In this document: positions 1 to 44,748 of the stretch, piece after piece
Layout: every line of letters begins with the position of its first letter
How positions within the stretch are numbered: the stretch's first letter is position 1
Assembly: GCA_003165335.1 (NCBI GenBank)
Contig: PLTD01000141.1
Coordinates: forward strand, 27,300-72,047
DNA: 44,748 nt
Direction: 5' to 3'
Source: Rhodospirillales bacterium
GTDB taxonomy: Bacteria > Pseudomonadota > Alphaproteobacteria > BOG-932 > Roseiterribacteraceae
Made by a program: the position numbers and the translations under genes
Notes under the pieces: generated by a model
What the model saw: the letters and a program-made list of their open reading frames with translations, nothing else
Told to the model about the DNA's origin: nothing
The model's database searches: none

Positions 1-450
1 CGCCAGGGCTTCCGGTGGTGGGAGTTCGATCCGACCTATTACATATTGAAGTCGCTGTCGTGGGTGCGTGTGGTCCGCGACCTGAAGGCGCCGCCAGAGT
101 CGGTCTTGCGCAACGAGCACGGGTTGGGCATCAAAGTCATCGACCGCGCCGCCGAGCAACTCGCGGCCAATTTCAATTCCGAGCGGATCGCACAGGCCAT
201 TTCATCGGCACTGCACGGGCCGGAACTGACCGCGCTCCAGGAAGCCTTAAGCCGGGCCCATCACCGCGCGACCGAGGTTCTCGGCGGGCTGCACCTGCCG
301 CAACTGCCGACGCGCGACGAGTTCCTGGCAGAGGCCAAGGCCATGTTTGCACGCACGCGCTCGCTCGACGACATCGTCGACCGTGCCTACGAATTCCTGC
401 TGACCTCGGTCGGTAGCCACCTGACAGTGCAGGCGGTGCAACCGGCCTAG
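1..450 (+). CDS. Fatty acid (acyl-CoA) desaturase, C-terminal part (partial at window edge)
   Basis: The reading frame is open from the first base and ends with TAG at 448-450, giving 149 residues of a truncated protein. The first residues read RQGFRWWEFDPTYYILK, the motif that follows the last histidine box of membrane-bound delta-9 acyl-CoA desaturases, and it is followed by the usual LVRDLKAPP-like stretch. The family introduces a double bond into acyl chains in the inner membrane using a di-iron centre held by three His boxes; those boxes lie outside the window. The remaining ~110 residues form a helical tail. The gene converges on the dienelactone hydrolase gene with 8 bases between stops. 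It is probably chromosomal background flanking the catabolic island. A TTG at 46 could start a shorter ORF, but the family motif upstream makes this unlikely. Confidence 0.85.
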   Translation, partial: RQGFRWWEFDPTYYILKSLSWVRVVRDLKAPPESVLRNEHGLGIKVIDRAAEQLAANFNSERIAQAISSALHGPELTALQEALSRAHHRATEVLGGLHLPQLPTRDEFLAEAKAMFARTRSLDDIVDRAYEFLLTSVGSHLTVQAVQPA

Positions 451-458
451 CCTGAGCC

Positions 459-1160
459 TCAGCCCGATTTCAAATGACGGTCGAGAAACGCGACCGTCCG
501 TGCATCGGCCAGGGCGGCTGCTTCGGGCAGATAGCGTACGCCGTCCTTGCGGGCGAAGGCATGGTCGGCGCCCGGGTAGATATGGGCTTCGGCGTCGGGG
601 ATAGTCGCTAAACGGCGGACGATCTGCTGCTGCCCTTCGGGCGGGACGAAACGATCTTCGCCTGCGATATGCAGCATGACCGGATGGGTTATGTGAGCAG
701 CTTCATCCAGCGATTTTTCGATCCCGACGCCGTAATAGCCGACGGAGGCATCGGCGCTGGAACGGGTCGCCATCAGATAGGCGAGCTTACCGCCCAGACA
801 GTATCCCAGAGTTCCGGCGATGCCGTTGGATCGAGAGTGGCCGCGGACCCAATCCAGCGTGGCATATAGATCGTCCATCGCCTTGGCCTCGTCGAAGACC
901 GCATGGATCTTCATCGCCAAATCCCAGCCCGCGGGCGAATCCGGATCGTAATCCAGGTCGGGCTGAAACCGCCACAAAAGGTCGGGGGCGACAGCGATAT
1001 AGCCGCGCGCGGCATACTCGTCGCAGATAGCCCGCAGATTTGCGTTCACGCCGCGAATTTCGAGGATCACGACAATTGCGGGTGCCGGGCCGTCGCCCGG
1101 CGGCAGGGCCACATAGGCGTTGAAAGCACCGTCGAGCACGTCGATTCTGGCCTTGCTCAT
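459..1160 (-). CDS. Dienelactone hydrolase family protein
   Basis: 233 residues, the normal size for the family. Cytosolic alpha/beta hydrolase that opens enol-lactones or related esters. The triad is visible: nucleophile C121 in GYCLGG, D169 in AGEDRF and H200 in PGADHAF, with E34 in the LEIRGVN motif that activates the Cys in characterised dienelactone hydrolases. The start chosen is the ATG at 1160, which overlaps the stop of the upstream LLM gene as ATGA and implies translational coupling; the frame stays open 13 codons further but without support. It is the last gene of the leftward operon TauD-TauD-MFS-LLM-DLH. Next to a possible Baeyer-Villiger-type LLM enzyme, a lactonase role is reasonable but inferred. 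The true substrate is unknown. Confidence 0.9.
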   Translation of the reverse strand: MSKARIDVLDGAFNAYVALPPGDGPAPAIVVILEIRGVNANLRAICDEYAARGYIAVAPDLLWRFQPDLDYDPDSPAGWDLAMKIHAVFDEAKAMDDLYATLDWVRGHSRSNGIAGTLGYCLGGKLAYLMATRSSADASVGYYGVGIEKSLDEAAHITHPVMLHIAGEDRFVPPEGQQQIVRRLATIPDAEAHIYPGADHAFARKDGVRYLPEAAALADARTVAFLDRHLKSG

Positions 1161-2083
1161 GCCGGCCTCACTACCGCGATCACTTCGCGCGCGAACCAAT
1201 CGATATTGTCGAGGTAATGCCGCCTGTCCCGGCAGGGCAGAGCGATCGAGGTCCAGGTGACCCCGACTTCGGCCAGTGCGGCCAGTCCGTCGACGATGGG
1301 CGCGGCCTCCGGCGCGTCTGTCGTCTGCATGGTCATGGCGAAAGGCGTCATGCAGACATCCAGCGGCTTGATACGACCAATCTTGTCGCCCATCTCCTTG
1401 GCCTGCTCGATCTTGCGCTTCAGGTCTTCGACGGAGGCAATCTCGTCGGTACGCACCCGGGCGCTGAACTTGCCCTTAACCGGAAAGGGGGACCAGCCGT
1501 CGCAGGTTTCAACCGCGCGGCGAATCGCACGGTCGCCGTTGCCGCCGACCCAGATCGGCGGGTGCGGATGCTGAAGCGGAACCGGCAACGCGGTATTGCC
1601 GTCGGCCTGAAAATACTGGCCGGAAAATGCCACAGATTGGCCGGTCCAGACCAGTTTCATAAGCTCGATCGCCTCATCCATCAGTACGCCGCGCCCGGCG
1701 AATTGCGCGCCCAGAGCCTTAAATTCACCCTCCAGATAGCCCGAGCCGATCCCCATGATGACCCGCCCTCCCGACAGTACATCCAGGCTGGCCACGGACT
1801 TGGCGGTCATGAAGGGGTTGCGATAGGGGATGACGATGATATTCGCGTGAAGCTTGAGTCGGGTGGTCGCCGCCGCTGCGAATGAGAGGGCAACAAAGGG
1901 GTCCAGGGCGTGATGCCCGCCGGACTGCAGCCAGCGATCGGACGGGGCCGGATGGTCGGTCACATAGCAGGCGTCGATTCCCGCCTGCTCCAGCGCCTGG
2001 GTCATCTCGGCAATAGCCGGATAGGTCAGGAATTCGGTCGGGCTGTGCACCCGTTCGAGCGGCAGATGATAGGAAAACTTCAT
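1157..2083 (-). CDS. LLM-class flavin-dependent oxidoreductase (LLM 1)
   Basis: 308 residues with the bacterial luciferase-like TIM barrel. Family landmarks are visible: the N-terminal MKFSYHLP strand, YVTDHPAPSDRW in the region of the catalytic His/Asp, the ATTRLKLHANIIVIPYRNP segment, the SGGRVIMGIGSGYLEGEF loop that binds FMN phosphate, and PPIWVGGNGDRAIRRA. It resembles the subgroup often auto-named F420-dependent (TIGR03619-like), but no F420 genes are seen and the host is probably an FMN user. Such enzymes need reduced flavin from a separate reductase, which is absent here. It overlaps the MFS stop (ATGA at 2080-2083) and the downstream hydrolase start, so the three genes are translationally coupled. 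It is the most divergent and shortest of the five LLM proteins in the window. Confidence 0.88.
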   Translation of the reverse strand: MKFSYHLPLERVHSPTEFLTYPAIAEMTQALEQAGIDACYVTDHPAPSDRWLQSGGHHALDPFVALSFAAAATTRLKLHANIIVIPYRNPFMTAKSVASLDVLSGGRVIMGIGSGYLEGEFKALGAQFAGRGVLMDEAIELMKLVWTGQSVAFSGQYFQADGNTALPVPLQHPHPPIWVGGNGDRAIRRAVETCDGWSPFPVKGKFSARVRTDEIASVEDLKRKIEQAKEMGDKIGRIKPLDVCMTPFAMTMQTTDAPEAAPIVDGLAALAEVGVTWTSIALPCRDRRHYLDNIDWFAREVIAVVRPA

Positions 2084-3306
2084 GCTGACACCGGCGCGGC
2101 GCGGTTCATCGCGACGCTCAACATCGCCGCGACGACGAAGGCGCCGCCCAGAACAACGAAGGCGCCGTGCAGCCCGACCGCGACCGCCAACGGAGCGACG
2201 ATCACCGGATTGGCGAAGTCGCCGAGATAGCGCGCGGTATAGCCAAGGCCCGCAGCGCGCCCGCGCGCGTTCGGGCCGGCCCGAGTGATCAGCATATTAT
2301 TGGCCTGAGGGTTAAGCAGACCTGTGCCTATCCCAGAGATCGCGCAGCCGACCGCTACCTGGATCGCCCCTTGCGACAGCCCCATGACAACGATCCCGGC
2401 GCCAATCGCCGTTGCGCACAAGGCCAGCATCGCACGGTCGCCGAAGCGATGGCGCAACGGGCCGTACATCGCCGAGCCCGCACCGACCATCAGCGCGCTC
2501 GAAGACAGAACCAGGGAATTGACCGAGGGCTTCATCACCCCATTCGCCGCCAGCAGGAACGACACTTGAAGCGTCGGCATAAAGGAGCCGACGAACAAGG
2601 CGGTGATAACTGCGATCGGCACCCATAATGCGATCAGCGCCGCCCAGGCATCGGGCTGGGCGGCTGCGCGCGGCAAGCGGTCGGCGCGCGCCGGCCGCTT
2701 GGGAATGGCGACCGCGGCGGCCAGAAACACCAGAAAGGCGATCAGATAAAGCGCGAATGGTGCGCGCCAGCCCGCCCATTCGGCCAGCGGCCCGGCGGCC
2801 ATGATGATCGACAAGGCTGCGAGGGCTCCGACTGCGGCCTGATAACCCAGAACCCGGGCGCGCATATCGGCCTCGAAATACTCGCTGATCATTATCAGCG
2901 TGGCAGTGACGATGCCCGCCGCCGAAACGCCGAGAATAAAGCGCGTGGCGACCAGCAGACGGATATCGTCCAGATAGAGGCCGGCAGACCCGCTAAAGCC
3001 GAAGACCAACAGGATCACCAAAAGGAAATTGCGTGCGCCTACCCGTTCGATCACCCAGCCGGTGATCGGTGCGCCGATCATGATGCCGATCGATGGAACG
3101 GTCGCGATCCCATAGGCCACCGTCTTGCCATAGCCGCCGCTACCGAAATGATCGGACAGCATATGCATGATCGGTGACACCGCGGTGACGACAAGCGCAA
3201 CAAAGGTCGTCCCTGAGAGCATCACCATGATCGCCAGCCAGGTCTGAAGGCGGGAAAGCGGCTTGCCGCTCGCCGGATCGATCAAAACCAGCCTTGGGGC
3301 TGACAT
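2080..3306 (-). CDS. MFS transporter
   Basis: 408 residues with about twelve hydrophobic helices separated by short charged loops, the standard layout of a major facilitator. After TM2 comes the GWVIERVGARNFL segment, equivalent to the family's loop 2-3 motif GxxxDRxGRR, and a long central loop (KRPARADRLPRAAAQPD) joins the two six-helix halves. Located in the inner membrane, it probably imports the substrate or exports an intermediate of the TauD/LLM operon. The ATG at 3306 (MSAPRLVLI) is preferred over the TTG three codons earlier, with GGA five bases upstream. Its stop overlaps the LLM 1 start. The substrate cannot be read from sequence; location between dioxygenases and a monooxygenase suggests uptake of their substrate. 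Confidence 0.9.
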   Translation of the reverse strand: MSAPRLVLIDPASGKPLSRLQTWLAIMVMLSGTTFVALVVTAVSPIMHMLSDHFGSGGYGKTVAYGIATVPSIGIMIGAPITGWVIERVGARNFLLVILLVFGFSGSAGLYLDDIRLLVATRFILGVSAAGIVTATLIMISEYFEADMRARVLGYQAAVGALAALSIIMAAGPLAEWAGWRAPFALYLIAFLVFLAAAVAIPKRPARADRLPRAAAQPDAWAALIALWVPIAVITALFVGSFMPTLQVSFLLAANGVMKPSVNSLVLSSSALMVGAGSAMYGPLRHRFGDRAMLALCATAIGAGIVVMGLSQGAIQVAVGCAISGIGTGLLNPQANNMLITRAGPNARGRAAGLGYTARYLGDFANPVIVAPLAVAVGLHGAFVVLGGAFVVAAMLSVAMNRAAPVSA

Positions 3307-3345
3307 AGTATCCAATGAAATCCCCTGTTCTTACTGCTTCGGCCG

Positions 3346-4236
3346 CTACGACACGGCTCTGTTACCGGACACATTACTCGGCCCGACGGGTTTGTCGCCC
3401 GCGATCGATACGCGCTGCATCACCCGCCGCGACGTATAATCCGCCACGGCATAATGCTGAAGCGCGCGGTTGTCCCAGAAAGCGACATCGCCCACTTTCC
3501 AGTGCAGCCGGACTTGGAATTCCGGACTGTTCACATGACGGTTGAGAAAGCGCAGCAGCATATCGCTTTCGGTCTGTGTGAGCCCGTCGATCGAGGCTGT
3601 CCAGTTGGCGTTTACGTTCAGCATTTTCGTGCCAGTTTCGGGATGGACCCGAACCACCGGGTGTGAGACCGGGGGCCATTGGGAAAGGCTGTCGCGTACG
3701 CTGGCGCCGGCGACATGTTTGGTTCGCTCCACCATAAGTTCCAGAGAATTGGTTGCTGTCAGGCCGTCCAGAAACGACTGCATAGCCGGCGACAGAGCGT
3801 TATAGGCGGCGCTCATACTGGCGAAACAAGTGTCACCTCCGACGTGTGGCATGATGCGCGCTTGGAGGATCGCGCCCATCGGCGGCGTTTCCATATAGGT
3901 GGCATCGGCGTGCCAGGAATCGGCCCCCTCCCCCTTCGGGGCGACCTGGTCCAGCATCAGAACCTCGGGCCGCTCGGACAATTTCGTGCGAAACAGGGGC
4001 ATATCTATCTCGCCGAAATAATTGGCGAAGCGCACGTGCTCGTCCACGGACAACAGAGGCTGATTACGGAAGAACAGCACGAAATGTTCGCGCAAGGCAG
4101 CCCGAATGGTGGCAAGGGTCTCTAGGTCCAACGGCTGCGACAGGTCGACACCGGTCACATCGGCACCGACGGCGGCGGTTACCGGCTCGATCAATACCTG
4201 CTTTCCGGCCAGCCTTACGTCCAAAAAAACCCCCAA
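3346..4236 (-). CDS. TauD/TfdA-family Fe(II)/2-oxoglutarate dioxygenase, paralogue A
   Basis: 296 residues. Predicted Fe ligands are H109 and D111 in SWHADATY and H261 in LQHYAVADY; R271 and R275 in RRVMQRVSI match the 2-oxoglutarate-binding arginines of TauD, and GDKPVGP follows as in taurine dioxygenase. The family hydroxylates next to a sulfonate, sulfate ester or aryloxy carbon, releasing the leaving group, with succinate and CO2 as co-products. The gene is a tandem duplicate of the next one, with most positions identical by eye. The start is odd: no ATG or GTG exists in the N-terminal region, so TTG at 4236 is used here by default; alignment with the paralogue suggests the native start would fall about ten codons later. 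The distal strand and catalytic core are intact. Substrate unknown. Confidence 0.87.
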   Translation of the reverse strand: MGVFLDVRLAGKQVLIEPVTAAVGADVTGVDLSQPLDLETLATIRAALREHFVLFFRNQPLLSVDEHVRFANYFGEIDMPLFRTKLSERPEVLMLDQVAPKGEGADSWHADATYMETPPMGAILQARIMPHVGGDTCFASMSAAYNALSPAMQSFLDGLTATNSLELMVERTKHVAGASVRDSLSQWPPVSHPVVRVHPETGTKMLNVNANWTASIDGLTQTESDMLLRFLNRHVNSPEFQVRLHWKVGDVAFWDNRALQHYAVADYTSRRVMQRVSIAGDKPVGPSNVSGNRAVS

Positions 4237-4268
4237 GTTCCCGCCGCGCCGCCCGTAAAGCCCAAGCG

Positions 4269-5117
4269 TTATGAGTCCATCTTAGCGGGTCCGAACGGTT
4301 TGTCGCCGGTGATCGTGACACGCTGCATCACACGGCGCGAAGTATAGTCGGCCACCGCATAATGCTGGACTGCGCGGTTGTCCCAGAAGGCCACGTCGCC
4401 CTGGTTCCAATGCAAGCGGACCTGAAATTCTGGGCTCTTCACATGGTCCAGCAGGAATCGGAGCAAGGCGGCGCTTTCCTCGCGCGCCAGCCCATCAATC
4501 GACTGCGTCCAGTTCGCGTTGACGTTCAGCATCTTGGCGCCCGTTTCGGGATGAACGCGCACTACAGGATGCGAAACCGGGGGCCAGGCCGAAAGACTGT
4601 CGCGAAGAGATGCGCCGGCGACATGCTTGGTCCGTTCCACCATCTGTTCCAGTGAATGGGTCGCGGTCAGACCGTCTAGGAAGCCCTGCATCACCGGCGA
4701 CAAGGCGTTATAGGCGGCGATCATGCTGGAAAAACAAGTGTCGCCGCCAATATTGGGCAGTGTCCGCGCCTGCAGGATCGACCCCATCGGTGGGGTTTGC
4801 ATATAGGTGTTGTCGGCGTGCCAGGAGTCAGCGCCCTCCCCCTTCGGCGCCACCTGATCCAGCACCAGAACCTCCGGCCGTTCGGACGACTTGGTGCGGA
4901 ACAGCGGCAGATCGACCTCGCCAAAATATTTGGCGAAGCGCACATGTTCGTCGACCGACAGCAATGGCTGGTCGCGGAAGAACAGCACCAGATGATCGGT
5001 CATAGCCTGACGCAGGGTCTTGACCGTATCGCCGTTCAGCGGCTGAGACAGATTCAAGCCGCGCACATTTGCCCCCACTGACGCCGTGGACGGTTCAATT
5101 CTTATACTGACCGACAT
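4269..5117 (-). CDS. TauD/TfdA-family Fe(II)/2-oxoglutarate dioxygenase, paralogue B
   Basis: 282 residues from the ATG at 5117 (MSVSIRIEP). This start is chosen because the strong ribosome site GGGGGAG (complement of 5124-5130) stands six bases upstream; GTG at 5132 and ATG at 5123 are in frame but sit before or directly on the Shine-Dalgarno sequence. Motifs are as in paralogue A: SWHADNTY gives HxD, VQHYAVADY the distal His, RRVMQRVTI the 2OG-binding Arg residues, and GDKPFGP follows. It is the first gene of the leftward operon, directly behind the divergent promoter region 5118-5322. Two copies with nearly the same active-site motifs may split closely related substrates or stereoisomers; this is inference. 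Confidence 0.9.
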   Translation of the reverse strand: MSVSIRIEPSTASVGANVRGLNLSQPLNGDTVKTLRQAMTDHLVLFFRDQPLLSVDEHVRFAKYFGEVDLPLFRTKSSERPEVLVLDQVAPKGEGADSWHADNTYMQTPPMGSILQARTLPNIGGDTCFSSMIAAYNALSPVMQGFLDGLTATHSLEQMVERTKHVAGASLRDSLSAWPPVSHPVVRVHPETGAKMLNVNANWTQSIDGLAREESAALLRFLLDHVKSPEFQVRLHWNQGDVAFWDNRAVQHYAVADYTSRRVMQRVTITGDKPFGPAKMDS

Positions 5118-5187
5118 CCCCATCTCCCCCACGCGGGCACAGCGGCTGCCCGATATTCCCGAAAAGCTTAGTGACGCGATTTATCAA

Positions 5188-5225
5188 AAGCAACCATTTG
5201 CTTGGTTTCCGATTACCTATAAGAT
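5188..5225. promoter_or_regulatory. Divergent promoter region with a KstR2-like operator copy
   Basis: Bases 5188-5205 read AAGCAACCATTTGCTTGG. On the minus strand this is CCAAGCAAATGGTTGCTT, with perfect AAGCAA/TTGCTT arms and a four-base centre. It matches the outer part of the palindrome found at 23263, 26061 and 31297, but differs in the core. For the rightward direction, TTGCTT at 5198-5203 and TAAGAT at 5220-5225 form a -35/-10 pair with a 16-base spacer, so the palindrome would overlap the -35. The element lies between the dioxygenase start at 5117 and the amidohydrolase start at 5323, so one regulator could control both arms. Confidence 0.5.
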
Positions 5226-5322
5226 TGATCGAAACACCATGGGTCGGCATGCTATCCTATAGCGGATAAGCGGCCGATCGATGCTGAGCAGTTTGTGACG
5301 GGATGGAAAGAGGAATTCGGGG

Positions 5323-7056
5323 ATGAGCGATCAAAAGAGCGAGTATGACCTGATCATCCGAGGCGGCATGGTCGTCGACGGCTCCGGCCTGCCGCGCCGC
5401 CGTGTCGATGTCGGCATCCGCGACGGCAAGGTCGCCAAGCTGGCTCACCTGGAAGGCCATACGGCCGAGCAGGAAATCGATGCCAAGGGAATGATCGTCG
5501 CCCCGGGCATCGTCGACGCCCACACGCATTACGATCCGCAGATCACCTTCGATCCCTATGCCACCATGTCCTGCTATCATGGCGTGACCACGATCATGGC
5601 CGGCAATTGCGGATTTTCGGTCGCGCCCTGCAAGCCGCAGGACCGCGAATTCCTTCAGGGAATTTTCGCCCGGGTCGAAGATATGGACCCGATCGCGATG
5701 AGCGGTATTACCTGGGACCAGTTCGAAACCTTCAAGGAATTCCTGGACAGCCGCAAAGGCCGACTGGGGGTCAATTTCGCCTGCTATATCGGCCACTCCA
5801 ACCTGCGCCGCTGGGTGATGGGCGAAGACGCGAACAAGCGCGCCGCGACCGATGCCGAAATCGCCGCCATGTGCAAGATGGTGGGCGAAGCGATGGATGC
5901 GGGTGCCGCCGGGTTTTCCTCATCCGCTGCACCGACCCATCTGGATATTCATGACAAGCCGGTACCATCGCGCCTGGCCGAACCCAAGGAGGTTCTGGCG
6001 CTGGTGACCGAAGTCGGCAAGCACGGCGCGGGTTCGATCGCCTATCTGCCGTCCAGCGCCATCGGCGGCATCACCAAGGAAGACCAGGAATTCATGATCT
6101 CGCTGGGCCAGGCGAGCGGCCTGCCGGTGATTATGCAGGGGCTGGGTGGGCGAAACAAAGTCGATGCCCCGACCGCGACCTGGGAAGCCTCGCAGATATT
6201 CCTCGACGATGCGGTCAAGCGCGGCGGCCCGGTCTTTTCGTTGCTGATCACCCGACCGTTCGACCGGTCGCTGGTGATCGGGCCGGCGAATCTGCATTAC
6301 CGTGCGGTCCCGTCCTGGATGAATATGCTGAACCTGCCCGAAGCGGAACGCGCGGCACTGCTGCGTGACCCGAAGGCGCGCGAAGAACTTCGACGCGCGG
6401 TCGAGAATTACAACCGAGACCCGACGAAGGGTACCACCGTACCTCCGCCCATCTGGCCGACAGTCTTTGTCGATCGGGTTGCCGACCCGGCGCATAAGGC
6501 TCTGGAAGGCCGCTCGATCCAGGAACTGGCCGACGAACAGGGCAAAGCCCCGGCCGACGTCATTCTGGATCTGGCGCTCGCCGAGGATTTCAAGACCGAA
6601 TTCCGTTGGCGCACCGAAAGTCCGGATTGGCGCGACGCGGTCGGCACCGCGCAGCATGACCCGCGCATGCTTATCGGCACATCGGACGGCGGCGCTCATC
6701 TGGCCAAGGATGACGGCGCGGATTGGAGCTCCTATTTCCTGCGCTCCTGGGTCATCGACCGGAAGGTCTGGACTCTTGAGGAGGGCGTGCGCCAGATCAC
6801 CCAGATCCCGGCGGCTTTGCTGGGGTTGAATGACCGCGGAGTGATCAAGGTCGGCGGCTGGGCCGACATCATGATCTTCGACCCGGAAACAATCGGCCCA
6901 TGGAAAAAGGAATTCACTCACGACCTGCCCGGAGGCGTCGGCCGGGTGAAAGCCTGGGGCAAGGGCGTCAAGGCGACCATCGTCAACGGCCAACCGATTG
7001 TTCTGGACGGAAAGCTGACTGACAGGCTACCCGGCCATGTCGTGGCCCCGCACTGA
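5323..7056 (+). CDS. N-acyl-D-amino-acid deacylase family amidohydrolase
   Basis: 577 residues, the usual size for D-aminoacylase-type members of the amidohydrolase superfamily. The N-terminal small beta domain (YDLIIRGGMVVDGSG) leads into the metal motif GIVDAHTHYD (H67, H69). The metal-bridging Cys characteristic of the family follows in GNCGFSVAP (C96), and the C-terminal TSDGGAHLAKDD supplies the late Asp. The family hydrolyses N-acyl bonds of D-amino acids or related cyclic and linear amides in the cytosol. It heads the rightward arm, whose next start (7067) follows after ten bases. Its presence beside dioxygenases suggests that an amide or acylated compound is processed here, or that the family fold has been reused on another substrate. 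Confident on family, not on substrate. Confidence 0.9.
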   Translation: MSDQKSEYDLIIRGGMVVDGSGLPRRRVDVGIRDGKVAKLAHLEGHTAEQEIDAKGMIVAPGIVDAHTHYDPQITFDPYATMSCYHGVTTIMAGNCGFSVAPCKPQDREFLQGIFARVEDMDPIAMSGITWDQFETFKEFLDSRKGRLGVNFACYIGHSNLRRWVMGEDANKRAATDAEIAAMCKMVGEAMDAGAAGFSSSAAPTHLDIHDKPVPSRLAEPKEVLALVTEVGKHGAGSIAYLPSSAIGGITKEDQEFMISLGQASGLPVIMQGLGGRNKVDAPTATWEASQIFLDDAVKRGGPVFSLLITRPFDRSLVIGPANLHYRAVPSWMNMLNLPEAERAALLRDPKAREELRRAVENYNRDPTKGTTVPPPIWPTVFVDRVADPAHKALEGRSIQELADEQGKAPADVILDLALAEDFKTEFRWRTESPDWRDAVGTAQHDPRMLIGTSDGGAHLAKDDGADWSSYFLRSWVIDRKVWTLEEGVRQITQIPAALLGLNDRGVIKVGGWADIMIFDPETIGPWKKEFTHDLPGGVGRVKAWGKGVKATIVNGQPIVLDGKLTDRLPGHVVAPH

Positions 7057-7066
7057 GGATCGCCGG

Positions 7067-7777
7067 ATGCTCTCCGCCATTCCCTCTGAAGCCCTGTCGC
7101 GCAACGCGCTCCAGGTCAGCCCGGAGGGCGCGTCAGCAACCGATTTCATCGGCAGGCGCAAGGATACGTCCGATCATCCCTTGGCCTTCCTGGTTAACGG
7201 TCCACCGGCCTATGTGATCCCGCCGCATTTTCACGAGATCGACCAGTTTCAGATTTTCGTCGGCGGCAGCGCAACCTTGGGCAAGCACGCGGTCGCTCCC
7301 GGATCGGTCCATTATGCCGACGCCTACACGCCCTATGGGCCTATCACAGCGACGGGTGACGGCTTTAACTATTTGACGCTGCGGCCGAAATCGATCATCG
7401 GCTATCACGAGATGCCTGGCGGCGGGCCATTGCTGAAGCCCGTCAACGAGGCACGCGGCCGTCGCGGCCGGATGATGGTCGCCGATATTTTGCCCGGCCT
7501 GCCGGAAAGGAACGCTCGACAGGCGCTGTTCGACGAGGATGACGGCGTCGCCGCCTATCGCTTGTCAGCCAAGCCCGGAGCCGACCTGCCCCATCCCGAT
7601 GTCGGTCACGGCGGGGCCTATTACGTGGTTCTGGAGGGGGAGATCACGGTCGACGGTCAGGCCTATCCTCCGCGATCCTGCATTTGGGTAGAGGAACATG
7701 AAACCCCGCCCGATATGATAGCTGGCGGAGACGGTGCGACAGTGGCTTTCATGTCCTTCGCGCGTCAAACGGACTGA
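7067..7777 (+). CDS. Bicupin-type protein
   Basis: 236 residues from the ATG at 7067, with GAGGA at 7055-7059 seven bases upstream; the frame is open from 7037 but that stretch overlaps the amidohydrolase stop. Two cupin-like halves are visible: the first with PPHFHEIDQFQIFVGG (H54, H56, Q60 as candidate metal ligands) and the second with YYVVLEGEITVDGQ and WVEEHETPP near the end. The second half seems to lack the full HxH set, so probably only the N-terminal barrel binds metal. Cupins of this type can be dioxygenases, isomerases or binding proteins. The gene lies between the amidohydrolase and a third TauD-type dioxygenase in one operon. No specific function can be assigned. Confidence 0.8.
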   Translation: MLSAIPSEALSRNALQVSPEGASATDFIGRRKDTSDHPLAFLVNGPPAYVIPPHFHEIDQFQIFVGGSATLGKHAVAPGSVHYADAYTPYGPITATGDGFNYLTLRPKSIIGYHEMPGGGPLLKPVNEARGRRGRMMVADILPGLPERNARQALFDEDDGVAAYRLSAKPGADLPHPDVGHGGAYYVVLEGEITVDGQAYPPRSCIWVEEHETPPDMIAGGDGATVAFMSFARQTD

Positions 7778-7786
7778 CCTGGAGCG

Positions 7787-8740
7787 ATGTCACTCGGCAC
7801 TAAGCCGCTGCCGGTCGGCGTCGAGGTGACCGGGCTCGACGCGACACAGCCGATACCGGACGGCGTCCGGAGCCAACTGCTCGATATCTTCATCCGGCAC
7901 GGCGTGCTGCTGTTTCGCAACGCCGGGGAGTCGGCCGAAGCGCACATGCGGGTGGCCAAGTGTTTCGGGGAGTTGGAATGCCACTCGATCAAGGAAAGCT
8001 GGGTTGAGGGCAACCCGCATCTGATCGATATTTCCTATGTCCCGCCGCCTCCGGGCAAGCCATCGGTGACCCAGCCGATCTATGAGGTGGACGGCCGCAG
8101 GATGGCGGGATGGCTGCCCTGGCATACCGACCAGTGTTTCATGCCGAAGCTATCGCGCGGCGGCGTCCTGCGCATGATCCAGGTTCCGCCCGAGGGCGGG
8201 GCCACCGGTTTTCGCGACAAGATCGCGCTCTATGCCAGCCTGCCGGATAGACTAAAGCGGCGGATCAAAAACCGCTCGGTGATATACCGCTTCCAACCCC
8301 AGGCGACCCTCCACAAGTTCGGCAGGCCCGACGGTTTGAAGCTCATCAGCACCTCGTCCGCGATGGAGTCGATCTTAGACCGGCTGGAGCGGGATTTCCC
8401 CCCCTCGGTTCATCCGCTGGTCTATGCCCAGGCCGAGACCGGACGGAAAGTACTCAATATTTCGCCGGCCTATGCCGTCGGCATTGAGGGCATGGACAGC
8501 GCGGCTGGCGACGCGCTGCTGGAGGAAGTGATCGAATACTGCCTGACCTCCGACGCCGTCTATCACCATCCCTGGCAGAACGGCGACATGGTCGCCTGGG
8601 ACAACTGGCGCATTCTCCACAATGCCGAAGGCACCCCGGAGCACCACACGCGCCTCGTCCAGCGCATCAGTATCGCAGGCGACTACGGGCTCGGGCGGCA
8701 GTTGGTTGAATCCGGCAGGGAGTTCCAGCAAGTACTGTGA
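7787..8740 (+). CDS. TauD/TfdA-family Fe(II)/2-oxoglutarate dioxygenase, third and divergent copy
   Basis: 317 residues, with TGGAG five bases before the ATG at 7787. Predicted Fe ligands are H113 and D115 in PWHTDQCF and H278 in RILHNAEG; R289 and R293 in HTRLVQRISI fit the 2OG-binding positions. It is clearly in the TauD/TfdA family but only distantly related to the tandem pair at 3346-5117; it has a longer segment before the HxD motif (YVPPPPGKPSVTQPIYEVDG). The motif ILHNAEGTPEHHTR resembles TfdA-like and carnitine/gamma-butyrobetaine-type relatives more than TauD itself. Its stop codon overlaps the GTG start of the decayed serine hydrolase. It probably acts on the same compound class as the rest of the divergent block. 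Confidence 0.88.
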   Translation: MSLGTKPLPVGVEVTGLDATQPIPDGVRSQLLDIFIRHGVLLFRNAGESAEAHMRVAKCFGELECHSIKESWVEGNPHLIDISYVPPPPGKPSVTQPIYEVDGRRMAGWLPWHTDQCFMPKLSRGGVLRMIQVPPEGGATGFRDKIALYASLPDRLKRRIKNRSVIYRFQPQATLHKFGRPDGLKLISTSSAMESILDRLERDFPPSVHPLVYAQAETGRKVLNISPAYAVGIEGMDSAAGDALLEEVIEYCLTSDAVYHHPWQNGDMVAWDNWRILHNAEGTPEHHTRLVQRISIAGDYGLGRQLVESGREFQQVL

Positions 8741-9649
8741 CGGCGCAGATCATCACCGCCGTTGCATATGACGACGGCGTTGAGGCCGACAGCGGCGCCC
8801 TGGTGCCGTGGTGGAGTTACACGAAGACCGTACTCGCAGCAGCCGCATTCGTGCTGGTTTCACAAAACCGTGTCGCTCTCGATGAACCGCTCACCGGCGG
8901 ACGGTTCACTTTGCGGCAGCTGCTTTAGCACCGCTCCGGCCTTCCCGAATACGGGGACCTCGCTGCCTATCACGAGGCGGTCGCCGCGGGCGATGCGCCA
9001 TGGCCAGTCGCCGATCTGCTGCGGCGAGTTAAGGCCGACACGCTCCTTTTCGAACCCGGACAGGGTTGGCGTTATTCCAACATTGGCTACCTGTTCATCA
9101 AGCAGATGATTGAAGATGCGACCAGCGCGCCAGTCGGCGAGGCGCTTCGCCGACTGGCGCTCGACCCTTTGGAAATCGACAAGGCCGCGATCGCCGCCCT
9201 GCCGTCCGATCTAAACGCGATCGCATGGAAAAATGCTACGAACTATCATCCCGGCTGGGTGTTTCACGGCCTCTTGATCGGTACCGCCGCCAGTGCCGCC
9301 ATGTTTCTGCATCGGCTGCTCAATGGCCGATTGTTTCCCAACACATTGCTGACCGTGATGCGCACGCCTTTTTTTCTTAGGCGGCCCACTGCCCGATCGC
9401 CCTTGGGTCTCCTGCGCTTATGGTCTCGGTTTGATGTCCGGCGACGGAGAACCGAACGGGTATTATATCGGCCATACCGGCGGCGGCCCGGGTAGCAGCT
9501 CGGCGGTTTATCGCTACGCTGGTAGCGATGGACGCCAACGCACCGCGCGAACGGCATCCGCCTTTGCACCAGTTGAATCGTCCAGCACGGTCGAACGACG
9601 GGCTATGTCACTCGCTTATGGGCAACAAACTCCGGTCGAAAAAGCGTGA
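8737..9649 (+). pseudogene. Beta-lactamase-family serine hydrolase, decayed
   Basis: A full-length relative of small serine beta-lactamase/esterase-like proteins can be read across two lesions. The GTG at 8737 overlaps the dioxygenase stop. The active-site SxxK is WWSYTK (S27, K30). At 8926-8928 an in-frame TAG replaces the codon expected before HRSGLPEYGD. The frame continues through RYSNIGY (YxN motif) to the run of seven T at 9369-9375, after which homology moves to another frame (GGPLPDRPWV, then GLMSGDGEPNGYYIGHTGGG with the HTG box) until TGA at 9647-9649. The shift fits one extra base in the T run. With both a stop and a frameshift the gene is very probably dead; an assembly error could explain the T run but not the TAG. 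Confidence 0.85.
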
Positions 9650-9661
9650 CGCCTCCCGGTA

Positions 9662-9712
9662 CTAAACCTCATCTAACACGATTTGCAGCCGATTCGGCGC
9701 AGGGCTAACGGG
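9662..9712 (-). pseudogene. Remnant of the 3' end of a ThDP-enzyme gene
   Basis: Read on the minus strand, these bases encode VSPAPNRLQIVLDEV and a stop. This closely matches the C-terminal end of the intact ThDP enzyme at 10302-12038, which ends SAPAPYRLQIVFDAL. Nucleotide similarity is also plain (ACACGATTTGCAGCCG here against ACACGATTTGCAACCG at 10329-10344). Stops occur just upstream in that frame, so only the tail survives. It is probably the leftover of a second copy or of a duplication whose body was deleted. Confidence 0.55.
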
Positions 9713-9773
9713 TGATCAGGTCTACGACCAAGGTCGGTTGCGCGGCTAAAATCCTCGAATCTTGATGGCGATG

Positions 9774-9920
9774 TCAGTTATCGCCCGCCTTATTGTATCT
9801 GCTCGCGGATCTGGTCTGATAGGCAATCGCATTGGCGCGTCCGTCCCATATACCGGGCAGTTCGCGCGCGACCCAGGTCTTGGAAAACCATTCTTTAGCC
9901 CGGTAGATAAATGCGTCCAT
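9774..9920 (-). CDS. Possible small ORF, 48 residues, unknown
   Basis: ATG at 9920 (MDAFIYRAKEWFSKTW...) to TGA at 9774. GGGAG stands eight bases upstream of the ATG. The product is aromatic- and charge-rich (WFSKTWVARELPGIWDG) and has no membrane segment. The composition looks more like a protein than a random frame, but it could equally be a fragment of a lost gene because the surrounding region is decayed. I do not recognise the sequence. Confidence 0.35.
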   Translation of the reverse strand: MDAFIYRAKEWFSKTWVARELPGIWDGRANAIAYQTRSASRYNKAGDN

Positions 9921-10136
9921 ATCGGTTGCTCCCGCGTTCCAATGCGGGGAGTGAACGGCGTTGCGACTTCAATGTTCCATCACAGTTTGGACCGGTAATT
10001 TATGCCGCGCTCAACTCTTGGACCTGAGGCGAAACTGGGAGTATTCCGCCTGAGTAGGTGTTTTCCGACCCTATCCCTGATCCGGCTCCGCAGTCATCAA
10101 TGACAATGCTCGTGACCCGACCTAAAGGAGGCAAGC

Positions 10137-10292
10137 ATGGACAGCGATGATATGATCAATCGCATGAATGCCAGCCATTGCCGCGCCCTGTTGCGCACAA
10201 ATCTGGACGATGCAAAGCGAGAACAAGTTCGCCATCTGCTCGCCGAACTCGAAATCCATCTTGAGTCACGGAGAAAGCTGCTTCCCCGCTGA
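10137..10292 (+). CDS. Small hypothetical protein, 51 residues
   Basis: ATG at 10137 with an almost perfect Shine-Dalgarno sequence AAAGGAGG (10124-10131) five bases upstream, ending in TGA at 10290-10292. The protein begins MDSDDMINRMNASHCRALL and continues as a charged helical segment (NLDDAKREQVRHLLAELE, basic tail), like the short helical proteins common in alphaproteobacteria. It has one Cys and no membrane segment. It runs toward the ThDP enzyme gene, nine bases from that gene's stop. The strong ribosome site and coding-like composition argue that it is real. Function unknown. Confidence 0.6.
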   Translation: MDSDDMINRMNASHCRALLRTNLDDAKREQVRHLLAELEIHLESRRKLLPR

Positions 10293-10301
10293 CCTCGATG
10301 A

Positions 10302-12038
10302 TTAAGGCCGACGTTTCAAGGCATCGAACACGATTTGCAACCGGTAAGGGGCCGGCGCCGAGTCGATCGGGACGGCGATCAGTGTCGGGTGGCGGGTGGC
10401 GAGCGCGGAACGTACCGCCTCAGTAATTTTGGCCGGTGTATCAGCGTTGCAGGCTGCCATTCCGAATGAGGCCGCGAGCGCCACAAAATCAGGCTTATGC
10501 AGGGCGCAGCCGGCAGGGCCGGCATCGAACATATGCTCGAGCAACAGACGGTCGGCATTGTAGTAACCATCGACGAACACGACGATGCACAGAGCGATAC
10601 TTTCACGCATCAACGTCGACAGCTCCCCCGCCTGGAACATAAAGCCGCCGTCGCCCTGAATGGCGATCACCGCGCGATCCGGCGCCGCCAATTTGGCCCC
10701 TATGCCGACCATGATCGCGGAACCGAGCTCCTTAAGAACCTCCGGCGTCAGAAAGCCCAATGCTCGATGAACCGGAAAAACTTCCTCCGCTGCCCAGGTT
10801 CCGGTCGAGGAGCCGTCGACCGTCACGACGGCATCATCGGGCAGAGCATTACGAATGGCCCTAAGCACTGCGATGGGATGTGCGTCAGGTTTCGTCGTCT
10901 CCGCAAGCTGCATATCGAGTATCTGTCGTGACTGGGCCTTTGCTGTCGCGATGGCCACCGCCGTCCATCCGCAAGCAGGTCCGATCCCAAGCAAATCGAG
11001 CAAAATCGCTAGGCACTGATCGATCGGACCAACGATCCGAGACGACACCGAATATTTGGGGCTGTCGGGTGCGTTCCAGGCATCGATACGAACGAGCGGC
11101 TGCACGAATGGCAGGCTCCAGTCCATCGTCGACCATTGTGAAAAACGCGCACCGATGGCGAGGCAGAAGCCACTGTTCGCCAGCACGTCCGGCACAGCGC
11201 GGTGCGATGCCGTACCGATGCTGAGCGGATGGCGCTCGTCGAGAATGCCTCGTGCGGATTCGTCGGTCACCACACCGGCGCCCAGCCGCTCGGCGAGCCT
11301 CTGAAGCAGATCGACCGCACCGGCGTATATCACCCCTTGGCCGACATAGAGGACGGGGCGACGGGCGGCTTTGAGTTGGGTGGCAAGGGTTTCGAGTTGG
11401 CCGACTGGAATGGCTTCCGGCGGTGATGCGGTGAAATCACCCTCACCCGGCCCTGCGGTCCGACCTCTCCCATCAAGGGAGAGGCTCCCTTGGGAAGCCC
11501 TCCCCCATGATGGAGGAGGGCTGGGTGGGGGTGATTGTGTCGCCCCCAGCAGCGCACCCGTCACCAGCAGTTGCACCGGCCCGCGCGGCGCTTCGAGGCT
11601 AAGTGCGAGCGCCGCACGCATCGCTGTGCCGATCTCACCTGTGGACTCCACCCGGATCTGCGCCTTGACGATGGACGCAAACAAGGCCTCAAGATCGCAA
11701 TCATGCGCCGCGGCGGTTCCGACGAGGTGGCGCGGCAATTCGGTCATGACGGCGACCACGGGCACTTGGTCGGCTCTGGCCGCCGCTATGCCGGTAACGA
11801 GATTGGTGGCGCCGGGGCCGGGTACGGTTAAGCAGACGCCGGGGCGTCCCGATATGCGGGCATAGCCGAACGCGCCGAAGGCGGCCGCCTGTTCATGTGC
11901 CACCATAACCGCGCGGACCGGCCCACTTGGCACCGCCCGCAGAGTAACCGGCAAGGTTTCGACGCCCGGCAGATGGAACAACACGCCGACATGAAACTCT
12001 GCCATCGCGGCGAGCAGGGCGTCGGCACCGGTCGACAT
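10302..12038 (-). CDS. Thiamine-diphosphate-dependent enzyme (acetolactate synthase-like)
   Basis: 578 residues with the three-domain ThDP fold. The N-terminal domain carries the catalytic glutamate E49 in MVAHEQAAAFG and the GRPGVCLTVPGPGATN loop. The central domain (VLYVGQGVIYAGA) follows, and the C-terminal domain has the Mg-ThDP motif GDGGFMFQAGEL ending at DGYYNAD. Family members decarboxylate 2-oxo acids or join or cleave acyl units; relatives include acetolactate synthase, benzoylformate decarboxylase and 2-hydroxyacyl-CoA lyase. It is the last gene of the eleven-gene operon. Residues about 168-201 (SPPPSPPPSWGRASQGSLSL...) are unlike any ThDP enzyme and are encoded by a REP-like element inserted in frame between the first two domains. 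The enzyme may still fold because the insert lies in the interdomain linker. Confidence 0.87.
   Translation of the reverse strand: MSTGADALLAAMAEFHVGVLFHLPGVETLPVTLRAVPSGPVRAVMVAHEQAAAFGAFGYARISGRPGVCLTVPGPGATNLVTGIAAARADQVPVVAVMTELPRHLVGTAAAHDCDLEALFASIVKAQIRVESTGEIGTAMRAALALSLEAPRGPVQLLVTGALLGATQSPPPSPPPSWGRASQGSLSLDGRGRTAGPGEGDFTASPPEAIPVGQLETLATQLKAARRPVLYVGQGVIYAGAVDLLQRLAERLGAGVVTDESARGILDERHPLSIGTASHRAVPDVLANSGFCLAIGARFSQWSTMDWSLPFVQPLVRIDAWNAPDSPKYSVSSRIVGPIDQCLAILLDLLGIGPACGWTAVAIATAKAQSRQILDMQLAETTKPDAHPIAVLRAIRNALPDDAVVTVDGSSTGTWAAEEVFPVHRALGFLTPEVLKELGSAIMVGIGAKLAAPDRAVIAIQGDGGFMFQAGELSTLMRESIALCIVVFVDGYYNADRLLLEHMFDAGPAGCALHKPDFVALAASFGMAACNADTPAKITEAVRSALATRHPTLIAVPIDSAPAPYRLQIVFDALKRRP
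11435..11536. repeat. REPIN/MITE-like palindromic element inserted in frame in the ThDP gene
   Basis: The ends are inverted repeats: AATCACCCTCACCC at 11435-11448 and GGGTGGGGGTGATT at 11523-11536, whose complement AATCACCCCCACCC matches 13 of 14 positions. Inside are two smaller palindromes, CCTCTCCC...GGGAGAGG (11464-11484) and CCCTCCCCCATGATGGAGGAGGG (11499-11521). The same wording (CTCACCCGGCCCTGCGGTC, CTCCCTTGGGAAGCCC) belongs to dispersed extragenic palindromes in alphaproteobacterial genomes. The element is 102 bases, exactly 34 codons, so the host frame is kept. Confidence 0.8.
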
Positions 12039-12046
12039 CGAATCGT

Positions 12047-13582
12047 TCAGCCGCCGCCCGGATAGCCGCCGCCGCCGTGGTCGGCGTTTAGTTTGGCATA
12101 GTCGATGGCGAAACCGGCGCGCGGGATGGTCAGGGCGAACACGACGATGCGCGGCTTTTTATAGGAGGCGATATGAGCGCGGCAGTGTTCGACGATGTCG
12201 GCCTCGGTAGCTGTCGCCTCGGGCTTCAGCACAACGACCGCCTTCACATGCTGCACCCACACTGGATCGGGCACGCCGATGACACCGACATCCTTAACCG
12301 CTGGATGACGGCGGATGCAAGCCTCGACCTCGGCCGGGTAGATATTCTCGGCGGCGGATTTGATGAGCTGCCCTTTAGGCCCGATGAAGCTGATGGATCC
12401 GTCGGCCTCGCGCCGGCCGAGATCGGTCGTGCGGTGCCAGCCCTGGCCCTGCCGCTGGACGTTGAGTTCCGGCCGGTTCCAATAGCCGGGCGAAACCGTC
12501 TGCCCGCGAACGGCGATTTCGCCAACCTCGCCGTCGGGCATTTCGCTGCCCGCCTCGTCCAAAATGCGGGCCAGCACCACCGGCGAGGACCGGCCCATCG
12601 CGCCTGCCCCCTGCAGCAGCGAATAGGTAGCATAGCCCAATGTTTCGGTCTGGCCGAAGCCGAATGGCTTTTGTCCCCAGGGGGAATCGTCCACCGTCAC
12701 CATGTCGTTCCAGGCGTCGGAGCCTTTCAGCGCCCGCAATGTCTTCAGGTTGTAGCGACGGTCCTTGTTCGCCTCCGCCAATTGCTCCATCGCAGGCCCG
12801 ATGACAAAGGCGCCGTTGATCCCCTCGGCATCGACGATCCGGCAGATTTCCTCGGGGTCGTTGCGCGGTACGAATACATTGGCCCCGCCCATCACGAAGG
12901 TCGCCAGCGTCTCCATCAAGGTCGCGACATGGAACATCGGCCCGACGTTGAGATAGCGGTAATCCGCCGTAATCTGCCGCGCCGGCCCATAGACGAGGCT
13001 CTGGCCGATGATCGCGTTGTGGGTGATCAGCGCGCCGTTAGGCGAGCCGCCGAAGGCCGCGGTATAGATCATCACCAGCGGCAGGGCGGGATCGACGAAA
13101 TCGAGTTCGCCGGCAGGTTCGGCGGCGGTAAGGAACCTCTCATATTCGCTGGCACCGGAAACGTCGGCGTCATGGCGCAGCCACAGCCCGGTCTTCCTAA
13201 AGGATTGCGCCCCCCGCACTCGCTCGCCGACTTCCTTTTCCTGCCAGACGGTCAGCTTCGGCGCGGCGTCGGCGACGATGAAATCCAGTTCGTCGGGCGA
13301 CTGGCGCCAGTTGGCCGGGGAAACGATAGCGCCAAGCTTTGCCGCCGCCAGGATCAGCTCCAGGATGCGAAACGAGTTCTGGCCCAGCCACAATATGCGG
13401 TCGCCGGACCCCAGCCCCGCGCCGATCAGCGCGCCTGCCAGTCGGTCGACGCGCGCGGCAAAGGCCGGATAGGTCAGGCGGACAGCCCCGTCCTCGTCGA
13501 CAGCCGCGACGTTATTCGGCCAACGGCGGCGATGTTCGTCGAGGATGTCGGCGAGGTTTAGGGCTGAAACCTGGTTCGTCAC
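12047..13582 (-). CDS. Acyl-CoA synthetase / AMP-forming ligase with atypical P-loop
   Basis: 511 residues of the ANL adenylating superfamily. The C-terminal part is well preserved (GYWNRPELN, TTDLGRREADGSISF, GQLIKSAAENIYPAEVE, YKKPRIVVF). The phosphate loop at about 172-184 reads IYTAAFGGSPNGA, whereas the classic motif is YTSGTTGxPKG. The Ser/Thr residues and the lysine are replaced, although the overall loop length is kept. The final catalytic lysine may be K497 in DYAKLNADH; the tail is an unusual GGGGYPGGG. Variants like this occur among acyl-CoA synthetases of actinobacteria and sphingomonads. Activity as an acyl-CoA ligase is likely but not assured. The GTG start at 13582 directly follows the stop of the upstream ligase gene. 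Confidence 0.85.
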   Translation of the reverse strand: MTNQVSALNLADILDEHRRRWPNNVAAVDEDGAVRLTYPAFAARVDRLAGALIGAGLGSGDRILWLGQNSFRILELILAAAKLGAIVSPANWRQSPDELDFIVADAAPKLTVWQEKEVGERVRGAQSFRKTGLWLRHDADVSGASEYERFLTAAEPAGELDFVDPALPLVMIYTAAFGGSPNGALITHNAIIGQSLVYGPARQITADYRYLNVGPMFHVATLMETLATFVMGGANVFVPRNDPEEICRIVDAEGINGAFVIGPAMEQLAEANKDRRYNLKTLRALKGSDAWNDMVTVDDSPWGQKPFGFGQTETLGYATYSLLQGAGAMGRSSPVVLARILDEAGSEMPDGEVGEIAVRGQTVSPGYWNRPELNVQRQGQGWHRTTDLGRREADGSISFIGPKGQLIKSAAENIYPAEVEACIRRHPAVKDVGVIGVPDPVWVQHVKAVVVLKPEATATEADIVEHCRAHIASYKKPRIVVFALTIPRAGFAIDYAKLNADHGGGGYPGGG

Positions 13583-15139
13583 TCACGCCCCCAACAAATG
13601 CTGATACTGGTCGCGGATTGAGCGGCGCAGCAGCTTGCCTCGCCCGCCCGAGGCGTCGTTGGTATGAGGCAAGGCATCGGAGATAACGATCAGATCCGGC
13701 TGATGGGTCGCCGGCAGGCGGTCGGCCAGGGCCGCGCGCACGCCCGCCTCGGTCACGGTCGCGCCGCCGGTGGCCGACACTGCCAGTATGATCTTCTGCT
13801 CGACCGCGCCGTCCGGTGCGCCGATCGCCCCTGCCTCACCCACACCGGGAATGGTCATCACCACATCCTCGATCTCAAGCGGGCGAATATAACGGCCGGC
13901 CCGGGCGATGGCGTCTTCCTTGCGGCCCAGCACGTGCACACGGCCACCGGCGTCAATCATCCCGAGATCGCCCGAGAAGAACCAGCCGTCCTTCAGCGCC
14001 TCGGCATTTTTTTCCGGCAAACCCAGATATTCCACCATGCGCGCCGGACCGGTGACTGCGAGATCGCCGACCGCGCCAACCACCCTGTTTCCCTGCGGGT
14101 CTAGAATCTTTACGGCAACGCCGGCGCGCGGATGGCCCACACCCTCCGGCGTTTTCGGGTTTTCGCTCAGCGAACCTGTACAGATATAGGGAATTTCCGT
14201 CTGGCCGTAGAAGGCATAGAGACCGACCTGAGGCAGACGCTTGCGGATCTTGCCGAGCAGGGCCGAGCCGATCGGCTCGGCGCCCAACAGGATGACCTTG
14301 AGCGAGCTGAGGTCGAAATCCTCGTGGGGATGGTTCGCCAGCAGGTCTGCCCACTGGCTAGGCAGCATCGTGACATGGCTGATCCGTTCGCGTTGGACCG
14401 CCGCCAGGAAGGGACGCGGGCCGAAATCATCCTCCAGCGCAACCTTCATGCCGGTAAAGATCGCCGCGCCCAACGTGCAGGTATAGCCGACCCCCCAGAT
14501 GATCGGGCCGGTGCCCCAGACATCGCCTTCCTCGTGCGGTAGCTCCAGCAGAAAGGCACTCGTGGCCTTGGAGCTGGCATGGCTGTGTACGACGGGCTTG
14601 GATACACCGGTCGAGCCGGATGTGTAGAACAGCGCCATCGGGTCGTCATTAAAGGCGCCGAGCACAGGTTCCGCATCCGAGGCAGCGGCGAACAGCGGGT
14701 CGAGCGCGACCGCGCCTTCAGCCGTTCCACCGACAACGAACCAATGCTTAATCCAGGTCAGCTGCGGCCGCACGCGCGCAATCACCGCTGCGTTGGCCTG
14801 ATCGAAGACGAAGGCGTCGAGGCCCGACAGCTTCGCGGTCGCGACGATTTGCTCCTCAGGCCAGAACGGATTGAATGCGGCGACCACAGCGCCGATCTTG
14901 GCCTCGGCCGGATAGAGGAATGCGATCGACAGGCAATCGCTAAGCAGCGAGCCGACGCGCTGTCCCGCTTTGATGCCCGCATCAAAGAGCGCGTTGGACA
15001 TCTTGTTCACCGCGCGATTGAGCGCATCGAACGTATAGTTGTGCCCCCGGCAGACCAGCGCCACCTTGTCGGGCGTGCGCCATGCGTTGGCCGTCAATAC
15101 CGCATGGCCGTAATTGCCGTAAGGCGATTGGGCGCTCAT
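13583..15139 (-). CDS. AMP-dependent acyl-CoA synthetase
   Basis: 518 residues, ANL superfamily. The P-loop is FYTSGSTGVSKPV (about 172-183, K181), followed by the A5 region YAFYGQTEIPY, the hinge region FSGDLGMIDAGGRVHVLGRKED and a C-terminal NDASGGRGKLLRR lysine motif. The enzyme forms an acyl-adenylate and then an acyl-CoA thioester in the cytosol. GGGGAGGATCG precedes the ATG at 15139, a clear ribosome site. The pathway substrate is unknown. It lies between the DUF35 protein and the second, atypical ligase in the long operon; two adjacent ligases of different motif quality suggest different acyl substrates or one non-catalytic partner. Confidence 0.9.
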   Translation of the reverse strand: MSAQSPYGNYGHAVLTANAWRTPDKVALVCRGHNYTFDALNRAVNKMSNALFDAGIKAGQRVGSLLSDCLSIAFLYPAEAKIGAVVAAFNPFWPEEQIVATAKLSGLDAFVFDQANAAVIARVRPQLTWIKHWFVVGGTAEGAVALDPLFAAASDAEPVLGAFNDDPMALFYTSGSTGVSKPVVHSHASSKATSAFLLELPHEEGDVWGTGPIIWGVGYTCTLGAAIFTGMKVALEDDFGPRPFLAAVQRERISHVTMLPSQWADLLANHPHEDFDLSSLKVILLGAEPIGSALLGKIRKRLPQVGLYAFYGQTEIPYICTGSLSENPKTPEGVGHPRAGVAVKILDPQGNRVVGAVGDLAVTGPARMVEYLGLPEKNAEALKDGWFFSGDLGMIDAGGRVHVLGRKEDAIARAGRYIRPLEIEDVVMTIPGVGEAGAIGAPDGAVEQKIILAVSATGGATVTEAGVRAALADRLPATHQPDLIVISDALPHTNDASGGRGKLLRRSIRDQYQHLLGA

Positions 15140-15154
15140 CGATCCTCCCCGAAC

Positions 15155-15535
15155 CTATCGTTTTGTGAAATTGGGGACGGTTCTGCCGTCCCTCTCCTCG
15201 AAGCAAAGCTCGACCGGCATGCCAATCGCTATCTCGGCGGGGTCGCAGCCGGTCACATTTGCGAAGACCCGTAATCCTTCCTGCTCCGGCAGGCCGATCC
15301 AGGCAATAATATAAGGTGTCCGCTCGGCAAAAGCCGGAACGAAGCTGCGATGGATGACCGAGAAAGTCTCGATACGGCCTTCGCCGGATACCGGCTCAAA
15401 GGTGAAATCCGCCGTGCCGCAGGACGGGCATATTGGTTCTGGAAAATGGATCCAGCGACGACAGGCCCTGCAGCGCTGGATAACCAACTCACCGCGCGAA
15501 GCACCTTCCCAATAATGTCGGCTCAGACCCGTCAC
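15155..15535 (-). CDS. DUF35 / Zn-ribbon OB-fold acyl-CoA-associated protein
   Basis: 126 residues. A rubredoxin-like zinc ribbon (C22, C25, C36, C39 in CRAC...CPSC) is followed by an OB fold (FEPVSGEGRIETFSVIHRSF...PYIIAWIGLPE). Such proteins pair with thiolase-like enzymes; in steroid side-chain degradation the Ltp2 thiolase-like subunit and a DUF35 domain form a retro-aldolase. A thiolase-like gene stands two genes upstream in this operon, separated by the cyclase gene. The GTG start at 15535 overlaps the stop of the cyclase gene as GTGA. The fold is confident; whether the pair is an aldolase, a thiolase or a hydratase complex is inference. Confidence 0.88.
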   Translation of the reverse strand: MTGLSRHYWEGASRGELVIQRCRACRRWIHFPEPICPSCGTADFTFEPVSGEGRIETFSVIHRSFVPAFAERTPYIIAWIGLPEQEGLRVFANVTGCDPAEIAIGMPVELCFEERDGRTVPNFTKR

Positions 15536-16470
15536 AGCACCGCCAGCGGATTAACCGGGCTGCCTGTGCCGCCGACGATCTTCAGCGGCGCGACGACGAA
15601 GAGGAAAGTCGCCTGTCCAGCGGCGGCCAGTTCCTCGAGCCACAGCATCTCGATCAGATAGATCCCATGCCGCCAGAGGAAGATCATGTGGATGTCGTCG
15701 TCCAGGCTTTCATCCGCCCGGCCTTGAACATTGAGGCCCGAGATCGCGGAATTGTCGCTGGCAACCAATGCGATGTCCCGCGCGGCCAGCCATTGAGCGG
15801 CATCGCACGACAGTCCCGGCTCGCCGTTCCAGTAACGCTCCGGACTCTGCGAGAAGACGGTCGGCCAACCGGTGCGGATGACGACCGCATCGCCCTGCCC
15901 GACGGTAATGCCCATCAGCTCAGACATGGCCTCCAGATCCACCGCGCTGATCCGGTCATCGGGGTCGAGAACTTCGATGCCGCGAAAGGCGGGGACATCG
16001 AACAAAACGCCCCGTGTTACGATCCCTTCGACATTCTCCATCCCGCAGCGCGTCGCGCCATAGGACCGGATACGCGATGACGGGTGGCCGTTATAGATCT
16101 GCTTGCCAGTCCACATATGGCAAAGTGCATCCATATGCGTTGTCGTGCCGTGCGGCGATACGATCAGAGCATCGTCGGCCATGCCGCGCCCACCTGCAGG
16201 GAGTTTGACCCCGGCCTCGTAGTCCGCCCCGTCGACCGACATAAAATGCTGCGGCAATGGCCGCCCTTTCAGATGGGGTACGGTGCTGGAAACGCTGCTT
16301 GATGTCGAACCTTTAATAGGTAGGCTTAGGCTGAGCACCCTGCCCTGAGCGACAGAACTCATAGCCGAGCGCACGACGTCGCCGCTCAAAAGATTGAGCG
16401 CCCCGCGCTGATCCTCTTCACCCCATCGGCCCCAATTGTTGGGTTTCGGCGCCTGATCGGATTGGCTCAT
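15532..16470 (-). CDS. Cyclase family protein (kynurenine formamidase-like hydrolase)
   Basis: 312 residues. The metal motif of the cyclase/formamidase family is present: SPHGTTTHMDALCHMW gives H107, H112, D114 and H118, the HxxxxHxDxxxH spacing of this fold. Family members hydrolyse formamides, lactones or cyclic imides with zinc or manganese in the cytosol. The N-terminal stretch NNWGRWGEEDQRGALN is typical of the subgroup found beside acyl-CoA metabolism genes in actinobacteria and sphingomonads. GAGGGAAGCC precedes the ATG at 16470. It sits between the thiolase-like gene and the DUF35 gene, so it may hydrolyse a lactone or enol intermediate of the same branch (inference). Confidence 0.88.
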   Translation of the reverse strand: MSQSDQAPKPNNWGRWGEEDQRGALNLLSGDVVRSAMSSVAQGRVLSLSLPIKGSTSSSVSSTVPHLKGRPLPQHFMSVDGADYEAGVKLPAGGRGMADDALIVSPHGTTTHMDALCHMWTGKQIYNGHPSSRIRSYGATRCGMENVEGIVTRGVLFDVPAFRGIEVLDPDDRISAVDLEAMSELMGITVGQGDAVVIRTGWPTVFSQSPERYWNGEPGLSCDAAQWLAARDIALVASDNSAISGLNVQGRADESLDDDIHMIFLWRHGIYLIEMLWLEELAAAGQATFLFVVAPLKIVGGTGSPVNPLAVL

Positions 16471-16479
16471 GGCTTCCCT

Positions 16480-17643
16480 CTATTCGCGCGTCAAAATGGC
16501 GGCCGATCCGACACTACCGCCAAAGCCGGTGCAAAGCGCCGATGCAGCATTCTGCACTTGTCGATCACCCGCCCTGCCCTGCAACTGCTCCACTGCTTCG
16601 ACCACATTGTTCAGGCCATGCACATAGCCTTCTGACAGCAGACCGCCGTTGAGGTTGGTGGGCAGATCGCCATCGCGCGCCAGTCTACCGCTGTGGATGA
16701 TGTCCCCGACCTCGCCCGCTCGGCAATAGCCGAAGTCTTCAAGCTGATTCAGCAACAAATAAGAATAGGCATCATAGAGCTGCAGCAGGTTTATATCCCC
16801 AGGCTTCATCCCTGCCGCCTCGAAAATCATCGGCGCAACCGTGTGCGAGAATATTCGGGTGGGATTGGCGCCCGCCTTATCCATAGCCGTGCAGCCGGGG
16901 GCGCCGCCTCGCACGGCCGCATGAATCAGCACCGGACTGTCGATAAGAGATCGCGCGCGCGCCGCCGATGTCACGACCAAAGCGCAAGCCCCGTCGGTTT
17001 CCAAACAGCAATCGAGCCGGCGAAGCGGGCTCGCGATCATCGGAGAATCGAGATACTCCTGGCAGGTCAGCGGTGCGCGAAGCAGGGCTTTAGGATTTTG
17101 CACAGCCTTAGCCCGCTGCTGTACCACCAACTCAGCTGTGTCATCTTCTGTCAATTCGCGCTCTGCGGCATAACGTTGAGCGACCAACGCCATCAGATTG
17201 ACCGGGCCGCGAAAGCCGAAGGGTGTCAGGAATTCCGCTTCGTGATCGTCGCCCGAGCCCAGCGCGATCTGCCCCATCCGTATGCCGCTGCGCCCGTTCA
17301 GCGCGCGATAGATCACGACTGTTTCAGCCAAACCGGCCGAAATAACCATCGCAGCATCGCCGAGGATCGAGGCGCATTGGCTGCCGCCCCCGGCAATATC
17401 ATTATGCCAGGCAAGGCGGGGCAAACCCAGAGTGCGGGCAACCGTCGTGACGGGGACCGAATCGCTCATATGGTATGAAATCAGCCCATCCACAGACTGT
17501 CGCTCGAGACCGGCATCAGCGAGTGCCCGAGTAACGGCCTCCAATGCCAATTCAAGCACCGTTCTGCCGGACTCGCGGCTGAACGTGGTATACCCGACAC
17601 CGATGATCGCGGCCTGGCGTGAGAAAGGCTGGCGAGACGTCAT
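16480..17643 (-). CDS. Thiolase-like protein (SCP-x/Ltp type)
   Basis: 387 residues. Candidate catalytic residues are C90 in AGGGSQCASILG, H342 in GYVHGLNN and C371 in ALCTGFGGSVG. All three positions of a thiolase are thus filled, unlike aldolase-type Ltp2 proteins that have lost the nucleophilic Cys. The second motif, GYVHGLNNVVEA, differs from the usual GHPxGATG and marks the actinobacterial/sphingomonad Ltp-like subgroup that works with DUF35 partners. The start is the ATG at 17643, which overlaps the LLM 2 stop by one base (TGATG); the frame extends one codon further as TTG. Likely role: carbon-carbon bond cleavage on a CoA thioester, by thiolysis or retro-aldol. Confidence 0.88.
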   Translation of the reverse strand: MTSRQPFSRQAAIIGVGYTTFSRESGRTVLELALEAVTRALADAGLERQSVDGLISYHMSDSVPVTTVARTLGLPRLAWHNDIAGGGSQCASILGDAAMVISAGLAETVVIYRALNGRSGIRMGQIALGSGDDHEAEFLTPFGFRGPVNLMALVAQRYAAERELTEDDTAELVVQQRAKAVQNPKALLRAPLTCQEYLDSPMIASPLRRLDCCLETDGACALVVTSAARARSLIDSPVLIHAAVRGGAPGCTAMDKAGANPTRIFSHTVAPMIFEAAGMKPGDINLLQLYDAYSYLLLNQLEDFGYCRAGEVGDIIHSGRLARDGDLPTNLNGGLLSEGYVHGLNNVVEAVEQLQGRAGDRQVQNAASALCTGFGGSVGSAAILTRE

Positions 17644-18707
17644 CAACAGAATTCCGGCATGACCTCTTCGGCGAACAGCTTAATGACCTTCTTCATGTCC
17701 TCGATCGGCATAGGCCGTGTGCTGCCGAAATCGCACATGACATTGCTGTAGCCCAACCCCTGCAATGTCTTGATCTGGCCGATCACGCGTTCCGGATCGC
17801 CGATCACTTCAAGCTGGTCCCAGCGAAAATCGTCACTGAGAGTGCCGCCCTTCAGGTACCTGTCCTGCCAGTGCTCATATCCCTTGGCGATCTCACCCGT
17901 CTTCTTATCGATCGGAGCGTTCTGAATATTGACGATACTGGCACGATCGAATCCGGCCTCGAACCTGGCGAGGTCGGCACGCGCCTTGTCGTTGGTTTCG
18001 GCGACATAGACGGTGCGCATCGCGCAGAGTTCGATACCGTCGGTGGTAAAGCCGTTGGCCGCCATTTCGGTGCGCCACACATCGGCGGCGCGGCCAAGGT
18101 TGCGGAATGTGGCGACCGGGTCGCCTAGAATCGGCAGGCCGCGTTGCGCCACGCGTTTGACGGTTTCGGGACTGACCGAGGCGACCCAGGTGGGCGGGCC
18201 CGGCCGCTGCAGCGGCTTCGGCTTCAGCGTCGCATCTTCGCAGCGATAGAACTGTCCTTGATGGGTCACGGTGTCGTCTCGCCATAGCTTGAGGATCAGA
18301 TCCAGCGCCTCGTCGAAACGATCGCGCGCCTCGGCAATGTCGACGCCGAAGCGGTTGAACTCACCCGACTGATAGCCGCGCCCGACGCCGAAATTCACCC
18401 GCCCGTTCGACAGCATGTCCAGCTGGGCGATTTCCTCCGCCACGAGCACTGGGTTATGGAGCGGCAGCACGATGATACCGGTACCGAGCCGCAGCCGCGT
18501 TGTGCGCGCCGCAAGATAGGACAGGATGCCGGGTATGCTGTTGCACAGGCCGTAATTGCGGAAGTGGTGCTCGGCGGCCCATATGCCGTCGAAGCCCATC
18601 TCCTCGAGATATTCGACCAGCTCGATATTATAGGTGAAGACCTCCCGCTCGCTCCAGCCGGGATGCTGGTGGAACAGGTGGAAGGTCGAGAACTTCATCT
18701 TGCCCAT
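17643..18707 (-). CDS. LLM-class flavin-dependent monooxygenase (LLM 2)
   Basis: 354 residues from the ATG at 18707 (MGKMKFSTF), with GAGG eight bases upstream. The frame is open to 18776, but that part overlaps the ligase gene and has no family similarity. Luciferase-like barrel signs are GIWAAEHHFRNYG (double His region), TTRLRLGTGIIVLPLHNP, LDMLSNGRVNFGVGRGYQSGEF and PGPPTWVASVSPETV. It belongs to the larger FMN monooxygenase group together with LLM 3 and 4, which share the EHH and RVxFGxGxG patterns. Substrate unknown. It is in the middle of the long operon, between the FadD3-like ligase and the thiolase-like gene. Confidence 0.9.
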   Translation of the reverse strand: MGKMKFSTFHLFHQHPGWSEREVFTYNIELVEYLEEMGFDGIWAAEHHFRNYGLCNSIPGILSYLAARTTRLRLGTGIIVLPLHNPVLVAEEIAQLDMLSNGRVNFGVGRGYQSGEFNRFGVDIAEARDRFDEALDLILKLWRDDTVTHQGQFYRCEDATLKPKPLQRPGPPTWVASVSPETVKRVAQRGLPILGDPVATFRNLGRAADVWRTEMAANGFTTDGIELCAMRTVYVAETNDKARADLARFEAGFDRASIVNIQNAPIDKKTGEIAKGYEHWQDRYLKGGTLSDDFRWDQLEVIGDPERVIGQIKTLQGLGYSNVMCDFGSTRPMPIEDMKKVIKLFAEEVMPEFC

Positions 18708-18723
18708 CGTCGCCGCCTCTCTC

Positions 18724-20343
18724 TCAGTGGCTTGCATTGGCGATGACGTCGGCGGCTGCTTCTCGCCGTAGGACATCTTTCATCACCTTTCCATTTCCGT
18801 TGAGCGGGAGTGTGTCACGCACGTAGACGCGGCGCGGCACCTTGTAGCCGGCGAGATTCTGCTTGGCCCAGGCAATCACGTCGCTTTCGCTGACCTGCTG
18901 CCCGCTCGACGGTACGACGAAAGCGACGCCGACCTCGCCCCGCGCCTCGTCGGGAATGCCGACAACCGACACGGCCGAGAGCGGCCCCATCTGAAGGAGC
19001 AGATTTTCGACTTCCGCCGGATAGGCGTTGAAACCGCCGCAGATGAACATATCCTTCTTGCGGTCGACGATGGTGATATTGCCGGCCGCGTCGCACACGC
19101 CGATATCGCCGGTGTGAAACCAGCCGCCTGGCTCCATGCTGGCCTCGGTCTGCGCCGGATCGTGCCAGTAGCCCAGCATGATGCCATAGCCCCGCGTCAA
19201 AATTTCGCCAGCCGCCCCGGCCGGCACTTCCGCGCCAGCGTCGTCGACGATCTTCACTTCCATGCCCGGCATCACGCGGCCGGTGCTCGTCGAGATCACC
19301 GTCTCGTCGTCTTCCGCCCGCGTCATCGACACGACACAGGCCTCCATCAGCCCATAGGCGTTGATCACACGCTCAATGCCAAGCACCGCACGGACCCGCC
19401 GCAATATCTCGGCCGGCACGCTGGCCGCGCCCAGAAAAGCGACGCGCAGCGACTTGGGCGGATTCGCGGCCACGCCGGGTTGGTCCATCAGCCGGGCATA
19501 GAGATTTGGCGGCCCGCCCATGACGCTGATCTTATGCCGGCGGATGAGTTCCATCGCATGGCCAGGTTCAAAGATTTCAAGCAGCACCATGCACATGCCC
19601 CTGAGCGCCGAGGCGATAATCCCGGCATTCAGTCCGAAGCCGTGGGAGAACGGCGTGATGACCAGGTAATTGTCGCTGCTATTCAGGCTGCCGATGCCGC
19701 TCCAGCCCCAATAGGCGCGCAACAACTGCGCGTGGTCGAGCTGCACTCCCTTTGGCACACCGGTGGTGCCGGAAGTGAAGATGACCTCGGACACGTCCCC
19801 CTGGGCCACCGCGGCGATCGCCGCGTCCAGGAGTGAATCCGGGATGGAACTGCCGGTCGCCACGAAATCGGCGAAGCCGTTCGCGCCGTGGTCTAGGTCA
19901 AGTCGGACAATTTTGCGCAGCGTCGGCAGACCCTCCAGGTGCGCGCCGTAGGCGGCGCGCAGGCTGTCGATGAAATGGATGCCGGCGCATTCGTCGGCGG
20001 TGAAGAGGATCGGTGCGCTTGTGCGTTCAAGCACCGGGCCGGCCTCGAACACCTTGAGTCGGCTCGAGATCGGGACGATCGACGCGCCGACCAGCCATAC
20101 TGCGTGGACCATCACCACCCAGCGCCAGCCGTTAGGCGCCCATGCCGCGACCAGATCGCCGGGCCTTAATTCCGCTGCAATCAGTGCCTTGGCGAGCGCC
20201 CGCGCGTGCCCGTGCAGTTCGCCATAGGTCAATTGCCGGTCGCCGTCGATAACGGCGGTGCGGTCAGCATAACGCCGCGCATTGTCCGCCAGCATGCGCC
20301 CGATAGTGCGCCAGCCCGGAACTTCGGAGGTGTCGACAACCAT
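18724..20343 (-). CDS. FadD3-like acyl-CoA synthetase
   Basis: 539 residues with all ANL core motifs intact: FTSGTTGVPKGV (P-loop, 189-200), INAYGLMEA, GWFHTGDIGVCD, DRKKDMFICGGFNAYPAEVE and the C-terminal LPLNGNGKVMK with catalytic K519. Overall wording (WAPNGWRWVVMVHAVW, SDNYLVITPFSHGFG, GPPNLYARLMDQP) is close to FadD3 of mycobacteria, the ligase that activates the steroid ring-C/D propanoate HIP and belongs to the KstR2 regulon. Here too the operon is preceded by a KstR2-like operator. The actual substrate need not be HIP because no other HIP-pathway gene is present. A two-base gap separates it from the upstream SDR. Confidence 0.9.
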   Translation of the reverse strand: MVVDTSEVPGWRTIGRMLADNARRYADRTAVIDGDRQLTYGELHGHARALAKALIAAELRPGDLVAAWAPNGWRWVVMVHAVWLVGASIVPISSRLKVFEAGPVLERTSAPILFTADECAGIHFIDSLRAAYGAHLEGLPTLRKIVRLDLDHGANGFADFVATGSSIPDSLLDAAIAAVAQGDVSEVIFTSGTTGVPKGVQLDHAQLLRAYWGWSGIGSLNSSDNYLVITPFSHGFGLNAGIIASALRGMCMVLLEIFEPGHAMELIRRHKISVMGGPPNLYARLMDQPGVAANPPKSLRVAFLGAASVPAEILRRVRAVLGIERVINAYGLMEACVVSMTRAEDDETVISTSTGRVMPGMEVKIVDDAGAEVPAGAAGEILTRGYGIMLGYWHDPAQTEASMEPGGWFHTGDIGVCDAAGNITIVDRKKDMFICGGFNAYPAEVENLLLQMGPLSAVSVVGIPDEARGEVGVAFVVPSSGQQVSESDVIAWAKQNLAGYKVPRRVYVRDTLPLNGNGKVMKDVLRREAAADVIANASH

Positions 20344-20345
20344 CC

Positions 20346-21050
20346 TCAGCCTGCCATCGTCAGCCCGCCGCCGACACTGAGTGTTTGCCCGGTTATGTAA
20401 CTAGCCGCTGGGCTCATCAGGAAGACAACCGCAGCTGCAACATCGACTGGTAGCCCGACGCGCTTCATCGGAACCTTCTTGACCAGCTTATCGATGATCT
20501 CCTGGTTTGGCGCTGACATCGGCGTTGCAATGATGCCGGGCGAAACGCAATTGACCGTGATGCCGAGGCGTCCCACCTCCTGGGCGAGACTTTTGCTGAA
20601 CGCGGCAAGTCCGCCCTTGGTGCCCGAATATACCGCTTCTCCAGCAGCACCGACGCGACCGGAGTCGGACGTTATATTGACAATAGCACCACCGCCATTG
20701 GCTGCGATAACCGGCACCAATGCCTGGCAGGCAGTGAGCGGCGCGAGAAAGTTTATATTTACCAGCGTGCGCCAATCCGCCTCGGAACTATCCTGAAATC
20801 TACCGACCTTCGCGATGCCGGCGCAATTGACCAATCCAACGATCTCGTTGGCATCGGCCACGCGTGCGAGGCCGTTACGAAAACCGATGCTGTCGCAAAT
20901 ATCCTGCTCGACACGCTCGGCCAGATAGTCGTGGTCCCGGGAAAATTTTATGTCGAACCCGATGACAAGCCAGCCCGCTGCCGAAAGAGCTTCCGCTGTC
21001 GCGCGACCGATACCGCCAGCTGCACCAGTGACGATCACTGCCCGGCTCAT
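20346..21050 (-). CDS. SDR-family oxidoreductase (long-operon copy)
   Basis: 234 residues, classical SDR. Cofactor motif TGAAGGIG (8-15), NCAG in place of NNAG (75-78), active-site Y141 and K145 in VYSGTKGG, and the C-terminal [16 protein letters not shown] typical of FabG-like enzymes. D33 after the second strand (GFDIKFS) suggests NAD rather than NADP. It oxidises or reduces a secondary alcohol/ketone. The ATG at 21050 overlaps the stop of the PaaK-like gene as ATGA. Confidence 0.9.
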
Positions 21051-22114
21051 GCCCGCTTCACGCCCAGATGATGGCCTCGCAGGTCAACGACAACTTCCCT
21101 CTCCTTAGCCTGATCGGACGACAGAAACTCCGTCTTTACTTCGACGTGAACCTGTGTCGCTGCTGACAGTGACTGCTGGATCCGTCCCTTCCACATCGGG
21201 TTGGAAACCAGCGTTTCACGATCGAAAGCAACCGTCAGTACGAGATTGTCCAAAGTCCGGTCGCCGCGGTCGATTGTAAGCGTCCAGCGAGAGATGCCGT
21301 CGATTAGCGCGAGCTGTCGCCGAATCAACGGAAGGGACACAGACTGTCCCCGCGCCAAGACATGATCACCCACAGTATGATTGAACAATCCGGCGTCGGC
21401 GGTATCACCCTTAATGACGTGGCCTGTCCTGATAACTGAATTGCTCATCGCAGCAGACCAGGTCGGCCTTAACAGCAATTCGCCATCGGCAGATAGGCCT
21501 TCGGACAGAATGTCGTCAGATGCCAGAGCGCCAATGGCCAGCGCATTTTCGTCCGCCAATTCCCAGTTCCCGCTGCGGCGTGCGGCCAAAGCAGCGCCAA
21601 AGACCGGGTCGCAATAGACTTCCGACAGGTCGGCTTCGAACTCCTTGGCGATACGCTTCCTGACGCCCGGCGACGCAATTTCTCCGACCAAAATTATCTT
21701 AGTGAGATTGAGCTCGACCGGATCGACATTGAACTCCATGTAAAGCCGGGCCAGAAAGTCTGCTGCACCGCATGGCGTCGTCACCAGCACATTGGGCTTA
21801 AGCGTGCGAACAGTCGAAAGCAGCCGCAACCGCCCCCTTGGCGAAGTCACCGATGTGCTGGAAACCATCGGCGCGGCAGCTTGCGCTAACAGCCCAACCG
21901 ACGGCGACCCATCGTGGTTGATGGCAAATAATACGCGGTCATTTTTCGCCAACCCTGCCAATTCGAGAGACCGGCGCGATAGCAACTGCATTGCTACGAT
22001 TTCTGGTTCTGCCAAAGGCACACCGTATTCGGCGGGTGAAGAGGCGAACAAGATGGCACCCTGCACAGGCTTTCCGCCGAGTTTGGCTAGACCCGTGCGG
22101 TTGAGAAAGGTCAC
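21047..22114 (-). CDS. PaaK-like adenylate-forming protein, divergent
   Basis: 355 residues, shorter than phenylacetate-CoA ligases (about 430). Resemblance to the PaaK group: [11 protein letters not shown] occupies the place of the usual phosphate-loop [22 protein letters not shown] the acyl-binding region, GELLLRPTW...VIRTGHVI the GELVxT...RYRTGD segment, and a C-terminal ferredoxin-like ACT-type domain ([23 protein letters not shown]) is kept. The Gly/Thr-rich loop and the RYRTGD Asp are lost, so normal ATP chemistry is doubtful. It may be a CoA-ligase relative with altered chemistry or a non-catalytic subunit. The GTG start overlaps the LLM 3 stop (GTGA). Confidence 0.72.
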
Positions 22115-23184
22115 GAGGCGAAACCGGCGACATCGCGTGCGAAGGATTCCATCGCCGATACTGTTCTCGCATGAGACAGACCGCCGACCTCGAACTGACC
22201 GATCAGGTCGGTCGCCCCGGCGGCAAAAAACTCATCAAGGGCTTTACGGGATTCCGTGACATCCGCCATGACAATCATACGATGGCGCGTCAATTCCTCG
22301 AGAGCCTTATCTTCCGACATCCCGGCTGCGAGTTGTCCGAAGACACGATAGGTCGCGTGCTGGGCGTCACGGTAATCTGGAGGTGCCACGAGATTTACCT
22401 GACGTCGGATATACCACATGAAGGCGCTGACAACGTCCTCTAGGTCTTCACCCGGTTTTGTGACGAACCACGGAACCATTATGGCGACCCGGCGCGTCTG
22501 CGGATCAAATCCACACTCGGCCAGCCGATTCTTGTACTTGGCGATATCCGCCGCCAGCCCTTCGAGGCCCTTCAGTATCGGCATGCATAAAAGATGATAA
22601 CCGCGCTCAGCCGCCGCGAGAAAACCATCCAGACTGGTAGAGGCAACCCAAACCTCGGGGTAGGGCTTTTGCACAGTCCGGGGCAGCACCGACACGCCGG
22701 GGATCTTATAGAATTCGCCCTCGCGCGTTACTTCGCCGCCGTCCGCCTCGAATATCTCCAATACGGCGTCAAGATGTTCTTCCCAAATTTGACGGCTTTG
22801 CTCAAAAGGCCGTTGAAAAGCCTGATACTCTAGGGGCGATGCACCGCGACCGGTTCCGAAAAGCACGCGACCGTTGCTGATGACATCGAGCGTTGCAACA
22901 CGCTCTGCGACGCGGATCGGACTGAGAAATGGCAACAGCACGACACCGAGACCAAGCTTTATGTTCTTCGTTGTCCTCGCGGCCGCAGCCAACATCAGGT
23001 CCGGCGCAGAGGAGTGAGAAAAGCCGCGCGTGAAGTGGTGCTCGACAAACCAGGCCGCGTCATAGCCCAGTGCATCCGCGATATCGATTTGCTTCAGGAC
23101 ATTGTGAAACATCTCCTGCTCGATGCCGGATGTCCGTCCGCGCACGGCGACCTCGAAGAATATCCCGAAATTCCGCTTCGCCAT
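22111..23184 (-). CDS. LLM-class flavin-dependent monooxygenase (LLM 3)
   Basis: 357 residues, first gene of the eleven-gene operon. Family features: FGIFFEVAVRG start strand, AAWFVEHHFTRGFS, ARTTKNIKLGLGVVLLPF, LDVISNGRVLFGTGRGASPLEY and PYPEVWVASTSLDGF. It probably uses FMNH2 supplied by a reductase encoded elsewhere. The ATG at 23184 is preceded by a GGGCGGGCG stretch, a weak ribosome site. The palindromic operator lies at 23263-23278, about 80 bases before the start. Confidence 0.9.
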   Translation of the reverse strand: MAKRNFGIFFEVAVRGRTSGIEQEMFHNVLKQIDIADALGYDAAWFVEHHFTRGFSHSSAPDLMLAAAARTTKNIKLGLGVVLLPFLSPIRVAERVATLDVISNGRVLFGTGRGASPLEYQAFQRPFEQSRQIWEEHLDAVLEIFEADGGEVTREGEFYKIPGVSVLPRTVQKPYPEVWVASTSLDGFLAAAERGYHLLCMPILKGLEGLAADIAKYKNRLAECGFDPQTRRVAIMVPWFVTKPGEDLEDVVSAFMWYIRRQVNLVAPPDYRDAQHATYRVFGQLAAGMSEDKALEELTRHRMIVMADVTESRKALDEFFAAGATDLIGQFEVGGLSHARTVSAMESFARDVAGFAS

Positions 23185-23262
23185 TCAGCGCCCGCCCGTA
23201 AATACCGTGGAGTGTGATATGCAGAAAATAAGCCCATCCCCCAGATGTCGTCGCTCAATTAA

Positions 23263-23278
23263 CCAAGCAAGCGCTTGG
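23263..23278. promoter_or_regulatory. KstR2-like operator at the promoter of the long operon
   Basis: CCAAGCAAGCGCTTGG, containing the perfect palindrome CAAGCGCTTG. On the minus strand it lies exactly between TTTGAC (-35-like) and TTAATT (-10-like), filling a 16-base spacer, so a bound repressor would block RNA polymerase. The known KstR2 box is AnCAAGnnCTTGnT, matched here except for the final T. Copies occur at 26061 and 31297 and a weaker one at 5188. Confidence 0.7.
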
Positions 23279-23293
23279 GTCAAATTAACCCCT

Positions 23294-23315
23294 CCGGCCT
23301 TTGTGTCAAGGCCGG
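23294..23315 (-). terminator. Hairpin after the Old Yellow Enzyme gene, possible terminator
   Basis: Stem CCGGCCTT (23294-23301 region) against AAGGCCGG (23308-23315), eight perfect pairs with a six-base loop, five bases after the stop at 23321. There is no clean U tract on the minus strand (AGGGGTTAATTT follows), so it may be a weak or partial terminator separating this unit from the long operon. Confidence 0.45.
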
Positions 23316-23320
23316 CTATT

Positions 23321-25306
23321 TCAAAAGAGCGAGCGGCCGAGCCTGGCTCCATCAAGCGTCGCATGAAGCATACGACGCGGCGACAAGGCGTCGCCAATGA
23401 CGTGCACCTCAAGTCCCAATTCCTTGAGGGTAGGAGCCAAACCGTCATTCGGCACCCGCCCGGCCACTACCACAACGGAATCGACTTCATCAATGCTGCC
23501 CGGGGTATTGGTGAGACTATTTCGTGTCGCAAGCACGCCTGAGGAAAATCGAACGGCAGCCGTCGTCGGCTGGATATTTACGCCGGCCTCAAGCAACCGT
23601 TTGATCAAGATTACGAGACTTGCCGACTCTAGCGCGGAACCCGGCGCGATATTTTCGGTAAGCAACGTGACCCTTCGGCCGATACGCGCAAGAAAATCGG
23701 CCAAGAGCAGCGGCGGCAGGTGGTCATCCAACCCTCCAGCGACAACCACGCGCGATCCGACCTGAGAAGAATCCTCCAGCACTTGGGCCGCATCGAGAAC
23801 TGAGCCGGGAATATCGGTCGGCAATTGATCGCGGTAGCGAGCCCCAGTCGCGAGAACCACGGCGTCCGGGCCAAAGTTTTCGATCATCGGCAAATCTGCT
23901 TCAAGGCCTAACCGAAGTTCGATATCCGACCTTTTGATTCGTCGCCGAATATATTCGAGATATTTCCCGTAATCTGCTTGTTGTGCGGTTTCAGCCAACG
24001 AGATCAGCATACCTCCCATTTCTGTCCGCCGATCGACCAGAACAACGCGGTGTCCGCGTTCGGCCGCAGAGGCAGCACACTCCAGCCCTGCCGGTCCCGC
24101 ACCGACAACCAGGATGCGCTTTGGGGTAGGCGTCGCAACGATCTCCATCTCCGCCTCGCGACCAGCGGACGGATTGCTTGCGCAGGCCACAGCCCGCCCA
24201 TAATGACATTCGTTGCCGCCTATGCAGGGAATTACGCTTCCGTTTCTCCCGGAAAATGACTTTGCGATGGCGCGCGGATCAGCGATCAGTGCTCGGACCA
24301 TCCCGACCATGTCGGCATCCCCCCGAGCCACGATCGCCTCGGCGACATCGAAATCTGCAATGCGCCCCGCGACAATAACGGGGATGTTGACTGCACGCTT
24401 GACGGCCGCGGCCGTGGGAGCATTAGGTCCCTGTTTGACGAATGCTGGCGCCACATACGCCAGATTGGCGCCTCCGCGCAGCCCTGCATAAGAACCGCCG
24501 GAGAAACTCACATAGCCTGCGCCCTCTTCAGAAAGACGCTGTGACACTGCCACAATATCTTCTAGCTCAAGGCCTCCTGTGACGTAATCTTCGGTCGTAA
24601 GGCGCACACCGATAAGGAAGCCTTCGCCAACTGCACTGCGCACCGCGCGATATATCTCGACCAAAAAGCGCGTTCGGTTTTCAAGGGTACCGCCATAGGC
24701 GTCTGTCCGCCTGTTAAACAGGGGTGATAGAAATTGATGCGGCAGGTAACCGTGCGCCGCATGGAGTTCGATCCCGTCGTATCCGGCGACGACAGCACGC
24801 GCAGCGCACAATGCAAATGCCTGGACCAGATCGGCTATTTCGTCCCCGGTTAACGGGTGCGGGTTATGGCGCTCATATTCGTCCGGTACAGCCGAGGGCG
24901 AGACAGTGGGCTGGAAATTGTCGGAATGTTGAGCGGAACCGGCGTGATAAAGCTGGCCGACACATTTCGCGCCATGGGCGTGAGCGATGTCTGCCCAGGC
25001 ACGATAAGTTGGAATCAGTGAATCGTAATAAGCGCGCCCCTCCACAGTCAGCGGATGCGGCGGCACTGCGTCCAGATCTGCTGCATGCGCCAAAAATGCG
25101 CGTCCCGGACCAAACGGAAATTGCATTAATCCAAGCGGCCCCAGATTGAAGCCCATGAAGCCGACGCCGCCCCGCGCCCGCTCTTCCAGATAGCGCAGAT
25201 AGCGGGACTGCGAGAGACGCGGGCCGTGCGTCGTCAGCATTATGCGGTTGGGAAGAGTCAGTGGCCCTAATGAAATCGGCTGGCGCAGATAGGGAAACGG
25301 ATCCAT
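23321..25306 (-). CDS. Old Yellow Enzyme / 2,4-dienoyl-CoA reductase-type flavoprotein
   Basis: 661 residues, the size of FadH-type enzymes. The N-terminal FMN barrel (1-340) has the active-site HAAHGYLPHQFLSP (H182, H185, Y187) and the phosphate-binding GRIADFDVAEA region. The iron-sulfur segment then reads CIGGNECHYGRAVAC (C361, C367, C375), where bacterial dienoyl-CoA reductases have C-x2-C-x3-C-x11-C. The second Cys is Gly here, so a normal 4Fe-4S cluster is doubtful unless other Cys help. The C-terminal FAD/NAD domain starts with the dinucleotide motif VVGAGPAGLEC (about 400-410). It probably reduces an enoyl- or dienone-type C=C bond. It follows the TetR gene by 26 bases, so the two form one operon under the operator at 26061. 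Confidence 0.9.
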   Translation of the reverse strand: MDPFPYLRQPISLGPLTLPNRIMLTTHGPRLSQSRYLRYLEERARGGVGFMGFNLGPLGLMQFPFGPGRAFLAHAADLDAVPPHPLTVEGRAYYDSLIPTYRAWADIAHAHGAKCVGQLYHAGSAQHSDNFQPTVSPSAVPDEYERHNPHPLTGDEIADLVQAFALCAARAVVAGYDGIELHAAHGYLPHQFLSPLFNRRTDAYGGTLENRTRFLVEIYRAVRSAVGEGFLIGVRLTTEDYVTGGLELEDIVAVSQRLSEEGAGYVSFSGGSYAGLRGGANLAYVAPAFVKQGPNAPTAAAVKRAVNIPVIVAGRIADFDVAEAIVARGDADMVGMVRALIADPRAIAKSFSGRNGSVIPCIGGNECHYGRAVACASNPSAGREAEMEIVATPTPKRILVVGAGPAGLECAASAAERGHRVVLVDRRTEMGGMLISLAETAQQADYGKYLEYIRRRIKRSDIELRLGLEADLPMIENFGPDAVVLATGARYRDQLPTDIPGSVLDAAQVLEDSSQVGSRVVVAGGLDDHLPPLLLADFLARIGRRVTLLTENIAPGSALESASLVILIKRLLEAGVNIQPTTAAVRFSSGVLATRNSLTNTPGSIDEVDSVVVVAGRVPNDGLAPTLKELGLEVHVIGDALSPRRMLHATLDGARLGRSLF

Positions 25307-25332
25307 GGATCAACGCCAGTGAAAGGGGCGGG

Positions 25333-25983
25333 TCAGCGCTCGATACCGCCAAAAATGAGAGCGATTTGGGTATCGATGATCTTGTCGATGGAATATCGGC
25401 CACCCGACCGATACCAACCAACCGCTGAAGCGACGAGATCGTTTATCATCCGAAGAACGAGATGCAGATCCAAATCGTTACGGAACACCCCTTCGTCGGC
25501 CCCCCTCTGCAGAACGCCATACCATATCTTGCTGATGTCCTTCCAAGCAGTTTCGACATACGAAAAGGTCGGATGGCGCGCTAAAAAATTTCGCTCATGC
25601 ACGGTTATCGCGACGATATGCGGATTGCTGACCACCGTGCGCAGCCCAAGTTCGATCATAGCGCAGATGGTCTCCTTCGGTCCCCTTCCACGATCTACTA
25701 TCGCGCGATATTCGGGAATCATCGATACGAAACCCTTCAATAGATCGTGGAGCATTTCCTCCTTGGTCTGGAAATGATGATAGAGGCTGCCGGACAGAAT
25801 TCCTGCTGCGTCGCCGATCTCTCGGATCGTAGTTTCCTCGTAACCTTTGGCGGCGAATAGCTCTGCCGCTACCTGCAAAATTTCTTCCCGCCGCCGACTG
25901 ACTTTCTCAAGCGGCTTCGGTTTTTTCACCGGGTATGACCGTCGGTTTGCGGCGGCGATGCTGACTTTGCTCTTGGCGTCCAC
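25333..25983 (-). CDS. KstR2-like TetR-family regulator
   Basis: 216 residues from a GTG at 25983. The helix-turn-helix is at about 32-76, with TIREIGDAAGILSGSLYHHF followed by TKEEML. The AGILSGSLYHHF wording and the C-terminal WYRSGGRYSIDKI...ALIFGGIE are very close to mycobacterial KstR2, which binds an acyl-CoA (HIP-CoA) as inducer and represses steroid ring-C/D genes. The operator family in this window (CCAAGCAAGCGCTTGG) also fits the KstR2 box. One copy (26061-26076) lies about 80 bases upstream of this gene, which suggests autoregulation. The ligand is presumably a CoA thioester made by one of the ligases here; inferred. Confidence 0.9.
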   Translation of the reverse strand: MDAKSKVSIAAANRRSYPVKKPKPLEKVSRRREEILQVAAELFAAKGYEETTIREIGDAAGILSGSLYHHFQTKEEMLHDLLKGFVSMIPEYRAIVDRGRGPKETICAMIELGLRTVVSNPHIVAITVHERNFLARHPTFSYVETAWKDISKIWYGVLQRGADEGVFRNDLDLHLVLRMINDLVASAVGWYRSGGRYSIDKIIDTQIALIFGGIER

Positions 25984-26060
25984 TTACAACTTTCGCAGGC
26001 AATATATCGCAATGCGCGGTAGCGATTTCCATTTTTCGTAATTTGTCATGCCCAACAAGA

Positions 26061-26076
26061 CCAAGCAACCGCTTGC
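26061..26076. promoter_or_regulatory. KstR2-like operator upstream of the TetR gene
   Basis: CCAAGCAACCGCTTGC. Same spacing as the copies at 23263 and 31297 with changes in the core (AACCGCTTG for AAGCGCTTG). It lies in the 97-base gap between the GST stop and the TetR start, the expected place for autoregulation of the TetR/Old Yellow Enzyme operon. Confidence 0.6.
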
Positions 26077-26080
26077 GTAC

Positions 26081-26731
26081 TTAGGCGCCTGCTTCGACCG
26101 CAGCGACCTGCGCTGCAAACAGTTTGGCGTCCATAGATTTGACCTTCTCGACAGACGGCCGGTGATTGATCCGAGAGATATAGGTCATCACCTCGGGATA
26201 TTCCGGAACGAGTTTAAAACCCGTCATCCAGGAAAGCGATGTGCCCCACAGCACATCGGCTGCAGAGAAATGCTCCCCCAACAAATAGGGCCCTTTCCCC
26301 AATTGTTTGAAGACCGTCTGTAACATCGTATTGAAATCGCCGTATGGGCACCGCGAGGAAGGAACAGGAGGACGCTTCATCGAAAAATCGATAATGGCGG
26401 GTTCAAAACATGAGCCGTAATAGGCAAGCCAGCGCAAATAAGGACCACGCATCCGATCGCGCAGTGCGGGCGCCAAGCCCGCTTCGGGGAACAGGTCCGC
26501 CAAGTATATGTAGAGCGCAACCTGCTCGGTCACCAGCATATCACCGTGCAGAATCGCTGGAACTTTCCCCATCGGATTTATCTGCAGATATGCCGCCTCT
26601 CGCTGCTCGCCGGACTTCAGATTGAGCACCCGCAACTCGTATTCGGCCCCCAATTCTTCCAGCAAAATCAAAACACCTGCCGAGCGCGTTTTCGGCGAAT
26701 GGTAGAGTATGAGTTTGCGATCATCGCCCAT
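26081..26731 (-). CDS. Glutathione S-transferase family protein
   Basis: 216 residues from the ATG at 26731 (MGDDRKLILYHSP), with GGTGGA about eight bases upstream; a GTG four codons earlier is possible. N-terminal thioredoxin-like domain: LILYHSPKTRSAGVLILLEEL, then MGKVPAILHGDMLVTEQVAL holding the cis-Pro and the ES/EQ glutathione contact. C-terminal helical domain: LGEHFSAADVLWGTSLSW (N-capping S-x-x-D motif). Cytosolic. In catabolic islands such proteins may open epoxides, isomerise or remove thiol-reactive intermediates. It is the last gene of the operon 31253-26081, 68 bases behind the phosphotransferase-like gene. Confidence 0.88.
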   Translation of the reverse strand: MGDDRKLILYHSPKTRSAGVLILLEELGAEYELRVLNLKSGEQREAAYLQINPMGKVPAILHGDMLVTEQVALYIYLADLFPEAGLAPALRDRMRGPYLRWLAYYGSCFEPAIIDFSMKRPPVPSSRCPYGDFNTMLQTVFKQLGKGPYLLGEHFSAADVLWGTSLSWMTGFKLVPEYPEVMTYISRINHRPSVEKVKSMDAKLFAAQVAAVEAGA

Positions 26732-26799
26732 GCTGAATTCCACCGATCCGGTTCAATTGCGGTTTAAAGACTCAGCGCGTAGGCAAATTGGCAAATCGA

Positions 26800-28203
26800 T
26801 CAGACGCGCAAAGGCTGCAGGCTGGCGGTCTTACCCATGTCCCCCTGCGACAATGCCGCTTCTCCCAGCGCCAACTCCTGACGACGGGAATTTCGATAGA
26901 AATAGCGAATGAGAACCGCATCATGATCCGGCCCAACCTGTTGGACCAACTGGTCGAGTTTAAAATTGCCCTCGCTGATCGACGAGGGGCGATAGCCCAG
27001 TAGCGTCGCCATATCATCCAGTTCCTGGTTGTCGAGGAATTCGCCAATTCGAGACAACTGCCGCAGATGCTCAAACAAATAGATGGTTGAGCGCATCCGA
27101 TGCTGCTCATACGCGCCTTCTATGCGGGGCAGATGCTCATCGAGCAGATCGTCCCTTACGACATCGTAAAGCCGACTAAGCCGGTTGCCGGCATCGACAG
27201 GTGGCAGGGCGACCGTTTCTTCACTCAAATCGATACCGATAGCCTCGGCCAGCGATTCTGCGGTGACGCGCAAATACATCGCATTCCAAGCCAACCGTTC
27301 GGCTATATCGGCGTGCGATTTCGGGTGGGTTAACTCTGGGCCGATCAAAGCCAAGGGCGTGTTAACGAGACCCCTGACTGTGTAATAGCGGATAAGGTCA
27401 AAATCGAGTGGAATGCCCGATTCCTGCTCATAGACGCGAAAGCGCGCCACCATGTCGCCAAATGGGTGAAGCAGCGCGCGCTGTCGGATTTCGGCGAGAT
27501 CCTCCATCGGGCAGCCCCAATGGGCATATTCCCAATCGACAATCGCGGCGACTTTACCGTCTCGGTAAATGAACTGGCCCGGCCCGGTATCTCCCTGGAC
27601 GATGACCGTTCCAAGCACATGGTCTGGAACATGAGTTTTAAGCCAACGCTGGGCGAAACGCATAAAGGGTTCGGGCTCTTCTATCGTCTCGAAATGCGTA
27701 CGCTCCCAGAGTTCAAGGTCGTGAAGCGCATGTTCGGTCGCCGTACTCGGCACCCAGAATTCGTCGGGCGGCAACGCAAGATCGGAAGGCGTGAGTTTAT
27801 GAAGGCGGGCCAGAACGCGCATGAAGTCGTCGCCGGTACGATTACGTTCCTCTTCATCGGCGATATGATGAAAATGTACGCCGCCGTCCACGAAGTCCTG
27901 CAGCAGGGTGCGATGCTCGACATTGTATCCGTAGGTGCCGGGAACAGGAATTCCATGGCGCCCAAGGGCGATGATCAATTTGGCTTCGCGTGACAATGGG
28001 TAATGGCGATTGATACCCTTTTCGATGCCGCGATCACCGCGCAGGTAGAGTCGCTTAAGCCCTGACGCCGATTGTGTATCGATGAACCACGCGGGGCGAC
28101 CACGTCCCTGCTTTTGCGCACCTGTTACTTGGGCGGCAGTCGTGGTCTCAATCCATTGGACCAGCGACTTGTCCAAGCCCACGCGTTCAAAGTTCATCGA
28201 CAT
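26800..28203 (-). CDS. Phosphotransferase-family (APH-like) protein
   Basis: 467 residues from ATG 28203 (MSMNFERVG); the frame is open to 28260 but that part overlaps the upstream gene. Aminoglycoside-phosphotransferase/choline-kinase fold: VIVQGDTGPGQFIY in place of the Brenner motif HGDxxxxN and IVDWEYAHWGCPMEDLAEI with the metal Asp. The His and Asn of the first motif are changed (QGD, Q for N). Related proteins are encoded beside acyl-CoA dehydrogenases in many bacteria, and their substrate is mostly unknown. The C-terminal ~120 residues are an additional helical region. It overlaps the upstream gene by 17 bases, so the two are coupled. Confidence 0.8.
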   Translation of the reverse strand: MSMNFERVGLDKSLVQWIETTTAAQVTGAQKQGRGRPAWFIDTQSASGLKRLYLRGDRGIEKGINRHYPLSREAKLIIALGRHGIPVPGTYGYNVEHRTLLQDFVDGGVHFHHIADEEERNRTGDDFMRVLARLHKLTPSDLALPPDEFWVPSTATEHALHDLELWERTHFETIEEPEPFMRFAQRWLKTHVPDHVLGTVIVQGDTGPGQFIYRDGKVAAIVDWEYAHWGCPMEDLAEIRQRALLHPFGDMVARFRVYEQESGIPLDFDLIRYYTVRGLVNTPLALIGPELTHPKSHADIAERLAWNAMYLRVTAESLAEAIGIDLSEETVALPPVDAGNRLSRLYDVVRDDLLDEHLPRIEGAYEQHRMRSTIYLFEHLRQLSRIGEFLDNQELDDMATLLGYRPSSISEGNFKLDQLVQQVGPDHDAVLIRYFYRNSRRQELALGEAALSQGDMGKTASLQPLRV

Positions 28204-28984
28204 ATTTGTCCGTGCCCGGCACCGTCGGAATGAAGGGTGCCGCGTAAACGACCTTCCCAAGACCGGATTTCGTTAGTGCGCGGTCGAAACCATTGAAGTC
28301 CTGGCTCCAACCCGCCTGAGGATCATCTTCCAAAAACGACAGTAGCAAATAGCGCCGGTCGTGTTCCTCTGGGCTGGGACGCGGTACATAGGCAGGCGCG
28401 TCATCAGGCAATGCTTCGGGCCTGAGGCACAGCGTCATTGCAATGGGTGATCCGGCCATCATGCGTGGCAGTTGATCCTGCCGTAGCCAGTTCGATAGTT
28501 CGCTGTCCGAAGCGCTCGTTGCCCGATCGATCATGGTAACGGCAATGCCGCGATACGGATGCTCCAAGGCAAGCTCTGCTGGGACACCATCAGAATCGCG
28601 GAAGGCACCCCAGTTATAGCGATAGAATGCGGTGGTTATGTTGTCGCGTGGAGGCTGCATCCGGTTCTGCTTGTGAAGTTGCAGAACTTGGTCCACCGAC
28701 CAGCGTAAGGTCTCAGGATAAGTCCCGGCCTGTATCCAATATGTAACAAGATACGAGCCCTTGGCGATATCGGGCGTAACCGGAGTATTCGCAGGAAAAC
28801 GCAGAGCCTTCAAAGGCTTCGTCGCCACCCACCGTCGGCCGGAAAAGTAATTCTGGCCGATCATGCAGCCCGCATAAAAATGGTCGCGCTCATACCAGCG
28901 GTGAAATTCGCGCTCGTGTCCCGGTTTTGGCTCGACGATTGAGAACAGCACGCTGCCCAGCGCGATCTCAGGAATCTCCTTCAC
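28187..28984 (-). CDS. Two-domain EthD/dimeric alpha-beta barrel-like protein
   Basis: 265 residues from the GTG at 28984, which overlaps the upstream SDR stop as GTGA; the frame extends to 29062 but that part is shadow. The protein appears to hold two ferredoxin-like repeats: the first begins ALGSVLFSIVEPKPGHEREF with WYERDHFYAG, the second GIAVTMIDRATSASDSEL with WLRQDQLPRMM; the W-x3-D spacing recalls EthD-type domains. Such folds act as small dimeric catalysts or accessory proteins in polyketide, terpene and aromatic pathways. No catalytic residue is certain. I assign the fold, with moderate confidence, and no function. Confidence 0.65.
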   Translation of the reverse strand: MKEIPEIALGSVLFSIVEPKPGHEREFHRWYERDHFYAGCMIGQNYFSGRRWVATKPLKALRFPANTPVTPDIAKGSYLVTYWIQAGTYPETLRWSVDQVLQLHKQNRMQPPRDNITTAFYRYNWGAFRDSDGVPAELALEHPYRGIAVTMIDRATSASDSELSNWLRQDQLPRMMAGSPIAMTLCLRPEALPDDAPAYVPRPSPEEHDRRYLLLSFLEDDPQAGWSQDFNGFDRALTKSGLGKVVYAAPFIPTVPGTDKYVDEL

Positions 28985-29862
28985 GAGCCTGCCTCCTCGC
29001 CTGTAAGTCGACTGCGCAATACCGGATCGGATACGAACACCGGAAGGTTGTCGCCGTCGCAATAAGGTGCGCGCGCCAGCGCTCCGCCATCGATCGCGAG
29101 CGTTTGGCCGCTCACATAATCGGCAAGATCCGAGAGCAAAAAGAGCACCGCGCCGGCAACATCATCCGCCTCACCTCGCCGACCGAGCGGGATCACGTCA
29201 CGCGTGCGCTGACGCATTTCGTCGGTCTCTTTCGTGTCAAAGCGCGCGCGTCCGAGCTTCTGGGTTCGTATGGTGCCAGGGGCGACGGCATTGACCCGCA
29301 AACGGAAACGCCCCCATTCGACGGCCATTGAACGGGTCAGGTTGATAAGCGCGGCTTTTGCCGCCCCGTATCCTGCCCCATACGCCATCGAGACCAGGCC
29401 GGCTGCCGACGCTACGTTCACGATGCTCCCGCCCAGACCATGCGCCGCGATCGCGCGTGCAACCGCGGTCGAGGCGATTAAGGTAGGACGGAGGTTGAAG
29501 CGCATGACATCGTCAAAGGCCTCCGGTGCCAGCGGATCGGTCAAGGCTGTCCAATGATGCGGCAGCATCCCGCCGACGACATTCACAGCGCCTCTGATCG
29601 CACCCGCCTGCAACGAAGCTCGAACCAGCATGTCGTCCACTGCTTCTTGGTCCGAAAGATCCGCGTCGAGCACCAGATGCCCGCCTTCGAATGGGGCAAG
29701 TGCCTTGGTCGCGGTTTCACGCCCCAGTTCCGTCTTATCAACCGCAATCACCGTGGCGCCGGCCTCTGCCAGCATGACGCAGATTGCCGTACCGATCCCG
29801 CCTCCGCCGGCACCGGCGACCAGATAGGCACGTCGGTTCAGGTCGATGAGCTTGCCTGACAT
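28981..29862 (-). CDS. SDR-family oxidoreductase (operon copy 1)
   Basis: 293 residues. The cofactor loop is AGAGGGGIGTA (16-26), a glycine-rich variant of TGxxxGIG; D42 at the end of the second strand (IAVDKTE) suggests NAD. Active-site residues are S152, Y165 and K169 (GYGAAKAAL). NVVGG replaces NNAGG. The C-terminus extends about 25 residues past the usual SGQTLAIDGGALARAPY. Followed downstream by the EthD-like protein and preceded by a degenerate SDR three bases away, so the two SDRs are coexpressed and could form a complex. Confidence 0.88.
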   Translation of the reverse strand: MSGKLIDLNRRAYLVAGAGGGGIGTAICVMLAEAGATVIAVDKTELGRETATKALAPFEGGHLVLDADLSDQEAVDDMLVRASLQAGAIRGAVNVVGGMLPHHWTALTDPLAPEAFDDVMRFNLRPTLIASTAVARAIAAHGLGGSIVNVASAAGLVSMAYGAGYGAAKAALINLTRSMAVEWGRFRLRVNAVAPGTIRTQKLGRARFDTKETDEMRQRTRDVIPLGRRGEADDVAGAVLFLLSDLADYVSGQTLAIDGGALARAPYCDGDNLPVFVSDPVLRSRLTGEEAGS

Positions 29863-29865
29863 GAC

Positions 29866-30489
29866 CTAGACCGACATGTGGTTGCCGCCGTCGAGCATGA
29901 TTGTCGTTCCCGTTACCACCGGCGGCCCGAGCGTCAAGGTGGCAATAAAGGCGGCGACATCATGTTCGATATCCGGCGTTTTCAAAGCTGGCGGCACGCG
30001 CGTCTCGGTCACGCGTCCAGCGACATCGGGCGCCAACTGCTCCTGTGTCAGGGCGAGACAATTTACTGTAATGCCCTGCGCACCCCAACCGCGAGCCGCA
30101 GCCTTAGCCAGTGATCGGGCGCCCTCGCCCACCGCGCTGTAGGCCGCAAAATCAGCCGCACCGATCATAGCGATCGTCGGGACCAACAGAATGATCGTAC
30201 CCCCGCGCTGATTAAGGACGGCGTGTGCCTCCTGCAACGCGACGCGGACTGCGCCGAGCGGCGCCTCACAGCGTCTAATCCACTCGGCCTCATCCATTTC
30301 GGCGAGAGGTGCGGGCGTAAGACCGCCCGGATCGGTCACCGGGATCACGACCAGATCGACAGCGCCAGAAGTTTCGGCGACATGACGCGTAACCGATGCG
30401 CCCAGAGCGGTCAGCCCACGTGCGACGGCCGCGCCGACTTCGTCTCCTCCGAGAACCAGAGCATCCTTACCCGCCAACTGTGTGTCCAT
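29866..30489 (-). CDS. Degenerate SDR-family protein lacking catalytic Lys
   Basis: 207 residues, shorter than classical SDRs. The Rossmann motif TGxxxGIG is replaced by LGGDEVGAA (13-21), the active-site Ser by Pro/Thr (VPTIAMIG, 103-110), and after Y117 the lysine expected four residues later is a glycine (YSAVGEG). The C-terminal TGTTIMLDGGNHMSV is normal, so the fold is probably kept while catalysis is not. In the toluene-degradation enzyme BbsCD a catalytically dead SDR subunit pairs with an active one; a similar hetero-oligomer with either flanking SDR is plausible. GGGAAGTC precedes the ATG at 30489. Confidence 0.82.
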   Translation of the reverse strand: MDTQLAGKDALVLGGDEVGAAVARGLTALGASVTRHVAETSGAVDLVVIPVTDPGGLTPAPLAEMDEAEWIRRCEAPLGAVRVALQEAHAVLNQRGGTIILLVPTIAMIGAADFAAYSAVGEGARSLAKAAARGWGAQGITVNCLALTQEQLAPDVAGRVTETRVPPALKTPDIEHDVAAFIATLTLGPPVVTGTTIMLDGGNHMSV

Positions 30490-30497
30490 GACTTCCC

Positions 30498-31253
30498 CTA
30501 AACCATCGTTGCGCCGCCATTCACCAGGATCGTTTGACCCGTGATAAAGGCGCTATTCGGACCAATCAGAAAATTAAGCACCGGACCAACATCGGCTTGC
30601 GGTTCGCCGACGCGGCGCAACGCGGCTCCGGATTTTATATAGTCCCGCATCTCGGGTTGGGCATCGAAGAACTTGCCCATTGCAGGTGTCATCGCAACGG
30701 GCGCAATGGCGTTTACCCGTATCCCGGCCGGGCCCCATTCGCGCGCCAGACTTTTGACCAGGCCGCGCTGTGCGCCTTTGATCGCGGAATAGACGGGCAG
30801 CGGGAGACTACCTTCGATCCCTGCGTTCGAAACAAGGATTATAAAACTGCCGGCTACACGGCTTAGCGCCGGGAAAGCCGCCTGGGCGCAGTGGAATGCA
30901 GCCCGCAAGCCGACCGCAACTTGATCGTTCCAATCCTCGTCGGTCACATTTTGCAATTGTGCACCGCGGCCAGAAAAGCGACTGGTCGCATTATGGACCA
31001 AGGCATCGAGTTGCCCGAACCGGTCGAGGGTGACCGCCACTGCGGCTTCGACTTCCGCCCGTTCGGTAACGTCGCAGCGTAGCGCTATGGCATGCGCACC
31101 CAGAGCGCGTATTTCGGCGGCGACACCTTCGGCGGCATCGATATTGCGTGCGGTAATGACGACAGATGCCCCGGCCGAAGCTGCAGCCAGTGCCAATCCC
31201 CTTCCGACGCCTTGGGACGCCCCCGTCACCATGACTGTCTTGCCGCTCAACAT
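30498..31253 (-). CDS. SDR-family oxidoreductase (operon copy 2)
   Basis: 251 residues from the ATG at 31253 (MLSGKTVMVTG); a TTG two codons upstream is the other option. Motifs: TGASQGVG (10-17), HNAT in place of NNAG (88-91), S142, Y155 and K159 (VYSAIKG), and C-terminal ITGQTILVNGGATMV. It resembles FabG-like beta-hydroxyacyl-CoA or alcohol dehydrogenases. It is the first gene of the operon 31253-26081. The KstR2-like operator lies 44 bases upstream, with a TTGCCA/TAAGTT promoter pair around it, and a small GGCTC-ttatt-GAGCC hairpin (31272-31286) lies in the leader. Confidence 0.9.
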   Translation of the reverse strand: MLSGKTVMVTGASQGVGRGLALAAASAGASVVITARNIDAAEGVAAEIRALGAHAIALRCDVTERAEVEAAVAVTLDRFGQLDALVHNATSRFSGRGAQLQNVTDEDWNDQVAVGLRAAFHCAQAAFPALSRVAGSFIILVSNAGIEGSLPLPVYSAIKGAQRGLVKSLAREWGPAGIRVNAIAPVAMTPAMGKFFDAQPEMRDYIKSGAALRRVGEPQADVGPVLNFLIGPNSAFITGQTILVNGGATMV

Positions 31254-31296
31254 GCGCAAACTTTCCCCTTTGGCTCTTATTGAGCCGAACTTACAG

Positions 31297-31312
31297 CCAA
31301 GCGCTTGTTTGG
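31297..31312. promoter_or_regulatory. KstR2-like operator at the promoter of the SDR operon
   Basis: CCAAGCGCTTGTTTGG on the plus strand, CCAAACAAGCGCTTGG on the minus strand, containing the perfect CAAGCGCTTG core. On the minus strand the promoter-like TTGCCA (-35) and TAAGTT (-10) are separated by 16 bases that include most of the palindrome, the same layout as at 23263. Confidence 0.65.
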
Positions 31313-31343
31313 CAAGGACGCTGTTGGGCCTTGATCGGCAACG

Positions 31344-32291
31344 CTATGCCGATACCGAACCGCTCTCGCTCAACCAATGCAAAATTCGGTCCCACAGCAG
31401 CACTCGGTTGCTGGAAAAGTTGTGACAGTGGGCGGAGCCTTCGAGGATGAACAGGGTGATGTCAGTAGCGCCTTTGTAGCATCCCGGCTCTCCCCGGGGC
31501 GTAGAAGACGTGTCCTTTTCGCCGAAGCCGAGGAAGACCGGCACCTCTATCGCGGCGACGGCGGCAGCGACCGCGGCGCGGTCTGCCGCCTGGGCCGCCA
31601 AGGCCAGCGAAACCGGCAGGTTCTCGCGCTCCGCCGTTGTTGCCAGCACCTCGGCCGGCACGTCGGCCATATGGAATTCGCGCCTAAGAGCCTTGCTGCC
31701 GAAGGCATAGGTGCCGGTCACATCCAGAGTCGCTATCCGCGCATCGGCAGGCAGGTTTATGCCCAGATTGCTCCAGCCGAGCACGGCGATCCGGTCGAAG
31801 CTGCGATATCGCGCCTGCTGGAGAGCCACCAGCATTCCGCCCAGCGAATGGCCGATGCCGATCGTCGACAGATGGGGCAAAGCCGGAATCGGCGGCGCGA
31901 GCGTGCCCGCGGCCAGCGCACCCAGCAGGTGAGTAACCGCATTGTGGTGAGCATGCGCCAGGGTTTCCCAGACGATGTTTCCGGCCGCCTCTGCCTGGGC
32001 GCTTTCGCCGCTGCCCAGGCAGTCGATAGCCATAACGATGATCCCGCGATCGGCGAAATGGCGGGCCATGCTATAGCCCTCCACTCCCGCCGCATCGATA
32101 TGGAAATACCGCTTGCTGTACCCGCCGCCGTGAATGCACACAGTGAGCTGCTGAGGCTGGGCGGGATCGAGCGTCGGCGGAACGAATAACCATGCCGAAA
32201 GGGTTGGCGCCTCTCCGAAACCCGCGATGTCACCAACAGGCAGAGTTATGGGAATAGGGTCGTAGGATATCACGGGTCTAAGGGGCTCCAT
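31344..32291 (-). CDS. Alpha/beta hydrolase
   Basis: 315 residues. Oxyanion motif HGGGY (54-58), nucleophile elbow GIGHSLGG with S149, acid region FGEKD and histidine in EGSAHCHNF near the C-terminus, so the triad is complete. The cap region is moderately long. Cytosolic esterase or lactonase; ring-opened or ester intermediates of the LLM 4 reaction are the natural candidate substrates, which is inference. Last gene of the operon 34172-31344. The ATG at 32291 overlaps the EthD gene by 14 bases. Confidence 0.88.
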   Translation of the reverse strand: MEPLRPVISYDPIPITLPVGDIAGFGEAPTLSAWLFVPPTLDPAQPQQLTVCIHGGGYSKRYFHIDAAGVEGYSMARHFADRGIIVMAIDCLGSGESAQAEAAGNIVWETLAHAHHNAVTHLLGALAAGTLAPPIPALPHLSTIGIGHSLGGMLVALQQARYRSFDRIAVLGWSNLGINLPADARIATLDVTGTYAFGSKALRREFHMADVPAEVLATTAERENLPVSLALAAQAADRAAVAAAVAAIEVPVFLGFGEKDTSSTPRGEPGCYKGATDITLFILEGSAHCHNFSSNRVLLWDRILHWLSESGSVSA

Positions 32292-32622
32292 GCTCCTCGA
32301 CCACGAATATGCGGGTCTTGGGGGCGTCCATGAATTTCATGGCGTCTTCGGCCAGCAGGGCGCCTTTGATTGGGTCGGCGTTCAGCGCGGTCAAGGCTTC
32401 ATAACCGGCACGGTCGTGGAACCACATTTCGGTAACGGCGTCGAAGTCGGGTGCGCCTGCGCCCGGTTCGACGAAGTTGCGGCGATATTCGACCAATTGC
32501 GGCACCAGCCGTTTCACCAGCGGCACGTGGACCGTTTCGTAATGATGCGCGAAGTCCGCAGGCGACATGCCGGGCTTGCGGGTGACCAGAATAATAACCT
32601 TGAACATGACTGAAGCGCTCAT
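32278..32622 (-). CDS. EthD-domain protein
   Basis: 114 residues, one ferredoxin-like alpha/beta domain: FKVIILVTRKPGMSPADFAHHYETVHVPLV, with the H-x3-HVPL pattern of EthD, ending in the strand TRIFVVEEH. EthD proteins form dimers and support P450 or monooxygenase operons, with unclear chemistry. The ATG at 32622 overlaps the LLM 4 stop as ATGA. A similar small alpha/beta-barrel gene (Dabb) accompanies LLM 5, so these are parallel arrangements. Confidence 0.88.
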   Translation of the reverse strand: MSASVMFKVIILVTRKPGMSPADFAHHYETVHVPLVKRLVPQLVEYRRNFVEPGAGAPDFDAVTEMWFHDRAGYEALTALNADPIKGALLAEDAMKFMDAPKTRIFVVEEHGAP

Positions 32623-33758
32623 TCGGCAGCCGCCGCTTCCTTGGCCCGGAAATACGGGATGACATGCTTGCCGATATTGCGGATGGTCTCCATCGAAACT
32701 TCATGCGGGATGGTGCCCATCTGCACGAGGAACAGGATTTCGTCGGCGCCCGCGGCGATAATCTTTTCCACCTGGCGGATCGCATCGGCCGGCGTGCCAT
32801 AGGCATCGTCGTTGATATTGTAATTGCCGTGCGTGTCCGACAGGACCGGGATCTTGTGATCGCCCAGAAAAGCGACGACGCGATCTTCCGATTTCTTCAA
32901 CTCGCTCAGCAGTTCCTCTTCCTCCAGATCGTCGGTCCGGGGCGGTACTGCGCCCGCGTACCAATAGGCGATGGATTCGGCGAAAAAGCGCTGCCCGCGG
33001 ATGCCGATCTTGCGCGCCTTGGCCCGATCGTCGAGCACCACCGTGGCGCACAGAGCCGCCAGATGCTCGTTGGGACGAAAGCCGACCTGATCCTCCGGCT
33101 TGCGCTCGGAGAAAGCCTTGCGGTAGGCGGCGTTGCGCTCGCCGATCTCCGACGCGCCGTTGAAACCCATCACCAGCGCGCCAAGGCCGCGCGAACCGGC
33201 GGTATAGAGCGAATCATTGCGGGTGCAGGCCATGTACATGAGGGGATGCGGGTCCTGAAACGGCTTGGGATGGATCGGGCGCGGCGGAATATCGATCAGC
33301 CCGTGATGCTCGATCTTCTCCTGCATCCACATTTTCGGGATCAGATACATCGACTCGTCAACCTGAGCGGTGACCTCGTCCAGCCGCGTGCCGAAAGCAC
33401 CCGTCTCCTGCGGCGTGCCGCCTTTGCCGACACCGAAATGCAATCGTCCGCGCGACAGCAGGTCCAGCGTCGCAATGCGCTCCGCCACTTTGATCGGGTG
33501 GTTCATTTTGAAGGGTAGGCAGACCACGCCGTGGCCGACATGGATGCGCTTGGTCGCGCCCGCGATGAAGGCGAGGAAGGTTTCCGGGGCCGACAGATGG
33601 GCATATTGCGTCAGGCAGTGATGTTCGACCGACCAGATGCAGTCAAACCCCAACTCCTCCGCCAGCAGGGATTGCTCCACCATGTCCTGGAACACCTGGG
33701 CCTCGTTGGCGCGCGAGGTATCCACCATCTGCGCTTCATAAATAATCGAAAACTTCAT
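32619..33758 (-). CDS. LLM-class flavin-dependent monooxygenase (LLM 4)
   Basis: 379 residues. Features: MKFSIIYEAQMVD start strand, CIWSVEHHCLTQYAH, ATKRIHVGHGVVCLPFKMNHP, LDLLSRGRLHFGVGKGGTPQE and the long C-terminal region HGNYNINDDAYGTPADAIRQVEK, typical of FMN-dependent alkanal-type monooxygenases. The gene is preceded by an SnoaL protein and followed by EthD and an alpha/beta hydrolase. No flavin reductase gene is present. A Baeyer-Villiger or hydroxylation reaction is possible. Confidence 0.9.
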   Translation of the reverse strand: MKFSIIYEAQMVDTSRANEAQVFQDMVEQSLLAEELGFDCIWSVEHHCLTQYAHLSAPETFLAFIAGATKRIHVGHGVVCLPFKMNHPIKVAERIATLDLLSRGRLHFGVGKGGTPQETGAFGTRLDEVTAQVDESMYLIPKMWMQEKIEHHGLIDIPPRPIHPKPFQDPHPLMYMACTRNDSLYTAGSRGLGALVMGFNGASEIGERNAAYRKAFSERKPEDQVGFRPNEHLAALCATVVLDDRAKARKIGIRGQRFFAESIAYWYAGAVPPRTDDLEEEELLSELKKSEDRVVAFLGDHKIPVLSDTHGNYNINDDAYGTPADAIRQVEKIIAAGADEILFLVQMGTIPHEVSMETIRNIGKHVIPYFRAKEAAAAE

Positions 33759-33785
33759 GTGCTTCCTGCTTCCCTTGCGCCGTGG

Positions 33786-34172
33786 TTATTTGGGTAAATC
33801 TGCGCCGAAAATCTCGGCTGCGTGCGCGGAATCGTTGTATTCCTTGGCCTGATATATCTTCCCGTCGCGGAAGAGAAACAGGAAATGATAGCTGTTGTTG
33901 TAGGTCTTGCCGTTGGTCAGTTTGCCGAGCGACTCTGCCTCCACAGCCACCCGGTCGCCCTCGGCCGTTACGCCGAGAACCTTGAGGCTGAATGGGCCCG
34001 CCAGCATGGTGCGAAATCCAGCCGCCATACCCTTAAACTCGGCCTTGGTGACTGTGCCCCGCCCGGGAACCCACCAGGAAACGTCATCCGTTAGGATGGA
34101 CTCATCAAGACCGCCGGCCTCCATAGCCGCCATCATCTTGAGCGCAGTTTTGCGGTTTTCCTCGGTGCTCAT
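33786..34172 (-). CDS. SnoaL-like/NTF2-fold protein (copy 1)
   Basis: 128 residues, single NTF2-like cone: helical N-terminus (KTALKMMAAMEAGGLDE), DDVSWWVPG, VTAEGDRVAVEAESLGKL, FLFLFRDGKIYQAKEYNDSAH. Candidate polar residues in the pocket are the W-W, Asp and His/Glu near the end, but no catalytic set is certain. Members include polyketide cyclases, isomerases and epoxide hydrolases such as limonene-1,2-epoxide hydrolase. It is a clear relative of the copy at 39621-40013. First gene of its operon, with the AT-rich motif 47 bases upstream and a divergent TetR gene. Confidence 0.87.
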   Translation of the reverse strand: MSTEENRKTALKMMAAMEAGGLDESILTDDVSWWVPGRGTVTKAEFKGMAAGFRTMLAGPFSLKVLGVTAEGDRVAVEAESLGKLTNGKTYNNSYHFLFLFRDGKIYQAKEYNDSAHAAEIFGADLPK

Positions 34173-34218
34173 TCGTTCCCCCCGGTCATTTCTTATCGTG
34201 AAAATCTTTTAGGGTTAT

Positions 34219-34243
34219 AAAATATTTCATACAAAAGGTTTTT
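34219..34243. promoter_or_regulatory. AT-rich motif between the second TetR and its divergent operon
   Basis: AAAATATTTCATACAAAAGGTTTTT. The part 34220-34242 matches 44081-44103 (AAACATTTTCGACGCAAGGTTTT) at 17 of 23 positions, including ACnnAAGGTTTT. Both copies have the same orientation and lie about 47 bases from the start of a leftward operon. A TetR gene starts 85 bases on the other side, so it is the natural candidate regulator. Confidence 0.5.
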
Positions 34244-34327
34244 CGCAGCAGCGGCCGCCTATTTTAACCATTGTCCTTTAGGCGCATGAGATATCTTATT
34301 CCCTGCCGCTAATTTCGAGTCTTGACC

Positions 34328-34942
34328 ATGCCCGATAATGGAGAACTGGTGCTGGGCCGCCAGGCCCTGAAATCGAAGAATACCCGTGAGAAAATCCTGC
34401 AATCGGCGATATCGCTGATTAAGGAAGGCGGGTACTCCTCGGCCAGTGCAAGCAAGATTGCCGAACGCGCAGGCATGACCTGGGGTGCGGCTCAGCATCA
34501 TTTCGGATCGAAGGACGAAATCCTCGATACGGTCATGATGCTTTCTCATGAGAAGTTCACGGCCCTGATGGCAACTCCGGACCTACGCCAGGGGTCGCTT
34601 TCAGACCGGGTCGACCTGTTCGTCGACCGCATGTGGGAACATTACCAGGGCGACCTCTACCTCGCTTCCCAAGAAATCCTTCTGGCCAGCCGCACGGTCG
34701 ACCCGCCATCCACGAAGGTCGCAATGTTCGAACGGACCGCCCGCGAACATATCGAAACATTACGCGAGATCTTTTTCGACACGGAGTTGGACGACGAACA
34801 TATTCGGGAGGCGCTGGTTTTCATCCACTGCCTTCTGACCGGACTGGCGATTGAAAAGGTCCTGGAGACCGAAATCCGCAACGCCGATCGCCATATTCGT
34901 CGCGGCAAGCTGATGCTTCTCACAATTTTGAGCAATATCTGA
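34328..34942 (+). CDS. TetR-family regulator (second)
   Basis: 204 residues from the ATG at 34328; the TTG at 34322 lies two codons upstream. The helix-turn-helix at about 18-62 reads REKILQSAISLIKEGGYSSA then KIAERAGMTWGAAQHHFGSKDE. The C-terminal ligand domain is helical and unlike KstR2. It is transcribed away from the SnoaL/LLM 4 operon, and the shared AT-rich motif links it to the LLM 5/P450 operon. It ends in a 10-bp stem bidirectional terminator whose left arm overlaps the stop codon. Confidence 0.9.
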   Translation: MPDNGELVLGRQALKSKNTREKILQSAISLIKEGGYSSASASKIAERAGMTWGAAQHHFGSKDEILDTVMMLSHEKFTALMATPDLRQGSLSDRVDLFVDRMWEHYQGDLYLASQEILLASRTVDPPSTKVAMFERTAREHIETLREIFFDTELDDEHIREALVFIHCLLTGLAIEKVLETEIRNADRHIRRGKLMLLTILSNI

Positions 34943-34969
34943 GGCTCACACAAATCGGCGAGCCTCAGA
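34938..34969. terminator. Bidirectional terminator between convergent genes
   Basis: Perfect 10-bp inverted repeat TCTGAGGCTC (34938-34947) and GAGCCTCAGA (34960-34969) with a 12-base loop, exactly between the TetR gene on the plus strand and the SnoaL gene on the minus strand. There is no long T tract on either side. The placement is typical of a shared terminator. Confidence 0.65.
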
Positions 34970-34978
34970 GCAGCAGGG

Positions 34979-35416
34979 CTATTTCTGGTAGGCCTCAGAA
35001 ACATCCGGGGCAAAGAAGTCCATTCCGGCCGGAACCGAAGCGCTGGATTCATCCCAGAAAGCCCGCAAGCTCGTAATCTTTCCCGCGTCGTTCAATACCG
35101 CATATTCGACGACGGACAGGTCAAGCCCCTGATTGGCTGCCGGTACACGCACCTGCATGGTGAAACGCAGAATGCCCTCATTCGCGCAGGCGCGGATTTC
35201 TTCCAGAACCGGTGTGACTTCGCGCGCTACGCCTTGATGCGCAAATTCCCAGAACTTCCCGATCGCTTCCCGGCCTTTGAATTCCGGCGTGCCGACGGGA
35301 TCGCAGAAAGCGGCATCCTCAGCGAACAGCGACAAGAGCAGCGCTTTGTCATTGGTGGCCCATGCCTTGATGTATTGCTCAAGGGCGTGGCGCACGTCTT
35401 TGGGTGTCGCACTCAT
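34979..35416 (-). CDS. SnoaL-like/NTF2-fold protein (copy 2)
   Basis: 145 residues from the ATG at 35416 (MSATPKDVRHALEQYI), with GGAAGGA eight bases upstream; the frame is open further but that part is shadow. NTF2 cone: DKALLLSLFAEDAAFCDPVG, GREAIGKFWEFA, VLNDAGKITSLRAFWDESS. It belongs to the nuclear-transport-factor-2/ketosteroid-isomerase-like superfamily; sequence alone does not prove isomerase activity. It is the last gene of the operon 38985-34979 and is not as close to copies 1 and 3 as they are to each other. Confidence 0.85.
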   Translation of the reverse strand: MSATPKDVRHALEQYIKAWATNDKALLLSLFAEDAAFCDPVGTPEFKGREAIGKFWEFAHQGVAREVTPVLEEIRACANEGILRFTMQVRVPAANQGLDLSVVEYAVLNDAGKITSLRAFWDESSASVPAGMDFFAPDVSEAYQK

Positions 35417-35441
35417 TCTGAAATTCCTTCCTGCTTGTTGA

Positions 35442-35771
35442 TCATTCGCCGATCGACTGATGGGACGGCAGCCCAACCACGATCCCATCCAACGCTTCGG
35501 TCACCACGACTTGGCATCCCAGCCTGCTCTCCGGCCGCCGATCCGAGGCGCGCTCCAGCATTGCAAGCTCGCCCTCGGATGGCGGGGAGAGTTTAGCCGC
35601 CCATTCGCCGCCGATATAGCAATGACAGGTAGCGCAAGAACAGATACCGCCACATAGCCCGATAATACCCGGCACCTCGTTCAGTATCGACCCTTCCATC
35701 AAGCTGAGCTGAGGATCGACTTCTACCGTATGCGCGGTTCCGTCTGCTTCTACATAAGTAACTTTAGGCAA
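35442..35771 (-). CDS. 2Fe-2S ferredoxin, adrenodoxin type
   Basis: 109 residues from a TTG at 35771 (read MPKVTYVEADG), with GAGGA seven bases upstream; no ATG or GTG exists at this place and the longer frame upstream has no family similarity. The cluster cysteines are C40, C46, C49 and C86 (LCGGICSCATCHC and RLGCQV), the C-x5-C-x2-C...C pattern of adrenodoxin, putidaredoxin and terpredoxin. It transfers electrons to P450s. No ferredoxin reductase gene is in the window. It may serve the CYP51-like P450 at 41454 or another oxygenase elsewhere. Confidence 0.87.
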   Translation of the reverse strand: MPKVTYVEADGTAHTVEVDPQLSLMEGSILNEVPGIIGLCGGICSCATCHCYIGGEWAAKLSPPSEGELAMLERASDRRPESRLGCQVVVTEALDGIVVGLPSHQSIGE

Positions 35772-35878
35772 CTTGAAGTCCTCGCACTGGGGTAAAGCTG
35801 ACCGGGGAACGGGCGGAACCGCGCACTGTCGACAGATGCATGCACGGGAGCGCGATTTCGCAAACCATCCCACATGCC

Positions 35879-36685
35879 TCAGGGATTGGCGGCGCGGGCA
35901 GCATAAAGCGTCTCCGCATATTGCTGCCGGGACATGGGCTTGTTCGGCCTGATCTCCACGAAATCGAAGGCGATACCGGCAGGTAGTTCGAAGCAGTTGG
36001 CGATCGCCTCGCCCACAGTCTCCGCAGCCATCGTTCCATCGAAAGTCGGTGACCGGCGCAGCCACTCGCCGAAGGCAACCGCCGCAACTTCCGGCGCCCA
36101 GCCGGACCCGAAAGCGGTTTCGGTTCCCCCTGGGCTGAGTACGGTGACGCCGATGTTGTCTGCCTTCACCTCGTCTCGCAAATCGACGGTGAACCGCTCC
36201 AGCGCCGCCTTTGTCGCCGAATAGATCGACATATAGGCGAATTCGTCCAGGTGCCGTGCCGAGGCCGAACTGACATTGAGTATCCGCCCTCCGCCCCGTC
36301 GCCGAAAATGAGGGATGACCGCCTGGCAGCCATAGATCGCGGCCAGGAGATTCACATTGACCTGGGTGGTCACCTCCGCTGGTTTCAGCGCCTCGATGGA
36401 ACTGGCAAGCGACAGGCCGGCATTATTGACCAGGCCATCCAACCCGCCGAGCGCATCCGCCGATCGGTCTATGGCGGCAATCAGAGCGTCGCGATCCGCA
36501 ACGTCAACTGCGACCGTCAGCGCGCCGTTACCAATGGATTTCGCCGCTGCCTCCAGTGCTGCCGTGTCTCGCCCGAACAGCGCTACCCTGCCGCCCCGCT
36601 TGCCCAGCGCCCTTGCCGCCGCCAGCCCGATACCGCGAGACGCCCCGGTAACGATATAGGTACGTCCTGCCAGAGAATCGCTCAT
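35879..36685 (-). CDS. SDR-family oxidoreductase
   Basis: 268 residues. TGASRGIG (13-20), NNAG (87-90), S140 region NVSSASA, Y155 and K159 (IYSATKAAL). The segment after the catalytic residues (VTVLSPGGTETAF...NKPMSRQQYAETL) is longer than in FabG and lacks its terminal GG loop, so it is of the extended-tail classical type. D40 (FGRDTAAL) suggests a mixed cofactor preference. It overlaps the ALDH stop (ATGA) and thus is coupled to it; it probably oxidises an alcohol that the ALDH then takes on. A 107-base gap follows before the ferredoxin gene. Confidence 0.9.
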   Translation of the reverse strand: MSDSLAGRTYIVTGASRGIGLAAARALGKRGGRVALFGRDTAALEAAAKSIGNGALTVAVDVADRDALIAAIDRSADALGGLDGLVNNAGLSLASSIEALKPAEVTTQVNVNLLAAIYGCQAVIPHFRRRGGGRILNVSSASARHLDEFAYMSIYSATKAALERFTVDLRDEVKADNIGVTVLSPGGTETAFGSGWAPEVAAVAFGEWLRRSPTFDGTMAAETVGEAIANCFELPAGIAFDFVEIRPNKPMSRQQYAETLYAARAANP

Positions 36686-38145
36686 GCCGGGATAGCCACG
36701 GACTTCGTCTGGAGATACTCCTCGAAACCCTCGATCCCCATTTCGCGGCCTATCCCGCTCTGCTTATAGCCGCCGAATGGCGTATCCGCCGCAAAGTAGT
36801 TCCCGCCGTTCACAGAATAGGTCCCGGTGCGAATCCGCCGTGCGACCGCAAGTGCACGCTTGTTTGAGGCCGAGGCCACGCCGCCGGACAGACCGAAGAT
36901 CGAATCATTGGCGATTCTGACTGCATCGTCGTCGCCATCATGCGGGATCACGACCAGAACCGGTCCGAAGATTTCCTCCTGGGCAATCCGCATCCCGTTG
37001 TGAACATCGGCAAACACGGTCGGCTGGACATAAAAGCCCTTCAGCCCCTCCGGCACGCCTCCGCCGGTAACGAGCCGCGCACCTTCTTCTTGGCCGATTT
37101 TGACATATCCCAAAACCCGCTCGCGCTGCCGCTCGGAAATCAGCGGCCCCATGATCTGATGTTCACTGGTCGGGTCTGTGTATGGGAAAGCCTCGAACGC
37201 CGTCTTGAGCATTCCGATCGCTTCCTCATAGCGCGCCCGAGGGACCAGCAGCCGGGTGAAACTCGCGCAGCCCTGGCCGGCGTGATACAGCACGAAGAAA
37301 GCCGAGGTCGGGATCACCCGCTCGAAATCGGCATCGTCCAGCACGATGAAGGCGGACTTGCCGCCCAATTCCAGAAAGACCTTTTTTACCTGTTCCGACG
37401 CCACGGCCATGATTCTGCGGCCGACGCCGGTCGATCCGGTAAAGGAAATCATATCGACACGCGGGTCGACCACCAGCTGTTCCCCGACTGCCGCCGGCAT
37501 GGCGCTGGTGATGACATTGAATACGCCCGGCGGCATATCGGTCTTGTCTGCGATTTCGGCCAGCACGGTCGCCAGCCAAGGCGTTTCCGGCGCGGGCTTC
37601 AATATGACGGTGCAGCCGGCTGCGAGAGCCGGAAAGCACTTTGCCAAATTGATTTGCAAGGGCACGTTCCATGGCGTGATCGCGCCGACAACGCCCGCTG
37701 CCTCTTTCCAGACCAGCCGGCGACTGGGGACGCCCATCGTATTGGCAACCGGCAATTCTCGCTCGAACGCGAATGTTCTCAACGTCTCCAGAACGAAATC
37801 GACGAAGCTTATCGGGGCGTCGCACTGCGGGCCGGCGAGGCAGCCGACCGGCGAGCCGGCCTCGGCCATGGCCATGGCCTTGATCCGCTCGCGATTGGCA
37901 TGCAACCCCTCGCGGAACTGGGTAAGAACCTTCAGTCTAAGCTCCCGGTCGGTCGACCAGGTGCTGCCATCGAACGCGCGGCGCGCCGCGGCGATGGCCG
38001 CATCCATGTCCTCGGTGGAACCGTCAGCCGCATAACCGATCACTTCGCCGGTCGTCGGGCCGATATTGGGATATTTTTTTCCACTCTTGGCAGGCACAAA
38101 CCTGCCGTCGATATAGAGCAGCGAATCTTCGAAACTCGTCATCAT
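36682..38145 (-). CDS. Aldehyde dehydrogenase
   Basis: 487 residues, normal NAD(P)-ALDH length. Key residues: N160 in GAITPWNVP, K183 in ILKPAPETP, E259 in FLELGGKSA, catalytic C293 in HAGQGCASFTR, and the late GGYKQSGIGREMG motif. Oxidises an aldehyde to a carboxylic acid, which one of the CoA ligases could then activate. The start is ATG at 38145 or the next Met codon at 38142; the previous gene stops at 38146-38148. It is located between the 3-hydroxyisobutyrate-type dehydrogenase and the SDR. Confidence 0.93.
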   Translation of the reverse strand: MMTSFEDSLLYIDGRFVPAKSGKKYPNIGPTTGEVIGYAADGSTEDMDAAIAAARRAFDGSTWSTDRELRLKVLTQFREGLHANRERIKAMAMAEAGSPVGCLAGPQCDAPISFVDFVLETLRTFAFERELPVANTMGVPSRRLVWKEAAGVVGAITPWNVPLQINLAKCFPALAAGCTVILKPAPETPWLATVLAEIADKTDMPPGVFNVITSAMPAAVGEQLVVDPRVDMISFTGSTGVGRRIMAVASEQVKKVFLELGGKSAFIVLDDADFERVIPTSAFFVLYHAGQGCASFTRLLVPRARYEEAIGMLKTAFEAFPYTDPTSEHQIMGPLISERQRERVLGYVKIGQEEGARLVTGGGVPEGLKGFYVQPTVFADVHNGMRIAQEEIFGPVLVVIPHDGDDDAVRIANDSIFGLSGGVASASNKRALAVARRIRTGTYSVNGGNYFAADTPFGGYKQSGIGREMGIEGFEEYLQTKSVAIPA

Positions 38146-38985
38146 TTACCTGCTTGTGAGACCGGCACGAATGAGTTGGCGGACCGTCTCGGTCCCTTTG
38201 ATTTCGAACCCGACGTCTTTGGCAAAGGCCAATGCGAAATCGAGGTCCTTCTCGCCTAAACCGGCGGTCGCATCCTTGAATGCCAAATAGGCATCCTGCC
38301 CCATGCGTGCCGGGCCCGTACTGCAAAAATCCAGATACTGGCCCATCGCCGTCGTCAGGTTGCCGTTAGAGGCCATCACCTCGCGCAGGACCTTCTCGTC
38401 GAGCCCTCCGGCGATCGCCAGGCCGACGCCCTCGATGGCGGCCAGCAACTGCATATAAGTCACCAGATTGTTGCAGAGCTTAAGGGCCATCCCCATGCCG
38501 GTGCCGCCGGCATGGATGATTGTCCCGGAAAAGGCCTCCAACATCGGTTTTACGCGAGCGAACTGCTCCCCATCCCCTCCGACCATCGCCACCAGCGTGC
38601 GGGCCGCGGCCCCCATCGGTCCACCCGACACTGCCGCATCGAGAACATGCACGCCTTTGGCCGCCGCGATTTCCGCCAGCGTGCGAACCGTGGCCGGGCG
38701 CACCGTGCTGTGAATGGCGATGATGCTGCCGGGCTTCAGCGTTTCGAGCAGACCGCCGGGTCCGGTTACGACCGCGGTGACATCCGCGTCATGGCGGACG
38801 CAAATCCCGACCTGTTCAACATCGCGCCCAAGATCCGCGGGCGACGATGCGATTCGTGCCTTGCCCGCGAAAGCCGCAGTCGCGGCTTCGGATACGTCGA
38901 ATACGGTCAGCGTGAACGGCGGCTGTGCGAGCTGTTCGGCCATCGGCTTGCCGATATTGCCCACGCCGATAAAACCAACTTTCAT
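38146..38985 (-). CDS. 3-hydroxyisobutyrate dehydrogenase-family protein
   Basis: 279 residues. Rossmann motif GFIGVGNIGKPMA (4-16), substrate-binding DAAVSGGPMGA (116-126) and the catalytic lysine K169 in GMALKLCNNL. The family oxidises beta-hydroxy acids (3-hydroxyisobutyrate, tartronate semialdehyde, 6-phosphogluconate) with NAD(P). First gene of the operon 38985-34979. Upstream 38986-39105 shows no copy of either operator motif, so this unit may be regulated differently. Confidence 0.9.
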   Translation of the reverse strand: MKVGFIGVGNIGKPMAEQLAQPPFTLTVFDVSEAATAAFAGKARIASSPADLGRDVEQVGICVRHDADVTAVVTGPGGLLETLKPGSIIAIHSTVRPATVRTLAEIAAAKGVHVLDAAVSGGPMGAAARTLVAMVGGDGEQFARVKPMLEAFSGTIIHAGGTGMGMALKLCNNLVTYMQLLAAIEGVGLAIAGGLDEKVLREVMASNGNLTTAMGQYLDFCSTGPARMGQDAYLAFKDATAGLGEKDLDFALAFAKDVGFEIKGTETVRQLIRAGLTSR

Positions 38986-39105
38986 GGATCAATTCCCCGT
39001 CCGCAGTTCTCTGCGATATTGCCAAGGTCCGAATTTCTACGTCAGCCGGCCCGCCCGCGAAACATAGCGCATGCCACTTTATCGGCCATACACCCTCGGA
39101 TGGGC

Positions 39106-39133
39106 CAAAAACATCCGCGCTGCTTCGGATGTT
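39106..39133 (-). terminator. Rho-independent terminator after the CMD gene
   Basis: Read on the minus strand: AACATCCG, loop AAGCAGCG, CGGATGTT, then TTT. The stem of eight perfect pairs (39110-39117 with 39126-39133) is followed by a T run (complement of 39106-39110). The right arm overlaps the TAA stop at 39132-39134. It closes the LLM 5/P450 operon. Confidence 0.75.
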
Positions 39134-39524
39134 ATCCGGCGGAAGATTTTGCCTTTTTCTCCACCTCCGCCAGAACGCGCTGGGTCACGTAGCGCATCCG
39201 GGTCGCCTTGGGATAACCGACATAATAAGGCAGGATGACGACCAGCTCCCGAATATCCGCCGGCGTAAGCTCACCCTTGTGGAGCGCGGCGCGAACCTGG
39301 ATTTCGAACGTGGCGTCCTCCGCCTGGGCCGCGATCATGCCCATCACGAACAGGCGGCGGTCGCGGATCGACATCTGCGGCCGGGACCAGACTTCGGAAA
39401 ACAGCTGGTCGACGTTATTGAAGAGGAAATCGTCATGCAGTTCTTCCGGTGGAAACGGCACAATCCCGCCGTACACGTCGTCGAAGAGTTTCATCCCGCG
39501 CTTACGGCGTTCGCTGTCTGACAT
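39132..39524 (-). CDS. Carboxymuconolactone decarboxylase-family protein
   Basis: 130 residues, the size of CMD/AhpD-type alpha-helical proteins. Features: SIRDRRLFVMGMIAAQ, FEIQVRAALHKGELTPADI and ILPYYVGYPKATRM. The AhpD CxxC pair is absent, so it is not a peroxidase; it resembles gamma-carboxymuconolactone decarboxylase, which removes CO2 from a lactone acid and keeps a conserved Glu/His set. Last gene of the LLM 5/P450 operon, directly before the terminator. Real substrate unknown. Confidence 0.88.
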   Translation of the reverse strand: MSDSERRKRGMKLFDDVYGGIVPFPPEELHDDFLFNNVDQLFSEVWSRPQMSIRDRRLFVMGMIAAQAEDATFEIQVRAALHKGELTPADIRELVVILPYYVGYPKATRMRYVTQRVLAEVEKKAKSSAG

Positions 39525-39620
39525 CTGGTCCCCTATAGCTGGTCGTGACGCATTAACCCGGCGTCCCTGCGATCAAAATCGGCAGGAAGCCGAAGAGACG
39601 GCCGGGTGGAATTGCTGAAG

Positions 39621-40013
39621 CTATTTCCCCAGCCAGAACTTGCGCGAGTGGTAGGAATCGACCGCCTCGGTGACGGCCTGGATCTTTCCGTCCTTGATCG
39701 TGAACAGGAAGAAGATGTTGTTGTGATAGACCCGGCCGTCGCGAAGCTTGGCGTCGACCACGGTGAGGACGGCGACGCGGTCGTCCTCTGCTGTCACCGA
39801 TTGATGGGTAAAGTTCAGCCCGCCGTCGAACTGGTTCAGCCCCTCCATCATCTTGGCCATCTGGGCCTTGGTGAACTCGCCCGCCATTTCCCAGTCGCCG
39901 GGCACCGACCAGATCGCGTCGTCGGCTAGAAGCGCCAACCCCTGAAACAGATCGCCCGATCGTTGCGCCGTAAAATAGGCTTCGACGAGCTTTTTATTGG
40001 CTTCGATACTCAT
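39621..40013 (-). CDS. SnoaL-like/NTF2-fold protein (copy 3)
   Basis: 130 residues. Close relative of the copy at 33786-34172: both share the pattern VTAExDRVAV, then DGRVYHN or GKTYNN, then FLFxxxDGKI and E-x2-DSxH. In both operons it stands with an LLM monooxygenase and a small alpha/beta-barrel protein. Pocket residues W (IWSVPGDW), D and H are kept between the copies. Function unproven; isomerisation or cyclisation/epoxide hydrolysis of the oxidised product is possible. Confidence 0.86.
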   Translation of the reverse strand: MSIEANKKLVEAYFTAQRSGDLFQGLALLADDAIWSVPGDWEMAGEFTKAQMAKMMEGLNQFDGGLNFTHQSVTAEDDRVAVLTVVDAKLRDGRVYHNNIFFLFTIKDGKIQAVTEAVDSYHSRKFWLGK

Positions 40014-40034
40014 GGTCAGCGCGCCCCCGAAGAA

Positions 40035-40796
40035 TTAATCGAAAAAGCCCTGACCGCCGTCCAGCGGGAGGGTCAGCGCGGTGATGTAGCGCGCATCGTT
40101 ACCGACCAGGAAAACCACCGCGCGCCCAATATCGAGCTCGCTGTCGCCGATCCTGCCCATCGGGATCGTATCCAGGAAAGCATTTGAGCCGACCGGGTCT
40201 CCTGCGATCCAGCCTTCCAAAGCCGGTGTCATCGCCAGGGGCGCCAGCGTGTTGACCCGGATATTCTCCTTCGCCCACTCATGGGCCGCCGCGCGCGACA
40301 GTGAGCGGATCGCCTGCTTGGCCGCAGCATAAACGCCATAGGCCTTGGCATCCCACCGCACGGCGGAAGAACTGGCCAGATTGATGATATTGCCGCCGCC
40401 GCGGGCCCGCATATGCGGGTGGACCGCCTTCATGAAGCGGAAGGTCGCGAAGGGGCCGGAATCGAAGGTTTCGGTGAATTGCTGGTCGGTCAAATTGTCG
40501 ATCAGGTCGTTGTGAACGATCTGGGCGTTGTTCACGAGAATATCGATCCCGCCGAATTCCTTCAGCGTACGCTCGACCGTGCTGGCGATATCAGCGGGCT
40601 TGCAGACGTCGCAGCCGACCGCGAGCGCCTTTCCGCCGAATTCCCGGATGGTCTTTGCCGTGCGCACGACTTTGGATTCGGTGCGGCCGGCCACGACCAA
40701 AGTCGCGCCTTCCTTCGCCAAGGCGAACGCAATGCCCTCGCCCACACCCTGGCCTGCGCCGGTCACGATCGCGACTTTTCCGTCTAGACTTCCCAT
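40035..40796 (-). CDS. SDR-family oxidoreductase
   Basis: 253 residues from the ATG at 40796, with GGGAGGA in front; a GTG four codons upstream is in frame but overlaps that site. TGAGQGVG (12-19), NNAQ in place of NNAG (89-92), S142 region LASSSAV, Y156 and K160 (VYAAAKQA), C-terminal ITALTLPLDGGQGFFD. The enzyme lies in the LLM 5/P450 operon, in the position expected for oxidation of the alcohol made by the P450. M. tuberculosis has an SDR gene near its CYP51 gene too. Confidence 0.9.
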   Translation of the reverse strand: MGSLDGKVAIVTGAGQGVGEGIAFALAKEGATLVVAGRTESKVVRTAKTIREFGGKALAVGCDVCKPADIASTVERTLKEFGGIDILVNNAQIVHNDLIDNLTDQQFTETFDSGPFATFRFMKAVHPHMRARGGGNIINLASSSAVRWDAKAYGVYAAAKQAIRSLSRAAAHEWAKENIRVNTLAPLAMTPALEGWIAGDPVGSNAFLDTIPMGRIGDSELDIGRAVVFLVGNDARYITALTLPLDGGQGFFD

Positions 40797-40926
40797 GATT
40801 CCTCCCACAATTCCCTATGGCCGCGGGGTCTACCTCGGCGGCCGTATATCAGCTTTATCGTTGCGGCTATCCAGCATAGGCGGCGTGGGATGCGCAAGTA
40901 GTCTCGTGCGCCGTACCCGGCGAAAC

Positions 40927-41226
40927 TTACCCCTCGAACTGCGCTGTCGAGTATGCGGCCATAAAATGACCCAACGCCGGATAGATGATGTCCATATGGG
41001 CCTGGTGCGTCGAATAGGCGGTGAAGGCGTCCTTGCTTTCGAACGTCGCCAGGATCGCATAGTCGGCATTGCCTTCGAGCAGCGCCAGATCCCGGCCGAC
41101 CTTCATCGAGGTGATCCCCGGAATGATCGACGGCAGCTTCAAATAGGCGGCATCGATCGCGGCTTGCGCGGCGGCATCCACCAACGCCGGGTCCTTATAG
41201 GTGATCAGGCACAGATGGTGCAGCAT
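40927..41226 (-). CDS. Dabb-family (stress-responsive alpha/beta barrel) protein
   Basis: 99 residues, one ferredoxin-like domain: MLHHLCLITYKDP, PGITSMKVGRDLALLEGNADYAILATFES and the H-x3-MDIIYPALG end. The Dabb fold forms dimers and includes small cyclases and isomerases such as olivetolic acid cyclase, though many members have no known function. The position beside an LLM and an SnoaL gene mirrors the EthD gene in the 31-34 kb operon. Its start is three bases from the ferredoxin stop. Confidence 0.87.
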   Translation of the reverse strand: MLHHLCLITYKDPALVDAAAQAAIDAAYLKLPSIIPGITSMKVGRDLALLEGNADYAILATFESKDAFTAYSTHQAHMDIIYPALGHFMAAYSTAQFEG

Positions 41227-41228
41227 GC

Positions 41229-41450
41229 TCAGTCGTCCTCATAAACGATGGTGATCGCGCCGTTCGGGCAATATTCCGCGGCGCCTTCCGCTTTCGACAA
41301 AAGCTCAGGCGCGGGGTTTTCCTGGATGACCTGCGCCTGGGGATAGGCCATGTCGGTATCGACTACCCGGAACAGTTCCGGGGCCTCGGCAAGGCAGACG
41401 CTATGCCCCTGGCAAAGCCCGAGATCGACCTTTATGCGAAACTTCCCCAT
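41229..41450 (-). CDS. 3Fe-4S ferredoxin, P450 partner type
   Basis: 73 residues. Cysteines C13 and C19 in LCQGHSVC and C61 in YCPNGAI, the C-x5-C...CP arrangement of 3Fe-4S ferredoxins that feed bacterial P450s, such as Rv0763c beside CYP51 in M. tuberculosis. It lies three bases downstream of the P450 stop, so it is surely the P450's redox partner. The needed reductase is not in this window. Confidence 0.92.
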   Translation of the reverse strand: MGKFRIKVDLGLCQGHSVCLAEAPELFRVVDTDMAYPQAQVIQENPAPELLSKAEGAAEYCPNGAITIVYEDD

Positions 41451-41453
41451 GCG

Positions 41454-42815
41454 TCAGTTCTTCCGCCGTTTATAGCGCAACCGGCAGGGGTCGCTCGGAC
41501 GCAGGATGAGCGTGGGCATCACCTCCCGATAGGCTTCGGCGGCCTGCGTCAGTTCGAAGTCATATTCGCGGAGCAGCGCGCAGAAGATCGCCCGCACCTG
41601 CAGCAGGGCAAAGGCATTGCCGATGCATTTATGCTTGCCGCCGCCAAACGCGATCGACGCGAACACATTCTCCGGCGCCGGACGCTTGGGGTCGAAGACA
41701 TAGGGGTTCGGGAAGAATTCCGGCAATTTATGCGCCACATGCGGGCACAACATCACGTTCTTGCCGACCTCGACGACATAGTCCTTGTAGTGAAATTCCT
41801 TAAGAACCCGACGGGAGATGGCGTTCAGCGGCGGATGCACGCGCAGCGATTCCCGCACGAACCCCTCCAGAAGCGGAATATCCCTCAGCGCATTCATGCT
41901 GAGCTCTTTGCTTTTGGCATAGAGCGCGTCGATCTCGGCCTTCAGTTCGGGAAAATATTGCGGGTTGCGCGCCATCTCGACCAAGGACCAGGCCGCGGTG
42001 TTCGAACTGGTGTGGTGGCCAGCGAACATGAACCAGATCACCATCCCGGTGATCTCGTTGTCGGTCAGCTTGGTCCCGTCCTCATACTGCGCGTCCATAT
42101 AGATCTGCAGCATGTCGTTGGAGACAACGCCGCGCTCGCGCCGCGACCTGACGGATGCCGATACCAGCTCCTGCAGTCGGGTGCGGGCCAGGTCGCGCTT
42201 GCGATAGGTATCCTTCTGCTGGTAGGGGTCCAGCAATGCCGCCGGGTCGAGCCCGCGGTCCAAATCGCCATACAATTCCTCGAATTCGTGCGTCAGCTGA
42301 TACCGCAGCTCCGACCCCAAAAGGCAATGGGTCGAGGTTTTCAGCGTCAGGTCGGTGAAGGCCTCATAGAAATCCTTCTCGCCTTCGTCACCCCAATCCT
42401 TGATGAATTCCTCGACCTCGCCGGCAACCAAAGCGGCGTAGTTGATCATCTTTTCATAGCGCAGCCCCTGATACTGGATGCGCAGCTGCTGCCTTTCGAT
42501 TTCGGGAGAGGCGCCAAACTGCACCCCCTCGCCGAATACCGGCACCATCATCTGATAGGCGGCGGCGGCATTCAGCTGTTCCTCCGGCGCGCGGAAGAAA
42601 GCCTCATGCGCCTCGGGCCCCACCATGAGGACCGTACGCAGCCCGCCCATATCGAATTCCGCCACCTCGCCGCATTCGTCGAAGGCGCGGTGGAGAAATT
42701 CGAGCGGCGTCGCGCAGAATTCCTCGTAATGGCCTGCCGGGCCGCTGGCGCCGCTTACGAAGGGGATCGGTCGGGACTTCTGTTTCTGCGAAGCCGGAAG
42801 CTCGATTGTCGTCAT
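41454..42815 (-). CDS. CYP51-like cytochrome P450
   Basis: 453 residues from the ATG at 42815, with GGGGGAAAGAC in front. I-helix motif MFAGHHTSSNTAAW (263-276), ExxR motif E322-S-L-R325, heme-binding FGGGKHKCIG with C397. The AGHHTS acid-alcohol pair, the APEEQLNAAAAYQMMVPVFG substrate-loop region (76-95) and the C-terminal LLREYDFELTQ...CRLRYKRRK closely follow M. tuberculosis CYP51, a sterol 14-alpha-demethylase. Differences are visible in the substrate loop: the Phe after the conserved Tyr is Met, and VFD at the loop end is QFG. Bacteria of this group do not normally make sterols, so a catabolic role on a sterol or triterpenoid-like substrate is more likely. It is coupled to the ferredoxin gene and lies behind LLM 5. 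Confidence 0.92.
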   Translation of the reverse strand: MTTIELPASQKQKSRPIPFVSGASGPAGHYEEFCATPLEFLHRAFDECGEVAEFDMGGLRTVLMVGPEAHEAFFRAPEEQLNAAAAYQMMVPVFGEGVQFGASPEIERQQLRIQYQGLRYEKMINYAALVAGEVEEFIKDWGDEGEKDFYEAFTDLTLKTSTHCLLGSELRYQLTHEFEELYGDLDRGLDPAALLDPYQQKDTYRKRDLARTRLQELVSASVRSRRERGVVSNDMLQIYMDAQYEDGTKLTDNEITGMVIWFMFAGHHTSSNTAAWSLVEMARNPQYFPELKAEIDALYAKSKELSMNALRDIPLLEGFVRESLRVHPPLNAISRRVLKEFHYKDYVVEVGKNVMLCPHVAHKLPEFFPNPYVFDPKRPAPENVFASIAFGGGKHKCIGNAFALLQVRAIFCALLREYDFELTQAAEAYREVMPTLILRPSDPCRLRYKRRKN

Positions 42816-42828
42816 TGTCTTTCCCCCG

Positions 42829-44034
42829 TCATTCCGCCGCTGCGGCCTTGGCGCGTTCGGCCTGTTCCGCCTCATGCTCGGCGATCGCCTTCTGGATACC
42901 GCCTATATAGGACGGCATGAACCGATCCGCATTCTCCGCCGCCCATTCCAGAGATGCCGTCCGGTTATTGTTCGAATGCTGGAACACCGGCATCACATGA
43001 CGGGCGAACAACTCATAGCTCTTTTTAGTCGCCGTAAAGTCCGCCGCATTATGCGCGAGCGACAGAAAAGTCTTAAACCCGCCGGACTGATCCTGAAGCT
43101 TATTGATATGCGCGATCAGATCGTCGGGCGTACCGACCACGCCGATGCCGAAGGCGCCCAACCCGCCACTGGTCCAGATATTCACCGCCTCCTCGAAAGA
43201 GCTGGCCGTCGGGAAGGCCGAGCCGCCGAATTTGCGGAAATATTTCATCATATCCATCAGACCGAAGCGCAGGTCCTCGAACGCCTGTTCGCGCGTTTCG
43301 GCGACATGGAACGGGGTGACGATGCGCCAATTCTCCCGGCTGACCGTCTTGCCGTGTTCTGCCGCCTTGGCCTCGCAAATCGACCAGTGATTGGCCAGTT
43401 GCTTGAACCCTTCGGGGCTGGATGCGGCCACAGAGAGCATGCCGATGCCGTATTTGCCGGCCGCCCTGGCGCCGGTCGGCGAGATTGCCGAGGCCACCGC
43501 CATCTCAACCGACGGATATTGATAAGGCAAAATCTGGCAGCGCGCCTCACGCAGGGTGAACCAATCGGTCTTATGGGTAACGGTCTCGCCGTTCAGCAGG
43601 CGCACGATGCAATCCAGCGATTCGTCCATCCTGCGGCGCAGGTCGGCGGGATCGACGCCCATCATATAGGCATCGGCGACAAGCTGCCCGGGCCCGACCC
43701 CGAAGATCAGCCGCCCGCGCATCTGGTGATCCAGCTGCGCGATCCGGTCGGCCAGCACCAGCGGATGATGATAGGATAATGAACTGACTCCAGTCGCCAG
43801 CCTGATATGTTTCGTGCGCTCGGCCGCCGTCGCCAGGAACACTTCCGGGGAGGCGATGCACTCATAGGCCCCGGAGTGATGCTCGCCGACCCAGGCCTCG
43901 TCATAGGTCAGTTCGTCGAGCCACTGGATCAGTGAGAAATCCCTCTCGAAGCCGAGCGTCGGATTCACCGTATTTCCATGGAACGGGGCGAAAAACGCCC
44001 CGAACTTCATGCGCCCAATTCCCTGCCCCATCAT
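42829..44034 (-). CDS. LLM-class flavin-dependent monooxygenase, limonene-monooxygenase-like (LLM 5)
   Basis: 401 residues from the ATG at 44034; an ATG at 44010 (MKFGAFFAP) is an alternative. Features: FGAFFAPFHGNTVNPTLGFERD, AWVGEHHSGAYECIASPE, TKHIRLATGVSSLSYHHP, DHQMRGRLIFGVGPGQLVADAYM. The APFH motif and the EHHSGA region resemble the limonene 1,2-monooxygenase-like subgroup of FMN monooxygenases; this supports the subgroup, not the substrate. The C-terminus is a long charged helix ending EQAERAKAAAAE. First gene of the P450 operon, with the AT-rich motif 46 bases upstream and a TAATAT -10-like sequence between. Confidence 0.88.
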   Translation of the reverse strand: MMGQGIGRMKFGAFFAPFHGNTVNPTLGFERDFSLIQWLDELTYDEAWVGEHHSGAYECIASPEVFLATAAERTKHIRLATGVSSLSYHHPLVLADRIAQLDHQMRGRLIFGVGPGQLVADAYMMGVDPADLRRRMDESLDCIVRLLNGETVTHKTDWFTLREARCQILPYQYPSVEMAVASAISPTGARAAGKYGIGMLSVAASSPEGFKQLANHWSICEAKAAEHGKTVSRENWRIVTPFHVAETREQAFEDLRFGLMDMMKYFRKFGGSAFPTASSFEEAVNIWTSGGLGAFGIGVVGTPDDLIAHINKLQDQSGGFKTFLSLAHNAADFTATKKSYELFARHVMPVFQHSNNNRTASLEWAAENADRFMPSYIGGIQKAIAEHEAEQAERAKAAAAE

Positions 44035-44078
44035 CTCTCTCAATCAATGACCGTAAAGTTGTTGATCCCATATTAGAT

Positions 44079-44104
44079 AAAAACATTTTCGACGCAAGGT
44101 TTTA
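44079..44104. promoter_or_regulatory. AT-rich motif upstream of the LLM 5/P450 operon
   Basis: AAAAACATTTTCGACGCAAGGTTTTA. The core AAACATTTT...AAGGTTTT is a partial palindrome (AAACCTT/AAGGTTT with one mismatched arm) shared with 34219-34243 in the same orientation and at the same distance from the downstream start. It probably binds the second TetR. Nothing else is seen in the 118-base gap to the next gene. Confidence 0.5.
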
Positions 44105-44152
44105 TTGATGGGTCGCTACGGCGTAAGATCGACGCGGCTCGAACGCCGATCT

Positions 44153-44704
44153 TCAAGGCTGCAGCGGCGGCTTTTCGAAATTGATACTGTCCTTCGACGG
44201 ATCGAACACCGCCGTTCCCAGCAACTCTCCGGCTTCGTCCTGCCGCGCCGAAACCACGATCTCCGTCCGCTCGTCGCTCGGATGACGTCCAGCCATGACG
44301 AGTTGGAGCAGCATGGCCTGCGCAACGGCCCTGGCATCGGACTCGATCTCGGGCGGCCCTGCCTTGCCCCCCGCATAATGCAGCGTCAGCCGATAGCTTC
44401 CGGGCGTCGCATTATCGATCGTAACGCCGCTCCACCGCGCCTCGGTCGGCAGGGATTCGACCAGCTTTCGCGCAATATCCCGGCTGACCGCCGTCTGGGC
44501 GGCGACGACCTCGGGCGGGTCGGTCGGATGCCTATAGGCCTCATAGCCCGCTGCAAAGACCAGCAGCCCGAAACCGACAATTCCAATTTTTACTGCGAGC
44601 GCCAAACCATCCTCCGGCAAAACCGATCTCGCGACTATAGAGCGGACTCCCCCCGGCCCGTCCAGATTCGGCGACGCGAAGTCGCGGCGGACGCCTCGAA
44701 TCAT
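44153..44704 (-). CDS. Hypothetical protein with one membrane helix
   Basis: 183 residues from the ATG at 44704 (MIRGVRRDFASPN), with GGGAGGAGGGAT just upstream; the longer frame to 44743 is cut short by this strong site. A basic N-terminal tail is followed by a single hydrophobic segment at about residues 35-57 (LALAVKIGIVGFGLLVFAAG) and then a soluble region rich in Glu/Asp with no recognised motif (VVAAQTAVSRDIARKLVESL). Probably an inner-membrane protein with a periplasmic domain. Not obviously part of the catabolic pathway; it may mark the right-hand border of the island. Confidence 0.7.
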   Translation of the reverse strand: MIRGVRRDFASPNLDGPGGVRSIVARSVLPEDGLALAVKIGIVGFGLLVFAAGYEAYRHPTDPPEVVAAQTAVSRDIARKLVESLPTEARWSGVTIDNATPGSYRLTLHYAGGKAGPPEIESDARAVAQAMLLQLVMAGRHPSDERTEIVVSARQDEAGELLGTAVFDPSKDSINFEKPPLQP

Positions 44705-44748
44705 ATCCCTCCTCCCTGAGGGGCTACCGGATTCACACATCACGGTAG

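Follow-up and report, generated by a model that had tools for sequence, protein, structure and literature searches.

TetR-family repressors usually control themselves and their neighbours, and in mycobacteria degradation of the last steroid rings is repressed by KstR2. The KstR2 (Rv3557c) regulon has been described in Mycobacterium and Rhodococcus (PMC3068626, PMC5380842), and the purified protein bound the M. tuberculosis site GCCGAGCAAGCGCTTGGTTGAT in gel shifts (PMC3068626). AtuR/RdmA of Pseudomonas bind AGCAAGCGCTTGG and CCAAGCGCTTGCT, and their sites comprise two inverted repeats 40–42 bp apart (PMC9973270). In Caenibius tardaugens, the luciferase-like monooxygenase (LLM) of the pdc cluster performs the Baeyer-Villiger oxidation of progesterone and is encoded near a TetR gene (PMC12239570). 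According to a review, homologues of KstR2 are absent from Proteobacteria that degrade bile acids (PMC8399759).

Here we analyzed a window of 44,748 nucleotides from the 5.19-Mb genome of an uncultured alphaproteobacterium. A preliminary description had assigned three operons in it, possibly four, to a KstR2-like repressor. An actinobacterial contig as a contaminant was considered and rejected, with the tetranucleotide profile fitting its own genome (0.92–0.95, vs. 0.3–0.4 for Nonomuraea/Actinoallomurus); the contig also carries a TonB-plug/OmpA gene, and the cluster is present in syntenic form in a second MAG. The genes of the three units described below lie on the minus strand. The repressor gene (25333–25983, GTG start at 25983; Pfam TetR_N and TetR_C_24; its product is hereafter TetR25333) is followed in the same direction by a gene for an OYE/FadH-type flavin oxidoreductase (23321–25306; Pfam Oxidored_FMN and Pyr_redox_2; TIGR03997 at 475.9 bits, not reaching the cut-off of 793). 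Upstream of them lies the SDR operon (26081–31259), encoding an SDR (30498–31259), an SDR-like protein (29866–30489), a further SDR (28981–29862), an APH-like protein (26800–28260), and a GST (26081–26743). A second TetR gene was present in the window at 34322–34942.

The eleven-gene operon begins with an LLM gene (22111–23184; Pfam Bac_luciferase), followed by genes for a PaaK-like protein of acyl-CoA ligase fold (21047–22114), an SDR oxidoreductase (20346–21050, by domain search), a FadD3-related acyl-CoA ligase (18724–20343; NF005801 at 541.9 bits, under the cut-off of 657), and a second LLM (17643–18776, by domain search). The PaaK-like protein has no Pfam match, and its AlphaFold model (pLDDT 68.7, modest) matched PaaK2 (2y4o) as the best fold with an E value of 1.1e-15. 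The remaining genes encode an Ltp-type thiolase/aldolase (16480–17646; NF005892, Thiolase_C_1), a PF04199 cyclase/hydrolase (15532–16470, by domain search), a ChsH2-type OB/zinc-ribbon protein that is a probable Ltp partner (15155–15535), two acyl-CoA ligases (13583–15139 and 12047–13582), and, as the last gene, a ThDP-dependent enzyme (10302–12038).

The near-identical palindromes reported earlier were confirmed before each of the three units. The operator before the eleven-gene operon (23263–23278, minus strand) matches CCAAGCAAGCGCTTGG with 0 mismatches, that before the SDR operon (31297–31312) reads CCAAACAAGCGCTTGG on the minus strand with 1 mismatch, and that before the TetR/flavoprotein unit (26061–26076, minus strand) reads CCAAGCAACCGCTTGC on the plus strand with 2 mismatches. 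Site 26061 is one arm base away from CCAAGC-N4-GCTTGG and occupies the gap bounded by the stop codon of the GST gene at 26081 and the start of the TetR gene at 25983. As had been stated, all three lie in gaps upstream of leftward units. Compared with the KstR2 operator AnCAAGnnCTTGnT, the core is exact at 23263 and 31297 and has one mismatch at 26061, and the outer A/T positions are partly present. The further claim that two sites sit exactly in a −35/−10 spacer fared less well: a consensus scan, which was uninformative, found no sigma-70-like promoter at the sites, but weak hexamers around a 16-bp spacer were seen by eye (TTGCCA/TAAGTT at 31297 and TTTGAC/TTAATT at 23263), and a congener has kept this flanking sequence.

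We scanned the genome by patterns rather than by a weight matrix. Against CCAAGCAAGCGCTTGG, sites 23263 and 31297 ranked as the top two in the whole 5.19 Mb, and 26061 was joint third as one of five two-mismatch matches; under a dinucleotide model, the numbers expected per genome were 0.005 for perfect sites and 0.23 for sites with one mismatch. Of the seven genome sites with at most two mismatches, three fell inside the 8-kb stretch that spans the three operators (P ~1e-7, which overstates the clustering because the stretch was chosen on account of its sites). The scan thus placed its two best matches and one tied for third at this cluster, but there was no genome-wide enrichment outside it (27 sites vs. 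31 in a reversed control), and motifs with at most three mismatches were equally common in the genome and in the reversed control. The suspected fourth copy at 5188 is indeed weak (4 mismatches) but was rejected as a member of the set. It fits a different motif, AAACCAAGCAAnTGnTTGs, which recurs elsewhere on this contig in two exact copies and one copy with a single mismatch. These are found at contig positions 10568, 12476, and 26416, and genes for TauD, an amidohydrolase, and a TonB receptor lie close by.

The resemblance of TetR25333 to KstR2 was borne out. The best PDB sequence matches were KstR2 structures (4w1u/4w97, 150.7 bits; 2ibd, 142 bits), vs. 73.6 bits for the next other family. 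The AlphaFold model (pLDDT 87.8) had 4w1u/2ibd/4w97 as its top folds, and Foldseek gave 1.9e-12 for KstR2 vs. 3.9e-8 for the next family. The recognition helix AGILSGSLYHHF is identical to that of KstR2. No NCBIfam equivalog for KstR2 was among the matches, and the score to the KstR model was 20.6, below its cut-off of 280. In a tree, TetR25333 adjoined KstR2 as sister to all actinobacterial KstR2s (98/91) but did not fall inside their clade; the sampling was centred on the query and some branches are long, a pruned version having replaced a quick tree with very long outgroup branches. R162/W166/R170, which we take to be the ligand residues of KstR2, align with N181/A185/G189 of TetR25333 and with N/A/D in the congener, and RWR is kept in all but two aligned actinobacterial KstR2-type proteins. 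KstR2-like proteins of Novosphingobium and Paracoccus plasmids are ca. 30% identical, and no convincing boxes were found near their genes.

In the congener (genome G002), the three best matches all lay at promoters of this cluster, two at orthologous promoters and the third ahead of the unit that includes the TetR gene. The 16-mer at the orthologous promoter of the eleven-gene operon (C359:16794) is identical to 23263, and a 26-bp block of 31297 is identical both at the orthologous SDR promoter (C392:17518), where orthologs of the first two SDR-operon genes lie behind the box, and at C359:18450. These conserved blocks of 19 and 26 bp stand amid otherwise diverged promoter DNA. Site 26061 as such is not conserved, the G002 site being upstream of a likely unit containing the TetR gene. 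The central claim, KstR2-type operators at the repressor's own promoter and two other units, is supported, and so is conservation in another member of the genus.

The operator extends to another phylum. Of 32 actinobacterial genomes, 15 encode an ortholog of the first LLM (59–63% identity), as does an N. gerenzanensis record; a perfect box precedes every one of these genes, and the PaaK-like ortholog comes next. Orthologs of the second LLM (58–64%) occurred in the same 15 genomes, again with a perfect box in every case. In total, CCAAGCGAGCGCTTGG was present at 31/31 LLM promoters examined in KstR2-bearing actinobacteria. At the sequence level, the operator and operon are common to both phyla, since these 15 genomes hold both LLMs, each behind a perfect CCAAGCGAGCGCTTGG. 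Because of their GAGC centre, the actinobacterial LLM boxes do not contain an exact CAAGnnCTTG core and might be read by a different regulator there; the 49 kb of N. gerenzanensis in which both the LLM operon and kstR2 lie yielded no other TetR gene.

Chance palindromes in a GC-rich genome would agree with the equal frequency of motifs with up to three mismatches in the reversed control, but near-perfect sites were scarcely expected and the sites recur at orthologous promoters and at every actinobacterial LLM promoter examined; because of this conservation the reading is effectively refuted and has next to no probability. It is improbable that another regulator reads the sites, either the second TetR or the reader of the 5188-type motif, with TetR25333 a mere neighbour. 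That motif family does have the CCAAGCAA half in common with the operators; however, TetR repressors tend to act on themselves and nearby genes, each of the two genomes has a site ahead of the KstR2-like gene or of the unit to which it belongs, and both recognition helix and box match KstR2. An AtuR-like regulator of terpenoid-acid catabolism, its likeness to KstR2 reflecting a shared ancestral DNA-binding class, has somewhat more in its favour and is still rather unlikely. AGCAAGCGCTTGG itself occurs at 23263, and genome G142, which encodes a likely AtuR by its atu-like gene order, has this 16-mer as well, together with a further repeat. The operator alone is therefore no proof of KstR2-type control. 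Against this reading, TetR25333 scored ca. 94 bits to the G142 protein vs. ca. 132–159 bits to actinobacterial KstR2-type proteins, the tree set the two apart, each promoter at 23263, 26061, and 31297 carries one site rather than two 40 bp apart, and no geranyl-CoA carboxylase-type or atu genes were found among the window proteins scanned.

TetR25333 could also be a true functional KstR2 that senses HIP-CoA and serves steroid C/D-ring catabolism, with the FadD3-like ligase of the operon as HIP-CoA synthetase. We consider this doubtful, though less so than the AtuR-like reading. Its nearest solved relative is KstR2, and the genome has a HIP gene set (ipdA 54%, ipdB 41%, ipdC 47%, ipdF 65%, echA20 43%, and fadA6 33%). 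The LLM-operon ligase was the best FadD3 match in the Nonomuraea genome searched, and the N. gerenzanensis operon lies ca. 40 kb from kstR2 and closer still to ipdAB. However, no CAAGnnCTTG box was found at the HIP cluster on contig C203 in the 19.6 kb read, so control over HIP catabolic genes (ipdABC/F, fadE30, echA20, fadA6) was not seen. A FadD3 homologue closer than the operon ligase is located elsewhere (C24:20839; 48% vs. 44%), and in G002 the closer homologue sits on the HIP contig (C189). The altered triad and the position outside the KstR2 clade also oppose it. Because the HIP genes have no nearby box and the presumed triad is changed, the targets and probably the effector differ from those of KstR2, and the sensed molecule is probably not HIP-CoA.

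The most likely explanation is a real regulon under a KstR2-like variant with altered targets, in which binding, repression, and effector are putative. We regard it as likely that an autoregulating repressor of the KstR2-like lineage governs the three operators before its own unit, the eleven-gene operon, and the SDR operon. A TetR25333 dimer would bind CCAAGC-N4-GCTTGG, with CAAG-CG-CTTG as the inner core, at the promoters of its own unit and of the LLM/FadD3-like/Ltp/ThDP and SDR operons, and binding across the promoter would block transcription. A CoA thioester from an early pathway enzyme, probably the product of one of the ligases with an alicyclic acid derived from a steroid or terpenoid as its substrate, would enter the C-terminal pocket and release the protein from DNA; this acyl-CoA sensing is inferred, like the binding, repression, and substrate. 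Its position marks TetR25333 as a regulator of local scope, in charge of an accessory catabolic branch rather than the host HIP (C/D-ring) cluster. More tentatively, at slightly less than even confidence, we propose an alphaproteobacterial KstR2-like lineage that kept the operator and DNA-reading helix, changed its pocket, and governs an LLM-based CoA pathway for an alicyclic acid, with operator and operons shared with Streptosporangiales-type actinobacteria and the HIP genes outside the regulon.

Such control outside actinobacteria had been thought undescribed. As to the operator this does not stand, since it is published for proteobacterial AtuR/RdmA (PMC9973270); as to the regulator it does, no KstR2-clade regulator outside Actinobacteria having been found in the literature searched. 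Given that published operator and the near-identical ones of actinobacterial LLM operons, the scheme is not unique to this organism. The tie of the operator to two LLM operons in two phyla suggests that many actinobacterial KstR2-type regulons include a flavin-monooxygenase branch, not listed in the literature searched, and leads directly to a step of steroid or terpenoid catabolism that is still uncharacterised. A conserved operator with a changed pocket offers a clean case for how TetR regulators switch effectors, and these operators suit published KstR2 gel-shift designs.

Among known systems, KstR2 is nearest by sequence and fold, with the identical recognition helix and the exact CCAAGCAAGCGCTTGG at mycobacterial kstR2 promoters, and it likewise has a site at its own promoter and few local sites, each ahead of a CoA-dependent catabolic operon; TetR25333 differs in lying outside the actinobacterial clade, in its presumed ligand triad, and in boxes that precede LLM/Ltp/ThDP and SDR units, not HIP genes. 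AtuR/RdmA are also proteobacterial TetR repressors with the same operator core that govern acyl-CoA catabolism, but the protein is more distant, the inverted repeats are paired, and the genes are an atu/dmg cluster. The LLM of C. tardaugens is similar by description, belonging to a steroid-degrading alphaproteobacterium with a TetR gene nearby, although the cluster is another one. Nonomuraea, Actinomadura, and other Streptosporangiales-type actinobacteria, whose genomes also encode KstR2, have orthologous LLM, PaaK-like, and FadD3-like genes downstream of CCAAGCGAGCGCTTGG, but split into at least two separate operons with GAGC-centred boxes, and their KstR2 keeps RWR.

We scanned the 5.19-Mb assembly of the window genome with CCAAGCAAGCGCTTGG. 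The palindromes at 23263, 31297 and 26061, whose positions in the preliminary description were correct, were the best match, the second-best match and one of five two-mismatch matches, respectively. Under a dinucleotide model, 0.005 perfect and 0.23 one-mismatch sites are expected per genome. Three of the seven near matches lay inside an 8-kb stretch (P ~1e-7, somewhat flattered because the stretch was selected for its sites). The weaker palindrome at 5188, proposed earlier as a fourth operator, is instead an exact match to AAACCAAGCAAnTGnTTGs (5188-5205). This motif recurs exactly at 10568 and 12476 of the window's contig (C26) and with one mismatch at 26416 (L030, L031), near TauD dioxygenase, amidohydrolase, and TonB-receptor genes, and these sites look as if they belong to a regulon of their own whose half-site is similar. 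CCAAGC-N4-GCTTGG (≤1 mismatch) showed no genome-wide enrichment (27 sites vs 31 in the reversed control); five of the 27 sites were on the window's own 72-kb contig. A second TetR-family gene (34322-34942), ScbR-like by NCBIfam at 56 bits, far below the cut-off, was found near an SDR/aldehyde-dehydrogenase group.

In G002, the second genome of the genus, the eleven-gene operon (10302-23184, minus strand, in the window) was present, and the proteins of the matched genes were 68-90% identical. The three top genome-wide operator matches in G002 preceded the LLM (luciferase-like monooxygenase) operon (C359:16794, perfect), a unit running into the TetR gene (C359:18450), and, on a different contig, the orthologous SDR operon (C392:17518). 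Alignment of the LLM promoters of the two genomes showed a conserved 19-bp block in diverged surrounding DNA, and TTGCCAAACAAGCGCTTGGCTGTAAG was a 26-bp invariant block at three SDR/unit promoters. In G002, the stretch from the TetR gene to the operon held no close homologue of the flavoprotein (23321..25306); thus, the operator stays with the operon despite a rearranged neighbourhood. A 16S fragment, read by eye, looked alphaproteobacterial.

The window TetR (25333..25983, minus strand) matched the TetR_N and TetR_C_24 domains. Its closest solved relatives were M. tuberculosis KstR2 (150.7 bits) and RHA1 2ibd (142), followed by an entry at 73.6 bits, and the same KstR2 entries ranked first with its AlphaFold model (pLDDT 87.8). 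The recognition stretch AGILSGSLYHHF was identical to that of KstR2. In a maximum-likelihood tree, the window TetR, its ortholog, and a G002 paralog were sister to all actinobacterial KstR2s (98/91) and outside them; sampling was centred on the window TetR (at most 80 homologues), so that intermediate proteobacterial members may be missing. Among 398 evenly drawn genomes of the phylum, only the window TetR and one AtuR-like protein passed E 1e-25, and among five genomes of the order, close relatives occurred only in G002. KstR2-like proteins of this type are rare in the phylum. R162, W166, and R170 of KstR2, which we take to be HIP-CoA contact residues, were RWR in all but two aligned actinobacterial KstR2-type proteins; these positions were N/A/G in the window TetR and N/A/D in G002. 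We infer from sequence that the window TetR binds these operators as a repressor and responds to an effector. The G002 paralog (C272, L066:7482-8072; 44% identical to the window TetR) carries M/G/E at these positions and adjoins another Ltp gene, and no CAAGCGCTTG box was found near it.

The operon carries genes for two LLMs, an SDR and a PaaK-like protein, for three ligases, one of them FadD3-like, for an Ltp aldolase and its ChsH2-type partner, and for a PF04199 hydrolase and a ThDP enzyme. Elsewhere in the genome of this uncultured bacterium (C203:20000-39642; L168) are homologues of ipdA, ipdB, echA20, fadA6, ipdC, and ipdF, which make up a gene set for HIP (the steroid C/D rings). Since no KstR2 box was found in the 19.6 kb examined there, and a FadD3 homologue closer than the operon's ligase is encoded on C24, the predicted regulon is taken to be an accessory branch, CoA-dependent and acting on an alicyclic acid, rather than the HIP pathway proper. 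An alphaproteobacterial LLM can perform Baeyer-Villiger oxidation of steroids (PMC12239570); a steroid-derived ketone as LLM substrate would suit this activity, which is not proof. Five LLM genes are present within 45 kb (1157-2083, 17643-18776, 22111-23184, 32619-33758, and 42829-44043), and an additional one is on the same contig (L030:15828-16796).

Orthologs (59-63%) of the first operon gene, LLM 22111, were found in 15 of 32 actinobacterial genomes with KstR2-like genes. A perfect CCAAGCGAGCGCTTGG lay 7-52 bp ahead of the ortholog in 15/15 genomes, which are related species and not independent events, and in the N. gerenzanensis record; this score was reached 0 times in 8,000 trials with shuffled upstream DNA. 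A PaaK-like ortholog follows, then a FadD3-like one in most. These 15 genomes, and none of seven others, also held orthologs of the second LLM (17643), in 15/15 behind a perfect box and adjoining an ortholog of ligase 12047. The LLM operon of N. gerenzanensis shares a 45-kb stretch with kstR2 and ipdAB, and no second TetR gene was found there. Judged by these sequences, the operon and its predicted operator are common to both phyla. The composition of the window matches its own genome, indicating that it is native; any transfer would thus be old. The actinobacterial LLM operons behind perfect CCAAGCGAGCGCTTGG (L178-L192, L201-L215) were absent from the published KstR2 regulon gene lists found.

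The CCAAGCAAGCGCTTGG 16-mer was letter-perfect directly upstream of kstR2 in several mycobacteria, and the M. tuberculosis version of this operator is shifted by purified KstR2 (PMC3068626). AtuR and RdmA of Pseudomonas bind the same operator core (PMC9973270). The 16-mer and a second repeat were also upstream of the AtuR-like gene of G142, which lies in an atu-like gene order and whose product is likely AtuR. However, this protein is much more distant from the window TetR (~94 bits) than the actinobacterial KstR2-type proteins are (132-159 bits). Since KstR2 and AtuR/RdmA share the core, the operator marks the KstR2/AtuR class, and the pointer to KstR2 is the protein.

Follow-up and report, generated by a model that had tools for sequence, protein, structure and literature searches.

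The window, by which we mean the whole 44,748-nucleotide stretch of DNA analysed here, encodes a cytochrome P450 that is probably a CYP51-derived oxygenase with its own ferredoxin, serving the catabolism of exogenous sterol-type substrates and not sterol synthesis. The substrate is likely a steroid. C14 demethylation is put forward tentatively as the reaction, and a 3-oxo A ring on the substrate is a more doubtful proposal.

Organization of the gene cluster

An operon-like run of minus-strand genes spans positions 34979-44034, with an LLM gene first and a ketosteroid-isomerase-like SnoaL gene last. A TetR gene on the plus strand (34322-34942) lies tail to tail with this run. The genes are as follows.

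42829..44034, minus strand: LLM (luciferase-like) oxidoreductase, flavin- or F420-dependent (Pfam Bac_luciferase, 158 bits; 71-79% identity to counterparts in other clade loci)
41454..42815, minus strand: CYP51-like cytochrome P450, 453 amino acids, AGHHTS, heme Cys397 (Pfam p450, 214 bits)
41229..41450, minus strand: [3Fe-4S]-type ferredoxin with CXXHXXC ... CP motif, dedicated redox partner (Fer4_15, 43 bits)
40927..41226, minus strand: Dabb (stress-responsive A/B barrel) protein (kept in 10 related loci)
40035..40799, minus strand: SDR oxidoreductase (profile match)
39621..40013, minus strand: SnoaL-like (NTF2-fold) protein (weak NTF2 match)
39132..39524, minus strand: CMD-like (carboxymuconolactone decarboxylase family) protein (Pfam match under cut-off)
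38146..38985, minus strand: 3-hydroxyisobutyrate-dehydrogenase-like (HIBADH-like) NAD-binding protein (profile match)
36682..38145, minus strand: aldehyde dehydrogenase, nearest family Rv0768 (TIGR04284, 676 bits against a cut-off of 775; 60-64% copies in 7 related loci)
35879..36685, minus strand: SDR oxidoreductase (43-45% counterparts in related loci)
35442..35774, start approximate, minus strand: second ferredoxin, [2Fe-2S] (Fer2)
34979..35434, minus strand: SnoaL-like protein similar to ketosteroid isomerase (1ocv, E 1.8e-11)
34322..34942, plus strand: TetR regulator (42-48% identity to the TetR that adjoins the P450 gene in related loci, and of one family with it)

The first-pass annotation had placed the P450 and ferredoxin genes between the LLM gene and the SDR, SnoaL and CMD genes, and all are found in that arrangement on the minus strand. 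Gaps of 2-13 bases separate the LLM, P450, ferredoxin and Dabb genes. Because the LLM-P450 and P450-ferredoxin gaps are just 13 and 3 bases, respectively, these three genes are probably co-transcribed. The P450 start is the ATG at 42815, preceded by gggggaaag; the 473-residue open reading frame listed for this gene begins too early. The window SnoaL proteins were considered as 8,14-sterol reductase and rejected, one being ketosteroid-isomerase-like and the other giving a weak NTF2 match only. The former (34979-35434) may resemble Rv0760c.

The P450 and its ferredoxin

A phmmer search of solved structures returned M. capsulatus CYP51 as the best relative of the P450 (E 5e-124), followed by M. 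tuberculosis CYP51 (about 1e-107) and then by the Acanthamoeba, human and trypanosomatid CYP51s. The usual P450 naming rule assigns a protein to family CYP51 at an identity of at least about 40% to a characterised CYP51. Over aligned columns the window P450 is 45.2% identical to the M. capsulatus and 41.5% identical to the M. tuberculosis enzyme, which by this rule places it within the family, and 35.0% identical to Acanthamoeba CYP51. The CYP51 hallmarks AGHHTSS, LRVHPPL and LLREYDF previously attributed to it are present. The I-helix His that precedes the conserved Thr (His268-Thr269) is kept in 29 of 29 clade members. Three heme contacts are invariant in CYP51, a Tyr in B', an Arg in beta1-4 and a His in the heme bulge (PMC11089504), and the window P450 retains them as Y87, R335 and H395, the His being replaced by Arg in 19/29 clade members. 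The proton-relay acid of helix F is D in the window P450 and G in 13/29 members, which counts against the reading favoured here.

Structure prediction, suggested earlier as a check, agrees with the family assignment. The AF2 model, computed from a 43-sequence alignment (pLDDT 90, pTM 0.89), has a predicted fold that matches CYP51 structures, best of all 7jj1 (Z 51.6, RMSD of 1.5 Å over 428 residues) and also the lanosterol-bound M. capsulatus CYP51, 7snm (Z 51.5). The resemblance of the P450 to CYP51 is far beyond chance.

The ferredoxin, 3 bases past the P450, reads CQGHSVC ... CP. Its closest counterpart among solved structures is the ferredoxin domain in the M. capsulatus fusion protein, in keeping with its initial description as a dedicated CYP51-type ferredoxin. 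Motif and P450 adjacency together assign it to the Rv0763c type, as the [3Fe-4S] P450 ferredoxins of M. tuberculosis carry CXXHXXC(X)nCP (PMC9868604).

Comparison with known systems

The window system resembles the M. capsulatus CYP51-ferredoxin fusion (7jj1, 6mcw and 7snm) in sequence identity (45%), fold (Z 51), the [3Fe-4S]-type ferredoxin, the AGHHTS motif and the heme contacts. It differs in that the ferredoxin is encoded by a separate gene and the host shows no sign of sterol synthesis, and the clade differs from M. capsulatus CYP51 in beta1-4, the B'-C loop and the Y186 position and has no close 8,14-sterol reductase homologue. M. tuberculosis CYP51B1 (Rv0764c) with its ferredoxin Rv0763c is similar in identity (about 41%), in the adjoining ferredoxin gene and in belonging to a sterol degrader that produces no sterols. 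Its operon includes an SDR, a TetR and an Rv0768-like aldehyde dehydrogenase as in the window, the Rv0768 likeness being the TIGR04284 match, whereas the window also has LLM, Dabb, SnoaL and CMD proteins, the second, [2Fe-2S] ferredoxin and a changed pocket. CYP204A3 (9wat, released December 2025) is another bacterial P450 with a CYP51-like fold (Z 45.2), but it is just 27% identical to the window P450; a literature search on CYP204A found no paper.

Lee et al. 2026 (PMC13277303) have already described CYP51 with a ferredoxin in Mycobacteriales that degrade sterols and in alpha- and gammaproteobacteria. The earlier proposal of a degradative CYP51 relative stands insofar as the P450 occurs with a ferredoxin in a catabolic setting, whereas its novelty is partial. 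The CYP51-Bsr system described there likewise pairs CYP51 with a cognate ferredoxin in users of outside sterols; the clade of the window P450, termed QYG below, differs from it in having no close Bsr homologue and a distinct pocket.

The host genome

The host had been taken for a sphingomonad but is not one: the sister genome, carrying an 88% identical P450 ortholog, is labelled Rhodospirillales. The host order and family are represented by only 5 genomes in the collection. The host genome (5.19 Mb in 265 contigs) has more than 20 P450 matches, and its second CYP51-like P450, at 75% identity, has no adjoining ferredoxin. There is no sign of sterol biosynthesis in the host, as the first-pass annotation expected; a profile search found no squalene epoxidase in its genome. 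A cyclase match is present and is provisionally assigned to the squalene-hopene type. In the positive control, genome G068, the squalene epoxidase and cyclase families both adjoin the P450. Weak epoxidase matches in other genomes are probably UbiH-type enzymes, because they recur in the E. coli control. The host encodes 4 KstD homologues, the best 63% identical to Parahaliea KstD, and 10 KshA_C (KshA-type) proteins.

A distinct clade of CYP51-like P450s

Scanning 84,980 species genomes yielded 49 loci. The loop AYQ(M/F/Y)M(V/I)P(V/I)(F/Q)GxG(V/I)Q(Y/F)GA is shared by 29 P450s, hereafter the QYG type, which include both host copies and that of the sister genome and which come from Halieaceae, Spongiibacteraceae, Croceicoccus (C. 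estronivorus) and the host genus. A limited literature search found no account of it as a clade. The QYG-type P450s form one group in the tree (support 82/91), and the same groups are recovered when the substrate-recognition columns are omitted (QYG support 88/83). Outward from this group lie three divergent, partly myxococcal sequences and then three paralogs with the canonical VIFDA motif, while the fused M. capsulatus-type CYP51s form a separate group (96/96). In the phylogeny with CYP51s that had been called for, the QYG type is sister to the VIFDA paralogs (82/100), and the outgroup (L001) has a branch of length 10, too long to fix the root. In three loci, L024, L025 and L038, a QYG-type and a VIFDA-type P450 share one neighbourhood, which suggests that the two types do different jobs.

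The substrate pocket

The B'-C loop reads AYQMMVPVFGEGVQFGAS in the window P450 vs AYPFMTPIFGEGVVFDAS in the M. tuberculosis enzyme. Relative to the signature YxxF/L/IxxPxFGxxVxF/YD, the window loop departs at M for F/L/I and at G for D. Both differences, noted initially as pointing to a changed substrate, are real, but D to G alone is not diagnostic: the CYP51 of Acanthamoeba castellanii, a true obtusifoliol 14-demethylase, also has G (loop YQFSVPIFGPNVVYGAD). Acanthamoeba CYP51 has a 100-fold selectivity for obtusifoliol over lanosterol. In CYP51s, the residue two past the conserved Tyr sets a C4-monomethyl preference when it is Phe. That residue is M, F or Y within the clade, with F in ten members and M in the window P450.

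Changes elsewhere in the pocket extend across the clade. In beta1-4, ILLM becomes N-T/A-L/I-T/S (M. capsulatus I323 to N, M326 to S/T); in the window P450, I323, L324 and M326 correspond to N331, A332 and S334, and the hydrophobic lining beside the C3-OH acceptor is absent. This lining is treated here as a functional feature of CYP51 and is no formal naming criterion. M. capsulatus Y186 is replaced by L, T or I, and V91 (M. capsulatus numbering) is also replaced throughout. In the complex of M. capsulatus CYP51 with lanosterol, the sterol C3-OH binds to the L324 backbone and to the Y186 hydroxyl. By itself, replacement of Y186 is not decisive, because eukaryotic CYP51s have no polar residue there either; judged from the alignment, the polar beta1-4 weighs more as pocket evidence. 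On the tree without pocket columns, D changes to G twice, once in Acanthamoeba, and beta1-4 becomes polar once. A class-switch test was applied to columns where the clade keeps a different residue class from canonical bacterial CYP51s. It placed 9 of the 18 such columns in substrate-recognition segments (94/434 columns; odds ratio 3.9, P 0.006), with segment boundaries set by the analyst and relatedness uncorrected. The pocket is thus likely to be altered relative to CYP51, via beta1-4 and helix F''. Because the polar beta1-4 sits next to the C3-OH-binding L324 backbone, the changes may indicate that the A-ring end of the substrate differs, for instance by carrying a 3-oxo group.

The P450 could instead be a plain sterol 14alpha-demethylase that demethylates lanosterol or obtusifoliol obtained by scavenging, the role proposed for CYP51 in Mycobacterium, its pocket differences being neutral for the substrate. 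This would accord with identities above 40% to two solved bacterial CYP51s, with the tolerance of M. capsulatus CYP51 for lanosterol, eburicol and obtusifoliol, with the Acanthamoeba G and with a plant-type F at position 78 in ten clade members. Nonetheless, we consider it unlikely, given the polar beta1-4, the clade-wide replacement of Y186 and V91, the three genomes in which a QYG type and a canonical-motif paralog stand side by side, and the lack of a close 8,14-reductase homologue in clade-only genomes.

Reductase, F420 and CPI-like genes

Canonical bacterial CYP51s often precede an NTF2-fold gene; downstream of the fused CYP51s we take this gene to be the 8,14-Bsr, from its position and fold. 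Homologues of this candidate are found at 69-100% identity in canonical-CYP51 genomes and at 41-45% in the three VIFDA-carrying genomes and in genome G402. QYG-only genomes have no close homologue, just remote matches of 26-32% (32% in the host), and either do not 14-demethylate or use another reductase. An F420 gamma-glutamyl ligase is encoded in 7/7 QYG genomes tested, as against strong matches in about 15% of 385 genomes from the class to which the host belongs. The LLM proteins may therefore act in an F420-dependent manner. The nearest solved relatives of the window LLM include diketocamphane monooxygenase and bacterial luciferase, both FMN enzymes.

A CPI-like protein occurs in 13 of 18 QYG genomes, one match being partial, and in 4 of 4 genomes tested with canonical CYP51s of the fused type, where oxidosqualene-cyclase matches are absent. 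The host copy (55%) adjoins an LLM gene. The query was a sequence taken to be plant cycloeucalenol cycloisomerase (CPI), so the CPI-like identity is a lead only; blastp matches to it range from 8e-49 to 3e-30, and the proteins have no Pfam or NCBIfam match. If these proteins are true CPIs, the natural substrates would be the cyclopropyl methyl-sterols of plants and algae.

The CPI-like genes in most clade genomes, which would fit methylated cyclopropyl sterols, argue against a neofunctionalised steroid hydroxylase that attacks another position, on the rings or the side chain, of compounds of the cholesterol, estrogen or bile-acid type, as do the overall identity to CYP51 and the strictly kept I-helix HHT. 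Such a hydroxylase would suit the polar beta1-4 pocket and the clade member from Croceicoccus estronivorus, named for estrone use, which has no CPI-like or KstD genes nearby, and CYP204A3 provides an example of a CYP51-like fold outside CYP51. We regard it as somewhat unlikely.

Conserved neighbourhood and a probable link to steroids

Among the partners of the P450, conservation is highest for the LLM protein, present in 13 loci and 71-79% identical in the nine best, followed by the aldehyde dehydrogenase (60-64%, 7 loci) and then by the ferredoxin, Dabb and TetR proteins. In Haliea, Parahaliea and related loci, genes for KstD (NCBIfam 3-ketosteroid-delta-1-dehydrogenase model; 3-oxosteroid 1-dehydrogenase 7p18, 1e-164) and Delta4-KSTD (4at0, 2e-92) lie near the P450 gene. 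Loci of this type also hold KshA-type Rieske, PF04116 hydroxylase, SdmB-like SDR and PQQ dehydrogenase genes. The SdmA- and SdmB-like genes are relatives only, because their scores (65 and 73 bits) are far under the curated cut-offs of 600. Of 26 QYG loci from genera other than that of the host, several of which are short, 7 encode KstD or Delta4-KSTD. About a quarter of clade loci, many of them short, have KstD within 10 kb; some 2% of 20-kb stretches would be expected to, a rough figure from 2-6 KstD per 3-5 Mb genome. As the loci are not independent, this comparison lends support but does not amount to a test. No KstD is found near the P450 in Croceicoccus and several other clade loci, and the window operon contains no KstD, KshA or SdmB-like gene. 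The steroid link therefore comes from relatives and from other host contigs. Growth on cholesterol has been demonstrated for isolates of both Halieaceae and Spongiibacteraceae (PMC5790920). Taken together, the comparative gene context supports a role in steroid catabolism.

A non-steroid terpenoid substrate (hopanoid, triterpenoid or meroterpenoid), with the relatives' steroid genes coincidental, is quite improbable: KstD, KshA and SdmB-like genes recur beside separate clade members, and each of the clade genomes tested encodes several KshA_C proteins. In its favour are the lack of a steroid-specific gene in the window operon and the broad terpenoid capacity of the host, with its squalene-hopene-type cyclase and numerous P450 matches.

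Proposed role and implications

In the catabolic role that we favour, electrons would pass from NAD(P)H through a reductase encoded elsewhere to the ferredoxin and on to the P450. The steroid would be held as in CYP51, with its C/D-ring face over the heme, and oxidised there. The likeliest reaction would be three-step removal of the 14alpha-methyl group from methyl-sterols (obtusifoliol, lanosterol or cycloartenol derivatives), although the case for this step is weakened by the absence, from clade-only genomes, of a close homologue of the candidate 8,14-sterol reductase. The substrate would differ at its A-ring end from a plain 3beta-OH sterol, being for example a 3-oxo intermediate. The LLM, SDR and aldehyde dehydrogenase proteins may then process the product, ahead of KstD/KshA ring degradation encoded elsewhere in the genome.

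A broader proposal is speculative and distinctly unlikely. The clade would be a separate catabolic CYP51 branch with a rebuilt A-ring pocket, acting in an undescribed route that strips plant and algal methyl-sterols by a CPI-like isomerase, SdmA/B-like C4 steps and the P450 before ring degradation; an F420-dependent LLM enzyme would stand in for the known 8,14-sterol reductase.

The prevailing view of CYP51 is of a P450 family confined to one reaction by its conserved pocket. To our knowledge, 14-methylated sterols are hardly covered by known steroid-degradation pathways. The proposal is directly testable in culturable clade members, Litorivivens lipolytica and Parahaliea species. If it is true, this widespread bacterial clade would be a natural experiment on how the CYP51 constraint breaks, with the fold and heme machinery kept and the A-ring pocket remodelled in steroid consumers, and it would offer a handle on the removal of 14-methylated sterols in sea and soil.

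Surroundings of the window P450

The remainder of the window, outside the P450 operon (1160-33758), is also of catabolic character: it holds four further luciferase-like oxidoreductases and two TauD dioxygenases, together with three AMP ligases, several SDRs and a reductase of the OYE type. The operon has a single P450 yet holds a second ferredoxin, of the [2Fe-2S] kind (window 35442-35774). The host encodes a second CYP51-like P450 (L011; L120:7105-8460; 75% identity), which has no adjoining ferredoxin; its flanking genes, named by inspection only, encode a zinc-type dehydrogenase on one side and a TIM-barrel isomerase-like protein on the other.

A gene for F420 gamma-glutamyl ligase was found in all seven tested genomes with a P450 of the QYG type, the clade of the window enzyme (G000, G001, G386, G390, G391, G393 and G396); about 15% of the sampled genomes of the host's class give a strong match. 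Three loci (L024, L025, L038) pair a QYG-type P450 with one bearing the canonical VIFDA loop, the latter with its own ferredoxin and an SDR resembling SdmB, the C4-step enzyme, close by. The Halieaceae-like steroid cluster L029 lies in a MAG record titled Klebsiella pneumoniae, a label that is probably wrong.

Apparent sterol synthesis and sterol modification

Several bacterial proteins resemble plant cycloeucalenol cycloisomerase (CPI), a likeness that serves as a lead only; they include:

L119:7817-8659, CPI-like protein of the host
L035:216-1091, CPI-like protein
L036:6714-7628, CPI-like protein

Such genes, carried by bacteria without sterol synthesis, are often neighboured by an LLM oxidoreductase gene together with one for an SdmB-like SDR.

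Alphaproteobacterial P450s with the AGQHTS motif (L015-L019) have a sterol C14-reductase-like protein beside them, along with an FAD monooxygenase. In G068, the single carrier genome tested, squalene-epoxidase and cyclase matches adjoin the P450, which has the look of genuine sterol synthesis.

A fused CYP51-ferredoxin occurs in Zavarzinia, Stenotrophobium and Spongiibacter (loci L052, L063, L064 and L012, and their genomes), together with a candidate 8,14-sterol reductase (Bsr) and a CPI-like gene. These genomes contain no oxidosqualene-cyclase match and no strong squalene-epoxidase match, and their gene set reads as one by which sterols are modified, not synthesised.
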